From the NCBI GenBank assembly GCA_027382625.1, contig JAJKFJ010020659.1, positions 1 to 64,000 of the forward strand: a DNA stretch of 64,000 bases, in the 5' to 3' direction. The notes below the pieces were generated by a model that did not search any database, was not told the DNA's origin, and worked only from the letters and a program-made list of their open reading frames with translations. Origin of the DNA: Tetmemena sp. SeJ-2015 (lineage: Eukaryota; Ciliophora; Spirotrichea; Sporadotrichida; Oxytrichidae). Of the stretch, positions 1 through 64,000 are shown in pieces. Both the position numbers and the translations under genes were made by a program. Numbering within the stretch: the stretch's first letter is position 1; every line of letters starts with the position of its first letter.

Positions 1-2630
1 AGCGAAATTTTTTTATACCCAAAACTTTTAAATTATGATTAAAGCGGCTAATGCCAAATTTTTCGTTATATTTCTTTAAAGCTTAAAAACCGAAAAATGT
101 TATTTTTTTCAATAAATGTTGCGCTTTTTAAAAATTGCATTTTAAAGTTTTTTTTAAAAAAAGGGAAAATTTTTTGGGCTAAAATATAGATTTTTTAAGG
201 GTTTGAGTAGCCTTTTATTTGACAAAATTGGATTAAATTTGAACCCTTTTGATGAACAGGCCTCTAAAACGGGAAGAATCAGTTTTTTAAAAGCAAAATT
301 TTACCCTATAAACATATTTTTTTTTCCCTTTTTTTTTTTAAAAATTTTACTGTGGGGAAAAAATTTAAAAAATTTTTTTTAAATAAAAAGTTAAAAAATT
401 TCAAATTTTTTAAGTGTCAAAATTAATTTAGCAATTTTAAAGGGAAATAAAAATTATTTTCCCATTTTTTAATTTATTTATTGTAAAACTCTATTTTAAT
501 TGAATTTTTCTTAAGAATTTTAATTTTAATTTATTATTTTATAAATTTTTAACATGATTTTTTATATATTAATCTAAGATAAATTCCTAATTTCTAAAAT
601 AAAGAATAAGATCAAAAGGATCCTTTGAATCTGAATCGTCATTATAAAAAAGTGTTTGTATAGAATAGAGTTTTAAAGATTTTTAATAAGTTTTTGAAAT
701 TCTTCTTTAAATTTTGCATTAAACTGTTTCAATATTTTTTAATTATAAAATATAAGTCATAAATAATTTTGGTAATTAATATTTTATTTTAAAGATGTCT
801 AATAATATCTGAGGTTTTCCTTTACTCTTTTTATTGGATTCTTCTCCTGACTGATGACTTTTCTGAATTTAAGCAGGTGGAAGCATTCCATAATCAGTTC
901 TATAAAATAAATAATTTAATTTAAAATATATATTTTAAAGCCATTCAAAACCCCATAATATGATAAGAAAGTGAAAAAAAGTTGTGAATAATTAATTTCT
1001 TATTAATACTTATAATCAAGAAGGATTAAGCAGGATAAAGAGTAAAAATAGATTAATTTAAAGCCCATTAAAATATTATATTTTTTCATGAGGAAATTTA
1101 AAAGTGACCCAAAATCTATTGCTCCCTAATTTTACTCATGTTCTGAAATTTTGAAGCCCACAGTGATAGCCTGGTCATTGCTCCTACTAAAAGATCAGAC
1201 TTATGGGGTTTGGGGTGAATCCCCTCTAGAGGTTTGCAGGGGAAATCTTCTCACACCCGTAACAACCCTAAAACCCAAGTCTTCTCAGAACTCCCACTCT
1301 CTTTTAGTCGCCCAAACCGATCTGAGCGACATAAGCTTATCTTCAACGATTCCCTTCTCCTTTGTGCTTACCCCCATTGAAGAGGTTTTTTTCCAGAGTG
1401 AAAGGCCCCTAAAACGGACCTCGCGCGAGAGGGGCTTCCGGGCGGCCAGGCCCAAACATTTGACATCAAAAGATGTGCTATTTTGATCGGTAGAACAAAA
1501 AGATTTTACAGGTAAACCCTTTGCATGTGGCTTTTTGGAAGAAGAAACATAGAGTTGGAAATTAATTTTGGTTTAAAATTTTTAAAAACAATTAAGTTTA
1601 AGTACTTTATTTTTAAAATTCAAGCCCGCAAACCCCTTTAGCGGAGGTGACCTTCGCATCCCATGTCAAAGTCAAAGGGGGGTTTAGCCCAGGTTCCCTT
1701 CCCCGCTATTTTGGTGTCTTCCCCCGTCCCTCGTAAAACATGCTAATCTAAACTGCTTTCGCTTTTCTACTGACGCTTTCCCTTCGAAGGGAACCTTTAG
1801 CAAAAGCTAGAGCTTCCCCTTCTTTTATAAAACATAAAAAATTAAAGGGGCCCCAAATTCTTAAAAAGAATAGCAGGGTTAAACCTCAAAAGGCTTCGAA
1901 GCATCTCATGGTAATTTTGATGGGGTCTAGCTTTCCACCTCAAGAATACCTGGAAAATTTTGAGGTATTCATGCGTAGACGAGTTTCTAAAAAGGAAAAT
2001 CTCCTCTGCTCTGAGAGTGCCTTTAAATGAAAGAAAGTAGCTGCGTTTTGGCAAACTCGGGCCCTTCCTCATAGTAAATGAAAATGGCTGAGCAGTCCTT
2101 GTTCCTCCACGATTTCGAAGTGTTCCATAGAAAAGTTCAGGGGGCGTTGGGGAAATTTTATTTGGTGAGTCCTCCCAGTAGCTTTTACCCTGAGAAGACC
2201 CTCCCCCAGGGAAGGGGGAGGCTGGGCCTCTTCTGGGAGGGCAAGGGGATAGGGAGCTAAAAATAGCTAAAGGGGTATTTTTATTACTAAACCCTTGGGG
2301 AAATTTTAGATTAAAAAATAGAGGTCCACCTTGGGCTGAACTTTTGATTCCCCGTGCTTTATTTATGAAAATGTGATAATGAAAATGAATATGTATATGA
2401 ACTTTTGAGCAAAAAAAAGAATAATCAGAATTAAATCTCAAACAATAGAGATCAGACAAATTTTTAATATAATCATATTAAATTTTGTTTTTGCAGAAGA
2501 CGATTAAGTTGGGGTGAAAAAGTAAAATATTTAAAAAATATATTTTATTTGTTTATCTAGTAATAAAAATCTTTAACTAACCAAACCCCCCTTAAATAAA
2601 GGGCTCAAAAAAAAATCCCTCAAAGGGGCC
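1..2630. other. AT-rich stretch with distorted homopolymers, no supportable gene
   Basis: Dominated by long A and T runs, with islands of stretched G and C runs around 1190-1480, 1620-1830 and 2160-2240. Several frames are open (for example 1151-1486), but none contains a motif I recognise, and the base pattern (runs such as gggg, cccc, aaaa, tttt replacing mixed sequence) looks like a low-quality consensus. I see no reliable gene here. Confidence 0.5.
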
Positions 2631-2639
2631 CTTCCCTTT

Positions 2640-2880
2640 CCCAAGTTCACTGGTCTCTTAAACCGTAGGCATCATGACCCGGGGGTCACTACCCATCGCC
2701 CAAGAGGACTCGGGGGTTTTCCACTCTCTGCACAGGGCAAAAGGAAACCCCCCGTTCAAAACCCCCCCTGCTGAGGGCGTGAGCTGTCGGTCACTAGGGG
2801 GCCTCGGATGCCAAGTCTGGGTGCTCAGTGGACAAGTCTCAGGGAGCATGCACTCTGCTTCCTATGCAAGATCTGGGAAA
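2640..2880. repeat. Degraded copy of the GC-rich block inside the SF3 element (2640-2880 ~ 20085-20310)
   Basis: Shares ordered words with 20085-20310, including an accgtaggc-like start, cactctctgcacagggca, tgagggcgtgagctg, ggcctcg and gcatgcactctgc. Where 20085-20310 has mixed bases, this copy has homopolymers (for example aaaccccccg against aatccctgccg). In both copies the minus strand can be read as an open frame. It is either an old fragment of the 19.7-22.2 kb element or a dispersed GC-rich repeat. Confidence 0.7.
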
Positions 2881-3559
2881 ATCAAGTGGAGTTTTTTTTT
2901 TTAAAAAACAAAAAATTAAAAATTTTTTGTTTAACTAATTTTTGTTGTTTTTAATTTATTGTTTTTAAAAATTTTTAAAATTTTTAAAATTTCCCCTTTT
3001 TTAAAAATAATTTTTTTTTTCAATTTTTATCGTTTGGAAAAATTAAAAAAATGTGAGTCTGGTTGATGCTCGTGTGAGCTCTCTGGTTGAAGTTCATCAC
3101 GACTAGAGTCAAGTCAAGTCTGTCTGGTCCTTCTTTAAAATAAGTTTAAGTATTAATTAATTGAGATACATAAGCTTAAATTAGAGCTTGGGTACTTAAT
3201 AATAGAGCTATCTCTATTAACTAAGTTAGCGAACTAAGTTAGGCTAGACATAAACTTGTGTCCCCGAAGCTGCACTGTGCTGTCAAATCTAGGTTTGGCA
3301 ATGAATAGGTTGTTTTGGCTGTCTGAAGCGAGCTCAAGTCTTTTGCTTGGCTAGAAACTCTAAAAATGAATTAGAGATGAAAATTGATGTTTTTAACCCC
3401 CAAAAAAGAGATGATTTAGGATGTTTTATTTACATTGAGGAAAATAAGAGAGCACTATAGTCAATTTGGGGCTAAGTCGTGTGTCTTCTAAGCTATCTCT
3501 CTTAGGGTGACTAAAGTTTAAGTATCTAATTATTTAATAGATATTATTTACTATTTAAT

Positions 3560-3905
3560 ATGGAGAGCGCAAGCCAATCGCAAAGCGAGGCAGCAATACC
3601 CAGTGTGCGCTGAGCTGGCGAATCCTCGGCAAAATTAAAGCTGCAGCTTCGGTGAGGAAGGAAACAAAGTCCCTTAGCAACGAAAGCGTGGACAGCTGGG
3701 CTATCCTGATCGGCTTGATGAATGGTAATCTCGAAGGAGAGGATAATAAAGCAAGAAGGTCCAAGGGCCCAAGATTCTTCTCAGGTGCACGAATTGCCAC
3801 AGAGTATACAAGCCCAAGGAACTGAAGAGGCATGCCGTGGTCCATGAGCGCGCCAAGGGCTTCTACCAACAATTAAAAATCAGAGGCTCATATTCATTGA
3901 GAAAA
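3560..3905 (+). CDS. C2H2 zinc-finger protein gene, Z1 (partial or multi-exon)
   Basis: One plus-strand frame ends in a clear Cys2-His2 finger: C-T-N-C, twelve residues, H-A-V-V-H, with the linker KPKELKRH, then RAKGFYQQLK. The rest is polar and Gln/Arg-rich. The same finger followed by YQQLK recurs in Z2 on the opposite strand near 5.7 kb, so the two are paralogs. An ATG at 3560 starts a different frame, so an intron or a consensus indel probably lies between it and the finger. The C-terminus is not resolved: the frame runs on into AT-rich DNA. Likely a nuclear DNA- or RNA-binding protein, inferred from the finger alone. The minus-strand open frame here is a shadow. Confidence 0.6.
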
Positions 3906-3940
3906 ATATAGAATAAAACTTAATCTACAGAAACAATAAA

Positions 3941-4696
3941 TCATGGCTTTATATATAGCCTTCTTAAATTCTCTAACAGGTCTTGCAATGTTAGGTTGAG
4001 GCCATTGAAGTTTGCTAGGGACTGCATGAGCCACTTCTCATAGTACGAGTACTCCTTCTGCAAACAGTTGAAGAGTAGCGCCTGCTTCACGGAGCCATAC
4101 TGAGTAGTGAAAGCAAGGGCTCTTTTAAGAAACCGCTGCAAACTATGAGTCCCATCGAGTAGGTGTCAAGACAAGGTTTGGCTGCCACTATCTCTGCTGC
4201 CTCACGATGTCTGATCCACGGGATTGGTGGTAGGTCCAACTCATTTCTCGTTTAGCCTGGGATTGAGGCATATTCGAAATTCCCCAAGATTACCTTGGGA
4301 GGGCTTGGCCATTAGATCTTAAAGTATGTTGGATTCAAGCATCTGCGGGAGACTTCTTGGCTATGGACACCTTTTACAATGGTTAGCATAATTTCTAGCA
4401 CCTCGAGTAGCTTGTAAGGTCCCTTGATGAACTATGCAAACGTATAGTTATAGTCTTGGAATACAAATAAAACTCCCTCGCTCCAGATTTACATTTTTTA
4501 AGAGAGTGTCAATGCCTTTGACTCCTTTGCTGTTTAAATGTAAGACAACTTTGAAATCTTAGAACGATCTCATAAATGCCGAGACATCTTTCCTAAAGCG
4601 ATTTTTGCTGAAGAATGCGAGATGCATCTTATCCTTTTCAGTAGAGTCTGGAGAAGCTAAGAAAAGCTAGCCCAAGGCTGCCATGTGCTCATTCAT
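3941..4696 (-). CDS. Protein-kinase-like (pseudokinase) gene, K1
   Basis: Read from the ATG at 4696 to TGA at 3941-3943. The product resembles a kinase domain in layout: an N-lobe part (RSFQDFKVVLHL), a hinge-like QDYNYTFAQF, then LEIMLTIVKGVHSQEV, RRCLNPTYFKI where HRDLKPEN would be, LGNFEYA in place of DFG, and a WIRHREAAEIV...DTYSMGLIV segment matching the APE to D-x-W/Y-S-x-G region. Catalytic HRD and DFG are lost, so a pseudokinase or decayed kinase is inferred. Paralogs lie at 57.4 kb (K2) and 46.9 kb (K4). Two frame breaks remain: one at a ggg run near 4475, and one near 4110 where K1 lacks 4 nt present in K2. Several TAA/TAG codons are in frame. Confidence 0.7.
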
Positions 4697-4799
4697 TATA
4701 CTGAAGAATTTAATACGTGATAGAAGATGATAAAAACTTAAATTAAGATAGATAAATGCCGAAGTAAGTGATTTATAATAAGTGATAGGTTAAATATAT

Positions 4800-5205
4800 T
4801 AAATTTTAATTATTAATGGGAGAAGGAGCGGTATGTAGATCTTCGTCAAGATCCTCACTGGCAAGACTTAGCTTTTATCATTTTGATTCCATTTTAGTTT
4901 CGAATTCTCCATTCTTTTTAGTTGTGGCTGTTCGTTCTTGATGTTGTTGAGGTTGAAGGATTTGCTTGTCTTGATGATCTGAATTGAGTAATTAGTTGTC
5001 AAAAGTGTTCAAAATTTGGTCTAAACTGTATTCTTCAAGTTGCATGCCAGCGAAGATAAGTCTTTGCTAGTCAAAAGAGTAGCCTTCAGTGTTTGAACTT
5101 GTGGCCTTGACGTTCTCGATGGTGTCGGAGTGCTCTTGTAAGAGTGGGTTGAGTTGCTGTTGTTACTATTGCTATTGTTAGAGCTGTTGAGTTCCACATT
5201 TAAAT
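4800..5205 (-). CDS. Ubiquitin-like gene with N-terminal polyglutamine, U4
   Basis: The minus strand encodes a Gln run written with CAA, CAG, TAA and TAG, followed by HSDTIENVKA and then DQQRLIFAGMQLEE. Both match ubiquitin (SDTIENVKAK and PDQQRLIFAGKQLED). The usual KIQDKEGIPP segment between them is replaced, and after the second match the protein diverges into an acidic, Gln-rich tail (SLASEDLDEDL) with one in-frame TGA as Trp. No terminal GG is seen, so this is a ubiquitin-like fusion or divergent copy rather than conjugatable ubiquitin. Four further copies of the family lie at 13.0, 49.7, 53.7 and 60.4-61.4 kb. The start is unresolved and lies near a conserved TTTAAATG. Confidence 0.7.
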
Positions 5206-5328
5206 TAAGAGATATGTTAAATTAAAACGTTAATATATTAAAGGACAGACTACAAGCACTCAGACATCTTATATTTCTAGGAATTATGATCACCTATTTT
5301 CTTTTAGATTCTCTAGTATATTAGGAGC

Positions 5329-6020
5329 TCAAACCGAATGGTGAATTTGATTTGCAAATCCTCGAGCACTTACTCTAGCTGACTATGCCATATTGCCTTT
5401 CCATTTTGGAGTGTAGATTGAAAAGAACTCAGCTTCATCTAGTGACTTCTCGTTCTCAGGAGATTGGGCTTATCATTACTAATGAGGATTTTGAATTGGC
5501 ATCATTATACTTACTTTCTATGAATTGAGTAGTTCGGTGGCATCCTTATTATCATTTTCCTTAAGCGTTTGTATGAGGAGGTGAGAATATCCGTTTTTGA
5601 GAAGTTCCTTCTCTTGATGATTTTTCAGATGTTCTTTTAGAAGTCGAGCGCTCTTGAATGCAGGATGTTTTCAGCGCAGATGTTGCACACATACTTTCCT
5701 GCTACCTTTAGTTGCTAATAGCAGCCTTTTACTCTTAAATTAATCTTAGAATGTCTTTTGAGTTCTTATGGTTTGCAAATTTTTCAACACTGCTGGCATT
5801 CCATTAGAATTCAGGGCTTCTAGCCTTTCTTCTCTTAGCGCCCTTGCCTTTATAACTACCATTGCTGTACCCAAGAGTCGAATTTATTATATCCTCGACT
5901 CTTTTTTAGAGAGAGATTTTATTGGTTTTCATAGATTTCGTAGTTTATATTCTTAGTTGAATCATGGGATTTGTTAATCTTTGATGTGTGGGAGGATTGC
6001 TATTGGCGAGTGAGTTACAT
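5329..6020 (-). CDS. C2H2 zinc-finger protein gene, Z2
   Basis: From the ATG at 6020 a single frame gives a Gln/Ser-rich N-terminus, then ECQQC...KPQELKRH (first finger, second His replaced), then YQQLK and YVCNIC, opening a second finger. The His pair of that finger (LLKEHLKNH) is one frame over; one extra A in the run just after the codons for NICAE would join them, so a homopolymer error is likely. Several TGA codons read as Trp. A 36-nt GT-AG intron (gtaagt...ttag) probably follows LLNSQK, and the frame then runs to TGA at 5329-5331. Paralogous to Z1 at 3.6 kb on the other strand. Confidence 0.65.
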
Positions 6021-6534
6021 ATTAAATAGTTATTAAATTACCTATTTAATAATAATGAACTTTAAGTTTAGTCCCTTGTCAAACTGAAAGATCTGAGATT
6101 GCTCTCACGCGCTATGGAGTCTCCACCCTGTGCTCTAAAAAGTAAAGTAAACCAAAGCATCTAAAACCATACCTTTTTCCCCATTTAAATTATCTAGAAC
6201 CATATCTACAGTAAATCATCCAAATCCATACCTTTTTATCAGGATAAAAACATCCAAATCCATACTTTTTTTTTTATAGATTTCTTAATCCTCACTTTCA
6301 TAGTCAAATAGCTATGAGCTCTCACCTTTAATCATGAGAAGCTGGTGTGCACCATAGCTGCGAGTTTCATTCTGGACATAACTTTAAGTCTTTGAAAGAG
6401 CGCGTGTTTCATCCTTTAGTGCTAAGACATTGCATATTAAGTACCTAAGCCTCAATTATACTTATTTACCTTAATTAAACTAGTATCCTAATTATTTTTA
6501 AGGTAGACTGGACAGAGAGGACATTTAACGAGTT

Positions 6535-7313
6535 ATGATGAATTTTTCTCAGAGAACCTTGACAAGCATCAACCAAACGCAAATCATCAGCAGCAAACAC
6601 CTGGAACCAAAGTTTAGCTCAAAGAGTGACATCTACTCTTACTTAAAGTACTAGGGTAAAGTTAAGCTCTTGAAATAACAAATTTACAGCCGGCTTCCAT
6701 TTACCTTCCTAGGAGAGAACTAGCCTCAGATTTTTAAGAGATGTTTTCTCATGGCAGAAGCACCTCTTGAGGACTTTAGAGCGTATGCAAGTTAATGTAC
6801 CCAATTTCCCTGAGCTTTCAGAGTCTTTGAGATGATCAAAGGAGACAAGGAGCTCCTCAGATACTTAAACTACTACGAGGATATTGGAGAGCTCCCTGAG
6901 AGGAATTTTATGTTCGCAGCTCTTGGTATGCTCAGAGGTGATTTCTTACAATGGCTGGTACATGCCCAGCAATAGTTGAGAATCTCAGGCAAGCAGGAGG
7001 AGGAGAAGCTTGATACAATAGAAGTGAGCCAAGAGATGCTCAGGAACCTAGAGGCCCAACCTTATTACTCAAGTAAGAAATAGAATATATCAGCTTAAGT
7101 ATATAGAAAAAGAGGCGAAACATAACTCTTTTGAAGGTGAAGTCGCCTGGCAAGCGATAATAAAAGAAGAGGAAAAGATTTGAAATCAGCTGCTCATATG
7201 AGGGAATCAATGATGAATATGAAATGGCAGGGAACGTGGCATCAGGAGTGAGATCTCAAGAACACTACTAAAACTTTTTGAGGTCACCTCCCTCTAAAAG
7301 GCTAATACTATGA
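6535..7313 (+). CDS. Family F gene, F1 (unrecognised, three paralogs in window)
   Basis: ATG 6535 to TGA 7311-7313. Middle features are SKSDIYSYL, an FLM-type helix, KGDKELLRYL, LPERNFMFAALGML and a charged HAQQQLR...KQEEEKL helix. F2 (32.8 kb) and F3 (10.8 kb) share this order: SKKELYDFL or PKKEDLYRYL, then F(F/L)+AIL, then (L/F)LRYLP or LFLPN, then a D/R-R/K-W/F-F helix. A GT-AG intron of about 34 nt (7073-7106) follows PYYS, at the same place as the introns of F2 and F3. The C-terminal exon is Lys/Arg-rich (QQKKRKRFEI). Many TAA/TAG and one TGA are in frame. I recall similar ciliate hypothetical proteins but cannot name a function. Confidence 0.7.
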
Positions 7314-7426
7314 CGCTTAAAATAAATGGGTTTTTATAAACTTTAAAACCTAAAATTTTAAACTAATCACTCTTAATCTCTCACTAGAGACACCATCTTT
7401 CTCAAGCCTCGAGCTATTGTTCTTTT

Positions 7427-8245
7427 TCAATCAGGTTGTCTTATTGCTTGTAAACTATTGACAATGATAAGCTGATGCTAAGCTTGGTCTACTCTGAAGT
7501 CTACCTGAGCTAGCGCACGTTTGTAGTTTGCTTTCACCTGAGAGAACACCTTCTCGATGGGGATGTAAGGAGACGAGTTAGGAGCATTGAAGACAAGCTC
7601 AATTTAGCATTCCTAGCATGCAGAAGCTACAGATCGTGAGTGGTGAGCACTAAGGTTATCCAAGAAGACTAAAAGCCTTAGCCCAGGATATTTGTTTCTT
7701 AGTTGTCGGAATTCTTTCTCAATGGTTTCTATATTGATAGACATCTCACGGAGAGCAAAGCCCTCGAGGCCTGCTGAAGCTCTAATCATTACAAGAGCGG
7801 CCATAGCTTTATTCCCTCTTTGAGGAGGACCTGATTATGGTAAGGCTTAGCTCAAGATCTAATGGTTGCACGATAGGGTTTGAAGATAGTCCCGCCTATA
7901 TAGATGATGCTAACATTCTCTCTATCTAAACTCAGGATCTTTCTGTAAACTTAAAGTTATGTCCTAAAAATTTAGTCCTGCTTCCTTATGCTCAAACTGT
8001 ACTCGCTTCTCGTAACCTTGAACTTCACTCCATGAGATCGATAGATCTTTCTGAGAGTGCTCTTTGCAAGTTTTTTTTCTGGGAGGAACATAAAACATCT
8101 CTATGAGAGGGAGAGATGCTTATGGATCTGTAGAGTATGATCATTCAACAAGTAGCAGAGGTGCTCGAAAGTAAGGGATGAGAGCGTAGAGATTTTTTAC
8201 TCCTGCAATTTCCCTATGATTAGAGCTCTGCGACACACCCGCCAT
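7427..8245 (-). pseudogene. Tc1/mariner (IS630-type) transposase MLE-1, first catalytic Asp lost
   Basis: Minus strand, ATG near 8245 to TGA 7427-7429. TLRKIYRSHGVKFKVTR is a typical pre-catalytic region. IIYIGGTIF stands where IDET is expected (Asp to Gly), RSWAKP follows, then LVFLDNLSAHH (second Asp) and APNSSPYIPIEKVF (Glu). The Asp-to-Glu spacing is 34 residues, the DD34E signature. A frame break falls in an eight-A run near 8070 and another near 7815. With the first Asp replaced it should be inactive unless that base is wrong. TGA as Trp and TAG as Gln occur within the transposase. Confidence 0.8.
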
Positions 8246-8512
8246 ATAATGAAAACTCCTATACCAGTGGCTTCCTTAATATTTTAGTAGGTTCTATAGG
8301 ACTAGACTCTCAGCTGCTGGAGTCAATGTCCGAAATCTCAAAAGTGTTATTATTTAGGTTAGCTCCTCTTTTATTGCTCTCCTCTTCATTGCATATATAA
8401 ATGAAGCTTAGAAATCGATTAATTGTTTTTTACCCTTTATCCTGATTTATCCTTCCTGATTAGTGCAAGCTCTATAATGATGAAGTGAAGACTTTCCCAA
8501 CTTCTCGCTCGC

Positions 8513-9687
8513 TCAAGGCACACCTGGCGAGCCATATAAAGGAGGATCTCTAGCGCTCTGGTTACAGCCCTCTTGTAGCGAAATAGCTTAAGCTTGAAAC
8601 TCTTCCTTTAGTAGCTCCTAGCCAAGACGCCATCGCTTCAGGAAAAGTTATCCCATGCGACCACGCTCTGGTTTCTACGCTGCCCTTGATTGCAGCAGAA
8701 GATTCCGAAGTTAAGCTGCCATGCTTTTTGGGCGAGCTATGCTAGGCTCCTGTGCAGAAGCTACAGTCTGAATTAATATACGAGGAACCACAACTCTGCA
8801 ATTATTAAAGAGGTCTCTTAATGAGAACCAGTCAAAGTATCGCCCGAGTACTTGATGAGCTAGGAGTCTCATTTTATAATTTGATGTGAGCTCATTAAGA
8901 TCTGCACATTGCATAGCTAGGAGGCCTCTTCTTGGAGGAGCTTCAGAAGCAAGAATGAGACTTAAAGTACCATTTGAAATTCAGTAGGTAGGATTTGCGA
9001 GAGGATGCTGAGAGCATCATGAGAGTATGCAATGACTTCAAAGATACCACTACCTATCTCAGGCAAAAAGGTGTTCAAGGTCTCGACGAGATCCAGCAAG
9101 TCTGTATCTGGCGGGATGGTATAGAATTCATCTACAGAGAGTTTGGCTATAGCTTTGCAAGATTCACTCAAAACTCAGTCCAGCACTGGATGCTCATCGA
9201 GGTGATAAGTATCATGCTCAGCATAGTTGGAGCGGTCGACCAGCAAGAGGTGACACATCGATATCTCTGCCCTTCCTACTTTCGCATCATTGGAAAGACC
9301 CCTTAAGAGATCTTCTTGAGAAACTTTTGCCATGCGACCATTACAGGCTAGGAAAGCCTCGACAAGTGGCTGCCACCCATTCCTTGGATCAGACATTGCG
9401 AAGAGGCTGAGGTGCTAACGGCGAAGGCGTCGTTTGACATCTAATAAAAGGGCCTCATTATCTGAAGTGGCTTCCTCTAAGACACTCTCCTTGCACTCAC
9501 GACGAAAAGTGGTTCAGTTCATGCAGCATTGAGGCTACAGTACATTGCTTAGGGCTACAGCAAATGGCAGAGGTGGTTCATAGATGATCTCATTCAATTT
9601 AAAGATGGGAGCTTAACCCTAAAAGACATGGGAAAGAAACTCAAGCAATTGTTTAAAAAGATATGATGTATTGATTTTATAATTAAA
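8513..9687 (-). CDS. Large unrecognised gene G, 5' end cut at the MLE-2 boundary
   Basis: A continuous minus-strand frame from about 9687 reads FKQLLEFLSHVFQ, IFKLNEIIYEPPLPF, FRRECKESVLEEATSDNEAL, an internal ATG at 9396 (MSDPRNGW), then VLDWVLSESCKAIAKLSVDE and ILPTEFQ. After one frame step near 8925 it continues through HQVLGRYFDWFSLRDLF to TGA at 8513-8515. Composition is that of a real, mostly helical soluble protein, unlike the surrounding AT-rich noise. No start is found upstream because the transposon-derived repeat begins at about 9690, so the gene looks truncated by that insertion. In-frame TGA codons read as Trp. No family recognised. Confidence 0.6.
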
Positions 9688-9694
9688 TTTTATC

Positions 9695-10755
9695 TCGATA
9701 TTTTCCTCTTGAATCATACGAGTCAAACGCGAAGTTACTCAAAAATAACTAGATGATCTATCCTATCTCAGTTTCATTTTGACTCTAAGGTATGGATGTA
9801 GCCACCCTTATCAGTAGTAATAGCCAGTTCTCAACATCAACTCCATCGCAAAAATGTTGAGAGTGCCACACTATACTCTCACATTTGAAAGTTGTTGATG
9901 AGAAAGTTAGGAGTTGCAGCTGTTCCTCATCGCACTTCTAAGTTTCAGCACATCAATTATTTGATTGATCCTCAAACTCTTCGCCACTAAGCGCACTTCA
10001 GTTTGGAGTAGAAGATCTTCCATAGATAGTTTCCTTATCTCAAGATCTCTCCATAGACGACTGTAGCAAACATCTATCGTTGAAATGGCATAATGTACAA
10101 AACTGTGAATCGAGTGAATCGCGTTATAGACTTCTCTAAGCCATTTTATTATAATAATCTGAAATATCATTACACTGCTCAGGTGTGAGAGGGATAGGGT
10201 GAAGTTTGTATGTGCTGACGAAGCTGTGTTCACACACAGCACCTTCATGAAGAAGAGTTGGTACAAGAAGCACGATAGCATAGAAGTTTACGAGTAGAAA
10301 GTAAATATAAGTGTTTTACTTGCAGGAACCAGCGCAGACTCAGGCTTAGAAACTTATGTCCTTCATCCTCGCTCTATCAAGTGAGAGCAGTGTGCTGCGT
10401 TCTTTAAGAAACTCATAGAGTATATCACAGACGGTGAGATTGTTCTACTTGTTGGCAAACTGAGCGTACAAAAGACAAAGGAAGCGAAGAAGGCATACGC
10501 TGAGTTGAACATCACTCCTGTTTTTAATGTTCCATACTCGCCAGAGTTCAACGGCATTGAATTTTACTGGAACTTAGTTAAGGGACACTATAAGAAGCTG
10601 CTGCTCTATCACTTGATGCATGATTAAGCTATCGATACAGATGATTTAATAGTGAGTAGTTGTAAGAGAGTGGAAGAAAAGAAAGCAAAGTTATGTGCGA
10701 GATAAGGTAGAGTGAATATTTAGGAAAATTATTTCTGCATAACTTAATGTTGACT
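9695..10755 (+). mobile_element. Tc1/mariner-type element MLE-2
   Basis: A repeat unit whose 5' half (about 9700-10036) recurs as the reverse complement at 19279-19615 and in part at 52425-52610, and in the same orientation but decayed at 51765-52330. It contains the transposase listed separately. Terminal repeats were not located with confidence. Confidence 0.7.
10093..10753 (+). pseudogene. DD34E-type transposase of MLE-2, second catalytic Asp lost
   Basis: ATG 10093 opens MYKTVNRVNRVIDFSKP (helix-turn-helix side). After one frame step near 10190-10220 (a 22-nt GT-AG intron or an indel) comes KFVCADEAVFTH (first catalytic Asp), then KSWYKKHD and a glycine-containing strand. LLVGKLSVQKTK follows, where the second Asp is Gly, then VPYSPEFNGIEFYWNLVKG with the Glu 35 residues later, which is DD34E spacing. 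The frame ends at TGA 10751-10753. In-frame TAG (EQKVN) and TGA (IKWEQ) occur in conserved positions. The Asp-to-Gly change predicts loss of activity, the opposite defect to MLE-1. Confidence 0.8.
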
Positions 10756-10759
10756 TAAG

Positions 10760-11552
10760 TCATTTTTGCTTATCTGGGAAGAAGGGATTCTTAAGAGATT
10801 CCTTTCTCTCTTCTGTTGGGCCAGATGGACCTAACTTCCTCATCTTCGAACCTGATCCCGCATCTATGTTCATCTCGTCTTCCCTAAGTTTGTATAGTGA
10901 TAGACGCTTGCTCACCTCGATGCTTGTATTTTGCTTCCGTGCTCTGAATACCTTTGCTCTCTCCTTCATTAAGTAGATGCCAGTGCCAGGTTTCTCTACA
11001 CAGTTAAACTCTAAAACTTACTAGAGAAGTAGGGATGCTTCTGAAGCTGCTCAAACCATCGTCGCTGATAACTATTCCCTTCTTCTTTGGGTCGTTCTCC
11101 TCTCTTAGGAAAATTTTTCCTGTGGCATCGTCAATGATCACTTTGAGGTACTCTGCACGTACAGTAGCAAGGACGCCAAAGAAAAGAACCTTCGCTCTAG
11201 CAACTTGCTTGAGAGTTGTTTCTTGTTAGGAAGGAATAGAGCAACCTCCGGATCTCCCATCGCATCGTCATACATATTAGTGACTGAGATCTCAGGATAG
11301 TTTGGGATCTCCATCATGTTGACATCGATTGTTTTGAGAGCTTTCTTCTCATCAGCAAGAATTGCTTTGAGGAACGAGATCTTTTTTCCATACATTGTCG
11401 GAAGGAACAAACCAACTAAGATTATTGTTACCCATAATGAGAGCTTCTTACCTTCTAAGTGAGGTACCTGTAGAGGTCTTCCTTCTTCGGAACCTGTTGC
11501 TCAACTCTTGCGCTTCCACTCTTAATCGCTTAACATTCAAGTTTTCCACCAT
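10760..11552 (-). CDS. Family F gene, F3
   Basis: ATG 11552 (MVENLNVKRLRVEAQEL) to TGA 10760-10762, stop next to MLE-2. Recognisable family parts are PKKEDLYRYL, LFLPTMYGKKISFLKAIL, EIPNYPEISV, DPEVALFLPN and ERRFF-FGVLATVRAEYLKVI. The last two pieces are one frame apart across a T run, so one missing T is inferred. A 36-nt GT-AG intron may follow YLTQ. A second intron (gtaagt...tgtag, about 26 nt) follows SIPTSL, the same position as in F1 and F2. The last exon is basic and ends MRKLGPSG...NPFFPDKQK. Function unknown; the basic tail suggests nucleic-acid contact (inference). Confidence 0.7.
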
Positions 11553-11935
11553 CTTGCTCGAGTACTCGTTGTTCTATTTGAAAATCAAAGTTATTATTAT
11601 TGATCTAGATCCGAACGAAGCTAAAGTCTTACTATTTAATAGTGAGATCCTATAGGATGACAAGCTGAAATAGATAGAGCTAGAGAACTAAGCAAATCAG
11701 GTGCAAGTTGTGAAGATGGAGCTCCTTTTTATATGTAGTGGCTCCATTAAATTAATACTAATTATACTTAAAACTTAATTAGTAGTAGTTCAATCCCGTT
11801 TAAAGGGATATGTAGTGTTATATTTAAGACTATGTGAGGTAGAATAATTAGTATGGTTGCCAATGAAATGAGTAACACTACTAACTGCGTTTTGAACTTA
11901 ATTCGTAGAAAAATCAACCATAATTAGAGATAAGC

Positions 11936-12775
11936 ATGGATCTTTGTTTTATAATAAACAAGAAGGCCGAAGAACATCAATACCTTAAAAACTTTGCATC
12001 TAATGTTCTTTTGAGTGCCCTTCTCCTAGGCAACAGCATAAATTGTGCTCTTCGTAATTTAGAATTTTTATTTAAGTTGTTAAACAACCAAGCTAAGAAG
12101 CAAGTGCAACTTTTACAAGCAAAAGCTAAAAAGTTGTTTTTATCATCAACAAAACAAGATGCTGTTGTACTAAGTGCAAGGGAGAGCTCTCTGAACTTGA
12201 GCTTAGAAAGAGATCTCTGTGCTTTAAATTGTCAAGGCAAGAGTTGAGAAGTCGGTGGGTGTTTAAACTATCGCACTTACTGCTTTTTCAACTAACTTTA
12301 AGGGAGTAGTGATGCAGTTATTATTCATGCACAGAGATCTCAAGCCAGAGAACATCATGATAAACTTTGAACCAGTCAGAGCAACTGTCATAGAACAGAG
12401 TTGTAAGAAGAGAAAACATTGAGGAAGCATCGGTGCAAGGAACACTACTTCCCATAGAGACAGACTTGGCTCAACGGTTCAGTGCAGTGGGACATTTGGT
12501 CTATAGTTGCAATCATACTTGAATGCGATATGAAACCAGAGAAATACTACTAGTGTGAAAGTGAAGATGATGCAATATAATTCAAGACATTGTAAGATAG
12601 ACAAGGTATCAGAACTTTTGAAAAAGTAAGAGAGTAATAATCAAGCAACCTATGAAACCTAACACTCAGTTATCTGAGATAGAGGAAGCAGGTATAAAAT
12701 TCAGAGAATATGAGACAGACGTCAAGGTCACCTTCCTAGAAGACTTTAGATTGCCTGTTTAGGGTTAAAATTTAG
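11936..12775 (+). CDS. Protein-kinase-like gene, K3 (retains HRDLKPEN)
   Basis: The strongest kinase motif in the window: MHRDLKPENIMINFE at about 12330-12380, preceded by IVKARVEKSVGV and a VVMQLLF helix. One frame over, SVQWDIWSIVAIILECDM matches kinase subdomain IX (D-x-W-S-x-G). A single-base break near 12390 separates the halves, at the place where DFG should lie, so the metal-binding motif cannot be confirmed. The upstream frame 11936-12247 (NNQAKKQVQLLQAKAKK) may be the N-terminal part or another exon. Unlike K1, K2 and K4, the catalytic loop is intact. Gene edges are uncertain. Confidence 0.65.
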
Positions 12776-12779
12776 CATG

Positions 12780-12850
12780 ATTATAAGTATTAATAAAGAA
12801 ATTAATTATACACAACTTATTTTCACTTTCTTATCATATTAATGGGGTTT
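12780..12850. repeat. Short repeat shared with 19605-19678
   Basis: A tgattata, tacacaacttattttcac, tttcttatcatatta block followed by ggggtttt matches 19605-19678 nearly base for base. At 19.6 kb it sits between the inverted MLE-2 fragment and the SF3 element. Possibly a transposon end. Confidence 0.6.
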
Positions 12851-12949
12851 TGGGATTTTGATTAAATTAAATATTAATAATATTTTCATATTAAAAGGAT
12901 TGTTGTGTATACATTATCATGGATTGGTATAAAATAGAATTGCATACTG

Positions 12950-13375
12950 ATCCTTGCTCTGTGATTCAAAATATATTACGCTTTAAATTAAATTAACTCT
13001 TAATTTAAATTTATACTACAACAATTACATTAACTGCCCTGAGAAAATTTCTAAAATTTCAAAGTGGCAGTTGAAAATTCAAGCGTCCAGTACAAGTAGA
13101 GTATCCCCCCATCATCCTTGGTAAGCTCAAAGAGTAACAAAAGTATGCAAGCATTTTCATACTTTTTGAACATCACAAAGAACAAGATCTTCAACTGGAG
13201 CAAGCAGAACTCTTACCAACTGCAACATACAGAAGGATTCTACCCTCACCCTTAGCAAACAACTTCTTAAAGTTAGGAAACAAAAACTATAACTCCGTCT
13301 GAGCTAGTGCTCTTCATAATCTTGGTATAGAATTGATTGGAGCTACATCCATCTTTAAATTTAAATACATAATCT
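12950..13375 (+). pseudogene. Ubiquitin-like family copy U1
   Basis: Aligns along its length with U2 and U3: leader near tccttgctctg, tacgctttaaat, a CAA-rich start, a VQYKQSIPP-like segment where ubiquitin has KIQDKEGIPP, then NIQKDSTLTL where ubiquitin has NIQKESTLHL, and a Lys/Arg-rich end. Frames shift several times, so it is a decayed copy or poorly called sequence. Followed by AT-rich DNA. Confidence 0.55.
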
Positions 13376-13436
13376 TTTAAAACTAGTTCTAAATTAATAT
13401 ATAGCACATTAACCCTTATTATAATTTTTGAATAAA

Positions 13437-13951
13437 TCAATTTATAACTAATTTATAAATATTGTTAAAGTATAATTTTGAAAAATAAAATTTTAATTAT
13501 TCTTTGCTAAGGTTTGTGGTAGCTTGAACTCGATCGATTATTGCTCTTTCAAAAGCTTTAAAGGACTTCTATCCTTCGCTAAATAATATTAAAATTATAT
13601 GATCAATAAAATAATTTAATTAAATGTAAAGTAAAATAAATGGATTATTAGTTAACTAATAGTTAATTCATTTGTTTGAGAAATTAATCATTTAAATTAA
13701 TAATTTAATTTTGAAGTGTACTTCATTCGTTTTACATAGACAAATCGCAAAGCTTCAAAAAATTTAAGAGGAGGCAGACTGAGTTCCACTAAGATCATGA
13801 TCACATCAGTTATATCTAAGGGCTTGAGAGTGGTGTTCCTTACAAATATTTCTCTTACCTATAAAATATATGTAGTAAGAGAGTTATCACCAAACCACAG
13901 AATAGCAAGCAGCAGAAGATAAGAATCATGACTACCCTTACAAGAGTTCAT
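13437..13951 (-). CDS. Small two-exon gene or gene fragment, unrecognised
   Basis: From ATG 13949-13951 the minus strand reads MNSCKGSHDSYLLLLAIL..., then PLDITDVIMILVELSLPP and ALRFVYVKRM. A GT-AG intron of about 143 nt (13579-13721) would join this to EGQKSFKAFERAIIDRVQA, ending at TGA 13437-13439; unspliced, the first part ends at TGA 13688. The composition (balanced D, E, R, P, V) stands out from the AT-rich surroundings. A MITE begins 37 nt upstream, and another coding-like patch (LTIEDLSKNELLVLKQ, minus, about 14350-14440) lies beyond it, so the MITE may sit in an intron. No family recognised. Confidence 0.45.
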
Positions 13952-13987
13952 AAATTACTTTTAATCTTACTTTTTATGGGACGCTCA

Positions 13988-14184
13988 TTATAGCTGAGAA
14001 TTCAATAAAAAAGAGAATTAAATTAGATATTAAATTAAAATGGAATAAATCAGTGGCTTTTGAAGTGTCTCTGATTTAAATAATAATTACACCTCATTAT
14101 ATCATCCTGAACTACGCCACTGAGACTGCTATTTTTGCTCCGTTTTTAAATTAGACGATCACTTATTTGTGCTCAAACTATAAT
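13988..14184 (+). mobile_element. MITE family M1, internally deleted copy
   Basis: Begins ttatagctgagaattcaat and continues with the M1 consensus (ataaatcagtggc...). It ends near caaactataat, about 200 bp instead of about 400. Confidence 0.7.
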
Positions 14185-14189
14185 CAATT

Positions 14190-15190
14190 TAAATATCGAT
14201 AATTTGATAAAGATATTAAGTGAATATTTATGTCTTGAGACCTGTGTTAATATAGTCATGATATTCAAATTAAATAAATAAAATTTTCATTCAAAGAATT
14301 ATTAATAATATTCAGACATTTTAGATAAAAAATTTATTATTTTAAATTATTATAGAATATTTTTAATTTAAGTATTCACTTGCTTTAACTATTTACTTCA
14401 AAACCAGTAACTCATTCTTGCTGAGATCCTCAATGGTGAGTTATTAATTATATTTAGAATAACATAAATCGATAAGTGGTAACAATAAAATTTAACAAGT
14501 GACTGTAAAATTAAAAACTTTACTTAAGTTTAAGCTTATTATATAGTTAATAAAATGATAATTATTTTCTTCTTCATGTATTTCCATAAGATTCTTGAGC
14601 AGCCTGATTTTATTTACACACTATATATTTCAAATATTAATAAATTGTAAATTCTAGTTAATAAATCAGAATTGTCCATTACAGCAATAGTTCATTCAAT
14701 ATGAATACAAAAAATGATAATCTAAAAAAGGATATATTAAGTTTAAATATTATGAAAGTATTTTATCATTTTAATTTCATTTAGAGATACAATAAAATCT
14801 CAATTATAGATAAGTTATTTATCAATTGCATTGAAATTATTATAAATTAATCATAACAAATAAAATATATTTGCAAAGTTTTTAAAAATCTTAGATTATT
14901 TATTAATTTATAAGTTGGAAAGAATTTGAAAATCTCAAAATTAAAAATTTAGTTAAAAACAGATTTTCATTTTTCTAAATGCTAATTCTTCTATATTATA
15001 CCGTCAAAAAAACATAAAAGTTAAATTGGAGAAAGTTCTTATTATATGATGGACAGAATTTAATTATGATTGATTCAAAAAAATTATTATTTCTGTCTGA
15101 GAAGATTTAGTTGATTCAAATATTTTTCCTTAAATTTTAAACTGAATTAATTGACTATTAAAATCATATAATTACATTAAAATATTGATT
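14190..15190. other. AT-rich stretch, nothing firm
   Basis: Apart from a short coding-like minus patch at about 14350-14440 (LTIEDLSKNELLVLKQ), this is AT-rich DNA with no recognisable motif. Confidence 0.5.
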
Positions 15191-15194
15191 ATGG

Positions 15195-15410
15195 ATGGGA
15201 AATAAATCCAATGATTCTTTAAATAATAAATATGAAGTTGCAACTTCATTACAATTGAAATCACAGATTTACTTCCCAATCCGTAGCTTGGACGATAGAT
15301 TAACAAAAAATTAAAATGAGGTCCTTCTTTAATTATTTTAATAACACCTTTCAGCAGAGAGATATGATGCTCTCAATATTATTTTTCTTTATATTATAGG
15401 TCAAATACGA
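15195..15410 (-). mobile_element. MITE family M1, degenerate partial copy
   Basis: Reverse-oriented M1 words: aataaatatgaagttgcaact, attgaaatcacagattta, cagagagatatgatg. The outer end is not resolved. Confidence 0.55.
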
Positions 15411-15539
15411 TTGTGTGATTTTCTAATTTGAAATGATGAAATTTAGCGACTCTTAATTATATTTAATTACAAGACTGAGATTAATTGATCCAGAATAATA
15501 ATTTCAAAATAAAATTAATGGGGAACAGAGAAAAGCATG

Positions 15540-15745
15540 ATTACTACTGGCAATACTTTATGAAAACATATTCCTCGGAAATGATCAACGCGATGGCATT
15601 TATTTGGATGGAAATACAACGCATAATGAAAATTGGTGGGAATACAAAGCTAAGTACATTTATTAGCCAATCAAAAATGAGGTTATGTGGAAATAAGAGG
15701 AAATATGGCTTAAAATCATATCTAATCACAAAGACTGTTGTATAT
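15540..15745 (+). CDS. Possible exon, unrecognised
   Basis: A plus frame reads ENIFLGNDQRDGIYLDGN, then HNENWWEYKAKY and NEVMWKQEEIWLKII, richer in D, E, G and W than surrounding noise. The edges are unclear and one other frame is also open. Could be a single exon of an intron-containing gene or chance. Confidence 0.3.
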
Positions 15746-15749
15746 ATTT

Positions 15750-17500
15750 AAAAATCAAACTACCATGTACAAATCTAATAGCAAATTATCTACGCATTTG
15801 ACTTTCAACCCAATTCCTACTTGTAATTAAGAAAGCTGTAGTATATAGTTGTTTTATTTTACATTTTTCAAATACTTTATAACGCATTCATATTCAACCC
15901 ATATTTGCATACTTACTTGTGCTATAAAAATTGTAAGGATATAATTTTAGACTGATAAAATGTAAAAGAATACATTTAAAATGAAGAAGTATTAACTTTC
16001 ACTGATTTAATTTATATTATTTTAAAACCAATTTAAATCAATTTTCAATTAATTCTCAAGTATATTAAATCCTCAGTTAAAAACTTTAAAAGTTAGGACG
16101 AATGAAGAAATCAACTCAAATTCGTATAAAAGCAGAAAAATATGGTTGAATTTAATATTTTGAACAATAAAGAAGATAACCATGATTTTTCGAAGATAAG
16201 ATCTTACTAAATTCTATATTCTAAAATATCTAAACTCACCCTACGGCAATATTAATTGCAATTTTATATATAAAATGCAAAGCTCTTCATATTTCTTTTT
16301 TGAGAGGCGCAATGAAGATGATTAAATAAGAAAATCATATAAATCTCCTAACTTTGCTTACTTCGCTACATAACTCTTTAATATAAAAATTGTAAAGATT
16401 TTTTTCTTAGAATTCTTATCCTCAAGTGATGTTTCAATAAAATTTCATTCCATTAAATTAATATTAAATTAATGATTAACTTTATTGCATTTAAAATTTC
16501 ATTCAATAAAGGATAATTATCTATCAAAATGCAAAATCATTTTTATAAAAATAAAATTATAAGGACAAAAAATAAAATTATTATTTATTGGAAATTTTAT
16601 TGTGCAATACTCTCCTGCTGTAAAAATTTAATATAATTTCAAATTTTTTAAAAAAATTATTTGCAAATTTAAATAAAATCTTAAATAAATTAAACTAGTT
16701 TGAATCAATGTTTTATTTCAATCGATTAAATTACATTTCTCTTTAAGTATTAAAACATAAACTTATACATTGAAATAAAATCAAAATAAAAATGGCAAAG
16801 ATATTTAATAGAGAAAAATTTGCTAATCATTCATAATGGGATAATGAATTTGAGAATAAGAAAATTTAATTTAAAAATGATTTTTTTATCTTAATAATAA
16901 GTAAAAGTTTTTTTCTCAGCAATATTTTTAGTATAAAAAATGAATATCTTAAAATTTCTAATTTTTCTTCTCTTTTTATATAAAATTAGCAAAGGATGTT
17001 AATCAACTATTTATCTGTCCATAGAAACAAATAAAAATTATAGTACTCTTATAAAGTTTGATAAATGTAAATTTTATATTAATTCATTGTATCATATAAA
17101 AAAAAGTCATTAAATTTGAAAAAAATGAATAAACAGGTGCAAACTAAAATCCGCTAAATTGAGTGAAGTAGCTGAACAAATTAATGTAAGTTTATTTATT
17201 GAACATAATTTAAGGTTGCTCAAATTATTTAGGAGCTCTCTGTGCGAAATTTTCACTATAAAAAATTTGAACCCAGAAGTTATTCGAATAGAATTAATCT
17301 TAAGAAAGTGGATATAAATATAGTGAGATCTTTTATAAGCTAAAATAAAATATATTTCTTTAAGGAATAAATTAATAGCAATTTTCATAAAAACTAGCAC
17401 TTTTAGTATTTAGATAAGTAGAAATAAATATGCCCTTTGTAACTTTTATCAAGAAAATAAATTTATTTAGGGAATATTATTGTTACTGACAAGATGCTTT
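15750..17500. other. AT-rich stretch with only TGA-bounded open frames
   Basis: Minus frames 16827-17087 and 17107-17388 run from ATG to TGA, but their composition (K, I, N, L, F, Y) is what random AT-rich DNA gives under a TGA-only stop, so I do not call them genes. Weak M1-like words occur at 16300-16360. Confidence 0.4.
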
Positions 17501-17513
17501 ATTTTATACCATT

Positions 17514-17768
17514 TCATGAAAATTTTTATCCTTTATCTAATAGCTTGGTTGTAGAGCAGAGTTTAAGTAGTGTATCTTATACTTATTTTAATTTCTCATT
17601 GCTTCCAGTCGTATCAGGTGTAATATCCCTGAATTTATTCTTACCATAAATCTCTCTATGATCCTTTAGATACCTTTTAATTCATTTAGTTAGAAGCTGT
17701 TAATCGTTCCCCTTAACCATATGGGCTGATATATGCCTTGATGCATATTTGTAGTGGGTGAGTCTCAT
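17514..17768 (-). CDS. Candidate 84-residue protein gene, unrecognised
   Basis: ATG 17768 to TGA 17514-17516, one in-frame TGA (Trp in LLTKWIKRYL) and TAA codons as Gln. The product is basic and polar: MVKGNDQQLL, KDHREIYGKNKF, RDITPDTTGSNEKLKQVQ. This composition differs from neighbouring AT-rich noise, which is the main support. No motif recognised. Confidence 0.4.
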
Positions 17769-18617
17769 TTTTCTTATATAATATTAGATAATTAAATAAA
17801 AATATATATCCTATATTCTAATTCACTCTAAAGTTTTAAATAATATCTTATAATCTAAACAAATCTTTTGGTAATATCATAATATATTATTAAAAGGTTA
17901 TAAATGATAGTTTTCTCAAATATTTTAAAATATTTTAAATTCCTTAGGCTGGATTTAAATAAATGAACTATTGTCAAATTCTCAAATTAAATTATTATAA
18001 ATATTTTATTAATCTGCTTTGAGTTTTATATCCTTTTCCCGGACGTATCGTTTATCTTTAACCCTTTCAAACTAATCCTTAATGTCATTATATTTAATTA
18101 AAAATAAAATTATAAAATAACTATCATTTAAAATGAACATTATAATAAATATGATATATTATAGCATATCAATTCTATGTATCTTTTTTTTCAGTGCTCT
18201 TCTAATTTATTCTTTCTACAAAATTATAAGTTTAAAGAAGGGAGATTTTTTTATTAAAATTAATTCTTGTTTTATTTTAATTAAAGAATTGAATTTTTAG
18301 ATTTACTTTGAAATTTAAAATACAAAGGTATAGGTTTATCTCTTAATAGTAAATTGAATATCTTTGGTCTATCTTATAATATTAAATTATTATAGTGTGT
18401 GTTTTGATGATTTCGTATTTCTGCTTTCTTATACCCATAACAAAATTTGAAAGTTTTAATAAATTATCATTTCATAATTTTTTCTTTGATATATATTATT
18501 TATTGAACTATAGAATTAGATTTTAGTCCGTATTAGTTTCTATAATAAATTTTAAACAATAGCTTAAATACAAAAATATTAAAAGATCTATTCAGCTTTA
18601 AAATGAAATATGATTTT

Positions 18618-19022
18618 ATTATAGAATAGAATTTAATTAAAATCGATTATTGTTAAAATAATAAGTCGTCTGCTGCTGCATGGTGGCAGTAAAAATTGTA
18701 GATTCATCCCCTAATCTGCAGGTAGTTGGATAGCTTATCAAATTTTAATATGAGTTTTTTTTAATTTTCTTCGTAAGGCAGCTCTGCATAGATATATGCC
18801 GAAAGATTTCAACATATTCCTCGTCTTCATCTTCTTAGTAATATTTTGACGCTAATAATTTTTGACTGAGCGATTTCATAAAAAAGCGGCAATTATATAA
18901 TTTTCTAAGAATTTTATGCTTTACAGAATGCTATAAATACTATTTGAATTAGGCCAACTCAACTACCACTCATTAAATCAATTAAATATATATTTTATTT
19001 TCATTTAAATTCTCTGCTGTGC
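18618..19022 (-). mobile_element. MITE family M1, degenerate full-length copy
   Basis: Starts ttatagaatagaatttaattaaaatcg and ends tttaaattctctgct, the reverse-oriented M1 termini. Inside are gtagattcatcccctaatctgcag and cgatttcataaaaaa words of the consensus. Confidence 0.65.
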
Positions 19023-19278
19023 AATAAATCTAAGCATTAAATGTACTTTTTTAAAAAGAACCATAGAATCATATTCAAAATGTAATATTAAGAAATTAAA
19101 GCATCAGAAGAGTTGGCAGATATATAATATATTAGTCTTATTCAGATACTTCATTTTAAAATAAATTTTATAAACATACTTCTATCTTAAAAAATATTTT
19201 TAGAGGGGCATTCCAGGAAAGTAAAATTATTTATGTAGTTCATTATAAAAACTCATCTTTTACTTTATTTTTGTCGAT

Positions 19279-19615
19279 ACTTGAGATAAGGAAACTATCT
19301 ATGAAGATCTTCTACTCCAAACTGAAGTGCGCTTAGTGGCGAAGAGTTTGAGGATCAGTCAAATAATTGATGTGCACGAAACTTAGAAGTGCGATGAGGA
19401 ACAGCTGCAACTCCTAACTTTCTCATCAGCAAAGCAACTTTCAAATGCGAGAGTATAGTGCGCTCTGGCACTCTCAACATTTTTGAGATGGAGATGATGT
19501 TGAGAACTGGCTATTACTACTGATAAGGGTGACTACATCCATACCTTAGAGTCAAAATGAAACTGAGATAGGATGGATCAATTTTAGTAATTTCGCGTTT
19601 GACTCGCATGATTAT
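19279..19615 (-). repeat. Inverted fragment of MLE-2 (5' half)
   Basis: Reverse complement of about 9700-10036 with few differences (for example actgaagtgcgcttagtggc and aactggctattactactga). It abuts the 12780-type repeat and then the SF3 element. Confidence 0.85.
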
Positions 19616-19682
19616 ACGTATGAATAAATAAATTAATCATACACAACTTATTTTCACTTTCTTATCATATTATGGGGATTTG

Positions 19683-19865
19683 ATTAGCCCAATCAAGGCG
19701 TAACCCAATATTTCGAAATTACGCCATAATTGAGCAAATTCGCAAATTTGCAAATCCAAAACAATGGAAAGGCAAGCTGGGAGAGATCACAAGTACGCTT
19801 TCTGTAATCAGACTAATGAAATCAGTATATATTTAATAGCTCCAATCAGGGTTTAGGGTGTGTGT
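19683..19865 (+). repeat. Left terminal inverted repeat of the SF3 element
   Basis: Starts attagcccaatcaaggcg and ends gggtttagggtgtgtgt. It contains short internal palindromes such as ttcgaaatt and gcaaatttgc, so single strands could fold. Confidence 0.9.
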
Positions 19866-20330
19866 AAATATTTGATGATGAATTATTAAGTATAAAAAGA
19901 ATAATCAAGTTCCAATCTAGAGATCAGGCTTAATTAAATAACTCGAGCATTATTAAATAGGACTTCCAGAGGAAGATTAGAGATTAGGAATTAGAGTTAT
20001 TTATATTATTATTGGTTTGAATATTTAATACCCCCCTGTCCCCTCATAAATATGGGGGCTCATACGTTCTCCCTCGAATGCATCACCGGTACTCTCTAGA
20101 CGTACTGACCACTGACCAGGGGGCCCACAGCCGATAGCCGCAAGAGGACGAGGGCGTTGCCACTCACTGCACAGGGCAATAGGAATCCCTGCCGTTCAAA
20201 CCCTCCCTGACTGAGGGCGTGAGCTGCTCACTCGGAGGCCTCGAGGGCCATGCCTGGGGCTCAGTGGGCTGGTCAAAGAGAGCGTGCACTCTGCCTCCGG
20301 TGTCTGATTCAGGGTGCCTCATAGCGGTAG

Positions 20331-20513
20331 TCATAGGGTGGTCACTGTGAGTGTCTAGTCATCCTCAATTTCGATCAAGTCCATCTTTTCTCTGATTGTT
20401 CTAGTAGCACTGTAGTCGCCGTAGTCGGTGCGTCGTCTGCTGCTGCCACTCTTTTTTATTTCCCTTTTTTCTTCTTTTTTTTCTTCCCGAGTCAGCTCCA
20501 TCAGCAACTCCAT
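20331..20513 (-). CDS. Small charged protein, divergent to the helicase gene
   Basis: ATG 20513 to TGA 20331-20333 gives 60 residues: MELLMELTREEKKEEKREI, a Gly-Ser-Arg-rich patch (SGSSRRRTDYGDYS), then REKMDLIEIEDD. It is highly charged and helix-prone. It faces away from the helicase ORF, which starts 95 nt to the right, so a shared bidirectional control region is likely. If TGA is read as Trp, the frame continues leftward through the GC-rich block for about 100 more codons. No homology recognised. Confidence 0.45.
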
Positions 20514-20607
20514 CTTTCTCTGGAAGTCCTATTTAATAATTTGAGAATATTTAAAACTATAAATATATTTTATAAATGAAACATAAGTCTCCTCAATTTC
20601 CAAATAA

Positions 20608-21924
20608 ATGATAGAATCACTTCCACAACCTCAGTATTACAGCAACAAGTCGTTTTTCGCCTTCACCATCGAGGCCTATGATATTTAGCTAAACAATTTA
20701 GAGATCAGCAAGCAAATCTGTTCTACAATTCATTGATCTTCAATTTTAAAGACTCGCCGCAGCTTTATATGGCAGTCACTGTTAAGTCCCTCTATGGTAA
20801 GCTCTTCAAGGAATATTTCACCTCTAATCCAAACGAGGGTAAAAAGTTCCTATCAACATTGGGGATTCAAATTTTGAGCATATCCAAGGGGAAAGTAAAG
20901 AAGGGTCTCAGAGAAGCCTGAGACGTCGCCATAATTTTGGGAAATAAGCGAATTGTCCTCGACAGGCTCGCGGAAAAGATCAAGAGAGTCTAATCGAAGA
21001 ACCAAGACAATGAGTAAGACTAAAAGAAAGATGACAAAGGAATCGTTTTTGACGCTATCAGGAAGATGCAATCAAGGGAGGTCAAATCATATAAGGAGCT
21101 GTACCAACAAAGTATACAATATTACCGCACTTTGTCGAAGCTTGTGAGAAACTGGCATGAGATTGAGGCCCACTTTGATATGCATGAGAAAGTCGGGGCT
21201 TTACCTAAATAGAATAGAGACGTGATTGAGCAGCTTCAGCTTTACATCAAGACTAAATATCCAAGAGATAGATCTCTGAGAGACAATTCAGTAGTTACGG
21301 CAGGTTATTTGGCAGATTTCAAACTTCTCGAAGTTGTAGATGGGCTCTATTAGGTTATTTTAAGTAAGTTGGATTAGAAGATTTGCACATGTATGGATAA
21401 TAAAACACGGGGAAGAGCACATTGATGAGACTGCTCTAGGAGATATTTTTAGCGGAGCCATTGACAGATGCAACTTGGAACTTCATCGTTGATAGAAAAG
21501 TAATTGGAAAGGAGCCCCAGCTCATAATAATGAATGAGATCAACACCCCTAATTTCCTCAGCAGAATGAACTTAGCCAGAATGAAGCTCCTTATGGAAGG
21601 CGAAGGATTTCCTGTCAACTTTAAATACGGTTGTGTAGAAATGAGGAATAAAGGGTGCAAGCTAGTAGCCTCATCCAATTCTAACCCTCTCAAAAAAATA
21701 ATAGACGAGGAGATAGAAGCCTTTGAGAACAGGACAGCATTGGTAAAGATGACAAAACAAGCAAGAAAGCCGTCAACATAGTTCTCCTTGTCAGCTCTAG
21801 ATTTTGAGAGGTATTTTTGTAAAACATCAAGGAGATGGTAACTAACCTCATCCAGTTAGAGACGAGAAGGAAGCAGGCTCAGATACCTATTTTGAGTGAG
21901 ATGAGCAAAGAATATGCACACTAG
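20608..21924 (+). CDS. Rep-like protein with SF3 helicase domain
   Basis: ATG 20608. N-terminal part has FFAFTIEAYD, resembling Rep motif I, but no H-x-H motif II is visible where expected (PQLYMAVTV). A helical linker (DAIRKMQSREVKSYKELY) follows. The helicase has Walker A GQQNTGKST (about 21391-21417), Walker B PQLIIMNEI (about 21510-21540), a Gly-rich B' region and motif C CKLVASSNSNP with the sensor Asn (about 21655-21690). These are standard SF3 marks (parvovirus, papillomavirus and CRESS Rep families). TAA codons encode the QQ of Walker A. Three frame breaks (about 20694, 21360, 21813) each fall in a T run and each would be fixed by one more T, so the gene is probably intact in reality. 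The C-terminus is uncertain: TAG TAA at 21922, no TGA before the TIR. Confidence 0.85.
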
Positions 21925-21978
21925 TAAATTTATATCGCACCATTGCCTTAAATGTTTTATAAATATTAAAAATAATTC

Positions 21979-22160
21979 ACACACACCCTAAACCCTGATT
22001 GGAGCTATTAAATATATACTGATTTCATTAGTCTGATTACAGAAAGCGTACTTGTGATCTCTCCCAGCTTGCCTTTCCATTGTTTTGGATTTGCAATTTG
22101 CGAATTTGCTCAATTATGGCGTAATTTCGAAATATTGGGTTACGCCTTGATTGGGCTAAT
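21979..22160 (-). repeat. Right terminal inverted repeat of the SF3 element
   Basis: Reverse complement of 19683-19865 with one base missing in an A/T run. Ends ccttgattgggctaat. Confidence 0.9.
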
Positions 22161-22315
22161 TTACTAAATTCGATCAGTGCAAAGTTGCTTTTAATTAATA
22201 GTGAGTAATTAAATTAATAAATTTTACCTATTTTTAAATTAATCTGGTTTTCAAATAAATCTGAACGAGAATAGAATTTCAAATAAAAACAGCCACGCAT
22301 TAGAGCTTCCACAGA

Positions 22316-22912
22316 TCAGCAACTAATCTCATTTATTTTATTTCTAACCATCAACTCTAATCTATTAAATTCCTATCTATAATATACTCCCTATATTTTA
22401 AGATGCTTATTCATACAAGGTTTCAAAAATAAGAATTCAGATCTAATGCCTTCGCATTCCAACAACAAGAGATCAACCTTAATTTTAATTTTTTCTCCTC
22501 CATAATTGTCAGAAATAATATTAGGAAACTTCTAAATTGAAAAAATAAAAGTTATCTAATTTTTTAAAATAATCTATTGAAATAAAATAATTGGTCTTAA
22601 TAATTAAATTTATTCATTCTTGATTTTCTCTTCCTTTAATTCTTATTGGAAATCATGGAAAGCCTATTCTTCGTTGTCCACTTATTCAGGTTGTATGTTT
22701 ATCTGCAATTGGTCTTAGACATGTTGCTATATCTCATTCTCCTATATTTGTATGTCGACAATATCTTGATTCTTTATTTCCTCATTCTGATTTAAGAGGG
22801 GTTATTCTTCATCAATTACGTTTGGATTTTCTTCTTGTATATAATTTGGTTACTCTTAATCATTCTCTTAGGGTAATTGTAGCTGTTCCATAACTTCCTA
22901 GACATTATCCAT
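22316..22912 (-). CDS. Gln/Glu-rich protein gene, unrecognised
   Basis: ATG 22912 to TGA 22316-22318, 198 residues with no internal TGA. The first half is strongly acidic and Gln-rich (EVMEQLQLPQENDQEQ, VIDEEQPLLNQNEEIKNQD), with roughly half the Gln codons written TAA or TAG. The second half (NYGGEKIKIKVDLLLLECEG, YYRQEFNRLELMVRNKI) looks like a folded domain. An AT-rich middle part may hide an unrecognised intron. It lies 156 nt right of the SF3 element. One of the clearest genes that the standard code hides. No family recognised. Confidence 0.65.
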
Positions 22913-23173
22913 TATATTAAATTTTAGCCAAGTTTTTCAAGACAGTGAATAATATTCTAATTTATAAGATTATTTAAATCGACCCAAAAACATTCAGATG
23001 AGACAGTTTTAATTTAAATTAATTAAATTGTAAAAATATCTTAATATTATCATTCTTCTTATTATAGCTTGAATACGAATAGTGAATTGTGAGCTATAGA
23101 AAGCTTAATTTAGCGTCAGGGGATTTACGAAGTGCTTAGTTTTGCTTTATTATTAACTTTAAATTATTTTAAA

Positions 23174-23901
23174 TGAAAGAAGAAGATGAATTACTTATGG
23201 AAGAATACAAAACATTCAGTTCCTTTCTTACTCGCTCTAAATTCAGAGGTAACTACAAGCACTAAAGTGACTTCTTTAGAAAATGAAGATTCTAAATGTG
23301 AGGATCGAGATAATCTCCAACCACTCGCCCCTATTGATGAGTGGTTCACTGATGAAGGGGAATTAGAAAATTTGAGCTAAGAAGCCCAGTCCAAATGGTG
23401 CATCGCATTCAAGATAGTTAAGGCCAAGCTTACATTGATATTGATGATATTTGCAGCTAAACTTTATATGGAAGAGCTTGCCTATGACCTTAACTGCTTA
23501 ATCCTTCTCATGGCGACAGCATAAAGCTAGAGGGGAAAAGGCTACGCTAAAGCTTTCTTGGCTGATCTTGAACTCTATCTAAACAATAAGAAGCGGTTAA
23601 TTATAGGAGTGTAGCAATAGATTGCGGGCTTAGCACTTCTTTCTTCATTGGGTTTAACCTCCTCGCTCTTACCTAAATACAGCTGCCTTGACTGGCATGG
23701 GAAAAGGATCCTTTGCAAAAACGATACGGTAGATAAAAGGGAGAATTACTTTGTAGATTATTGGCAATTGCTACCGCCTAAAATTACACCAAATAGTTAT
23801 CAAACTAGAAAAGACCTAGACAATTAATAGCCCTTCAAATGCTATATAAGAGTTCATGGCTTTTATCAGCAAAGGATAAATATCAAAGAAGGCAGTTGAG
23901 T
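23174..23901 (+). CDS. GNAT-family acetyltransferase-like protein
   Basis: ATG 23174 (MKEEDELLMEEYKTF). A 19-nt GT-AG intron (23249-23267) then joins to VTSLENEDSKCEDRDN. The core reads ELAYDLNCLILLMATAQSQ, then QRGKGYAKAFLADLELYL, the acetyl-CoA-binding motif A (Q/R-x-x-G-x-G/A), then a strand (RLIIGV) and LALLSSLGL, matching the GNAT motif B helix and L-x-x-x-G-F. First possible stop is TGA at 23899-23901. Family role is acetyl transfer from acetyl-CoA to an amine; substrate unknown. The next coding pieces (to 24.8 kb) could belong to the same gene. Confidence 0.6.
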
Positions 23902-23904
23902 TGT

Positions 23905-24472
23905 GAGGAGGAGAGAAAAATGCTCAGCGCGTCAAGGGATCTGACACTTACGAATTGGAAGAGTTAGTGGAAGATTTGGGAGTCAGTGAGCAAGGCAAGA
24001 ATAACAAGTAGTTCTATGAGATAAAGAAACATGAACTGCGACTCAAGAGTCAAGCAAGATATTCAGGAAAACATCGGGAAAGCTAGAAAAGCAAAAGAGA
24101 CATTACAAAATCAATGAGAGCCTGGACAAGTAAAGGGAACTAAGTGGAGGCGTATTTAGCAACTGTGGTTTCTTCTACAAGCTTTGCTGTTTTGAGAGCT
24201 GCAAGCAGCTGAAGGCAATTAGGTAATCACTGTGTACAGGCATATTAAGGCTCCAGTAGCAAATGGGCCTCAAGAAACGATATTTCTATTGAAAGATGTA
24301 ATGGAGCAGATCGTATGTACTTTAAAGAGTGTAGAGCTAGGAGCAAAAAAAAATCGATTATTTAACATTTTTGAAACAAATGCCCGATAAGTAAAGATGA
24401 TGCGATTTGGGGTGATAGTAATACTTTGCCTCCTTCATTCAAGTACTGCATTTGAACTTGAGAGCTAGTGTA
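23905..24472 (+). CDS. Coding segment, unrecognised, possibly same gene as the GNAT domain
   Basis: A frame reads QRVKGSDTYELEELVEDLG, NKQFYEIKKHELRLKSQAR, KSKRDITKSMRAW, then ERCNGADRMYFKECRARSK and SKDDAIWGDSNTLPPS, ending TGA 24470. The first part is clearly protein-like (charged helices); the Cys residues later may bind metal. Another frame around 24150-24230 is also Cys-rich (NCGFFYKLCCFESCKQLK), so frames or exons are not fully sorted out. Confidence 0.4.
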
Positions 24473-24524
24473 TTCTTGCTTTCTTTTAGACAATAATCTT
24501 AAAATTTATTAAGGGATATTGAAG

Positions 24525-24816
24525 AAGGTGAGCAGATATGTGAAACACAAGTTGATCAAGTGCGAGGTCTGCCTAAAACTTAAAATATCTGAGAGTTTTA
24601 GAGCGAAAAAGAAAATATCAATATGCAAAGCATGCTAAAATCTGGAAAGCGAAAAAATTAAAGCCGAAGGCGAAGAGACCCAGACTCTCAAAATGAGGGA
24701 GGTAGTAAAGAGCATCTGTAAAATGACGAATAAGAATAAGTCGTAAAAATTTGAGACTCAAATGCTTTGGTCTCTCAATCAGTCTCAATATGTAAAACTA
24801 GTAAAACTGATTAAAT
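24525..24816 (+). CDS. Four-cysteine zinc-binding exon
   Basis: Frame reads ILKKVSRYVKHKLIKCEVC, a linker of about 17 residues, then ICKACQNLESEKIKAEGEE and MREVVKSICKMTNKNKSQK. The C-x2-C...C-x2-C arrangement suggests a zinc ribbon or rubredoxin-like knuckle. Lys-rich tail. Probably the 3' end of the gene upstream; the frame does not meet a TGA until far into AT-rich DNA. Confidence 0.45.
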
Positions 24817-25036
24817 AGGTATATTAAAACTGTGGTTCTTATTATCTAATATTAATTCATAATCTATGCTAAGAACTTCACAATTTTAGCTTCTATGGAG
24901 CTCAAGATTCACTATTCTCATTTAACCTATATTATTATTTTAAAGCCATTGCAAGCATTCCTATATATAGGACGAATACGATTTAAGTTATCATAAAATT
25001 GAGATTTAAAAATACAAAAATTCTTATTCATTTTAT

Positions 25037-25300
25037 TCAAGAATTTGATTGGTCTTGATTAAGTTTATCATTATACTTATTAATCTTTTGGTTACTTTAT
25101 ATATAGCCTCAAGCCTTTAGTTGTTAGTTGCTTTTAAATTGATATCTTCTTTTGTTTTCTCTCTCTAATGATGTCTTTAAATAATAATGGAAACTTTATC
25201 AGATATCCTTTTAGTACGTATAGTTCTAAGTGGACAAGATCTTGGAAAGTCTTTATGATAAGGCTTTTGTGTCTGTCACTACAGTTAATTTATGTACCAT
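25037..25300 (-). CDS. Candidate 87-residue protein gene, unrecognised
   Basis: ATG 25300 to TGA 25037-25039, with two in-frame TGA as Trp. Reads MVHKLTVVTDTKALSQRL, NYTYQKDIWQSFHYYLKTSL, ERENKRRYQFKSNQQLKAW, and Lys/Asn/Gln-rich to the end. Amphipathic, polar composition is better than noise, but the two internal TGA weaken the case. Confidence 0.3.
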
Positions 25301-25943
25301 CTTGAACTAGGATTGATCAGTGAGTATTTATAATCCTAAATTAAAGCCTGAAATGATAAGTAAATAATCGCTAAACTTATTTAAAATTATATCACAACAA
25401 AAAAGGTTTACTTAAATGGGTTTTTGCAAAATTTATTCGGTTGTCTTTGATAAACTTCTCTTGCATATTACTTTTTCAAGCTCTTTCTTTATTTTTTACT
25501 ATTTTTTTAAAAAATAAAAGAATTTTATTTTTTTCTTTACACATCAAGGTTTGATTTAATATTTGCATATAGAAAATATTTTCACCACAATTTTTGGCAT
25601 CATTATGTGCTTTTTAAGTATGCTTATAGTTTATTTTCTCAATAATAATTCACACTCAAATAATTTAAATTGCATCTTTGATTTATTAAAACCAGAAGAG
25701 ACTCTAATTCATTTCTTCGCTTTAAATTTTAAGATAAGTTCTTAATATATAATATTGACATTATAAAGAAATTAAATTTTTTGGGGAATATATTCTTACA
25801 ATAATAAGCTACTCTTATAAAATTATTTTAATATGCAATTTTAGACTTTTCAATTCAGATGATGCGTAGTATTATATCTTTAAATAATATAATGTAGTTT
25901 TTAGTAAGATAAATTCATCAAAATTAGCAAATTTGTGTTGATA

Positions 25944-26323
25944 TTATAGCCAAAAATTAAAAAAAGAGAATAAAATTAAAATGGATTATATCAGTGAAAA
26001 GAAGTATGTTAAATTTAAATAATTATTATCAATTCGATTCAGCAAAAAATTTGATGAACTTTTACCCTTCCAACTTTTGTGTGGGAGAGGTTAATCCAGT
26101 TATAAGTTCACAAGTTTCGATGAAGAAGATGAGTGCGTTAATCATTTCTCATTACTAAGAGGTACTGTGAAGATGATTAAAGAAGAAATTTATATTATTT
26201 TTTGATAAACTATTGAACAAACTGCAGGGTGAGTGAATCAGCGATTTAAACTGACACGAAGTTGCAACTCTCCATTTATATTTTTATCAATCACCGATTT
26301 TAATTAAAATTCCAACTATAATT
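25944..26323 (+). mobile_element. MITE family M1, full-length copy
   Basis: Starts ttatagccaaaaattaaa, ends aattaaaattccaactataat. Interior contains ccaacttttgtgtgggag and gaagatgattaaagaagaa, diagnostic of the family. Confidence 0.8.
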
Positions 26324-27366
26324 AGATCAAGTTAGTAATAAGATTTGAAATAAAAAAAGAAACAGTTTTTTAAGTAAAAATAAAATTATTTTACTAGAAG
26401 GTTAAAATTTAGGTCCCATGAGATCGCAGCAAAGTCTGCTTCTCTGGAGTAGGGAGTTTATGTGGGTATTACTCAATGTTTCTATCATGCTATGTATTAT
26501 TAAGTCTTAAATAATAATTTTTCTGTTATATTCATTTATATAGACATATATTATTTTAAAAGAGAAGGAATTATATCGATAAAACTTAAATTTGAATTTT
26601 ATGTAGAAATAGCCATAATATAATATGATTTTTTCATTTTAAACGAACAAAAATCATTATAAATAAATCCAAACGCAGGGCAGTTTCATCTATCATATCC
26701 ACATCTATTTGATTGCGTTAATTACTTATACTATTTTGTTAATCATCAAAAGCAATAGCTTGGGAAGGTTCGATATCCAACTATTAAACACTTATCATAG
26801 GTGGGTCATATGATTATATAATTTGTAATTTAATATAATCTTTAATTATTTATTTATGAAAGTAGAGGATTCCTTATTCCAGTCATTCTTTGGGAGTATG
26901 AACTTAAAAATTATATTCAAATTGTAAGTTAGAATCAATAATTTATTCTTACAGTATTTAAAATAACACATTTAAATTTTAATAAAAAATCATAAATGTA
27001 ATATATGTAATGAATCTGATTATTTTATATTATTTTAGTTCAACAAGGAAATAGATTATCATTCAGTCCTTGCTAGTAAAATAAAATACTTAAAAATTAA
27101 AACAGCAAAGTATCCCTACTAATATACAGAGTCTCATTTTAGAATTCAAATTACTAGACTTGCAAAATTATACAAATATTTAGGTACTTATAATAGATTG
27201 TGAAAAATAATGCCTCTCAACAAAATATAAATACTATAACACTCAATGACGTAACAATTTTTTAAAAAAGATTTATTGCCATATTTCCTAAAAACTTGTG
27301 GAGGAACAAGCATTAATGTTTATTGTATTAATTTCCGCAATTAATCAAAACAATGAAGATTTTAGA
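26324..27366. other. AT-rich stretch, nothing supportable
   Basis: A plus frame at about 26670-26790 (IYLIALITYTILLIIK) could be a membrane segment, but composition alone does not separate it from chance. No repeat or RNA gene recognised. Confidence 0.4.
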
Positions 27367-28357
27367 TATTATTGATTTAGAATTGATTTTTATTAAAAAT
27401 TAGATATGATTTTATGATTTTTTGGAATGCGTTATATGCCCTCGCGTAAATTAAATAAATTAAATAAAGAGAAGGGAGTATTAAAGAGTAACAGAATGGA
27501 GTTTAAATTTAATGATCTCCTCTCAAATTTCACTTTCAGAAATTAGAAATGTTTTCTGAAAGAATCTTTCAACTTTCACTTTCAATGTATAGAATTTGTT
27601 TTTGAAAGAAATTTAAAGGTTCATCTCCATCTACTGTGTTTCCATAATTGTATTCTTGAGTTCCAAAATTCTTTCTATCTCCACATATTTCTTGTCTTCT
27701 GCAGTCTGTTCCTGTCTTCTGCGTGTTAGATGTCTGTGCCCGGAGTGGTTCCCATTGTCAGGCCGGAAAGCCCTGGGTTCTAACTCCACTGTGTACCTCA
27801 CTCACTCACTCTCACAGTACCACTCTATCTCTCCTCCTCTCACTGCCCCTTGCTTAACACTGTATCATTCTCAGCCCTCAGACGAACCTTACATAAGACA
27901 CCGGCTCACACAGACTCACTAACTCCGGTCCACAGTGGAGTTAGAACCCAGGGCTTTCCGGCCTGACAATGGGAACCACTCCGGGCACAGACATCTAACA
28001 CGCAGAAGACAGGAACAGACTGCAGAAGACAAGAAATATGTGGAGATAGAAAGAATTTTGGAACTCAAGAATACAATTATGGAAACACAGTAGATGGAGA
28101 TGAACCTTTAAATTTCTTTCAAAAACAAATTCTATACATTGAAAGTGAAAGTTGAAAGATTCTTTCAGAAAACATTTCTAATTTCTGAAAGTGAAATTTG
28201 AGAGGAGATCATTAAATTTAAACTCCATTCTGTTACTCTTTAATACTCCCTTCTCTTTATTTAATTTATTTAATTTACGCGAGGGCATATAACGCATTCC
28301 AAAAAATCATAAAATCATATCTAATTTTTAATAAAAATCAATTCTAAATCAATAATA
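27367..28357. repeat. Palindrome P1: 427-bp arms, 137-bp loop
   Basis: Left arm 27367-27793 and right arm 27931-28357 are reverse complements without an indel that I could find. Arms carry AT-rich outer parts and a GC-rich inner part (cccggagtggttcccattgt, ggccggaaagccctgggttc). The loop is C/T-rich (cactcactcactctcacagt). No long ORF with recognisable content. A foldback-type element is the likely nature. Confidence 0.9.
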
Positions 28358-28487
28358 ATCATTCTTAAAAACAAAAACCATGCATGCTTGAAAGATTTAT
28401 ATATCTCATTTAGCTTTATAAATTACATATATACTACTAAACACTTAATATATTGCTATCTGTAAATTGTTTTATTCTGAATTCTAA

Positions 28488-29109
28488 TATATGCGAGAAT
28501 TTAATTGGTTAGTTAAATGAAATACAACTGCTCCTTGCTCGCTGATGCGAACTACCTTAATTTAAACTTAATTATTATCGTTAATATTAAAGAAATGTCT
28601 GCCGATGACGCTGGCCTTCCCCGATCTTCAAAAAAAAACGCACTTTGCTCAAGCTAGCACGGGAGGTCGACCCAGCCGGTTTGGCCACGGTGGCTCTAGC
28701 CTACGCAGCGGCACTCACCCGCTCCCCACTACCAGCCTCCAGGTCGTCGGCGAGGGAGCTGCCGCTCCATGGATCCTCGGCCATCTTTAGCTCTCACCTC
28801 GGCAAGTCCGAGAGACCTCACCCAAGGTCAGTGAGAGAGCCGAGACGCCGACGACCTGGAGGCTGGTAGTGGGGAGCGGGTGAGTGCCGCTGCGTAGGCT
28901 AGAGCCACCGTGGCCAAACCGGCTGGGTCGACCTCCCGTGCTAGCTTGAGCAAAGTGCGTTTTTTTTGAAGATCGGGGAAGGCCAGCGTCATCGGCAGAC
29001 ATTTCTTTAATATTAACGATAATAATTAAGTTTAAATTAAGGTAGTTCGCATCAGCGAGCAAGGAGCAGTTGTATTTCATTTAACTAACCAATTAAATTC
29101 TCGCATATA
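28488..29109. repeat. Palindrome P2: about 265-bp arms, 93-bp loop
   Basis: Arms 28488-28752 and 28846-29109, identical apart from one base in an A run. Inner arms are GC-rich. The loop contains tttagctctcac and gagagacctcaccc, which recur in the loop of palindrome P3, and the arms share cttcaaaaaa...aacgc and gcacggga with P3. Two members of one foldback family are inferred. Confidence 0.9.
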
Positions 29110-29590
29110 ATAAGAATGTCTTTTCAAACTTTTAAATTTTGAATTTATCAAATTAGTGATAATTTTATTCTATTTTACCTATTAAACTAGAATTTTATTT
29201 TTTATGGAATACAACCATCATCTTTTATTAATATTTTAGGAGCTGGCTCCCTAGTTTAAAATATATAATCATAATGTATTAAATAATCCCTTTTGTAATA
29301 CAAGCCATTTTTAATATATCTTGATTAGGACTTTCTTGCCCTATTTTCATATAATATTCATTCAATTCTTGTTTTGATTACATCCTGGATCGAAAGCTCT
29401 CACAAAAATGGCATGAATAAAAGTTCTAATAATTGAATAGCTATATTATAAACATATTTTGGTGAAATGAACAATTAATTAACACTTATTCTTAAGGACA
29501 GAGATCAAAGATTAAATATTCAAAGCTTCGAATGAATTGCCCTTAATAAGAAAGCAGTAACAACAAGAATAATAATATAATTATCTAAAC
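29110..29590. other. AT-rich stretch, nothing supportable
   Basis: No motif, repeat or RNA gene recognised. Confidence 0.5.
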
Positions 29591-29862
29591 TCAGTTCCAA
29601 TCTCTACTCAGAGAGGTTGGGACTCAAAGTCAGCAAAGTAAGCTCTGAGGATCAAGGATCCTTGGAAAGTAGCGCTCCTTAGTGGGGAGGTAGAGTTAGT
29701 TTAAGTAAAGCACCACAGTGGAAGGTGGTTAGGGGCCCTGGTTGAGGCTTGATAATATCATACTCCTCAGCTCACCAAGGCTGATTGTTTACCGGTCTCC
29801 GGGGGCGCAATGCCAAATCCCTTTATTTATTTTGAGATCCTCACACATTTATAGGCACCATT

Positions 29863-30939
29863 ATGGTCACGAGAGGACTTCAAGATCGCATTCTCAGGAG
29901 TTCAACCTCACTCAACACAGCAAGCAGTGATCCACATTCAGAGATCATAATCACAGAGCTTCCAGTGCTACGATTCTGACTTTAAGCAAACAGCAGCTTG
30001 AACTCATCCTCATTACAACCTGAGATGATCCTGGCTCTTCTCATGAAGATTGAGTCGTCAATTAAGTGGTCTACAGATCCTTGCGGATCTTAATAGCCTA
30101 GCCTATCTGCTTCTTCGATATAGTAGGGCTTTGGCCACGAGATCCACTCGCAAGATTATCAAGTACTCTATTCCCACTGCTTCAGGGCTGTGTCAAGGCT
30201 CGATAATGAAAGCTAGCCTCTGGAGCCTGAGCACATGTTTGGAGATGGGATTCCAGCCTTACCCTTCATATGAAGGAACTTTGCTTAGACTCGGAGCAAT
30301 CGCTCACTTAGATTTCCTGGGCTCCTTACTACCTCAGGGCCCTCCCAAGCGACAGAGATTATAGTAGACTAAGTGCAGGATACTTTCCATGGTATCCACT
30401 CTCCGCATGAAAGTTTAGCTAGAAATCCCGATGAGCTCTCTTTCTTGGAGGAGAACTCTTGCCCAATTCGATTAGCCGCGTAAAACACAAAGGTTGCTGG
30501 AATCAGTATTCGAGGTAGATCGCTGCTGACATTTTAATCCTATCATGTCGCCAGGGAAACCTGACAGATTCGCCTGTAGCGTATGCACTCCAAAGCCTTC
30601 TAGAGTGTAGCTGCCTTTTCATAGATTGAAATGACTGAGAGAAGAAGCCACCCATACTGTATGATTGCACGCTCTAGGGGCAAGTTCGCTTGGAGTTGAG
30701 TGGAAGCACTAGATTGGAGACTCCTGTTATCAGAATCTCCGATAGGAGTTATTCGATGGGTTCAGAGTCGTGGCTCACCCATTCCAGGCTCCAGTGTGCA
30801 AACAAGCACCTTTCCTTCCTGCAGGAATCTTTAAAGAGTGTGCAAGCGCCTCGCCGATCTCAGGCTCAACTGCAGAGGCCAAAGATAACCGTTTGCCAAT
30901 CATTCCATGCGTCTGCCCTATTTTCCGTTCCACTTGTGA
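29863..30939 (+). CDS. Coding-like region, unrecognised
   Basis: From ATG 29863 one frame stays protein-like for most of its length: MVTRGLQDRILRSSTSLN, MILALLMKIESSIKW, FRAVSRLDNESQPLEPEHM, then GIHSPHESLARNPDELSFLE and PIRLAAQNTKVAGISIRG, ending TGA 30937-30939. Three internal TGA would be Trp. Around 30730-31100 a different frame looks better (STCEELPMHLFALVEIDHES, ELIQELITAFAIQEHREQ, ending TGA about 31102), so a frame step or exon junction is likely. Codon use is GC-richer than flanking DNA. No family recognised. The 3' part overlaps the end of the MLE-4 transposase on the other strand. Confidence 0.35.
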
Positions 30940-31046
30940 AGAGCTACCCATGCACTTATTTGCCTTGGTCGAGATTGACCACGAATCCTCTTCAATAACT
31001 CAGCTATATTCCCGAAGCTTGCCTTCTGAGTTGATCTAGGAACTCA

Positions 31047-32060
31047 TCACAGCCTTTGCAATTCAAGAGCATCGAGAGCAAATTTTACGCAGCTCAAGAA
31101 GCTAGCTTTGATCCAGCGCCATGGGAGCGCATTAACGTGCAGCTGGAACCAGGATACAAACTCATCTCTCTTCTGGCAAGGAAGCCTTATCCTGGCGTCC
31201 CTCTTGATCGCAGCGAAGATTCTCTCCACTGGAGCCAGTTGGAACTAGTACGGCCCTAGGTAAATGACTGAGGCCTGGAGCAAGCGCAAGGTTCGCAGAG
31301 TCTCCTGGCTACGATGGTAGGAGGCGTTATCTAGCAAGATGCTGGTGGAGCCCCTCCAGTCCAGTGTCTCTCCATCAAGGTATTCGGTCAGCTCGAGGAT
31401 GAAGCTCTTGATAGGGGGGTTTTTTCGCCCAGAGTGGATAGCGTAGGCCAAGCGCCCGTCGCTGAAGGAAGCCGCCACAATGCTGAGTCCATAGATGCGT
31501 TGCAAGCTGTCACTATAGCAGCGGGTGCCAGCAAGGCTCCACCCCTTGCGCTAATAGGATTGCGACTGCAGCGAGCTCTCATCTATGTTGATGAGGAGGC
31601 GCTTCTCACCTAGGGCACGGATGTAGTACGATGCTGCCAGCTGCCGCTGCAGCAGGCACGGCGTGGTGTTAGTTCTGATGTCGAGGGTGTGAACCTTCTT
31701 GTAGGAGAGCCCGAGCTTGCGCTTCAGGAGAATGCGGAGCGAGCCTGCAGTAGGTCTCTACCCCAGCACTGCCTGCATCTCATCTTACAACGCTCCAGCA
31801 GAAGTGATTGGATCCCTCTAGGCTTGGCGCCTCGCGATTGCTTTCATCAACAGCGCCTCTCGACCTCGCATCTCGGTGGACCTGTAGACTCCACCCCTCC
31901 GACCATCAAGAGACCTCTTGTGGAGAATACTATCAAGAGCAGCGCGCTTGATAGAGAAACGCCTCATAAGTGAACTCTTCGAGCAACCCTCCTGTCTGTG
32001 GAGATACAGAATTCGCTCTCTAAGCTGTGCCCTCGAGCGAGAGATTTATGATTATGTCTC
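31047..32060 (-). CDS. Tc1/mariner DD34E transposase, apparently intact (MLE-4)
   Basis: One uninterrupted minus frame with no internal TGA, ending TGA 31047-31049, about 335 residues. The N-terminal helix-turn-helix is AQLRERILYLHRQEG then SLMRRFSIKRAALDSIL. A second DNA-binding-like part includes GSLRILLKRKLGLSYKKV. The catalytic domain has LLINIDESS (first Asp), RKGWSLAGTR, STSILLDNASYH (second Asp) and FQLAPVERIFAAIK (Glu), with 34 residues between second Asp and Glu. TAG is read as Gln at several places. No in-frame ATG marks the N-terminus, so the start near 32060 is approximate. The family cuts and pastes at TA; TIRs were not located. Confidence 0.9.
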
Positions 32061-32539
32061 CTAAGCACGTCGTACCTATGAAGCATGAATTAGGTCTCTA
32101 CGAGAGGTGTTTCAAACTTACTCATCAAGATACCTATGGCTGCGCAGTTTGGACGAAGAATGGGAGCGCCTCTTTCTACTCCTCCCTGCTCTTTGCGGAC
32201 CTCATAGTGGTTGGATCCTCCAAATTGACCAGATCTGGTCAAAGGGACAGCGCGAGAGAACGCAACTCCGATAACTAGGCCTAGGTGAAGTGCCCGACCT
32301 CTGAATTACTCGACGACATGCTCTCGAGTTGGCGCCGAGGGTCTAGGATCTAACTTGGGAACACTTTGCCTGACAGCCGTGTCTCTGCGCGCTCAGTCTA
32401 TGAGCGGAGGGTAGACTACATCAGAGAATGCAAGTGCCTCGGCGGACCCATTGATGAACCGACAATGATGAGGCCTGAGGTGAGACAAATTTCGCCATCG
32501 CTTTCCTCGCTTCCACTCGCTTCATTCACGTCGTCGTGA
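32048..32539 (+). CDS. Unrecognised ORF overlapping the 5' end of MLE-4
   Basis: ATG 32048 to the first TGA 32537-32539, 163 residues. Reads LYERCFKLTHQDTYGCAVW, ADLIVVGSSKLTRSGQRD, SELLDDMLSSWRRG, then VYERRVDYIRECKCLGG. GC-rich codon use like the neighbouring F2. If TGA is Trp the same frame continues without a stop into F2 at 32825, so these could be one gene with an intron (gtactt...tgcag, about 41 nt at 32711-32751). Alternatively part of the transposon 5' region. Confidence 0.4.
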
Positions 32540-32824
32540 TCTGAGAGCGGTGCCAGAATCTCAGAGGCGCTGTCCCGAGCACCGCCAATGTAGCCCTCCA
32601 GGGTTGTTTAAATGTATCTCCTTCGCTGCGACTCTGACCTAGATTGGCAAGGAGTTATTTCTCAGTCTCGAGGAATGAAAAGTCAAGGAGCGAATCAGTC
32701 CTGCTCCAAGGTACTTACATATTGTCGAGACTTATAAATTTACGCTTGCAGGTATTAAATATTATTATAGATTAAATTACTTGAGCTCATCATAAGTGCC
32801 ACTCTACGAACTCATCAAGGAATA

Positions 32825-33651
32825 ATGGATAGACAGCTCACTGAGGTTCACGTCAACGAGGTCAGGCAAAAGATCGGGAGCAAGAAGGAGCTCTACGACT
32901 TCCTCTCCCAAGAGTGCGGGGCCTACCTGCCCAAGCTGAACTGCTCCAACATCTACTTCTTCAGGGCCATTCTCACTGGCGAGAAAGAGGTAAGCTCAGT
33001 CGATTAACGCGTATAGCACCTGAAGCGCAGCGATGTTATCGTCGCAGCAGTGCCACAGATCGAGGGCCTCACAGCCGAGGACTTTCTCGACTTTGCACAA
33101 GGCAGGCGCGGCTCCTCAGGTACTTGCCTGACTAGTGCGACTGGCTTCACCTGGACAAAAAGTGGATCACTGACATCTTGCTCTCCCTGGATACGGAAAG
33201 TGTAAACCAAATGATTTTCAGCGCCAAGCAGACGCGTCGGGAGAAGCTAGATCGGACTCAGAACTCCTTGGTGATGATGAAGCCCGAGTTCGCCAGTGCG
33301 CTCTCGAACTCGCTCTCATTTAGCGGTAAGTATCGTGGCACCCTTAAGCCTTCATAGTCCAGAAAGGGCGATCCGCCTTCCTGATCAAGCAGAGCGCCAA
33401 GAGAAAGGAGAGAGCTCCTCAAGTGGTGGAGGAGGTGAAGGAGTCCCCAATCGCATCAAAGAGGAAGACCAAAAAACATGCATGAGAACAAGCGCGTCAG
33501 GGAGGAGATCGGCCAGCTGAAGGACCAGGTCGATGACCTCCTGGGCTACAAGCAATTGGTCCTCCACCTACACAAAGGAGGCGTGATCGACCACCAGGGG
33601 ATGCCCCAGGCGCTGGCTCCAGGCCAATAGCAGAATGATTTTATGGAGTGA
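32825..33651 (+). CDS. Family F gene, F2
   Basis: ATG 32825 (MDRQLTEVHVNEVRQKIG) to TGA 33649-33651. Family blocks are SKKELYDFL, GAYLPKLNCSNIYFFRAIL, a 27-nt GT-AG intron after GEKE, HLKRSDVIVAAVPQIEGL, RLLRYLPD, HLDKKWITDILLSLDTE and QTRREKLDRTQNS. A 32-nt intron (33326-33357) follows SLSF, at the position of the introns in F1 and F3. The C-terminal exon is Lys-rich and ends with a coiled-coil-like helix (REEIGQLKDQVDDLLGYK). Frame breaks occur near 33100 and in the six-A run near 33475; one A fewer there restores the frame. Homologous to F1 and F3; function unknown. Confidence 0.7.
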
Positions 33652-33889
33652 CGTTATTAATTTATAAGCCTTTAATTAAACAGACTAGCCGCTAGATTAT
33701 AAATTTTATTTGGGATGCTCCAATCTCTCAAAAATGGAGCCGAAGAAATAGAATTCCATCTGTCGCAACTCAAGGGATTCCTCACACCAGCGGGGCGACG
33801 CCATACATCCCGCCGAAGCAGGTAGGTTAGAACCAACCCTCTAGTCATGGTCTGCGGCTCGGGGGGGGATCATCGACTCTGATTACCGC

Positions 33890-34893
33890 CGAACGGGCTA
33901 AGTCCCAAAAGCCCTAAACCCTCTCTTTCCAAAACCCCGGAGGGGACCAGCGGGGAGTTTGATGCCACTGGGCCAAGGAGTCGTCTGATATGCCCCGCAC
34001 CACATCCATGCGCTTAGCTTCCCACATGGACGGGTTTACTCGTCGATGGCGAGGATGTCGATGACTGGAGTCGGGCGGGGGAAGAAATAGAATCGCCATG
34101 ACAAGGTGAGGCTTGGATCGACCCTGCTTGATTAGGAGTGATTTTGCGAGGAGCGAGAGATGGCCTTGATCTGGCTCTCAACTGCCAGAGTCATAGGCAA
34201 CGTGAGGATGCTGGGCAAGGTGATAGCCTGTCTGGGCATTTGGCGACCAGGCAGCTCCCTCCCTCTAGGGGACGGCTCTGGCTGTGCACAAGGAAGATGC
34301 GCAGCTACCCTCCCCTCCACATCCAGTCTGGAGGCCTCTTAATACTTTCGCGAACTGCCTGGACCATTTAGTAAGGATGGCGCCAAGGAGCAGCGAGAGA
34401 GCCCTGGGAGGCCTTGGGCATCAGCAGCAGCTTAACTAACGCTGATGGCTCGAAGAAGGGTGGCCGCTTCGGCGTGAGCCACGTACACATGCCCCCGTTA
34501 TTCCCGAAAGCCCTCTGGAAAGCTTAATTGAACTCATCGCGCACCAGGAGCAGAGACGGGCTGAGTCGAGTGGGAGAGGCCTAGGAGATCCTCACCATCT
34601 CATTTGCGGCGTGTAGCCCGCTTGAAGGAGAGGAGATTCGACAGCCGCAAGCTTGGGATCCCCCAGCATAGGTCTCTTAGTTGAGCTGGTAGAGTTGCGT
34701 CAACTCATGGCGGCTAGAGCAAAGCCTTCGATTGATTGGGATGAGTCGAGGAACAGCTGGCCTCGCTGCTTACCATCTCACCGACTGGGATGGCCAGAGC
34801 ATTGAGATCATCTGAAGGATATTCCTCCTCCAGCTCTATGGCTGGGACAGGGGCTCCAGCAAGGCTGCGCTGGGCATCTGTTCGAGGGCTCAT
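33890..34893 (-). CDS. Unrecognised gene with a 17-nt intron
   Basis: ATG 34893 reads MSPRTDAQRSLAGAPVPAI then EEEYPSDDLNALAIPVGEM. A 17-nt GT-AG intron (34757-34773) leads into LFLDSSQSIEGFALAAMS and, further on, PMLGDPKLAAVESPLLQAG. Later pieces in other frames are RDEFNQAFQRAFGNNGGM, PKRPPFFEPSALVKLLLMP, MVQAVRESIKRPPDWMW and, near the 3' end, SMWEAKRMDVVRGISDDSL. The pieces are clearly protein-like but frame steps remain unresolved (indels or more introns). No family assigned; the LFLDSS...EGFALAA strand is only vaguely RNase-H-like. Confidence 0.45.
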
Positions 34894-35038
34894 CTCGTGG
34901 GCAAGGATCTCTCAAAGCCGTGATTGGCAGGCTCGCCCCTACCCGGGTCACTGGAGCTAGTCCGGGGAGATGAGGGAGAAAAGCTAGCCGGAATAACCAA
35001 CCGCCGTTAGAAGGAGGGCCTAGGAGAAGTGCCGCGCC

Positions 35039-35383
35039 ATGGTGTTACCCAATCACGCGCTTGGCGAGCCGGAGGTGCTCGAAGATGGAGGAATGTCTGC
35101 CGGGGAGTCACGTCATACAGCCCTGAGGAGGATAGCGGCTCGGAGTCGTGAGGAGGGAGACATTCCAGAAGTCTGGCGGGACCCAAAAAGGGCCCATGTA
35201 AAAGAAGTGGGACCCGGGAGACTTGTGAGGGGGGTTTTCGCGCATCCCGTCTCGGGGGCGATAACCCGGGAGGAGCGAGCCCTTGTCCTTTGCGAGTGGG
35301 GGAGTGTGCGGCAGCTCTTGAGAAAGCGGGGGCTCTCAGGGAAATGTGGGGAAAGAGAGGGAGTTAAAGGAAAGCCCTTTTAA
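35039..35383 (+). CDS. GC-rich ORF of doubtful reality
   Basis: ATG 35039 to TAA 35381. Reads GEPEVLEDGGMSAGESRH, REEGDIPEVWRDPKRAHV and EERALVLCEWGSVRQLLRK. Acidic-basic mix and GC3 are plausible for coding, but from about 35180 the sequence becomes homopolymer-stretched, so the frame cannot be trusted, and TAA would be Gln in this code. Confidence 0.25.
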   Translation: MVLPNHALGEPEVLEDGGMSAGESRHTALRRIAARSREEGDIPEVWRDPKRAHVKEVGPGRLVRGVFAHPVSGAITREERALVLCEWGSVRQLLRKRGLSGKCGEREGVKGKPF

Positions 35384-35389
35384 GAAGCA

Positions 35390-36250
35390 GAACCCTCTGC
35401 CAAAAGGAAAAACCCCGCAAGAGATCGTTTCCATCACCTTTCCCCCGGTTTAAGCTGTAGAGAAAAGTCCCTAAAGTTCCCCCGCCCCCTCGTTCCTCGT
35501 TTGATTTAAAGACCTTAAATAATAAAAACTAAAATATAAGGAAAAAGGGCAGCTCCAAAGGGCGGCCGTTCCATTTTTTCGCGAAAAATCATGAGCCGAG
35601 CGAATGCATCACCACAGACGCGGGGCATGCACGATCCCCTTTCCCAACGCAGTCACTCGTGAAACAGAAAGAGGAAATGAGCGGCGCCAATGTTGAGGAG
35701 GGGAGGATTCAGTTTCGGGGTCTTCCTAAATTGAGAGAAACCTGAAATCGGGGGTTAACACGGGGTGAAAAGTCGGCATCTAATCATCATTGGCCCTTTG
35801 GGAAAGGGTCAAAAGACCTTTTGACCCTTTTTCGCTTTGCAATTAAGTTGAAACATTTTTCCCCCTATACACCCTTCCCCCTTTGGGTAACTGGGGTTTT
35901 GGGGTTTTGGGGTTTATTAATAAACTTAATCTAAACTATTTTATTTAAACTTGATTTGGGTTCATTTTATTGTTCTGAGGGTTAAAATACAAAAATTCTT
36001 TTGTTCAATAATTCGGATTTAGTTTTTCTCCCATTTATTTTTTAAATTTTTTGTCTTGTTAAGCACAACATCTTAAAGGGTATTGCTTTCGTATCTTTAA
36101 GGAATGAAATCATCGATCTGACAATTAATAACTCTAAGATAAAAAATATTATTCATTGAAATTAAATGTATTAAATAAGTTATAATCTTGGCTGAAGTAA
36201 TTGATGAAAACATGTGTGCTTTTTTTAAGATAAAGATATTATCATTGCCT
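35390..36250. other. Homopolymer-distorted stretch, nothing supportable
   Basis: Runs such as ccccc, ggttttggggttttgggg and tttttcg resemble those of 1-3100. No gene, repeat or telomere array is claimed. Confidence 0.5.
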
Positions 36251-36253
36251 AAA

Positions 36254-36912
36254 TCAACAAAAATATTTTGAAATTAGCATATCTTATTTAGATTTGCTAA
36301 TAAGCAAATCTTTGAAATGAATGCGATTAACGAGTGTAAACTAAGCTTATCTCAACTCATCTAATTCAAAAAGAGAGGTTTCCTTTAGATATTTATAACT
36401 GAAAGCCACTAACAAGAGGCGAGAGATATATTTTGGAACATATTTAATATTAATCTCCAAAATATAAATTATTTTTATTTTTAACTAAGTTTGTCAATTA
36501 TCTTCAGTATATATCTTCAAATCAAAATAAATTCTTTTTGCTTTAATAAAATTATTTTATATAGTCCTAGGATTATTTAATCAATTAGCAATTAAATCAA
36601 TTGTCTAAGAAGAAGAGTGCAATATAATTTAAAATAAACTTTTAAACAAATAATTTCAAAAACTCACACTAAAATAGCTCCACAAGCAAAAATACCTTAA
36701 TTTCTAGAAATTTAAGCACTGCTGAGAGATATTAAAAATATTTTATGTAAAAAGGATCCCACAAGTTGAATTAAAATTTATTATAGATAAGTGAGAAAAA
36801 TAACACAAAGTAAGATTGTATGCAGATTCTTTTTAAATAAGATGCAACAATAGTTTAGAGAGTTTCTCATTTAATCCTTCGAGAATAGGTTCTAAATCTT
36901 CATTTAAATTAT
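36254..36912 (-). CDS. Possible two-exon gene beside a MITE, unrecognised
   Basis: Upstream piece (36912 to TGA 36656) reads NEDLEPILEGLNEKLSKLLL then QKESAYNLTLCYFSHL. Downstream piece (about 36438 to TGA 36254) reads VPKYISRLLLVAFSYKYLK, ETSLFELDELRQAQF and NRIHFKDLLISKSKQDM. Both have balanced charge and no internal TGA. An AT-rich spacer may be an intron. An M1 MITE starts 18 nt upstream of the first piece, so the 5' part of the gene may lie beyond it. Confidence 0.4.
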
Positions 36913-36929
36913 TATCAGTTTAATTTATA

Positions 36930-37336
36930 ATATAGTTGGAAATTTAATTAAAATCGGTGATTGATTAAATAATAAATGGAGAGTTGCAACTTCTTGGCAG
37001 TTGAAATTGCAGATTCACCCCCCCGATCTGAGGTTTTCGATGCCTTTTCAAAAAATTTAAAATGAGTTTCTTCTTTAATCATCTTCCCCAAACCCCTCTC
37101 AAGGAGATATGATTACCCATTTTTCTCAATCTTTTTCGTTTTTAAAACTTTTGTGCTTATTAAATCTTTTTGAGCCCTTCCCCAAAAAGTTTCAAGGATA
37201 AAAAGTTTTTAAAATTTATGTTTAATCAAAAGGTTAATATTATTTTAAAATTTTTCACACTTTAAATGCCCCGAAATTTCCCATTTTTATTTAATTTTTA
37301 AATTTTAAATTTATTTTTATTAAATTCTCAGCTTAA
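36930..37336 (-). mobile_element. MITE family M1, copy with distorted homopolymers
   Basis: Starts atatagttggaaatttaatt and ends taaattctcagct. The first third is close to consensus; from about 37010 many positions are replaced by runs (cccccc, ttttt), like the 1-3 kb region. Confidence 0.8.
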
Positions 37337-37867
37337 AAAATTTTTTTAATAAAAACTTTTTTTTCTTCAAAATTTTATTAGAATAGTTAATTCATTGCTT
37401 ACTTAATTAATAATTAACTATTTTTTTGTTTACAAATTTATTGAGGTTTAATTCTGTTTTAATCCTCCTCCATGTCTTGATAATAAAAAGCATTAATATT
37501 GCATTTTATTTTTAGTTTAGAATTAAATAAAAATTGATAATGAGCTAAAATAATAAATATGGTAAATAAGGTTGATGCTAAATAAATAAGTTTATAAATT
37601 TCCCATCTATAGATTGTTAGATAACCAATAAAAATTAAAATATATTATTTACTATATATAGATAATCTTTGTTGCTTATTAGCCATTAAAACTCACTTTT
37701 ATATAAAATTTTGTAGTTTTCTTCTTAAAGCTTAACCTCTTAAGCTAAAGATGAAAATATAGATAATATTAAATCTTTATTCTAATAATTACTTTGTTTA
37801 AATCTTGAGTCATGTATAAAAGATAGAGGAGAACATATTTAAATCTTAATAAACACGCCTCAAAGAT

Positions 37868-38288
37868 AATATAGTTGGAATTTTAATTAAAATCGGTGAT
37901 TGGTTAAAATAATAAATGGAGAAATGCAAAATGGTGACAGTTGAAATCGTAGATTCAGCCCCAGATCTGCAGCTTGTTCGACAGCTTTTCTTAAATTAAT
38001 ATGAGTTTCTTCTTTAATCATCTTCATAGACCCTTTCTCCAGCGAGATATGATGATCGCACTTTACTAAATCCTCTATTTCAAATTCTACAAAGATTGTG
38101 TCGCTTATAACTCTTGACTGAGTGCTCCCACAAAAAAGTTGGAAGGATAAAAAGTTCTTAGACTTTCATGCTGAATCGAATGGTCTAATAATTATTCAAA
38201 TTGGACACACTTTACCTGCCGCTGATTTATTCCATTTTAATTTAATGTCTAATTTAATTATCTTTTTTATTAAATTCTCAGCTATAAT
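37868..38288 (-). mobile_element. MITE family M1, near-consensus copy
   Basis: Starts aatatagttggaattttaat, ends attaaattctcagctataat. Best reverse-oriented representative, about 420 bp, with imperfect 20-25-bp termini and flanking TA. Confidence 0.9.
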
Positions 38289-38576
38289 CCTATAATAGGT
38301 TTCCTCCAATATTTGGAGGACCTACCATATATTTTCTATGGGACCACCAATAAGTTCATGAAGAAGAAATCAGTCTCTTTAAGACTAAATTTCTATTTAT
38401 TAAACCATATATTAATATTACAAGCATCTGATTTATTAAATGAAGAACTTTAAAGCTTTGGCCATAAATCGTAAGGTTAGTGACTCAAAGTAAAATTGGT
38501 TTATTGCTTATTCAAGCATAGTATGAATTTATTTCCTACGATCACAATATTAATAAAGTTATAAAGCCTTCTGTGA
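38289..38576 (+). CDS. Possible exon directly after a MITE, unrecognised
   Basis: A frame open from the MITE edge reads IIGFLQYLEDLPYIFYGTT, then ATG 38358 (MKKKSVSLRLNFYLLNH), ASDLLNEELQSFGHKSQG and ends TGA 38574-38576, with one in-frame TGA as Trp. Composition is moderately convincing. If real, the MITE lies inside the gene or its intron. Confidence 0.3.
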
Positions 38577-38579
38577 AAA

Positions 38580-39335
38580 GTTAAGAGATAAAAGCTATTT
38601 TTGATTAAATGATTAATCGAATAGTGATAACTTAATGTAATAAAATTATTATTATTTATATAATCATTTCAATATATTTTAAATTAAAATAAACTTTCTA
38701 TTAAAGAGAGGGCTTTCTATTTTAGGATTTGATCCTCCGTATATGGAATAATATAGTCAATAATATTTAAAAATTAGATTCTTAAAATTAAATATCAAAG
38801 ATTGAATCCTTTAGATGAGTTATTTGACATGAATAATAAAGTATTTATATTCTGTTTTAAAATGAGCATGCTTAATATTTTTCTTTTATATTGGCTAAAA
38901 TAAATTGACTTTTCATTTAGAGAGTTGAATATATCATATATAAATTCTATTTTATAGAAGGCAGTAATTTGTAATTTCTTCGTTTAAGATGAATGAAATA
39001 AAAAAGTTAAGTATTAATATTGATAGGATCTAAGATTCTTATGGTTGTATAGATTGTTGAAAAAAGTTAATTAATAATAAATAATATATAACATATAAAA
39101 TGAGAATTAATAATCATTCCAAATAAAAGAAAATTTAGTAGTTCTGTTTTCATTTACAAAATATAAATATCAAAAAATGCCTTCAACAAAGAGATCGCTG
39201 TATTTATAATTAAAAGGGATAAAATTATAGTAGCAAAAACCTAAAGAATCTTTATAATGGGTAATTATTTCAGGGAATTTTAATTTTTATCTTATTGAAA
39301 TTTTATAAAACTTAAAGTTAAGAATTAAACTAAGG
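38580..39335. other. AT-rich stretch, nothing supportable
   Basis: No motif or repeat recognised. Confidence 0.5.
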
Positions 39336-39846
39336 AATTTATAGGAAAACATTTTGGAAATATACATTCTATTTGCTTGATTCATTTTGAATATATAATT
39401 TATACTACCTTTATTTAGTTATTATTTAAAGAAATGCCAGTCTTCCTCCAGCTCCATCTTCAAAAAATAAACGCAAAAATTTGAAATTTGCACGGGAACT
39501 CGATCCACCCAGTCTGACTTCAACCACACCTTCAATCCCAGCAGCATGCATTCAGTCGCAGACTCCATACTAAATTTCTTGACAAATTTTAGCTCTCTTT
39601 TCGGCTAGTCAGAGAGACCTCACCTAAAGTCTGTGAGAAAGTCGAGACTTGGCTAATTGGTAGCCAGGCTGTCTGGGTAGAGTTCCCGTGCAAATTTCAA
39701 ATTTTTGCGTTTATTTTTTGAAGATGGAGCTGGAGGAAGGCTGGCATTTCTTTAAATAATAACTAAATAAAGGTAGTATCAATTATATATTCAAAAGGAA
39801 TCAAGCAAGAAGAATGTATATTTTCCAAAATGTTTTCCTATAAATT
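39336..39846. repeat. Palindrome P3: about 175-bp arms, diverged inner part
   Basis: Left arm 39336 to about 39512, right arm about 39673-39846. The outermost 170 bp are nearly perfect complements (for example aatttataggaaaac, ccagctccatcttcaaaaaa). The inner 160 bp contain tttagctctc, gagagacctcacct and gtgagaaagtcgagac, homologous to the loop of P2. Same foldback family, older or recombined. Confidence 0.9.
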
Positions 39847-39849
39847 TGT

Positions 39850-40250
39850 TGTATATTGAAGAAAATTTAATTAAAATTAGTGATTGTTTAAATTAATAAA
39901 TGCTGAAACTAAGAGACAAATAAAATTGCAGATTTACTCCCTAATCTGCATCTGTTCTATAGTTATAAAAATTTAATTCGATATTCTTTTTTAGTCTTCC
40001 TCATAGTTTTGACAGCAGAGAGATGTTTGATAAGCACTCATCATCACTTTCACATTTAATTTTTAAAATAATTGTGTCGTCACTTATAACTCTGAAAAAA
40101 TTGAGTGATAACAAAAAAAGTTGCAAGGATGAAAGATGTATCAAATATTGTATTTATTATTTTAATCTGGCTCACTACACCGTCACTTATTTATTCCATT
40201 TTAATTTAATATAAAATTAAATTATAGTTTTTATTAAATTCTCAGCTCTA
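39850..40250 (-). mobile_element. MITE family M1, degenerate copy
   Basis: Starts atattgaagaaaatttaatt, ends attaaattctcagctct. Contains gacagcagagagatg and ttgcaaggatgaaa variants of the consensus. Confidence 0.75.
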
Positions 40251-40599
40251 TGATTTTATCATATTTTTATAAAATAAACATTACATATTTTTCACAACTT
40301 TATTTAATTTAACTATAAAAGTTCCACTATCATTCCAATCGTAGTTGAATATCACTTTTTCTATGATTTCTTCATTATCAACAAATTAGTGAAGTATCTG
40401 TCTGTCAAAATTAACTTATAGGTCCCAAAATTATGTCTTGAGGTAATATTAACTGAATTAATTTGTTGAAACGCAATTAAATTTGGAAAACAAATAATTT
40501 ATAGAAACTTAAATAGGTCAGATTAGTAGGAGTTGGATCAACTCTCATGCATAAAAAATTTATTCTTAAATAGTCTTATAATTTTATGACTTTTCCTAC

Positions 40600-41450
40600 T
40601 TTAAATTTAATTTCTTAAAAATGTCTTGGATTAAGAGAGAGAGAAAGCTTAATCTTATTAAGTTTCTTGAATAACTTTTAATTTATTTAGCAATTAAGTA
40701 GATTATTGTTTTGTTTAATAATTAAAAACAGCTTTTTTTATTAAATAAATACATCTTAAACTTGCATCATATGTACTTTGCTTCATATTTATTTTAATAA
40801 TTTCTTATTTATAAAGATTAATAAAGAGATAATATTATTTTAATTATAATGGAAGCAAGCTGAATCAAGAGGCATATAAAGCACCTTAAATGATTTGATA
40901 TGAAATTTATAATAAAAGGTGAATTATTATTTAAAAAAATATGAAGATTGTTTTCTTTTAAGATATCCTTTTATACCCATAAATATAAGTGAAGTATAAC
41001 TATGAGTGATTAGATTTCAGGTTGCAAAAGTCTAAAAATTACTTTTAACCTCAGAAATAAGAGTGGAAATCCTTTTATTCATATTTTCTTTTGTGTTAAC
41101 TTATAACATATAGAGAAGGAGTATTATACGTGATTTGCAAATATTTATTTTAATTTTATATTATTGAATTTCTTAATTAGAATTATATTTATTAGAATAA
41201 TTCATTAGTTAATATATTTTATGAACATATAATATAAAATAATTAAAATTATAATTATGTTTAATGAATTACACAAGTGGTCCTATAATACTTAGGTTAA
41301 GGCCCCCGTAATAAGTTTCAAAGAACTCGTAGAGTTCTCTCTCTAATAAAATATAGCTTAATATAGTTTAAATTTAAGTTAAAATCTAAAAAAATAATAA
41401 TAAAGAAGTATCTTTCTAACTAAAGTAAATATAAAAAATAATTGACTTAG
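40600..41450. other. AT-rich stretch with one coding-like minus patch
   Basis: At about 41270-41350 the minus strand reads LLERELYEFFETYYGGLNLS then IIGPLV. It faintly recalls the E-x-F-x-x-Y-Y strand of M16 peptidases, but the patch is too short to call. Otherwise nothing recognised. Confidence 0.3.
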
Positions 41451-41459
41451 ATTTTATTT

Positions 41460-42786
41460 TTGGAGTCCAATGAAGAAAAGAGAAGGCTGGGCTGAAGACT
41501 GCTCAATTGTTTTGCTGTTGAGATTTATAACTTTGGAGGCAACTTCTTTCAGTAGATTGTTTTTGCACTTACTCTGTAATTAGAGCAGTAACTGATTCAG
41601 ATATTATGCAAAATACTAAATTTATAAGGCTGCTTTTGAAGGATAGGCTTCTTTAATATCAAGTGCAAGTAAAATCATCTAGGCTAAACTTTGCTAATTT
41701 ATTATTGACAGTACTTTTGCCTAACAGAAGCACCTCTCTTTATCCTAAATATGCCTTTAACTTCACCACCGATTCCCAGAGTGAGATGAAATTGTAAAAA
41801 ACTTTTTCTCATAGTTTAGCTAATCCACGGCATGAGCTTAAAGGTAGTTCGTAGAAGCTATCACTTAAGTGAGAGAAGTTGCCATGTAATTATGGGGGAC
41901 ATTACATTAATTCTATTTACAATCTTCAACTACTTTTGTAGTGTAATTATACAATATCGATATTAAAGCCCTACCAAGTTTCAATTGAATCATTTTTGAA
42001 ACCATAATCAAATCAGGTTTTGCCAGAGAGGGAATAAAGATTTAAACTTTAGCGGCTTTACTAATTATTAGTTAAAGAGGAGGACTAGAAGTATTAAATA
42101 CAAAGTGCATGTCTATTAATATAGAAGACTTAGTTGAAGGATTAACTAGCTTTTGGGAAACCATCCTCAAGAAAGAATAGTCGTTTTTTCTTGACAATAT
42201 TAGGCCCACTATTAGAGAGTTGTCAAAGTCAATTTGCAACAATCATAGGATAGAACAACTTTTTAAAGCTCCTTACTGTTCTTCTTTCGGTGAGAACGTA
42301 TTCAGATATTTCAGGGTTGTTCTTTTCCGAGAGGGTCATTTAAAGCCAACTATTCTGCTTGAGACTTCAAAATTAAGCTACATAAATACTTTAAATAAGA
42401 GTAGAGGTCTATTTTCGAACTGAATCGAGACTAAAATTACTTTGAGCTATAATGAGTTGAGTGAAAATGATACTTACTTAAGGTCTAAAGTTTTAGTTCA
42501 TTGAGCAGCAAGCTAATTCCTTCCAGCTTTAATACCCTTTAATAGAATGAATTATTGCTAAATTTAATAGACATAAGTTATAAGTGCTTATTTAATACAA
42601 AAAAGTACCCAATTTAAACTCCTATGTAGCGTTTACTCTCAGGGACTTAAGTATATGCCCTCGAAGAATGCTGATTTGAGAATACTACAATTTTTTCCTC
42701 ATTTATTTTGTCTGAAATTGGATATCCTCAAATGAAGTCTTATTGAAGAACAGGGAAAAGTTGATTGTTTAAGAGAGCCTTAATGA
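41460..42786 (+). pseudogene. Transposase-like ORF MLE-3 (diverged DDE type)
   Basis: A plus frame from about 41960 reads FAREGIKIQTLAALLIIS, then QSFFLDNIRPTIRELSKS with D-N, and FKAPYCSSFGENVFRYFR with Glu 33 residues after that Asp (DD32E-like; Tc1/mariner usually 34). Through an in-frame TGA (Trp) it continues to KYMPSKNADLRILQFFP and ends at TGA 42784-42786. Upstream, NEEKRRLGW...QQIVFA may be the helix-turn-helix. The first catalytic Asp was not identified. AT-richer than MLE-1, MLE-2 and MLE-4, so older or of another lineage. Confidence 0.6.
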
Positions 42787-43662
42787 AGTCCATAATTTAA
42801 TTTGGTGACATAATTTTATGCATTAATTAATAGTGTTAAAGCTCAATATTTAATAAGCAGCACTCCATAAAATTTTCTAGCAGCTTCATTGATTACTCAT
42901 ATAAAGATTATCTGCCACCAAATCTTATATTTAATGGGGAACATAAATCACTAATCTATAAGTTTTCCAATTAAATGCGAGTAAGAGATCAAGAAGGCTA
43001 CTGAGATTATCGAAGAATGGGGGAGTTGAGGAGGATCATTAAGGAATCAAAGCAGCAAAGGAGCCTCGTGAACTCATATTGTGTATTATTTATCAAAAGA
43101 TTTAAAGCCTAAAGAATTGAGACGCCATTTCAAGGTACATTATTTATCCTCAATATCATAAAATCAAATAAGTTAATTGGATTGTGGCTTGTACAAAGAA
43201 GATTAAGCGCAATTTAAAGGCAAAAACACATCTACCCAAATATTCTCAAACTTAAAGGAGTGATTATTTTTAATTAGGCTTAGATTAAATTAAGACACCC
43301 AATTGATTAATCACTGATCTCTACAGAGAAATTCAATAAAACATTAGAGCTTTAATTATATCTCAAACATCATATTAAACACCAATCAAAGTTAATTTTA
43401 ATCTGAATCAATCAATTAGAGATTCTTAAACATAATACTCTTGATCACATATATTACTATATCAGCATTGATTTTGCAAATTTTTTAATTAATCAACCTA
43501 AAAAATTGGTCAGCGTTTCAATATTCAAGTTATGTAGTTTAGTTTTAGTTTAGATTATCTTACTTTCATATACATTTACACATAAAATTATTTCCCATAA
43601 AAAACGCTACATTTTCAGAACTACAATGACACATCTAACCTGCTAGATTAGCTTCAGGCGCA

Positions 43663-44687
43663 ATGATATTTAAGTCTAGAAATTGTGCCAACATCATTTC
43701 TATGACCCAGGATGACAGCCCCGATGAAATAATAATCGATAAACCATTTCGTGAATCTTCAGTGGCCTTCTCCGAATGCCAGATGTTGTAGCCATTCATA
43801 CTTATGAGAACAAGTAAGTGACTCTATCTCAAAACAAATCTTCAAAAGGCTTGAAAGCAAAGCTGGAATACCCATAGTGCTCATGGAGAATTCATTCTTT
43901 TCAAAGATCCTCAAATACTTAGCATCATTCTTGTGGAATGAAACTACAATCTTTATCTCAAATCAAATGACATGGTCACATGCTCCGTATTCCTTCACAA
44001 AATGCAAAGTCAAATCGTAAGCAATCTTTCGAATGCACAACTGGAACTGCTCGTACTTGACAATGCTCACATGATCTGCACTTTAAGGGAGTTAGAAACA
44101 TCGCACTCTCCTCATAACTTCTGATGATAATCAGAAACATTCTTGGTACCCCGCTACTTCTTAATCCCTATGTGTTTTTTGTTTATAGGTTCGGCAGATA
44201 GAAGTCAAAGATGATGAGCCTCTGAAGGCAGCGCACACCCCGAGAGTGAATCAGGTGCATCTGCGAGCCTTCGCTCATAGCAAGTCCAGGAATTATCTCG
44301 CTTAGCAAGCACGAGTCCAAGGAAAGGCATTTAATTTTTGTTTGAGATTAGTTTTCCATCAGGGCCACCTCTCCAAGAAATTCTCAAACCCCCAAGCCAG
44401 AGGATCTGAACAAATAGGTGAGAGTTACGAGGATATGGCAAGGCATCATGAGCGCAGAAGATGATTACGCACACCTCAAACAAAGCTCAATGAGATTGAA
44501 GCAAGATTTCTCCAAGAAAGCAGTTGCATGGAATCTTGACCCCTACAAATTTGGTTATCACATGGGCAAAGTGGGATGGCACATACTTACCTTTCGTCAT
44601 GCGGTGAGAAGGAAAGATCAAGCAGCAAGTTTCAGTCGTTCCACCTTTGATCAATGCGAGATGCTGCTGGCATCTTTGAATTAATAA
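43663..44687 (+). CDS. Palindrome-arm gene, left copy (unrecognised, 2-3 exons)
   Basis: ATG 43663 reads MIFKSRNCANIISMTQDDS, DKPFRESSVAFSECQMLQ and LLVLDNAHMICTLRELETS, with TGA as Trp in SKWLYL and VEWNYNLYL. The first paired stop is TGA TGA at 44122-44127. A 43-nt GT-AG intron (44146-44188) then joins in phase to RQIEVKDDEPLKAAHTPRVN. A 25-nt intron (44418-44442) joins in phase to EDDYAHLKQSSMRLKQDFS, PYKFGYHMGKVGWHILTF and ends at SLN TAA TAA TAA (44679-44687). Three in-phase joins argue for one spliced gene in which TGA TGA is WW, or for two genes. The final TAA triplet has no TGA for many codons after it. No family recognised. Confidence 0.6.
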
Positions 44688-44808
44688 TAATTATATTCTT
44701 ATAAACTTCAAACTATAAAACGTCTTTCTGTTTTAATTAATAAATATGATTAGAGAAGTACTACACTCCTCATTCTAACTTAATAAATATAACTGAACTA
44801 TACTTTAA

Positions 44809-45186
44809 TCAAATTTTAAAAAATGGGAGTGCCTCTCTCAGGCACATCAGTATTGGTAACGCAATTCTTATTATCTCCTCAATTCCTATCTTAAGTCTTA
44901 TTATAATTGCTCCATCCTCTTCTCTGTGATATCTGAACCAACCATATAACTGCTTGTTAAATATTTCACTAGTCTAAAGTTCAAATTCTCCATTGCGTAA
45001 TATAATCTATGACAAGCCATCATAGAGAAGGATAATGTAGGGAATATCTGTTAATTTTAACAATCTTGAAAACATATTCTCCACTAGAGGTGTTTGAAAG
45101 CAATTCTTAAAATAGTCAACAGCTCTACTAATCAATAAGCAATTAGTACAAAGAATATCTGATGTGCCTGAGAGAGGCACTCCCAT
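44809..45186 (-). CDS. ORF spanning the loop of palindrome P4, unrecognised
   Basis: ATG 45186 lies in the right arm, the body crosses the unique loop and TGA 44809-44811 lies in the left arm; 125 residues with no internal TGA. Reads MGVPLSGTSDILCTNCLL, VDYFKNCFQTPLVENMF, LTDIPYIILLYDGLSQI, FELQTSEIFNKQLYGWF and HREEDGAIIIRLKIGIEE. Balanced composition and full openness across the loop make it convincing. The start region is repeated in mirror image in the left arm, so inversion of the loop would put the same reading on the plus strand. Confidence 0.6.
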
Positions 45187-45321
45187 TTTTTAAAATTTGA
45201 TTAAAGTATAGTTCAGTTATATTTATTAAGTTAGAATGAGGAGTGTAGTACTTCTCTAATCATATTTATTAATTAAAACAGAAAGACGTTTTATAGTTTG
45301 AAGTTTATAAGAATATAATTA

Positions 45322-46346
45322 TTATTAATTCAAAGATGCCAGCAGCATCTCGCATTGATCAAAGGTGGAACGACTGAAACTTGCTGCTTGATCTTTCCTT
45401 CTCACCGCATGACGAAAGGTAAGTATGTGCCATCCCACTTTGCCCATGTGATAACCAAATTTGTAGGGGTCAAGATTCCATGCAACTGCTTTCTTGGAGA
45501 AATCTTGCTTCAATCTCATTGAGCTTTGTTTGAGGTGTGCGTAATCATCTTCTGCGCTCATGATGCCTTGCCATATCCTCGTAACTCTCACCTATTTGTT
45601 CAGATCCTCTGGCTTGGGGGTTTGAGAATTTCTTGGAGAGGTGGCCCTGATGGAAAACTAATCTCAAACAAAAATTAAATGCCTTTCCTTGGACTCGTGC
45701 TTGCTAAGCGAGATAATTCCTGGACTTGCTATGAGCGAAGGCTCGCAGATGCACCTGATTCACTCTCGGGGTGTGCGCTGCCTTCAGAGGCTCATCATCT
45801 TTGACTTCTATCTGCCGAACCTATAAACAAAAAACACATAGGGATTAAGAAGTAGCGGGGTACCAAGAATGTTTCTGATTATCATCAGAAGTTATGAGGA
45901 GAGTGCGATGTTTCTAACTCCCTTAAAGTGCAGATCATGTGAGCATTGTCAAGTACGAGCAGTTCCAGTTGTGCATTCGAAAGATTGCTTACGATTTGAC
46001 TTTGCATTTTGTGAAGGAATACGGAGCATGTGACCATGTCATTTGATTTGAGATAAAGATTGTAGTTTCATTCCACAAGAATGATGCTAAGTATTTGAGG
46101 ATTTTTGAAAAGAATGAATTCTCCATGAGCACTATGGGTATTCCAGCTTTGCTTTCAAGCCTTTTGAAGAGTTGTTTTGAGATAGAGTCACTTACTTGTT
46201 CTCATAAGTATGAATGGCTACAACATCTGGCATTCGGAGAAGGCCACTGAAGATTCACGAAATGGTTTATCGATTATTATTTCATCGGGGCTGTCATCCT
46301 GGGTCATAGAAATGATGTTGGCACAATTTCTAGACTTAAATATCAT
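45322..46346 (-). CDS. Palindrome-arm gene, right copy
   Basis: Mirror image of 43663-44687: same start, introns (45821-45863 and 45567-45591) and last exon. Differs from the left copy at a handful of bases (for example near 46080 and 46175). The two copies converge on the loop. Confidence 0.6.
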
Positions 46347-46890
46347 TGCGCCTGAAGCTAATCTAGCAGGTTAGATGTGTCATTGTAGTTCTGAAAATGT
46401 AGCGTTTTTTATGGGAAAAATTTTAGGAAATTATAGAAATGATAATTTAAATAAAATAAATAATAACTTAATATTAAAGTAAATTTTTTTTTGTTAATTA
46501 AAAAAATTTAAAATCAATGGATTTAATTTATTTAAAAAGAGGTTTTTTTTTTTTTCTATAAAAATATTCATTTATTTAATTTTATAGAAAATAAAAAAAT
46601 CTTATTCTTTTTAAAATTATTTTTGGCCAAAGATCTGAGAGAGCATCTCTTACAAGATTCTATTAGTTACTTTTCACTTTCCCGATATAGCCTACTTGTA
46701 ATCTCAGCACGTTCCATAAAGAGGAGGGCTGTGTGACTTAGTTTAAGTAACTCAAAAAAAAGGCTTAAACTCATTAAGAGACCAGCATCTGGTTTTTTAA
46801 TCTTACCTCACAAAAATGCTTCAACTTTAAAGGCTATCTCACCATAAAAGAGAGAGAGAAAGAGAGTATGAAAGTGAAATTGAAGAAGCA

Positions 46891-47613
46891 ATGACAAATT
46901 CCAGATTTTCTAGCTTAATCAACCAAAGTTCTTTAACCAGCCAGATGAGATTAATTCAGAGAGAAGGACAGAAGATAATGACGAGAAAGAACCAAAATTT
47001 TCGTATCGATACGAACTTGTGGCAATGATTAACGAAATAGCCAGATAATTCTCCCTCATTCTCATCTCACCTTTGGCTGATATAATAGATAAAAAAATAC
47101 CTTGTCTTCAACAAAGAGGAGCTTCAGGAGGATGCAGTAACTTACTAAGAATTTTTTAAGATTACTAAGCCTCTAGTTACCTAGCTGAGAAATAGTCGCA
47201 ATACATTGACTTTAGATGAGGATTCATTTAACTGAGAATGAGATTATCTTTTTGTATTAAGAGAAAGAATACACTTTGCTCAATTTGCAGGAAACTCCCC
47301 TTAGCCTAACATGTTCGTAGAAGTTTTATCAAAGATGATAGTAATCGTTTATTCTGTTCTTAAAGAAGAGGTGGCTAATAGATCGTTGAGCCCAAGCTAT
47401 TTCTGAATAATAGGCCCTTCTCCGCCAAGAATATTTTTATCGACTTTTGAATACTCTTGTATTCCTGGGTATGTTTCTGTGGATTCTAACATTCTAACTA
47501 TAATATGGGTGAGGCATTGCAAGAGAGAGGGCAGGAATGGAGCGACATTGCTCCAAGTTTATTCAATGGGATTTATAATTGCCTCTTACATTTTTCAAGA
47601 AACATTTGGTTGA
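46891..47613 (+). CDS. Protein-kinase-like (pseudokinase) gene, K4
   Basis: ATG 46891 to TGA 47611-47613, one uninterrupted frame of 240 residues with four TGA read as Trp. Aligns with K1 along the C-terminal half: HFAQFAGNSPQPNMF, VEVLSKMIVIVYSVLKEEV, NRSLSPSYFWIIGPSPP (HRD loop lost), IFLSTFEYSCIPGY (in place of DFG), WVRHCKREGRNGA then LLQVYSMGFIIASYIF. The middle holds FNKEELQEDAVTYQEFFK and TLDEDSFNWEW. It is the only member of the family without a frame break. A pseudokinase is inferred from the missing catalytic residues. Confidence 0.7.
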
Positions 47614-47959
47614 GTTGACAATAAAGCTAGGATCTGTTTAATAGGTTCTCAGACTTAGATTGTTTAAAAAGGATGGTAAAAGTTTTTTTAAAAAAAATAA
47701 TCAAGGAAATTTTATTTTAATTAAAATTACTTTTATTTAATTCCCTTTAAAGGGAAATGATAAAGCTCTTTTTATTTTCATTTTATATTAGAATTTGTCT
47801 GAACCTTTATGTATGAAATATTCTTCTTCAAATTCATAGATTTTTTATTCAATTCCTCAAATCAAATTTTAATAAATTCATTAATGAAAATATCAATACA
47901 CATAAACAATCCTAAATTAATAATTACATCATTAGACTATCGTAAATTAATAAATTCAA

Positions 47960-48367
47960 TTATTTGCTGAGAATTTTTTAAAAAAAAAAAGAAATTAAAA
48001 TTTTATATTAAATTTTAAAAAAAATAAAAAACCCCGTTGAAGTATGTCCAATATGAATAATTATTAGACCATTCTATTCAGCATCAAATTCTAAGAACTT
48101 TTATCCTTCCAACTTTTGTGTGGGAGCGCTCAGTCAAGAGTTATAAGTTCACAAGTTTCGATGAAGAAGATGAGTGCGTTAATCATTTCTCATTACTAAG
48201 AGGTACTGTGAAGATGATTAAAGAAGAAACTCATATTAATTTTCAATAAGCTAACGAACAAGCTGCAGATCAGGAGATGAATCTGTGATTTCAACTCACG
48301 TGAAGTTACAACTCTCCATTTATTATTTTAAACAATCACTGATTTTAATTAAAATTCCTACTATAAT
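47960..48367 (+). mobile_element. MITE family M1 copy
   Basis: Starts tttgctgagaattttt, ends aattaaaattcctactataatt. Interior matches consensus, including gaagatgattaaagaagaaac. Confidence 0.85.
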
Positions 48368-48384
48368 TAAATTAGATTTATCTA

Positions 48385-48520
48385 ATAGTTATATAAATCT
48401 CTGTTGGACTTATCATTTCTGATTTATCTTCGTCTTATGATGAATCATTCAAATCGTCGTCACTGATTTCGTCAATTGTGTTATTGTTGTTGTTGTAATT
48501 TCTGTTGTGTTCAACTTAAC
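48385..48520 (-). CDS. Exon encoding Asn- and Asp-rich segment
   Basis: Minus strand reads VEHNRNYNNNNNTIDEIS then DDDLNDSSQDEDKSEMIS. Low-complexity but strongly protein-like and acidic. The M1 MITE ends 18 nt to the left. The rest of the gene may lie at 48.7-49.1 kb, where both strands are open (minus: SELLQPPSPGALLQQSH). Confidence 0.45.
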
Positions 48521-48699
48521 GAGTTGAAAAATAAACAATGTAGAATTAAAAATGATATTTTATAATTGGTTTTAGTATTTTTAATGCTAAATTAGTTTTT
48601 TATATTTATTAATAATTTTAAATAATAGTTGCATTATTTATTTAGAGGCTTAAGTATTAAATTATAAAATTAAAATTCAGAACACACCCGATAAACACT

Positions 48700-49130
48700 A
48701 GTCACCAGTCGCTGCTCGCCTGAATGCTCTCTGGTTTGGTAGTCCTTTGGCTGATGAGTTAGTTATTAAATGAGGCATGGGATTATTGCAGCAAAGCCCC
48801 TGGAGAAGGTGGTTGCAGCAGCTCACTAAAGAGATAATAAAAAGTTATTGGACTCCTAATCACTCTCCTAACCCTTCTAGGCATGAAGGGAAGTGATCTA
48901 TGGGCAAATACTCAGTCACGCACGCAGCTGGACAGCGAAGCCTGACGTTACGGAGCAGTGTCTTGCACTCGAACCGATGCTACTCGATTTTTTTAAATGA
49001 TTTTAGGTTTTTTTTAATGGTGCGCAGAAGTCGATGGGCTCTCAGAGTGTGAGGTGGTGGGAGTCGCACGTGTTCAGTTCCCTGATTGGCTATTAGAAGA
49101 GGACGTCACAGCCTTTGTTATAATATGTAG
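48700..49130. other. GC-richer patch, coding strand unresolved
   Basis: Plus reads MLSGLVVLWLMSQLLNEAW and GMKGSDLWANTQSRTQLDS; minus reads a Ser/Pro-rich frame in the direction of the Asn/Asp-rich exon. Both are open with TGA as Trp. No domain recognised. Confidence 0.35.
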
Positions 49131-49388
49131 TGTTATCTTATATATATATCATGAGCCTTTTAATTCCCTTAATTATTGTTATTATTGTTATTATTATTAT
49201 TACTGTTATTAATTATAGGCAATTAATGTTTAATTAATAACCCAAACACATAAACAATAATATATCACACTTAAATAATTTCATAAACCTCAAAATCAAT
49301 TTTCTACCAGATAAAATAATTTATGGACAACATCTAATTATTTTTATTTAAAAGTTCTTGACTCTCCCTATTTACTTAAGTTGAGTTG

Positions 49389-49534
49389 AAAATATTCGAG
49401 ACATTATTCCAAATTTGAAGAATGAAGATATATCAAGTGAAGAAGAAAAATGGGGAAAGGAAAATTCGAATGTAAAACTCTTCACGAATATTCCTACAAA
49501 TAGTCAAATAAAATAAAAATTTATATTTCATTGA
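49389..49534 (+). CDS. Possible exon, acidic, unrecognised
   Basis: Plus frame reads VENIRDIIPNLKNEDISSEE then EKWGKENSNVKLFTNI, ending TGA 49532-49534. Composition (E, D, N, K with few hydrophobics) is unlike AT-rich noise. Edges unclear. Confidence 0.35.
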
Positions 49535-49589
49535 TTTTAAAATTCTAAATTAAAAATATATAGGTTGAATATAAATACATGATTGATGG

Positions 49590-50075
49590 TTGTTATAGCT
49601 TAGAAATTATAATGATTGAGTCCTTGTTCTGTTATTCTTAATATATTAGGCTTTAAGTTAAATTACCTCTAAATTTGAATGACCTCTAATACAACAGCAT
49701 CAATAACTACTACTCTTATTATCTCACCAATAACAATGAGAATGACTTCTACAACCCGAAGGTGGCAACCGAGGAGGCAAGCGACCAGGACTAGTAAGGC
49801 ATACCCCTGATCAACAGAGACTCATCTTCGCTAGAAATTAGAAGTATTACAAAAGTCCTCTTCCATTTGCGTACTTTTTGAACAACATCCAGAGCAATAT
49901 CTTCAAGCAGAAACATAAACGATTACAACATCCAGAAGGAGTTTGCACGCACCCTGAACAGACAGCTACTCAAAGCGAGAGAAAAACTATAGCTCAGACT
50001 GAGGCGGTGGTCTTTATATTCTTCACACTGATCTGGTACGAGCTGACTCCATCATTAAATTTAAAATCATAATGC
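49590..50075 (+). pseudogene. Ubiquitin-like family copy U2
   Basis: Contains TPDQQRLIFARNQ (ubiquitin PPDQQRLIFAGKQ) and, about 35 codons later, DYNIQKEFARTLN (ubiquitin DYNIQKESTLHLV), then a Lys/Arg-rich end. A GIP-coding stretch one base off suggests a missing C. The insert between the two ubiquitin blocks (FAYFLNNIQSNIFKQKHK) is absent from ubiquitin. Leader (gagtccttgttctgttattc) is shared with U1, U3 and U5. Confidence 0.65.
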
Positions 50076-50253
50076 TTTTAAACTATCTCTAATTTACTAT
50101 TCAGATTGGTAAAACAAATATATCTTCATTAGGTTTTGCTACCCTAAATCATGTATTTATATTCAATCTATAATGATGAGAAGGATAAATAATAGATAAT
50201 TTCAAATCAACTCTATAAAAAGAGTGAATAAGTTGAGTTTAGTTAATTTCTTT

Positions 50254-50668
50254 ATTATAGTTTAAATTTAATGAAAATCGAATTAAGTTAGGATAATAAA
50301 TGAAGAGTTGTAAAATGTTTGCTGCTAAAAATTAGGTACCCCAATATGAGGCTTATCGGATAACTCTTTAAATTATTAGATGATTTTATTATTCTGCCAT
50401 TATGTTAGGAGGTTTCTACCAAGATATATTGAAATTACAAGCTCTGAGCCAATAAATTAGCCAAGTTCATTAACCTATTACCGAAGTAACTCGCTACAAA
50501 AGCCTCCAACGAAAAAGTTGAAAGGATGAAATTCGCTTAAAATTGTATGCATAATCGAAAGTTAATAATTTCAACCCAATATTTCACATTCAACTGCCAC
50601 AGATTTTTAAATTATATATATTGAAAGTTAATTTAATTCTCTTTTTTTATTAGATTTTCATCTATAAA
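50254..50668 (-). mobile_element. MITE family M1, degenerate copy
   Basis: Starts attatagtttaaatttaatg, ends gattttcatctataaa; interior gttgaaaggatgaaa and agtttaatttaatt variants. Confidence 0.65.
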
Positions 50669-50766
50669 ACTTTTAATCATAGGAGTAAAATGAGTTAAAA
50701 AACTAACTACATGATTCATCCTATCTTTCGTATAGGATCTATTTTAATTAGGGGTCGTTCTAAATT

Positions 50767-51332
50767 ATGGATTAAATATTAATAGATTATCACGAGCTTA
50801 ATAGTTCAAAATGCAAGTGTAATTGCGCTCTCCATACCTGAATAGTTTCTACTTTTATGGTGACTCTATTCAACTTTAATTATATTTTCAATTTTCGTTG
50901 ATTTTGGGTTATCTAATTTTGTATCATTCTCTCTTACTCAATTGAACTTATATTTTAAAGCTTCTAGTCAGAGATTTTAGGATTAAATTAAGCCCTACTA
51001 TTATTTATTATGACTATTAGTCTGCTATTTTGTATTGTAGAAGCTCTTGGAACGCAATTTTTACTAAAAATTATTTAGCTTTAAGGGCTGTAGAGTTCCA
51101 TATTCGTCATTTTTTATAGTCGTTAAAGAGAAATAAGCCTGAAATAATAAGATATCGAGCTAAAAACATACTAAACTTATTTGAAATCCTCGAAATCATT
51201 AAAAAAAAATGTTTATCAAATGAGTTTACTTTTTCCCATTGCTGATATTCTAAGGTGGTTAAAAGATTCTTTTTAAATTCTCAGAGCTCGCTATCATTTC
51301 CCTTTTTTTATGTATGAAATATTTAATTTAAT
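50767..51332 (+). CDS. Candidate membrane protein gene running into a MITE
   Basis: From ATG 50767 a frame with two TGA as Trp reads ELNSSKCKCNCALH, hydrophobic stretches (FMVTLFNFNYIFNF, ALLLFIMTISLLFCIVEAL), then REISLKQQDIELKTYQTYLK and FPIADILRWLKDSF. At 51333 it enters the M1 MITE and stays open for about 75 codons to TGA near 51560. Two or three membrane helices are possible. Composition alone is weak evidence in AT-rich DNA. Confidence 0.3.
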
Positions 51333-51745
51333 TATAGCTGAGATTTTAATAAAAAAGAGAAATAAATTAGATATTAAATTAAAATGGAATAAATCAGTGA
51401 CTGTTGAAGTGTGTCCAATTTAAATAATAATTAGACCATTCGATTCAGCATCAAATTTTAAGAACTTTTCATCCTTCCAAATTTTGTGTGGGAGCAGTCA
51501 AAAGTTATAAGCGACACAAGTTCAGATGAAGAAGATGATGAAGAATGCGTGCATCATTTCTCGATGATGATAAGAGTGGCTAAGAAGATGATTAAAGAAG
51601 AAATTTATATTATTTTTTGATAAACTATTGAACAAACTGCAGATCAAGGGGTGAGTGAATCTGTGATTTAAACTGACACGAAGTTGCAACTCTCCATTTA
51701 TTATTTTAACTAATCATTGATTTTAATTAAATTCCTACTATATAT
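51333..51745 (+). mobile_element. MITE family M1, near-consensus copy
   Basis: Starts ttatagctgagattttaat, ends tttaattaaattcctacta. About 410 bp; best forward-oriented representative. Confidence 0.9.
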
Positions 51746-51764
51746 TAGTTTAATTTTGAAATTG

Positions 51765-52330
51765 AAGTATGGATGTAGTAATCTTTATAAATGTTTAGAG
51801 CCAATTCTTAACATAATATTTATCACAAAATTGTTGAGAGTACAGCGCGCATTTTACTCTCGCATTTAAGGTTGCTTATGATATGAGAAAGTTAGGATTT
51901 GCAGCTGCTCCTCGTCGCGCTACTAAGTTTCAAGATATGCAAATCTATCCTCAAACTATTCGCCCCTATGCGAACTTAAGTTTGAAGTAACTCACGAAAC
52001 TCTATCAAAGATAGTTTCATGATCTCAAGATATCTCCGTAGAATGTAGCAAACATTAATTGTTGTATTTTATTATTATACAAAATGTGAATCGGTTGAAG
52101 TGAGTTATAGACTTTACCAAACCATTATATCATTTTAATACTCTAAAATATTTTACTGTCTAGCTGCTCACATAAAAGAGGGATAACGTGGGGTTTATAT
52201 GGGAAGATGAAGATGTATTCACAACATCTTCATGAAAAAGAGTTGGCAAAAGAAGCACAATAACATAGAAGTTACGAATACAAAATGCAAAGTAAAGTAA
52301 AGTAAAATTTTAAGAATGTAAATAAAAATC
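51765..52330 (+). pseudogene. Decayed MLE-2 copy
   Basis: Parallel to about 9790-10300 (tatggatgtag, gagccaattcttaacat, gttaggatttgcagctgct, ctcctcgtcgcgctact) with many indels; ends in an aaagtaaagtaaagtaaa run. No open transposase frame. Confidence 0.8.
52292..52312 (+). repeat. AAAGT tandem repeat
   Basis: Four to five copies of aaagt. A reverse-complementary run (actttactttacttt) occurs at 61170-61198 before the U5 coding start. Confidence 0.7.
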
Positions 52331-52424
52331 TATTTTCAAAACCGGCACTTATATTCTACTAATTAAGAAAACATACTATCATCCTATGTAATAATATAAA
52401 ATAAATATAACTACAGGCACAGTT

Positions 52425-52610
52425 AGTGGCGAAGAGTTTGAGGATCAATCAAATAATTGATGTGCTGAAACTTAGAAGTGCGATGAGGAACAGCTGCAAC
52501 TCCTAACTTTCTCATCAACAACTTTCAAATGCGAGAGTAGAGTGCGCGCTGGCACTCTCAACATTTTTGCGATGAGTTGATGTTGAGAACTGGCTATTAC
52601 TACTGAATGT
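52425..52610 (-). repeat. Inverted MLE-2 fragment
   Basis: Reverse complement of about 9822-10005, much better preserved than the decayed copy beside it at 51765-52330. It faces that copy, giving a head-to-head arrangement. Confidence 0.85.
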
Positions 52611-52847
52611 AGAGAATTAACTACTCAAAGTTTTTAGTGTTTTATCTTAAAAATTTAAGCCTTGAGGAATAATAAATTCTATAATTATAATTAGCTATTT
52701 TTGAGTTTTATAATTAAAAATTCTATTTTTAACTTGTTTTTGTTTTATTAATTTGATAATAATGTGATCACACCTCCCGACCGTATAGAGATATAGACTG
52801 ATGACTTTAACTTATTGCTACATAAATTTATTAAATCTAATGATTTT

Positions 52848-53150
52848 AATATAGCTGAGAATTTATAGAAAGCAACTATAAATTCGTAATTATAAAAAAT
52901 AGATGATCTCCGAGATGTTGAAGTATTTCCAAAAAAGAATTAATTTGTCAATCGATTCTGCATAATTTTTTAGAGTTTTATATCCTTTTATCTATTTTTT
53001 TGTAGTGGTGAGTAAAAAAATCTGCTTATCTTATCTCGTTACTGAGTTATGATAATGAAATTCATTTTAATTTTTGATAGGCTATCAGATAAATTTCAAA
53101 TATAAGGGTGCTTAAATTTTAAATCCGCTAATAAATATTTAACTAATAAT
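52848..53150 (+). mobile_element. MITE family M1, strongly decayed copy
   Basis: Starts atatagctgagaatttata, later gatgttgaagtatttcc and gattctgcataattttt match the consensus order. Right end unresolved. Confidence 0.5.
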
Positions 53151-53639
53151 CACTTTTTATTAAATCTCAACACTCTCAGAATTTTAAATAAATTATACTT
53201 GTCTATGAATTCATAATATTTTTAATATATAAATTATTTAATTAAAAAAATGAAAAAATTTAAAACATTAAAGTTCTAATCTTTCCTTAAAACAGATTAT
53301 ATAGACAACTGAAAAATTAAATGGCAATACTTGTGAGTATTGGGAGTTTTCAAAGGTCTATTCGGATTATTGGATAGGATGATTGTTATTAGTATTGAGA
53401 ATGTCCAGATCTTCGTTGACAAAGTATTTATTATACCATTCTTTTGGAGGCAAATCTGAGTCATCTTTTGGATCCTAGTCAACGAAGACAAAAAATAATA
53501 TTTCAATAAAATCCAATAAATTATCTGTTTAAAAACTTTAAATAAATTAATGCTGTAATTTTCCTTAAAAATGCAATAATACATTTAAATTTGCAATTAG
53601 AAGCAATTATAAAATTTAATTATAGTATGAATATGATAA

Positions 53640-54070
53640 GATATTAATGGATTAGTTTAACTTAGAAATACATAGAGTTTGGTTCTTTTTCTTAGGCTTT
53701 AAATATAGAGTTTATTTAATTTAAATGATTGCCTCAATAATTACATCACAATAACAATCTCAACTAAAAATAATTGAAGGTGGTAGCTGACTAATCAGGC
53801 GTCCAGGTTAAGTTAGGCGTCTCTCCCGAGTTGCAAAAACTGAATTTCGGAATCAAGCTCAAAGAGCTACGTATGCTTTGATTATCAAGATCTCCAACAA
53901 GAGCAAAAAGAATCCTCTCTAACTACAGCAATCAGAAGGAGTTTACCTTCAACCGCGACAGTCAACTACTCTAAGCACAGACACTAAAACTGAAACTCAG
54001 GTAGTGATAGTGTTCTCTAAGATCTTCTTATTGTTTTAAAAACAAGCTGACTCCCTCATTAAATTATAAA
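53640..54070 (+). pseudogene. Ubiquitin-like family copy U3
   Basis: Leader shared with U1 and U2, then VQVKLGVSPELQKLNFGIKL (compare ubiquitin [20 protein letters not shown]), then NQKEFTFN and a Lys/Arg/Leu-rich end. Diverged beyond clear function. A minus frame (53962-54399) crosses its 3' half but has no motif. Confidence 0.55.
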
Positions 54071-54777
54071 CAATATTCTTTAATCTATCTCTAATTTAAA
54101 ATTTAGCACTTTCTCTTTAACTCTATTTAGTTTAAGTTTTCTTTCCCTCTATCATTTATTCTCAAATAAGCATAAAACTCATTTAATTCTAACTTAAAAA
54201 TATAATTACTAAAAATTGCCTGCGAAAAGTTTAAGTCAAGTCTTTGAGTACAAATATAATATAAGAGACAATTTATTAGAATTTTAAATAAAGTAGCACT
54301 ATCTAATTTGAATTATAATAATTTATCCATTGATACACAATATATTACAGAGAAATCAATATTAAAGTTCTCTCATGATTATAAGTTTATAATAATCATA
54401 TATCGCTGCTGAGAGATGTTATGGGGATAATTAAAAGAATATCTTTGTACATTATGCTGGCTTTACTGAAAATTTAATTATTCTAAAACTCATTAGAATA
54501 ATTAAATTGTAAATATAGAATTCTATTATTTTATTGAATTATAAATTTAATTTTTATATTGTTAAGGTTATAATCTTCATCTTGTACTTGTTTCTATGAA
54601 TTAATATTAAATATTTTAAAATCTATTTTAAATTATTGATTTAAATAAAATGTATTTAGCATTTAAGAAGTGCAAATATCGATAAAATTAATGAAATAGT
54701 ACTACCTATTTAAAAAAGAAGGCAATAAATTTATAATATCCTTATTAAAATTTGAGCTTTAAGTCGAGTGAATAAAA

Positions 54778-55266
54778 ATGAAGAAATAGATTGAGATAAG
54801 AAGTTAAGAATAGTTAATGTTTGTAGAGTTTTTCGTGAGAAAACGCTACTGTAAGAGCTCAGTGTTAATGTTTCTTCTCTACATTAGCTCTGATTAATGC
54901 AGACAGCCTTTTATGAGATTTTATTAGGATGAAATTTAAAACTCAAAATTCCATATTCCAAATCAACTAGCATCACAGCTCTTCGGACTAATACCAAAGC
55001 CAGAGCCAATATAGATCACAAAGAATTTCGTGGATAATGCTATAATTACTAAAATAGGTTCAATAAGTATGAATAATCACTCAAATTCTGAAGAGTAACT
55101 ATAAATTCAGAATAAAATCACAAAGAGAAGCCAATATATTCTTAACCAAGGCTACTTTGTAAGGGAAAAGTCGTGCTCAACAAATAAAAGTGAGTTTTTA
55201 TGTATATCATACACAAAAAAGGTCTAGTAATTATGTTGCAATATAAAACTCACAATTATAAATACA
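54778..55266 (+). CDS. Candidate gene interrupted by a MITE, unrecognised
   Basis: ATG 54778; 163 codons without a TGA before the M1 MITE at 55267. Reads MKKQIEIRSQEQLMFVEF, SSDQCRQPFMRFYQDEI, PNQLASQLFGLIPKPEP, NFVDNAIITKIGSISMNN and REKSCSTNKSEFLCIS. About a dozen Gln codons are TAA or TAG. The frame enters the MITE and stops at TGA near 55517. Balanced composition supports a real gene truncated or altered by the insertion. Confidence 0.45.
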
Positions 55267-55684
55267 TTATAGCTAAGAATTTAATAAAATAGAAAATTAA
55301 ATTATATATTAAATTAAAATGGAATAAATCAGTGGCAGTTAAGGTGTGTCAAATTTAAATAATTATTACACCATTCGATTTAGCATAAAATTTAAGAACT
55401 TTTTATCCTTGCAACTTTTGTGTGGGAGAGCTCAGTAAAAAGTTATAAGCCACACAAGTTACCAGAGAACAGATATTAGAAATCGAGAATAATGCACGCG
55501 TCATATCTAGATGCTGAGGGGTGCTGAGGGGATGATTAAAGAAGAAACTCATATTAACTTTAATTAAGCTATAAAAAAGCTACAGATCGAGGGGTGTATG
55601 AGCAATTTTAACTGCTACGAAGTTGCAACTCTCCATTTATTATTTTAACCAATCATCGATTTTAATTTAATTCTCAACTATAAT
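55267..55684 (+). mobile_element. MITE family M1, full-length copy
   Basis: Starts ttatagctaagaatttaat, ends ttaatttaattctcaactata; flanked by TA on both sides. About 418 bp. Confidence 0.9.
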
Positions 55685-55963
55685 AGAATGCTTTATATTA
55701 TATATATTTTTTTAATTTTTACTTTTCATATATTACTAATTATTCCTTCCTCTTTATTTATTTGGATCCTGAAAAAATTTATTAATTTTTCACTAACTTT
55801 CCTTATTATGGCTTGATGAATTAAAATTTCTTAAAATTTCTTAAAATTACAATCTTCCTGACTATAAAATCTCTGTTTAGTTAATAATTAAAGCATGCTT
55901 AAATAAAATTGAAGTTATCTTGTCTAATCTCACTATTTAAATTTGAATGATCTTGAGATGATC

Positions 55964-56383
55964 ATGAGCTATAAAAAATAAATAAAGATAGAATAATTAT
56001 TGAAATAAAAAGTTTTTGAAAAGTCTAACTTTATTGATATTGTATTTTAGTAATAAAAGTACATAGGCATCTAGGTGCTGAAATTGATAGAAGCTGATAT
56101 GATTTTATTAAGTGAGGTAAATTATGTATGACTGTCTCCAGACTAAGTTATTTAAAACACATCTTTTGCTACATTTTAGAGGTAATCTGGAAAAATAATA
56201 GCTCAGGTCATTAGCCACTGCTACTTATAGATATCATATTAGGACTCCTAAATTTATCATATAGATATTTCATACGCTAAAACTTTTTACTAAATTTTAA
56301 ATGTTAAAAATTTAAGAAACCACAGTTTATAACCAACTAAGGATTGTGAGAGGCAAAGTTAGGGGTAAGTACTATATAAATGA
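55964..56383 (+). CDS. Candidate 139-residue protein gene, unrecognised
   Basis: ATG 55964 to TGA 56381-56383, one internal TGA (Trp). Reads MSYKKQIKIEQLLKQKVFEK, IGIQVLKLIEADMILLSEV, SPDQVIQNTSFATFQRQSG and KDCERQSQGQVLYK. Many Gln codons are TAA or TAG. Composition is moderately convincing; a gtaagt near the 3' end could be a splice donor. Confidence 0.4.
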
Positions 56384-57439
56384 ACCTTAAGAGATTTTGA
56401 TGCTTAGACAATGTTAAGCCCTTTATACACAAAAAAAATAGCATGAAATTTTTAAACAACTAGCTTTTTAATTATGAATAAAAGTTATTAAGAATATAAT
56501 AAATACATTAAAAAATAAGATTTAGCGGAGTGAATTACTGGAGTAAGTTGAGATGACACCTTTAATTAAATTATGTAAAAAATGGATTGGGTGAAGTTCT
56601 CATTGGGTTTAACTATTTAGGCAAAGCGTTTACTAGGTTAGAAAATTAAATTGATTAGGATCTCTTCTGGGCACTTGATTAGTTCCTACTCTCTCTTTGT
56701 AATTTAATTCATCATGAACCACCATTCTCTATAAAAATAAAACAATCCATTTACTAAAAGCTTTCGATTTGAAAGCATGTGAAAATTTTATAAAACAGCA
56801 GCAAATTAACTAACCCAATCCTATTTAATTTTAATTTTATATAAAATATTCTTTGCAATTTATTAGTATAAAAATAAAGATTTCAAAGATGGCCATCAAA
56901 ATTAAGTTTTGATAAGAACTATTTTCAAAAATTATTTCCATTAAATTGATTAGTGAATAAATTTATTCGTATAAATTTAATATATAAATAAGTTTTAAAA
57001 TAATAAGTAACATTATAAAACATTAAGGTTATTATTAAACAATATTATATTTAAAATTATATTTATTTGTGAGATAAACCAAAGTAATTCTCTTTAATTA
57101 CTCCCCAAACAAACCTAGTAGAATAGGTGACATCAAGACATTTGACTTACTGGTACTGACTTTCTAGATCTTATCTCCCTGTTTATATAACCATCTTGGC
57201 TATCTCGTACTCAAAGTCCACAATATTTTAAATCTTATATTTTATCTGAAGATATTCAATTAAATTTATAAAGAAGTTATGAGAGCATTAATTTTTAGAA
57301 GCATTAATATATTTATAGTTTGATTTTCAAAATTGTAGATATAGTAAAATTTTATGAGTTAAAACTCTAGGAATTGGAAATAAAATTTGCGATAATCTGG
57401 GAGCTATTCATAATCATATAGCACATGGCTTAAGGAAGG

Positions 57440-58445
57440 ATGCCTCGGCTTTAATGCGATCCTACTAAGATTTCAAAGTTGTCTCACACTTAAAGAGCAA
57501 AGGACTCAGTATTGAAGTACTCTAAAAAATGTACATCTGGAGTGAGGAGTTTTTCTGATATACCAAGACTACGACTACTCGTTTGCATAGTTGTCGAAGG
57601 GACCTGCCCCACAATACATGTTACTCAAGCTGCTGGAAATTATGCTAACCATTGTAAAGGCTATCCAGAGACAAGGAGACACCACAAATGTTTGAACTCA
57701 GCATACTTTGAGATTAAGGTCCAAGCCCTCTCAAAGTTATCTTGGGGAATTTCGAATATGCTCAATCCAAAGCTAAACCAGTTATGATTTGGACCTGCCA
57801 TCAAACTCATAGATCAGATCCGTGAGATAAAGATAATTAAGTGAGTTGAATCGCGAATAGTAGAAATTAGATCAGAAATGAGAGTCTTAATAACTATATC
57901 ATCAAGAAGAATATTCTCTGGCTTTAAAAGAAAAGTGGGTGGTAAGATTATAATATTATAGGAAAATATTAGATTTGAATTAAATAATGCCATCCCATTG
58001 GTTAATCACTGATCTCTCTAGGGAAATCCAATCAGGATGTAATTATTTCATTAGACAACTTAATAAATTTAAATAGCCAACTATATTAGAGTTAAATTAT
58101 ATTAGCCCATCATGATCATTTGTTCACTATCAGGCTACTCATCTAATAATTAAGACTCTCATTTCCGATCCTATTTCTACTATTCGCGATTCAACTAACT
58201 TAATTATCTTTAGCAGAGATAGTGGGAGCCAACTTAGCCTCAACACCTACTCGATGGGTCTCATAGTTTGCTGAGGCTTCTTAAAATAGCCCTTGCTTTC
58301 CCTCACTACTCAGCATAACTTAGTGAAAAAGGCACTACTCTTCAACTGTCTGCTGTCAGAATACTCGTATTATGAGGAGTGGCTCATGCAGTCTTCAGCA
58401 AATTTTAATGGCATCAAACTAAAACATCGCAAGACGTTAGAGTGA
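57440..58445 (+). pseudogene. Protein-kinase-like gene K2, split by a TA-flanked TIR element
   Basis: Paralog of K1: ALMRSYQDFKVVSHLKSKG, GVFLIYQDYDYSFAQL, YMLLKLLEIMLTIVKAIQ and LGEFRICSI before the insertion; SLNTYSMGLIVCWGFLK then LLFNCLLSEYSYYEEWLM and TGA 58443-58445 after it. HRD and DFG are lost, as in K1 and K4. At 57828 a 383-bp element starts; excising it with one TA makes the flanks align base for base in length with K1 (cgtgagatagcagagatag against cgtgaggcagcagagatag). K2 retains 4 nt that K1 lacks near 58290. Confidence 0.75.
57828..58212 (+). mobile_element. TA-flanked 383-bp TIR element inside kinase-like gene K2
   Basis: Terminal inverted repeats of 63 bp (57828-57890 and 58150-58212), three mismatches or so, outermost sequence TAAAGATAATTAAG. 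The boundary TA is present at both ends, as expected for Tc1/mariner-type MITEs or for ciliate internal eliminated sequences. Interior contains ggttaatcactgatctct, also found near 43300. Confidence 0.9.
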
Positions 58446-58593
58446 TTTTAAGATGGCTATATATATATAGAGCCATTATTTATTTTTTTGAAGATTAAGT
58501 TTTATCCTCTATTTTTCTTCATGAATATCAAAATATTTCAGTAGCCATATAATATGGAGCTACATATAATCAATTAATACTATTATTCTAAAT

Positions 58594-59016
58594 ATGGAAT
58601 AAGTCAAGAATTTTGTCAAATTTTTTAATAAAGAGAATTAATTGAAGTAAATAGTGAGTTGTAGGAATAAGATGAAAATCCGATTCATTGATATAGATAT
58701 GATTAGCTCTTTAAATAGAGATCTTTGGTTTAAAATATGGTTCAATTCCAACGTGAATTGGAGTTTAATATAATGTTTTAGAGATATTATTAAAACTCTA
58801 ATTTTTAATTTTATTACTCTCTCAAAATCAGTGATTAACCGATTGGGTGAAATAAAATTTAATAAAAAAACTTTTATTTTCCTTTATAATAATTCGAATA
58901 TATCGCCCCTTACTTTTGTTTTAAGCCTTATAATATTCTCTTAGATAGAACCTACTTCTTAAAGCAAATTTATTCATATTCTCATAAACCATGATTCACA
59001 ACTTATTTCTCAATGA
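58594..59016 (+). CDS. Candidate 140-residue ORF, unrecognised
   Basis: ATG 58594 to TGA 59014-59016 with no internal TGA. Reads MEQVKNFVKFFNKENQLKQ, NKMKIRFIDIDMISSLNRD, SVINRLGEIKFNKKTF. Rich in K, N, I, F as expected of AT-rich noise, so support is weak despite the clean frame. Confidence 0.3.
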
Positions 59017-59107
59017 CTATTTTTTTAATGATCGAGTTTTGCACGCTGAGAGTGGGGGTGGGAATTATTATAAATGTTTTTAATCAGTAATGATTAGAAG
59101 AATAAGA

Positions 59108-60127
59108 ATGAAAAAATTCTCAATTTATAATTTTTTAAAATCTGATTTGATATAATATAGTTAATCTATAATTTAAATTTTCCCTTATTAATCTATTTTA
59201 AAAATTTTTACTCATTATTATTTCCCTCATAGATGGAAACTGCCTAAGGGATTTTTTAATTCGTTAATTCCTTATCCGTTAACTCATAAAAATTTACTAT
59301 ATCTACAATTTTTAAAATCAAACGATAAATATATTAATGCTTCTTAATTTGGTTGTACACTTTTTTTAATTTACGGTTGAGAGAATGAAATTAAAAAATT
59401 TAACTAAGAATTTAAAAGAAATTGGTATAAGCCCTTTAGAAAGCAAAAGTTAAATCTCAAGACTGGAGACAAAAGAAAGAGAGAAATATACTAACTTCTA
59501 AAATATTTAAAATTTATTCATTATTAATTACTCATTTTCTGTGAATTTTCTATTAAAAAAAAAGAAATGATTTAAAGTTCAAGAAGAAGATCGAATTTGT
59601 ATGGTCATATTATTTAAATATAAAGAGTTTCCTTAATTCTTTAAACCAAATACGACAAAAAATAAATTAAAAACATGAATTGAAAAATTGGATCTTTTGA
59701 TAAACTCTACTTTTGTAAATGTAGAGAAATAGTTGAAAGATTTATATAGAGTTTATAAATTAATAGGGCGAAGAAGTATTCTTTTTTTCTTGCAGATTTC
59801 ATATATAATAAATAGGAATTAATTAAATTTAAAAAAGAAATTGATTTGATTTTGATAAAGTTATATTTTATTTAATTTACAAGTGAGACATTTTGTTTCA
59901 GCGGATAAGGAATTAAATTTATATTTATTATAATATAATATAATTTTAATTTGAAAAATTTCGAAAGTGAAAATTTATTTAACTTAAATTAATTTTTATT
60001 AGTTATTATTAATCGCATTTAGAGAGAAATAATTTCAAACTGGTTTAATGAAATTTTTAAATAAATAAGTTTAGTTAAGAAATTTACTTATTATAATGGA
60101 AAGCATTAGGGTTTGGCTCACAAATGA
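59108..60127 (+). CDS. Candidate 339-residue ORF, unrecognised
   Basis: ATG 59108 to TGA 60125-60127, two internal TGA (Trp). Segments such as HRWKLPKGFFNSLIPYP, NQEFKRNWYKPFRKQKLN and KTGDKRKREIYQLLKYL look protein-like; other parts are K/I/F/N-rich. The length is not decisive under a TGA-only stop. Confidence 0.3.
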
Positions 60128-60571
60128 AAATCGGACCAGAGTAGGGAAGATTATAAGGGCCCTCCTCATTAAACTATAATATTGAGAATTTTCTTCAATT
60201 TATTATTAAAATTCTCACATTCTATTCATTAATTAGTTTTCTTTTGCTGCTGTATGAGCAAATTACACTATTTTTGCATTTGTTTATTTCAACCTGTGAT
60301 AAATTATTTTATCTACCAATAAAGTTGAGAATTTAAAGAAAAATAAAATCAATTATTGTCAAATTTCAGTAATTATACTAGAGAATTTAATACAGAATCA
60401 TTGATCATTTTTCTTTGAAATTGAAGCTGTTTGAGTCCTTGTTGGCTATTCTTTAATTAATTAAGTTTTTAATTTGATATATCTTTAAATTTAAAAGTGG
60501 AACTCTTACATAGGATGGTATATCGTTGTTCTTAACTAGTACGATAAGTGCTGGTTTTGAAAAATGATTAT

Positions 60572-61155
60572 TATAGGATGAATACGATTAGTTGATTAGA
60601 GGTCAATATTTCATAAATAAACCGTAATTTAATAAACTTATTTTGATTTATAATGTAAATGAAGAATGAGAGGGGAGCTGATCATATAACTTCGAGATGC
60701 ACCACACCTTCTTCACTTTCACAATAGTTGGTTTCATTGAAAATGTTCAATAGGAAAGCTCATTTGACTTGAGCATATCCTAAAATGGTAAAATATGCGT
60801 TTTACATCTAAATTATTTTAGATAGAGTGAGGAAGGCAAAGAAGACTTTGAGCTGAATCGATCATTAATCTAGTACAAATCCAGATTCAAGGACTCTGCG
60901 TGGAGCAGTTGTCTCCTCTCACGCGGTAAGCTATTTTTATAAATGACTTATGATTAATCTTAAAGAGAAAATAGAGAGAAACAGAAACAGCAAATAGAAT
61001 GCATAAAAATAAATAAGGATCAACTCAAACTAAATAAAGTGCACTTTTGAAAATGAGAGCATCGCCCTTTGAATCAATTTTATCCACTTGCAAATTCTAA
61101 TTCGTTTATTTTAAGTAATAATGACCTCTAATCAACTAATCGTATTCACCCTATA
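60572..61155 (+). mobile_element. Non-autonomous element with 34-bp TIRs
   Basis: 60572-60605 and 61122-61155 are reverse complements with one mismatch (tataggatgaatacgatta; gttgattagaggtca). Interior 516 bp includes an open plus frame reading FEMHHTFFTFTIVGFIENV and EGKEDFELNRSLI. Ends in TATA on both sides. Confidence 0.9.
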
Positions 61156-61169
61156 ATTCCATTCCCTAA

Positions 61170-61200
61170 AATTTACTTTACTTTACTTTACTTTACTTTA
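61170..61200 (+). repeat. ACTTT tandem repeat
   Basis: Five to six copies of actttactttacttt directly before the U5 coding start. Confidence 0.8.
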
Positions 61201-61739
61201 AAAGTGGAAGCTAACAGCTCTAACAGCAGCAATAGCAATAACAAAGACTCTTTAGGAGAAGTCAAGCAAACGCTATTAAAAAATAAAGGCCAAGATTAAA
61301 GACAAGGAGGGAACCAAAAAAACCCAAAAGATACAAATAGTTTCAGAGAGTTCATCAACAAGAGAAATACTCAAAAAAATTTAAACTTTTACTATACGAG
61401 CCCTTCGAAATAGGAAACAAAAACTAACTTTGACCAACTATAAATTAAAAGGATTCTACTCTCCAATTTAAAAAAATAAAAAAGTAAACTTAAAAAAAAA
61501 GGAATAAATGGGGGGTGGAGTTTTGACAAAATCTACATATTGGGGGTGTAAAATTTTTAAATTTGTATATTTAAAAAGAAAAAATAATTCACCTTTTTAA
61601 GAGTTGATCCTCTTGATTAAAGTTTTTTTCTATCTATCAGCATTAATTTTTCATATATTACACTTTTTATAAATTTAAAAATTTTTAAATCTTTCTTTTA
61701 TCTACGTTTTTATGGAGCCCCCGGCAAGAGTTAAAAACG

Positions 61740-61930
61740 ATTCAAATTCATGAAGATGTTATTGAGGATGAATGTGACGATCGTATTTGCCTATAAAGAT
61801 GAACAAAGAAGAAAGCTATATATAATAAACATCATATCAAGGGGTTAATCTGACATTTTAACTATTACGATGATTCAAATTCTCAATTATATTTTAAAAA
61901 ATCTTCAAATTTAATTAAATTGTCTACTAG
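61740..61930 (+). mobile_element. Decayed M1 MITE right half
   Basis: gaagatgttattgaggatg, gatgaacaaagaagaaagc, atcaaggggttaatctgac and the end aaatttaattaaattgtctac follow the M1 order with many changes. Confidence 0.5.
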
Positions 61931-61960
61931 GCAATTCTTGATTTCTATTATTAAACTCTG

Positions 61961-62248
61961 ATGGAAAATTTTTTCGATAATATCTTACCTAAAATAATGG
62001 CCTTGACTATTTCCAAGCTAAAGCATTACCTCATGGGAAAGTAAAAATGATACTGGCTGTATAGAAATCTAAGATATGCATATTAGCAATGAAATCTATT
62101 GTTAGATAGTACTTCGTTTCTACTGATAATTATATCATAATTTTATTCTGAATTCGCTCTTTTCTAATTTCAAAGTTTAAGATTTTTATAAGAACAAATT
62201 TCTATCATGATTGATCCTAAACCTATTTAAGTGAATTTATTTAAATGA
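61961..62248 (+). CDS. Candidate 95-residue ORF, unrecognised
   Basis: ATG 61961 to TGA 62246-62248, two internal TGA. Reads MENFFDNILPKIMALTISKL and KHYLMGKQKWYWLYRNLRY. Weak support. Confidence 0.25.
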
Positions 62249-62280
62249 ATTGCTAATAACTTTTAATTTAGTTTGCGTAA

Positions 62281-62742
62281 ATGTGCTACACAAAAATTAA
62301 TTTACCTCTTATTAGGTTAATGATTGATTTATGACTAGATCAGACTCTTTTTATATGTAAAATCATTTAATTTTAGTCTGTTTAAGGAACTTAATAAATT
62401 ATGAAGTTAAAATAACATTGTAAAAATTTAAATAATATATTAAAATTCTATAAAGAGGTAATTTTTTAATCAAGAATATTTTTAACTTTTTTTTCTATTT
62501 TAGCACTATAATTTGCTAAGCTTTTATTGCAAGCATAATTTAGGACAAATAAAATTATAGGGACCCAAAAATTTAAAATAGATTCAGCAAAATACTAAAA
62601 TTAGAACAAAAACTAAATTTACAAAAACATAACTTCCAAAATAAATTATAATTTATTGCATGAGTCTAGTTATTTAGAGATTAAAGTAAAAGATACTAGC
62701 TCAACGAAAATTTAATACTCTCTTTTATAGAGCTTTATATGA
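62281..62742 (+). CDS. Candidate 153-residue ORF, unrecognised
   Basis: ATG 62281 to TGA 62740-62742, one internal TGA. Reads MCYTKINLPLIRLMIDLW, FQSVQGTQQIMKLKQHCK, LLQAQFRTNKIIGTQKFK and HESSYLEIKVKDTSSTKI. Charged C-terminal half is more convincing than the rest. Confidence 0.3.
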
Positions 62743-62749
62743 TTCAAAA

Positions 62750-63640
62750 AGTTCATAAAAAGTTTTTATATATTTTCACTTTCTTTGTGAGAATTTTGAA
62801 TCTCTAAAAACGTACATCTCTATTTAACTAATGATTGGCTCTATAAAATTACTAAAAAAAATTATATAATAATTCAGGTTTATTTATAAGTTTTCTTAAA
62901 TTCTATTTCATTTATATATAAGGATGTTCTTGTTTTGATGTTTTTTCCTAACCGAGAGTAGTTTTCTAAATATGTTTAGTTTCCTACTTAGGTGCATTCA
63001 TAGATAGAGGTTTAGCTCTTGAGGCTGTAGGTGTCTGAAACCTATTTGCATTAGGCTTCCTGGATGAAGTTTATTTGAATTGCTTTTGAGCATTTAAATA
63101 GTAAATTTAAATAAATTGGCTTTTACCCCTAAATATATATTATTTAAGCATTAAGCTTATTTATTCTAAAATTATAAAAATTAAAATACGCAATGAGCGA
63201 ACATTATTTGTGACGAGGATTCAAATCCAATTTATTTTGAATGACAATCCAAAAATTTAATATTGCTCCGTAAAATTATTTATTAATTTAAAATTTAAAT
63301 TAATAAGCTTAAAAAATAATAAGATAATCAATATTGCTCTTATTTATTCCTAATTTTTGAGCAAATTATTTTTGCTACAAAAAATATAACTTTATTATAA
63401 ATTTTAGTAATTAAATAATAAAACTTTTTAAATAAATGGCAACATTTTTTAATATAGTTTACAATAAAAATATTGAGCAAATCAATCAAATGGTCAAATT
63501 TTAAAATAAATACTCCTAATAATTGGTAAAATCCCCAATATTCAAGAGAAAATTGCTTAGTGCGAAACGAGATTATCTTACTATATTACTTAGTTATTCT
63601 TAAATTTACAATTATTTAGAGTAGCTACATTTTCGATCAT
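62750..63640. other. AT-rich stretch, nothing firm
   Basis: A plus frame 62831-63196 is open only by reading four TGA as Trp. No motif or repeat recognised. Confidence 0.4.
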
Positions 63641-63733
63641 TCACGCATTCATTGTCTTTGTCAAGAGAGTATCAAGTGAGATAGCCCTTGCGAACGAGAG
63701 AGACCTCAAAAACATTTCTAGCTCTCAAAAGGA

Positions 63734-64000
63734 ATGACTAAAATTGATTATCACCTCTCAATCTGCTTCTTGAATATCAAAGTTGAGCCGCCTAAAACTG
63801 GTAAGAAAAGCCTTGCATCAATCTTGCACCGAGAGATGAACACAACTCAGAATATTTTCTTGATGTGTGCATTGTTTGGCTTCACCTCGCCAAGAATGAA
63901 ATACTCAGATAGAAAGTGAATCCTAATCAGGACCCTCTTCGCAGTGTGGCATTCAGAGTATTTCAAGCTCCGTATTAGTGAGAACTACTCAGCGGCGATT
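63734..64000 (+). CDS. Coding-like ORF running off the window edge
   Basis: ATG 63734 reads MTKIDYHLSICFLNIKVEPP, KTGKKSLASILHREMNTTQN, FLMCALFGFTSPRMKYSDRK and, through one TGA as Trp, to the last base. The PP-x-x-GKK...R...FL order vaguely recalls PX domains. The minus strand is also open but needs several TGA as Trp. GC content is higher than upstream. Confidence 0.35.

Follow-up and report, generated by a model that had tools for sequence, protein, structure and literature searches.

The inverted-repeat element at positions 19683-22160 of the 64,000-nt stretch of Tetmemena sp. SeJ-2015 DNA analysed here (the window) belongs to a mobile family, as a dead and truncated copy. Intact members of this family measure 2.0-2.3 kb, end in terminal inverted repeats (TIRs) of ~200-420 bp that are usually near-identical, and carry one open reading frame (ORF) of ~450 aa in which an N-terminal domain is followed by an SF3 helicase. 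We lean towards reading them as single-gene replicons that each encode an initiator resembling papillomavirus E1 or T antigen and rely on a transposase acting in trans to insert them at TA.

The copy in the window

Near-identical TIRs of 183 and 182 bp had been reported at 19683..22160 in the original prediction. The inverted arms are real, with 66 nt at 100% identity (19683-19748/22095-22160) and 125 nt at 98% identity (19745-19869/21975-22099), both pairs running on over ~187 bp with a single 1-base gap, but the ends given are not those of the element. TIRs of related copies are 414-417 bp long, and the right arm in the window extends beyond 22160 to the family tip at 22381. This right TIR (21970-22381, minus strand, ~412 bp) is complete, is 92% identical to that of L019, and ends in a true type-B tip (TATAGATAGGAATTTAATAGATTAG; 22357-22381, minus strand, 0 mismatches). 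The left TIR (19683-19870, plus strand) retains its inner ~187 bp and has lost its outer ~220 bp, the TIRs of L018 and L019 reaching ~221 bp further out. In place of the lost part stands a TBE-like transposon end (19280-19682, plus strand), a repeat with five further matches within the window; the copy from 12775 onwards keeps the tip, CAAAATCCCAAAACCCC (reverse-complemented), and the ATT at 19683-19685 would have arisen as a target-site duplication when the TBE-like element inserted. Repeats of 8 bp can be read off the window sequence in the left TIR (19728-19757, plus strand: AATTGAGC AAATTCGC AAATTTGC AAATCC) and, as a mirror copy, in the right TIR (22084-22115, minus strand). Shuffle counts apply to L018 and L019 only, in which a period-8 array at the place matching the window repeats was equalled by 13 of 200 shuffles for L018 and by 4 of 200 for L019.

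The predicted SF3 helicase and its use of the ciliate code both hold. Under genetic code 6 (TAA/TAG=Gln) the plus strand reads GQQNTGKST (Walker A, 21395-21421), PQLIIMNEI (Walker B, 21515-21541) and CKLVASSNSNP (motif C, 21656-21688), and the helicase core containing them (21389-21895, plus strand) matches Pfam DUF5906 (E 1.7e-6, passing the cut-off) and PHROG DNA primases (E 3.2e-6), so that an SF3 domain is truly present in the window copy. A single-sequence AlphaFold model of this piece was unusable (pLDDT 37.6). Contrary to what had been supposed, the copy is not self-contained: the remains of its gene (20577-21950, plus strand, ~90% DNA identity to L018/L019) occupy three different frames, an in-frame TGA (20919-20921, plus strand) interrupts the N-terminal part, the left TIR is cut by the TBE-like end, and a 592-bp insert with a GC-rich core and its own 29-bp TIRs (97%) is nested at 19949-20540. 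This insert is foreign to the family, being unmatched in element loci L001-L046 except at its own place, and has a 78% match to window positions 2675-2862. The small divergent ORF described alongside the helicase may be a 60-aa ORF on the minus strand (20331-20513), but that ORF belongs to the nested insert. Rfam and tRNA searches gave no match.

A mobile family and its tips

Searching the 146-Mb germline genome with the helicase fragment gave 150 scored places of 269 candidates, so the further copies that were to be looked for exist and the helicase is not a cellular gene present once. Of 30 loci extracted, 24 have the helicase flanked by an inverted-repeat pair, and the layout is kept even in members only 23-29% identical to L050; TIR pairs are less complete in type-C elements. 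One conserved SF3 ORF fills the ~1.4 kb between the TIRs and leaves no room for polymerase, integrase or capsid genes (overlapping frames lay outside the Pfam scan). The gene is under purifying selection: every one of the nine least-diverged ORF pairs (dS below 1.5) has a dN/dS under 1 (0.11-0.69), the ratio being lowest in the two pairs with most substitutions (L021/L022, 0.12; L043/L074, 0.11) and higher in some close pairs (L018/L020, 0.51; L047/L048, 0.56; L046/L074, 0.69), with a value of 1.25 for the helicase half of L047/L048, where changes are few.

Multiple copies, defined ends and empty sites together mark these elements as a mobile TIR family. Empty sites, proposed earlier as a check, were found for two of the three elements tested: the joined flanks of L021 and L048, each with one TA, match across the junction at 99% identity on contig C280 and at 93% on contig C502, respectively, and the same search for L075 returned none. 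L013 is nested in an L030-type TIR, and comparison with copies that lack the interruption again shows a TA duplication. The suggestion of a recently active, transposing element therefore stands for the family, in which at least one insertion (L021, with its 99% empty site) is probably recent, but not for the window copy, which is no longer intact.

Family members end in the tips TATTCTAACAATC, TATAGATAGG, TATAGGATG and TATTGTAG. The outer ~66 bp of the TIRs are interchangeable between elements: L056 and L075 are 96.9% identical over 1927 bp, and their outer ~66 bp are unalignable at both ends. These outer ~66 bp are also shared with a second family that has a single GNAT-like gene; type-B tips bound both SF3 elements (L018, L072, L075) and GNAT-like elements (L077, L078, L080), and a GNAT-like copy in the window has, by eye, a C-like left tip, type-C SF3 elements existing as well. 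Such sharing would be expected if SF3 and GNAT-like elements, and perhaps others, made up the segments of a mobile genome or a multipartite virus and moved as a set. We regard this as improbable, since shared tips can mean merely a shared transposase and the few tip-bounded elements opened include no capsid, polymerase or transposase segment.

A 2-bp TA duplication is typical of DDE transposases. DDE_3 transposases abound in the genome (150 scored of 921 candidates). None is linked to the SF3-family tips, the GNAT-like elements searched gave no transposase match, and no larger partner with its own transposase occurs among the paired-tip elements opened (a set that leaves aside the larger tip pairs C3386, C2445 and C2512 and takes in C2250 in part, as L039). 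Candidates for such a partner were rejected: the copy on C2818, 4.5 kb long, is an SF3 element that contains a nested insert of ~2.2 kb (whose ORFs lay outside the scan), the 3.6-kb L083 owes its DDE_3 ORF to an insertion within the SF3 gene, the sole such case among the SF3 copies read, and the 2.76-kb L081 holds SF3 remnants, its repeats and ORFs recurring in L082.

These observations bear on two other accounts of how the elements move. The protein might transpose itself, with an N-terminal nuclease or recombinase that has escaped recognition and is driven by the SF3 domain as its motor; the intact elements read have no other conserved gene, and no larger partner is present among those opened. 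We nevertheless hold this to be hardly probable, as the N-terminal domains of 17 ORFs share no conserved catalytic set of His/Asp/Glu/Tyr residues and the TA duplication is typical of DDE transposases. Alternatively, a viral SF3 gene could have been captured by otherwise ordinary Tc1/mariner-type elements, non-autonomous ones that move only by a transposase in trans, the helicase being non-replicative and confined to a side role such as regulation or repair after excision. The TA duplication, the number of DDE_3 genes, the unrelated GNAT-like gene behind the same type-B tips, and elements of 0.8-1.3 kb that share the family tips (two of seven opened, L084 and L089, having SF3 remnants) are all in keeping with capture. 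Cargo, however, need not remain under purifying selection across such divergence, nor have subfamily-specific tandem iterons similarly placed in the TIR (see below), and all five ~2.2-kb A-tip elements opened, either off the helicase lists or as a check (L062, L091-L094), hold the SF3 gene or what is left of it. We judge capture unlikely, preferring trans-mobilised replicons that encode their own initiator.

The helicase protein and the TIR repeats

Walker A, Walker B, B', motif C and an arginine finger are all found in the family proteins (17 ORFs aligned; 14 in A3). The Walker A GK, an EGxG...K stretch, the SN of motif C and a subsequent Arg are invariant in the alignments, and the acidic residue of Walker B is either E or D. 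All 14 members match DUF5906, a phage-primase-type SF3 family, at E<=0.1, which makes it a commoner match than E1, matched by only three of the 14. One member, L073, scores 32.1 bits against PPV_E1_C and 20.7 bits against Parvo_NS1, above the respective Pfam cut-offs of 26.5 and 20. Conservation in the N-terminal domain (17 ORFs) falls mainly on aromatic/Phe positions and glycines.

Of all periods from 4 to 15, period 8 scores highest in 34 of 39 left TIR arms (another period is best in five); its score is equalled by at most 2 of 200 shuffles in 23 of those 34 arms, and by 3 to 86 of 200 in 11 of the 39, including the window's subfamily. With 8 of the 39 arms excluded, the iteron unit correlates with protein distance at r 0.64 (0/2000 permutations) and tip type at r 0.22 (11/2000); as the iterons sit on the same DNA molecule as the gene for the protein, the correlation may reflect common descent, which permutation does not remove. 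Folding of 16 SF3-element arms and one GNAT-element arm gave z from +0.8 to -2.3 with no strong hairpin, unlike the terminal hairpins of linear parvovirus-like genomes; in four of the 17 arms (L021, L027, L040, L053) short inverted repeats score above every one of 40 shuffles.

The protein had also been called Rep-like, and an integrated rolling-circle or rolling-hairpin replicon of parvovirus or CRESS type would agree with the iterons, with SF3 matches to Parvo_NS1 (best E among members 2.2e-4) and RNA_helicase (0.001), and with a match of the helicase profile to plasmid Reps of PF01719/PF00910 layout (hhalign probability 96.2). The nuclease of a Rep is defined by an HUH motif and a catalytic tyrosine. 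Neither is conserved in the 17 ORFs, which, together with the lack of strong hairpins, means that rolling-circle or rolling-hairpin replication is not indicated; in addition, the N-terminal domain does not align with that of plasmid Reps and a second conserved gene is absent. A Rep replicon thus seems very improbable.

The protein is most likely a papillomavirus-E1/T-antigen-like replication initiator, whose N-terminal domain would bind DNA sequence-specifically without nuclease residues. Binding the 8-bp tandem iterons of each TIR, it would melt the DNA by its helicase activity and recruit host polymerases, so that the element is amplified either excised or still integrated. A TA-specific DDE transposase (Tc1/mariner-type) acting in trans would recognise the outermost ~66 bp and insert copies, duplicating TA, and arm-to-arm copying might account both for arm identity and for the simultaneous change of both tips.

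Judged by sequence, no close homologue was found beyond this genome. Among 5.8 billion proteins none matched at E<=1 (queries: the window fragment, one full-length protein and A2), in a search that requires shared 5-residue words and against proteins from predictions whose genetic code may differ from the one used here. IMG/VR and phage records gave no match, GTDB genomes one weak match (L051) and plasmid records two (E 0.1 and 0.6), while PDB sequence searches returned P-loop-type or weak matches, including a phage primase (6k9c, 0.056 and 0.037) and parvovirus NS1 (9kbj, 0.17). No title among the literature matches listed describes such elements, and a term search finds 'helicase' 0 times in the main text of PMC9797194 and PMC4724952.

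Significance and known systems

If initiator-driven amplification is correct, initiators of the papilloma/polyoma type, otherwise viral, are linked to a chromosomal mobile element, and proteins from separate elements would be able to carry out the replication and the integration of a single one. Within this genome, subfamilies that differ in their iterons offer a natural specificity series for initiator-iteron recognition, and tip swaps pose the question of how distant TIR arms stay identical. We know of no transposon superfamily that consists of an SF3 initiator and iteron-bearing TIRs alone, without transposase, integrase, polymerase or nuclease. More tentatively, and with greater doubt, the family could be a eukaryotic mobile DNA of a new class, an E1/T-antigen-like germline replicon that lacks a nuclease, has iterons and tips as separable cis modules and, with at least one other single-gene family that shares its tips, resembles a segmented genome. 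The iterons would then be read by the element's own initiator and the interchangeable tips by another element's TA transposase.

In E1 and T antigen, a non-nuclease origin-binding domain that binds repeated sites lies ahead of the SF3 helicase. The family resembles papillomavirus E1 and polyomavirus large T in its SF3 helicase, in the preceding N-terminal domain without nuclease residues and in the repeated short DNA sites, and differs from them in being integrated TIR elements at TA, in the absence of capsid genes and in the 8-bp length of its iterons. Parvovirus NS1 and CRESS-type Reps, including phytoplasma and staphylococcal plasmid Reps, have SF3 domains of the same broad group, whereas the family has no conserved HUH, catalytic Tyr or strong terminal hairpins. 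With the ciliate Tc1/mariner-type TBE and Tec elements, of which Tec inserts at TA, it shares TIRs and a germline habitat; the TA target duplication of Tc1/mariner transposons is present, their DDE/D transposase is not encoded by the family itself. TBE tips are described in PMC4724952 as C4A4 telomeric, with an ANT duplication. The family is unlike TBE in its tips and in duplicating TA instead of ANT; TBE-like tips adjoin the window copy. Polintons, polinton-like viruses and transpovirons, which also combine TIRs with an SF3-type helicase, greatly exceed it in size and encode additional proteins such as a polymerase, integrase or capsid; the family described here has the same two features with one conserved gene in ~2.2 kb.

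The window copy and its surroundings

Re-examination of the window sequence bore out what the original prediction of a self-contained TIR element had rested on, namely inverted arms and three helicase motifs, together with the element's use of the ciliate code, as the helicase gene is readable only if TAA and TAG encode Gln. The gene is split over three successive frames with one in-frame TGA, the helicase piece matches Pfam DUF5906 above cut-off, and a GC-rich stretch within the element falls in a nested insertion of 592 bp bounded by 29-bp TIRs of its own. With the left arm as query, the 146-Mb genome (5213 contigs) yielded 16 places on 10 contigs, the window counted. Two of the loci cut from the genome, L018 and L019, are close relatives (~2.27 kb, TIRs of 414–417 bp), and in alignment to them the window's right arm is complete, reaching the family tip at 22381, and its left arm comprises only the inner ~187 bp; the outer part of the left TIR has no match elsewhere within the window. 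At 19682 the sequence changes to a repeat also present from 12775, where the outward-read end of the copy is CAAAATCCCAAAACCCC, closely resembling the tip of Oxytricha TBE transposons, which PMC4724952 gives as CA4C4A4C4 with an ANT target duplication. Given this tip, and given that the bases following the end at 19682 are ATT, the left TIR appears to be interrupted by a TBE-like end. C4A4-type transposon tips, the reading of TAA/TAG as Gln and the abundance of repeats all point to the germline genome of a hypotrich-like spirotrich.

The window holds further copies of the TBE-like repeat (945–1018, 9712–10044, 12775–12868, 51741–52029 and 52423–52606), that at 12775 retaining a C4A4-type tip. 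A DDE_3 transposase ORF (31050–32111, minus strand) lies within a block of 47–57% GC (30001–36000) in AT-rich surroundings. A 1266-nt inverted repeat (43585–44850/45159–46424; 100% complementary, spacing 308 nt) is either an element forming one long palindrome or a product of misassembly, and adjoining segments at 27367–28357 and 28485–29112 contain large inverted repeats of 446 nt (98%) and of 153 and 122 nt (99–100%). A MITE-like dispersed family with TATAG-type tips, e.g. TATAGTTGGAATTTTAATTAAAATC by eye, occupies 26032–26327, 36925–38308, 39850 onwards, 48071–48372, 51311–51750 and 55259–55689.

A family of single-gene elements at TA

A genome search with a helicase fragment scored 150 places, the best of 269 candidates, a figure distinct from copy number as some places are pieces of one copy. 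An inverted-repeat pair surrounds the helicase in 24 of 30 loci cut out, the other six being the window, L022 and L032 (both at contig ends), L034 (split by an insert), L020 and L036. Arm identity is at least 97% in 19 of 26 tabulated elements (median 99.1%; the count covers neither type-C elements nor several whose pairs are partial). The frame carrying the SF3 motifs reaches at least 380 aa at 24 of the 53 loci compared, where two places are entered twice and L020 and L040 lie partly outside the gene. This layout is retained in members just 23–29% identical to L050; L058 (21%) has no TIR within the flanks examined. Three SF3-protein genes (L069, L070 and L071, on contigs C4278, C2530 and C311) lie inside a common repeat of at least 4.3 kb (92–96% identical), likewise with no TIRs within the flanks examined, which is perhaps a larger element.

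The original prediction's proposal of a transposing element agrees with the empty sites found for two of three elements whose flanks were joined with one TA and searched. The joined flanks of L021 matched at 99% across the junction on contig C280, and those of L048 at 93% on C502; those of L075 matched only its own flanks. TA is also duplicated where one element is nested in another's TIR, judged against uninterrupted copies. Given its length (21.8 kb), we read C280 as another haplotype of the germline; excision during development could leave a product of identical appearance.

Constraint on the ORF was assessed by Nei–Gojobori dN/dS (code 6) in nine pairs with dS below 1.5, remoter pairs being saturated. 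Ratios were 0.11 (L043/L074, dS 1.41), 0.12 (L021/L022, dS 1.18), 0.19 (L058/L071), 0.24 (L052/L053), 0.33 (L058/L070), 0.41 (L070/L071), 0.51 (L018/L020), 0.56 (L047/L048) and 0.69 (L046/L074), the pairs with L020 or L046 being raised because both ORFs are partly out of frame. In L021/L022 constraint extends over both regions of the protein (N-terminal part 0.14, helicase 0.08); the helicase half of L047/L048 gives 1.25 from few changes.

Exchangeable tips and subfamily-specific iterons

Four tip types were distinguished: A (TATTCTAACAATC and variants), B (TATAGATAGG), C (TATAGGATG) and D (TATTGTAG). The A-tipped L056 and B-tipped L075 are 96.9% identical over 1927 bp, with the outer ~66 bp unalignable at both ends; the interiors of L052 (B tip left, right end degraded) and L053 (A tips at both ends) are 90% alike; and L018 and L072 have 35 bp of tip in common at 94–97%, with no further match at the same E-value. 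Two forms of the A pattern, possibly overlapping, occur 82 and 292 times in the genome, B 132 times and C 102 times, each with 0 control matches, and paired tips among the matches listed are mostly 0.6–1.3 kb or 1.9–2.3 kb apart. All five A-tip elements of ~2.2 kb chosen for inspection (L062, L091–L094) carry SF3 genes, some decayed; of the larger pairs inspected, C2818 and L083 hold nested inserts and L081 SF3 remnants. Among seven short elements inspected, L084 and L089 have SF3 remnants, and none were found at E 1e-6 in the A- or B-tipped L085–L088 and L090. In L083 (C3095) a DDE_3 transposase ORF interrupts the helicase gene, and the SF3 copy on C2818 (L034/L061) hosts, nested within it, another TIR element of ~2.2 kb, whose tips read TAGTATAGGATCA and which has duplicated 3 bp, TAA.

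Three B-tip elements of 1.9–2.0 kb encode a GNAT-like protein in place of SF3 (PF00583 E 0.0025, below cut-off; C-terminus Cys/His-rich by eye), with 111 genome matches from 100 of 395 candidates scored; the L077/L080 ORFs give dN 0.208 and dS 0.743. A copy beside the window's helicase element (~23063–24931) has imperfect terminal repeats and a C-like left tip (TATAGCTTGAATACGAATAG, by eye).

Folding 17 arms (16 SF3, one GNAT) as DNA gave no strong hairpins (z +0.8 to −2.3); repeated 10-mers exceeded all 40 shuffles in 12 and inverted 8-mers in four. In a scan of 4–15 bp over the 39 delimited left arms, close relatives and three short derivatives included, period 8 was best in 34. Of 200 dinucleotide shuffles, no more than 2 matched its score in 23 of these arms and 3 to 86 did so in the other 11, the window's subfamily among them (L018 13/200, L019 4/200). 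The distance between tip and array start is ~184–267 bp for long arms and 82–109 bp for short ones, and the units depend on the subfamily: ATTGGTAC-type, TGGAATAT, GACTAATG, TTGGAACA, CCTGACCA and TCCACCAA, and AAATGTGC in L018/L019. Across 31 of the 39 elements (all but the three short derivatives L084–L086, the four elements L057, L079, L093 and L094, which show no clear period-8 array, and L026, which has one), unit distance follows protein distance (r 0.64, 0/2000 permutations as high), a correlation that may reflect common descent, as the permutations retain relatedness; for the hand-assigned tip classes r is 0.22 (11/2000).

The helicase protein and a putative initiator

Seventeen aligned ORFs, including L043 with its C-terminus missing, keep Walker A GK, EGxG...K, motif C SN and a following Arg, with E or D as the Walker B acid. 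DUF5906 is matched at E<=0.1 in 14 of 14 scanned members, and the SF3/Rep profiles named in the original prediction also recur (PF00910 in 9, Parvo_NS1 in 8 and PPV_E1_C in 3 of 14), L073 exceeding curated cut-offs for both PPV_E1_C and Parvo_NS1. The commonest NCBIfam (10/14) and PHROG (8/14) matches are phage-primase families, and when profiles were compared with those of seven plasmid Reps, only the helicase aligned (probability 96.2). The N-terminal ~200 aa of the 17 ORFs have no conserved His-x-His pair and no conserved tyrosine.

TA insertion and exchangeable tips together point to a trans-acting enzyme. The genome is rich in DDE_3 genes, and none, among genome matches and the window ORF, was tied to element tips. 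We propose that replication of the element would copy one TIR arm onto the other, which would account for the identity of the arms as well as for tips having changed at both ends; the two features could instead stem from gene conversion. Searches beyond the Tetmemena genome found no close relative, and the titles of the literature searched, a scope outside which most subscription papers lie, described no such elements. The family element lacks the requirements of a transposase or a nicking Rep. A single deeply conserved gene, combined with TIRs whose tandem sites differ by subfamily, would, judged from sequence, suit the needs of an initiator replicon, and the likely N-terminal order of strands and helices seems, by eye, similar to that of HUH-type origin-binding domains.
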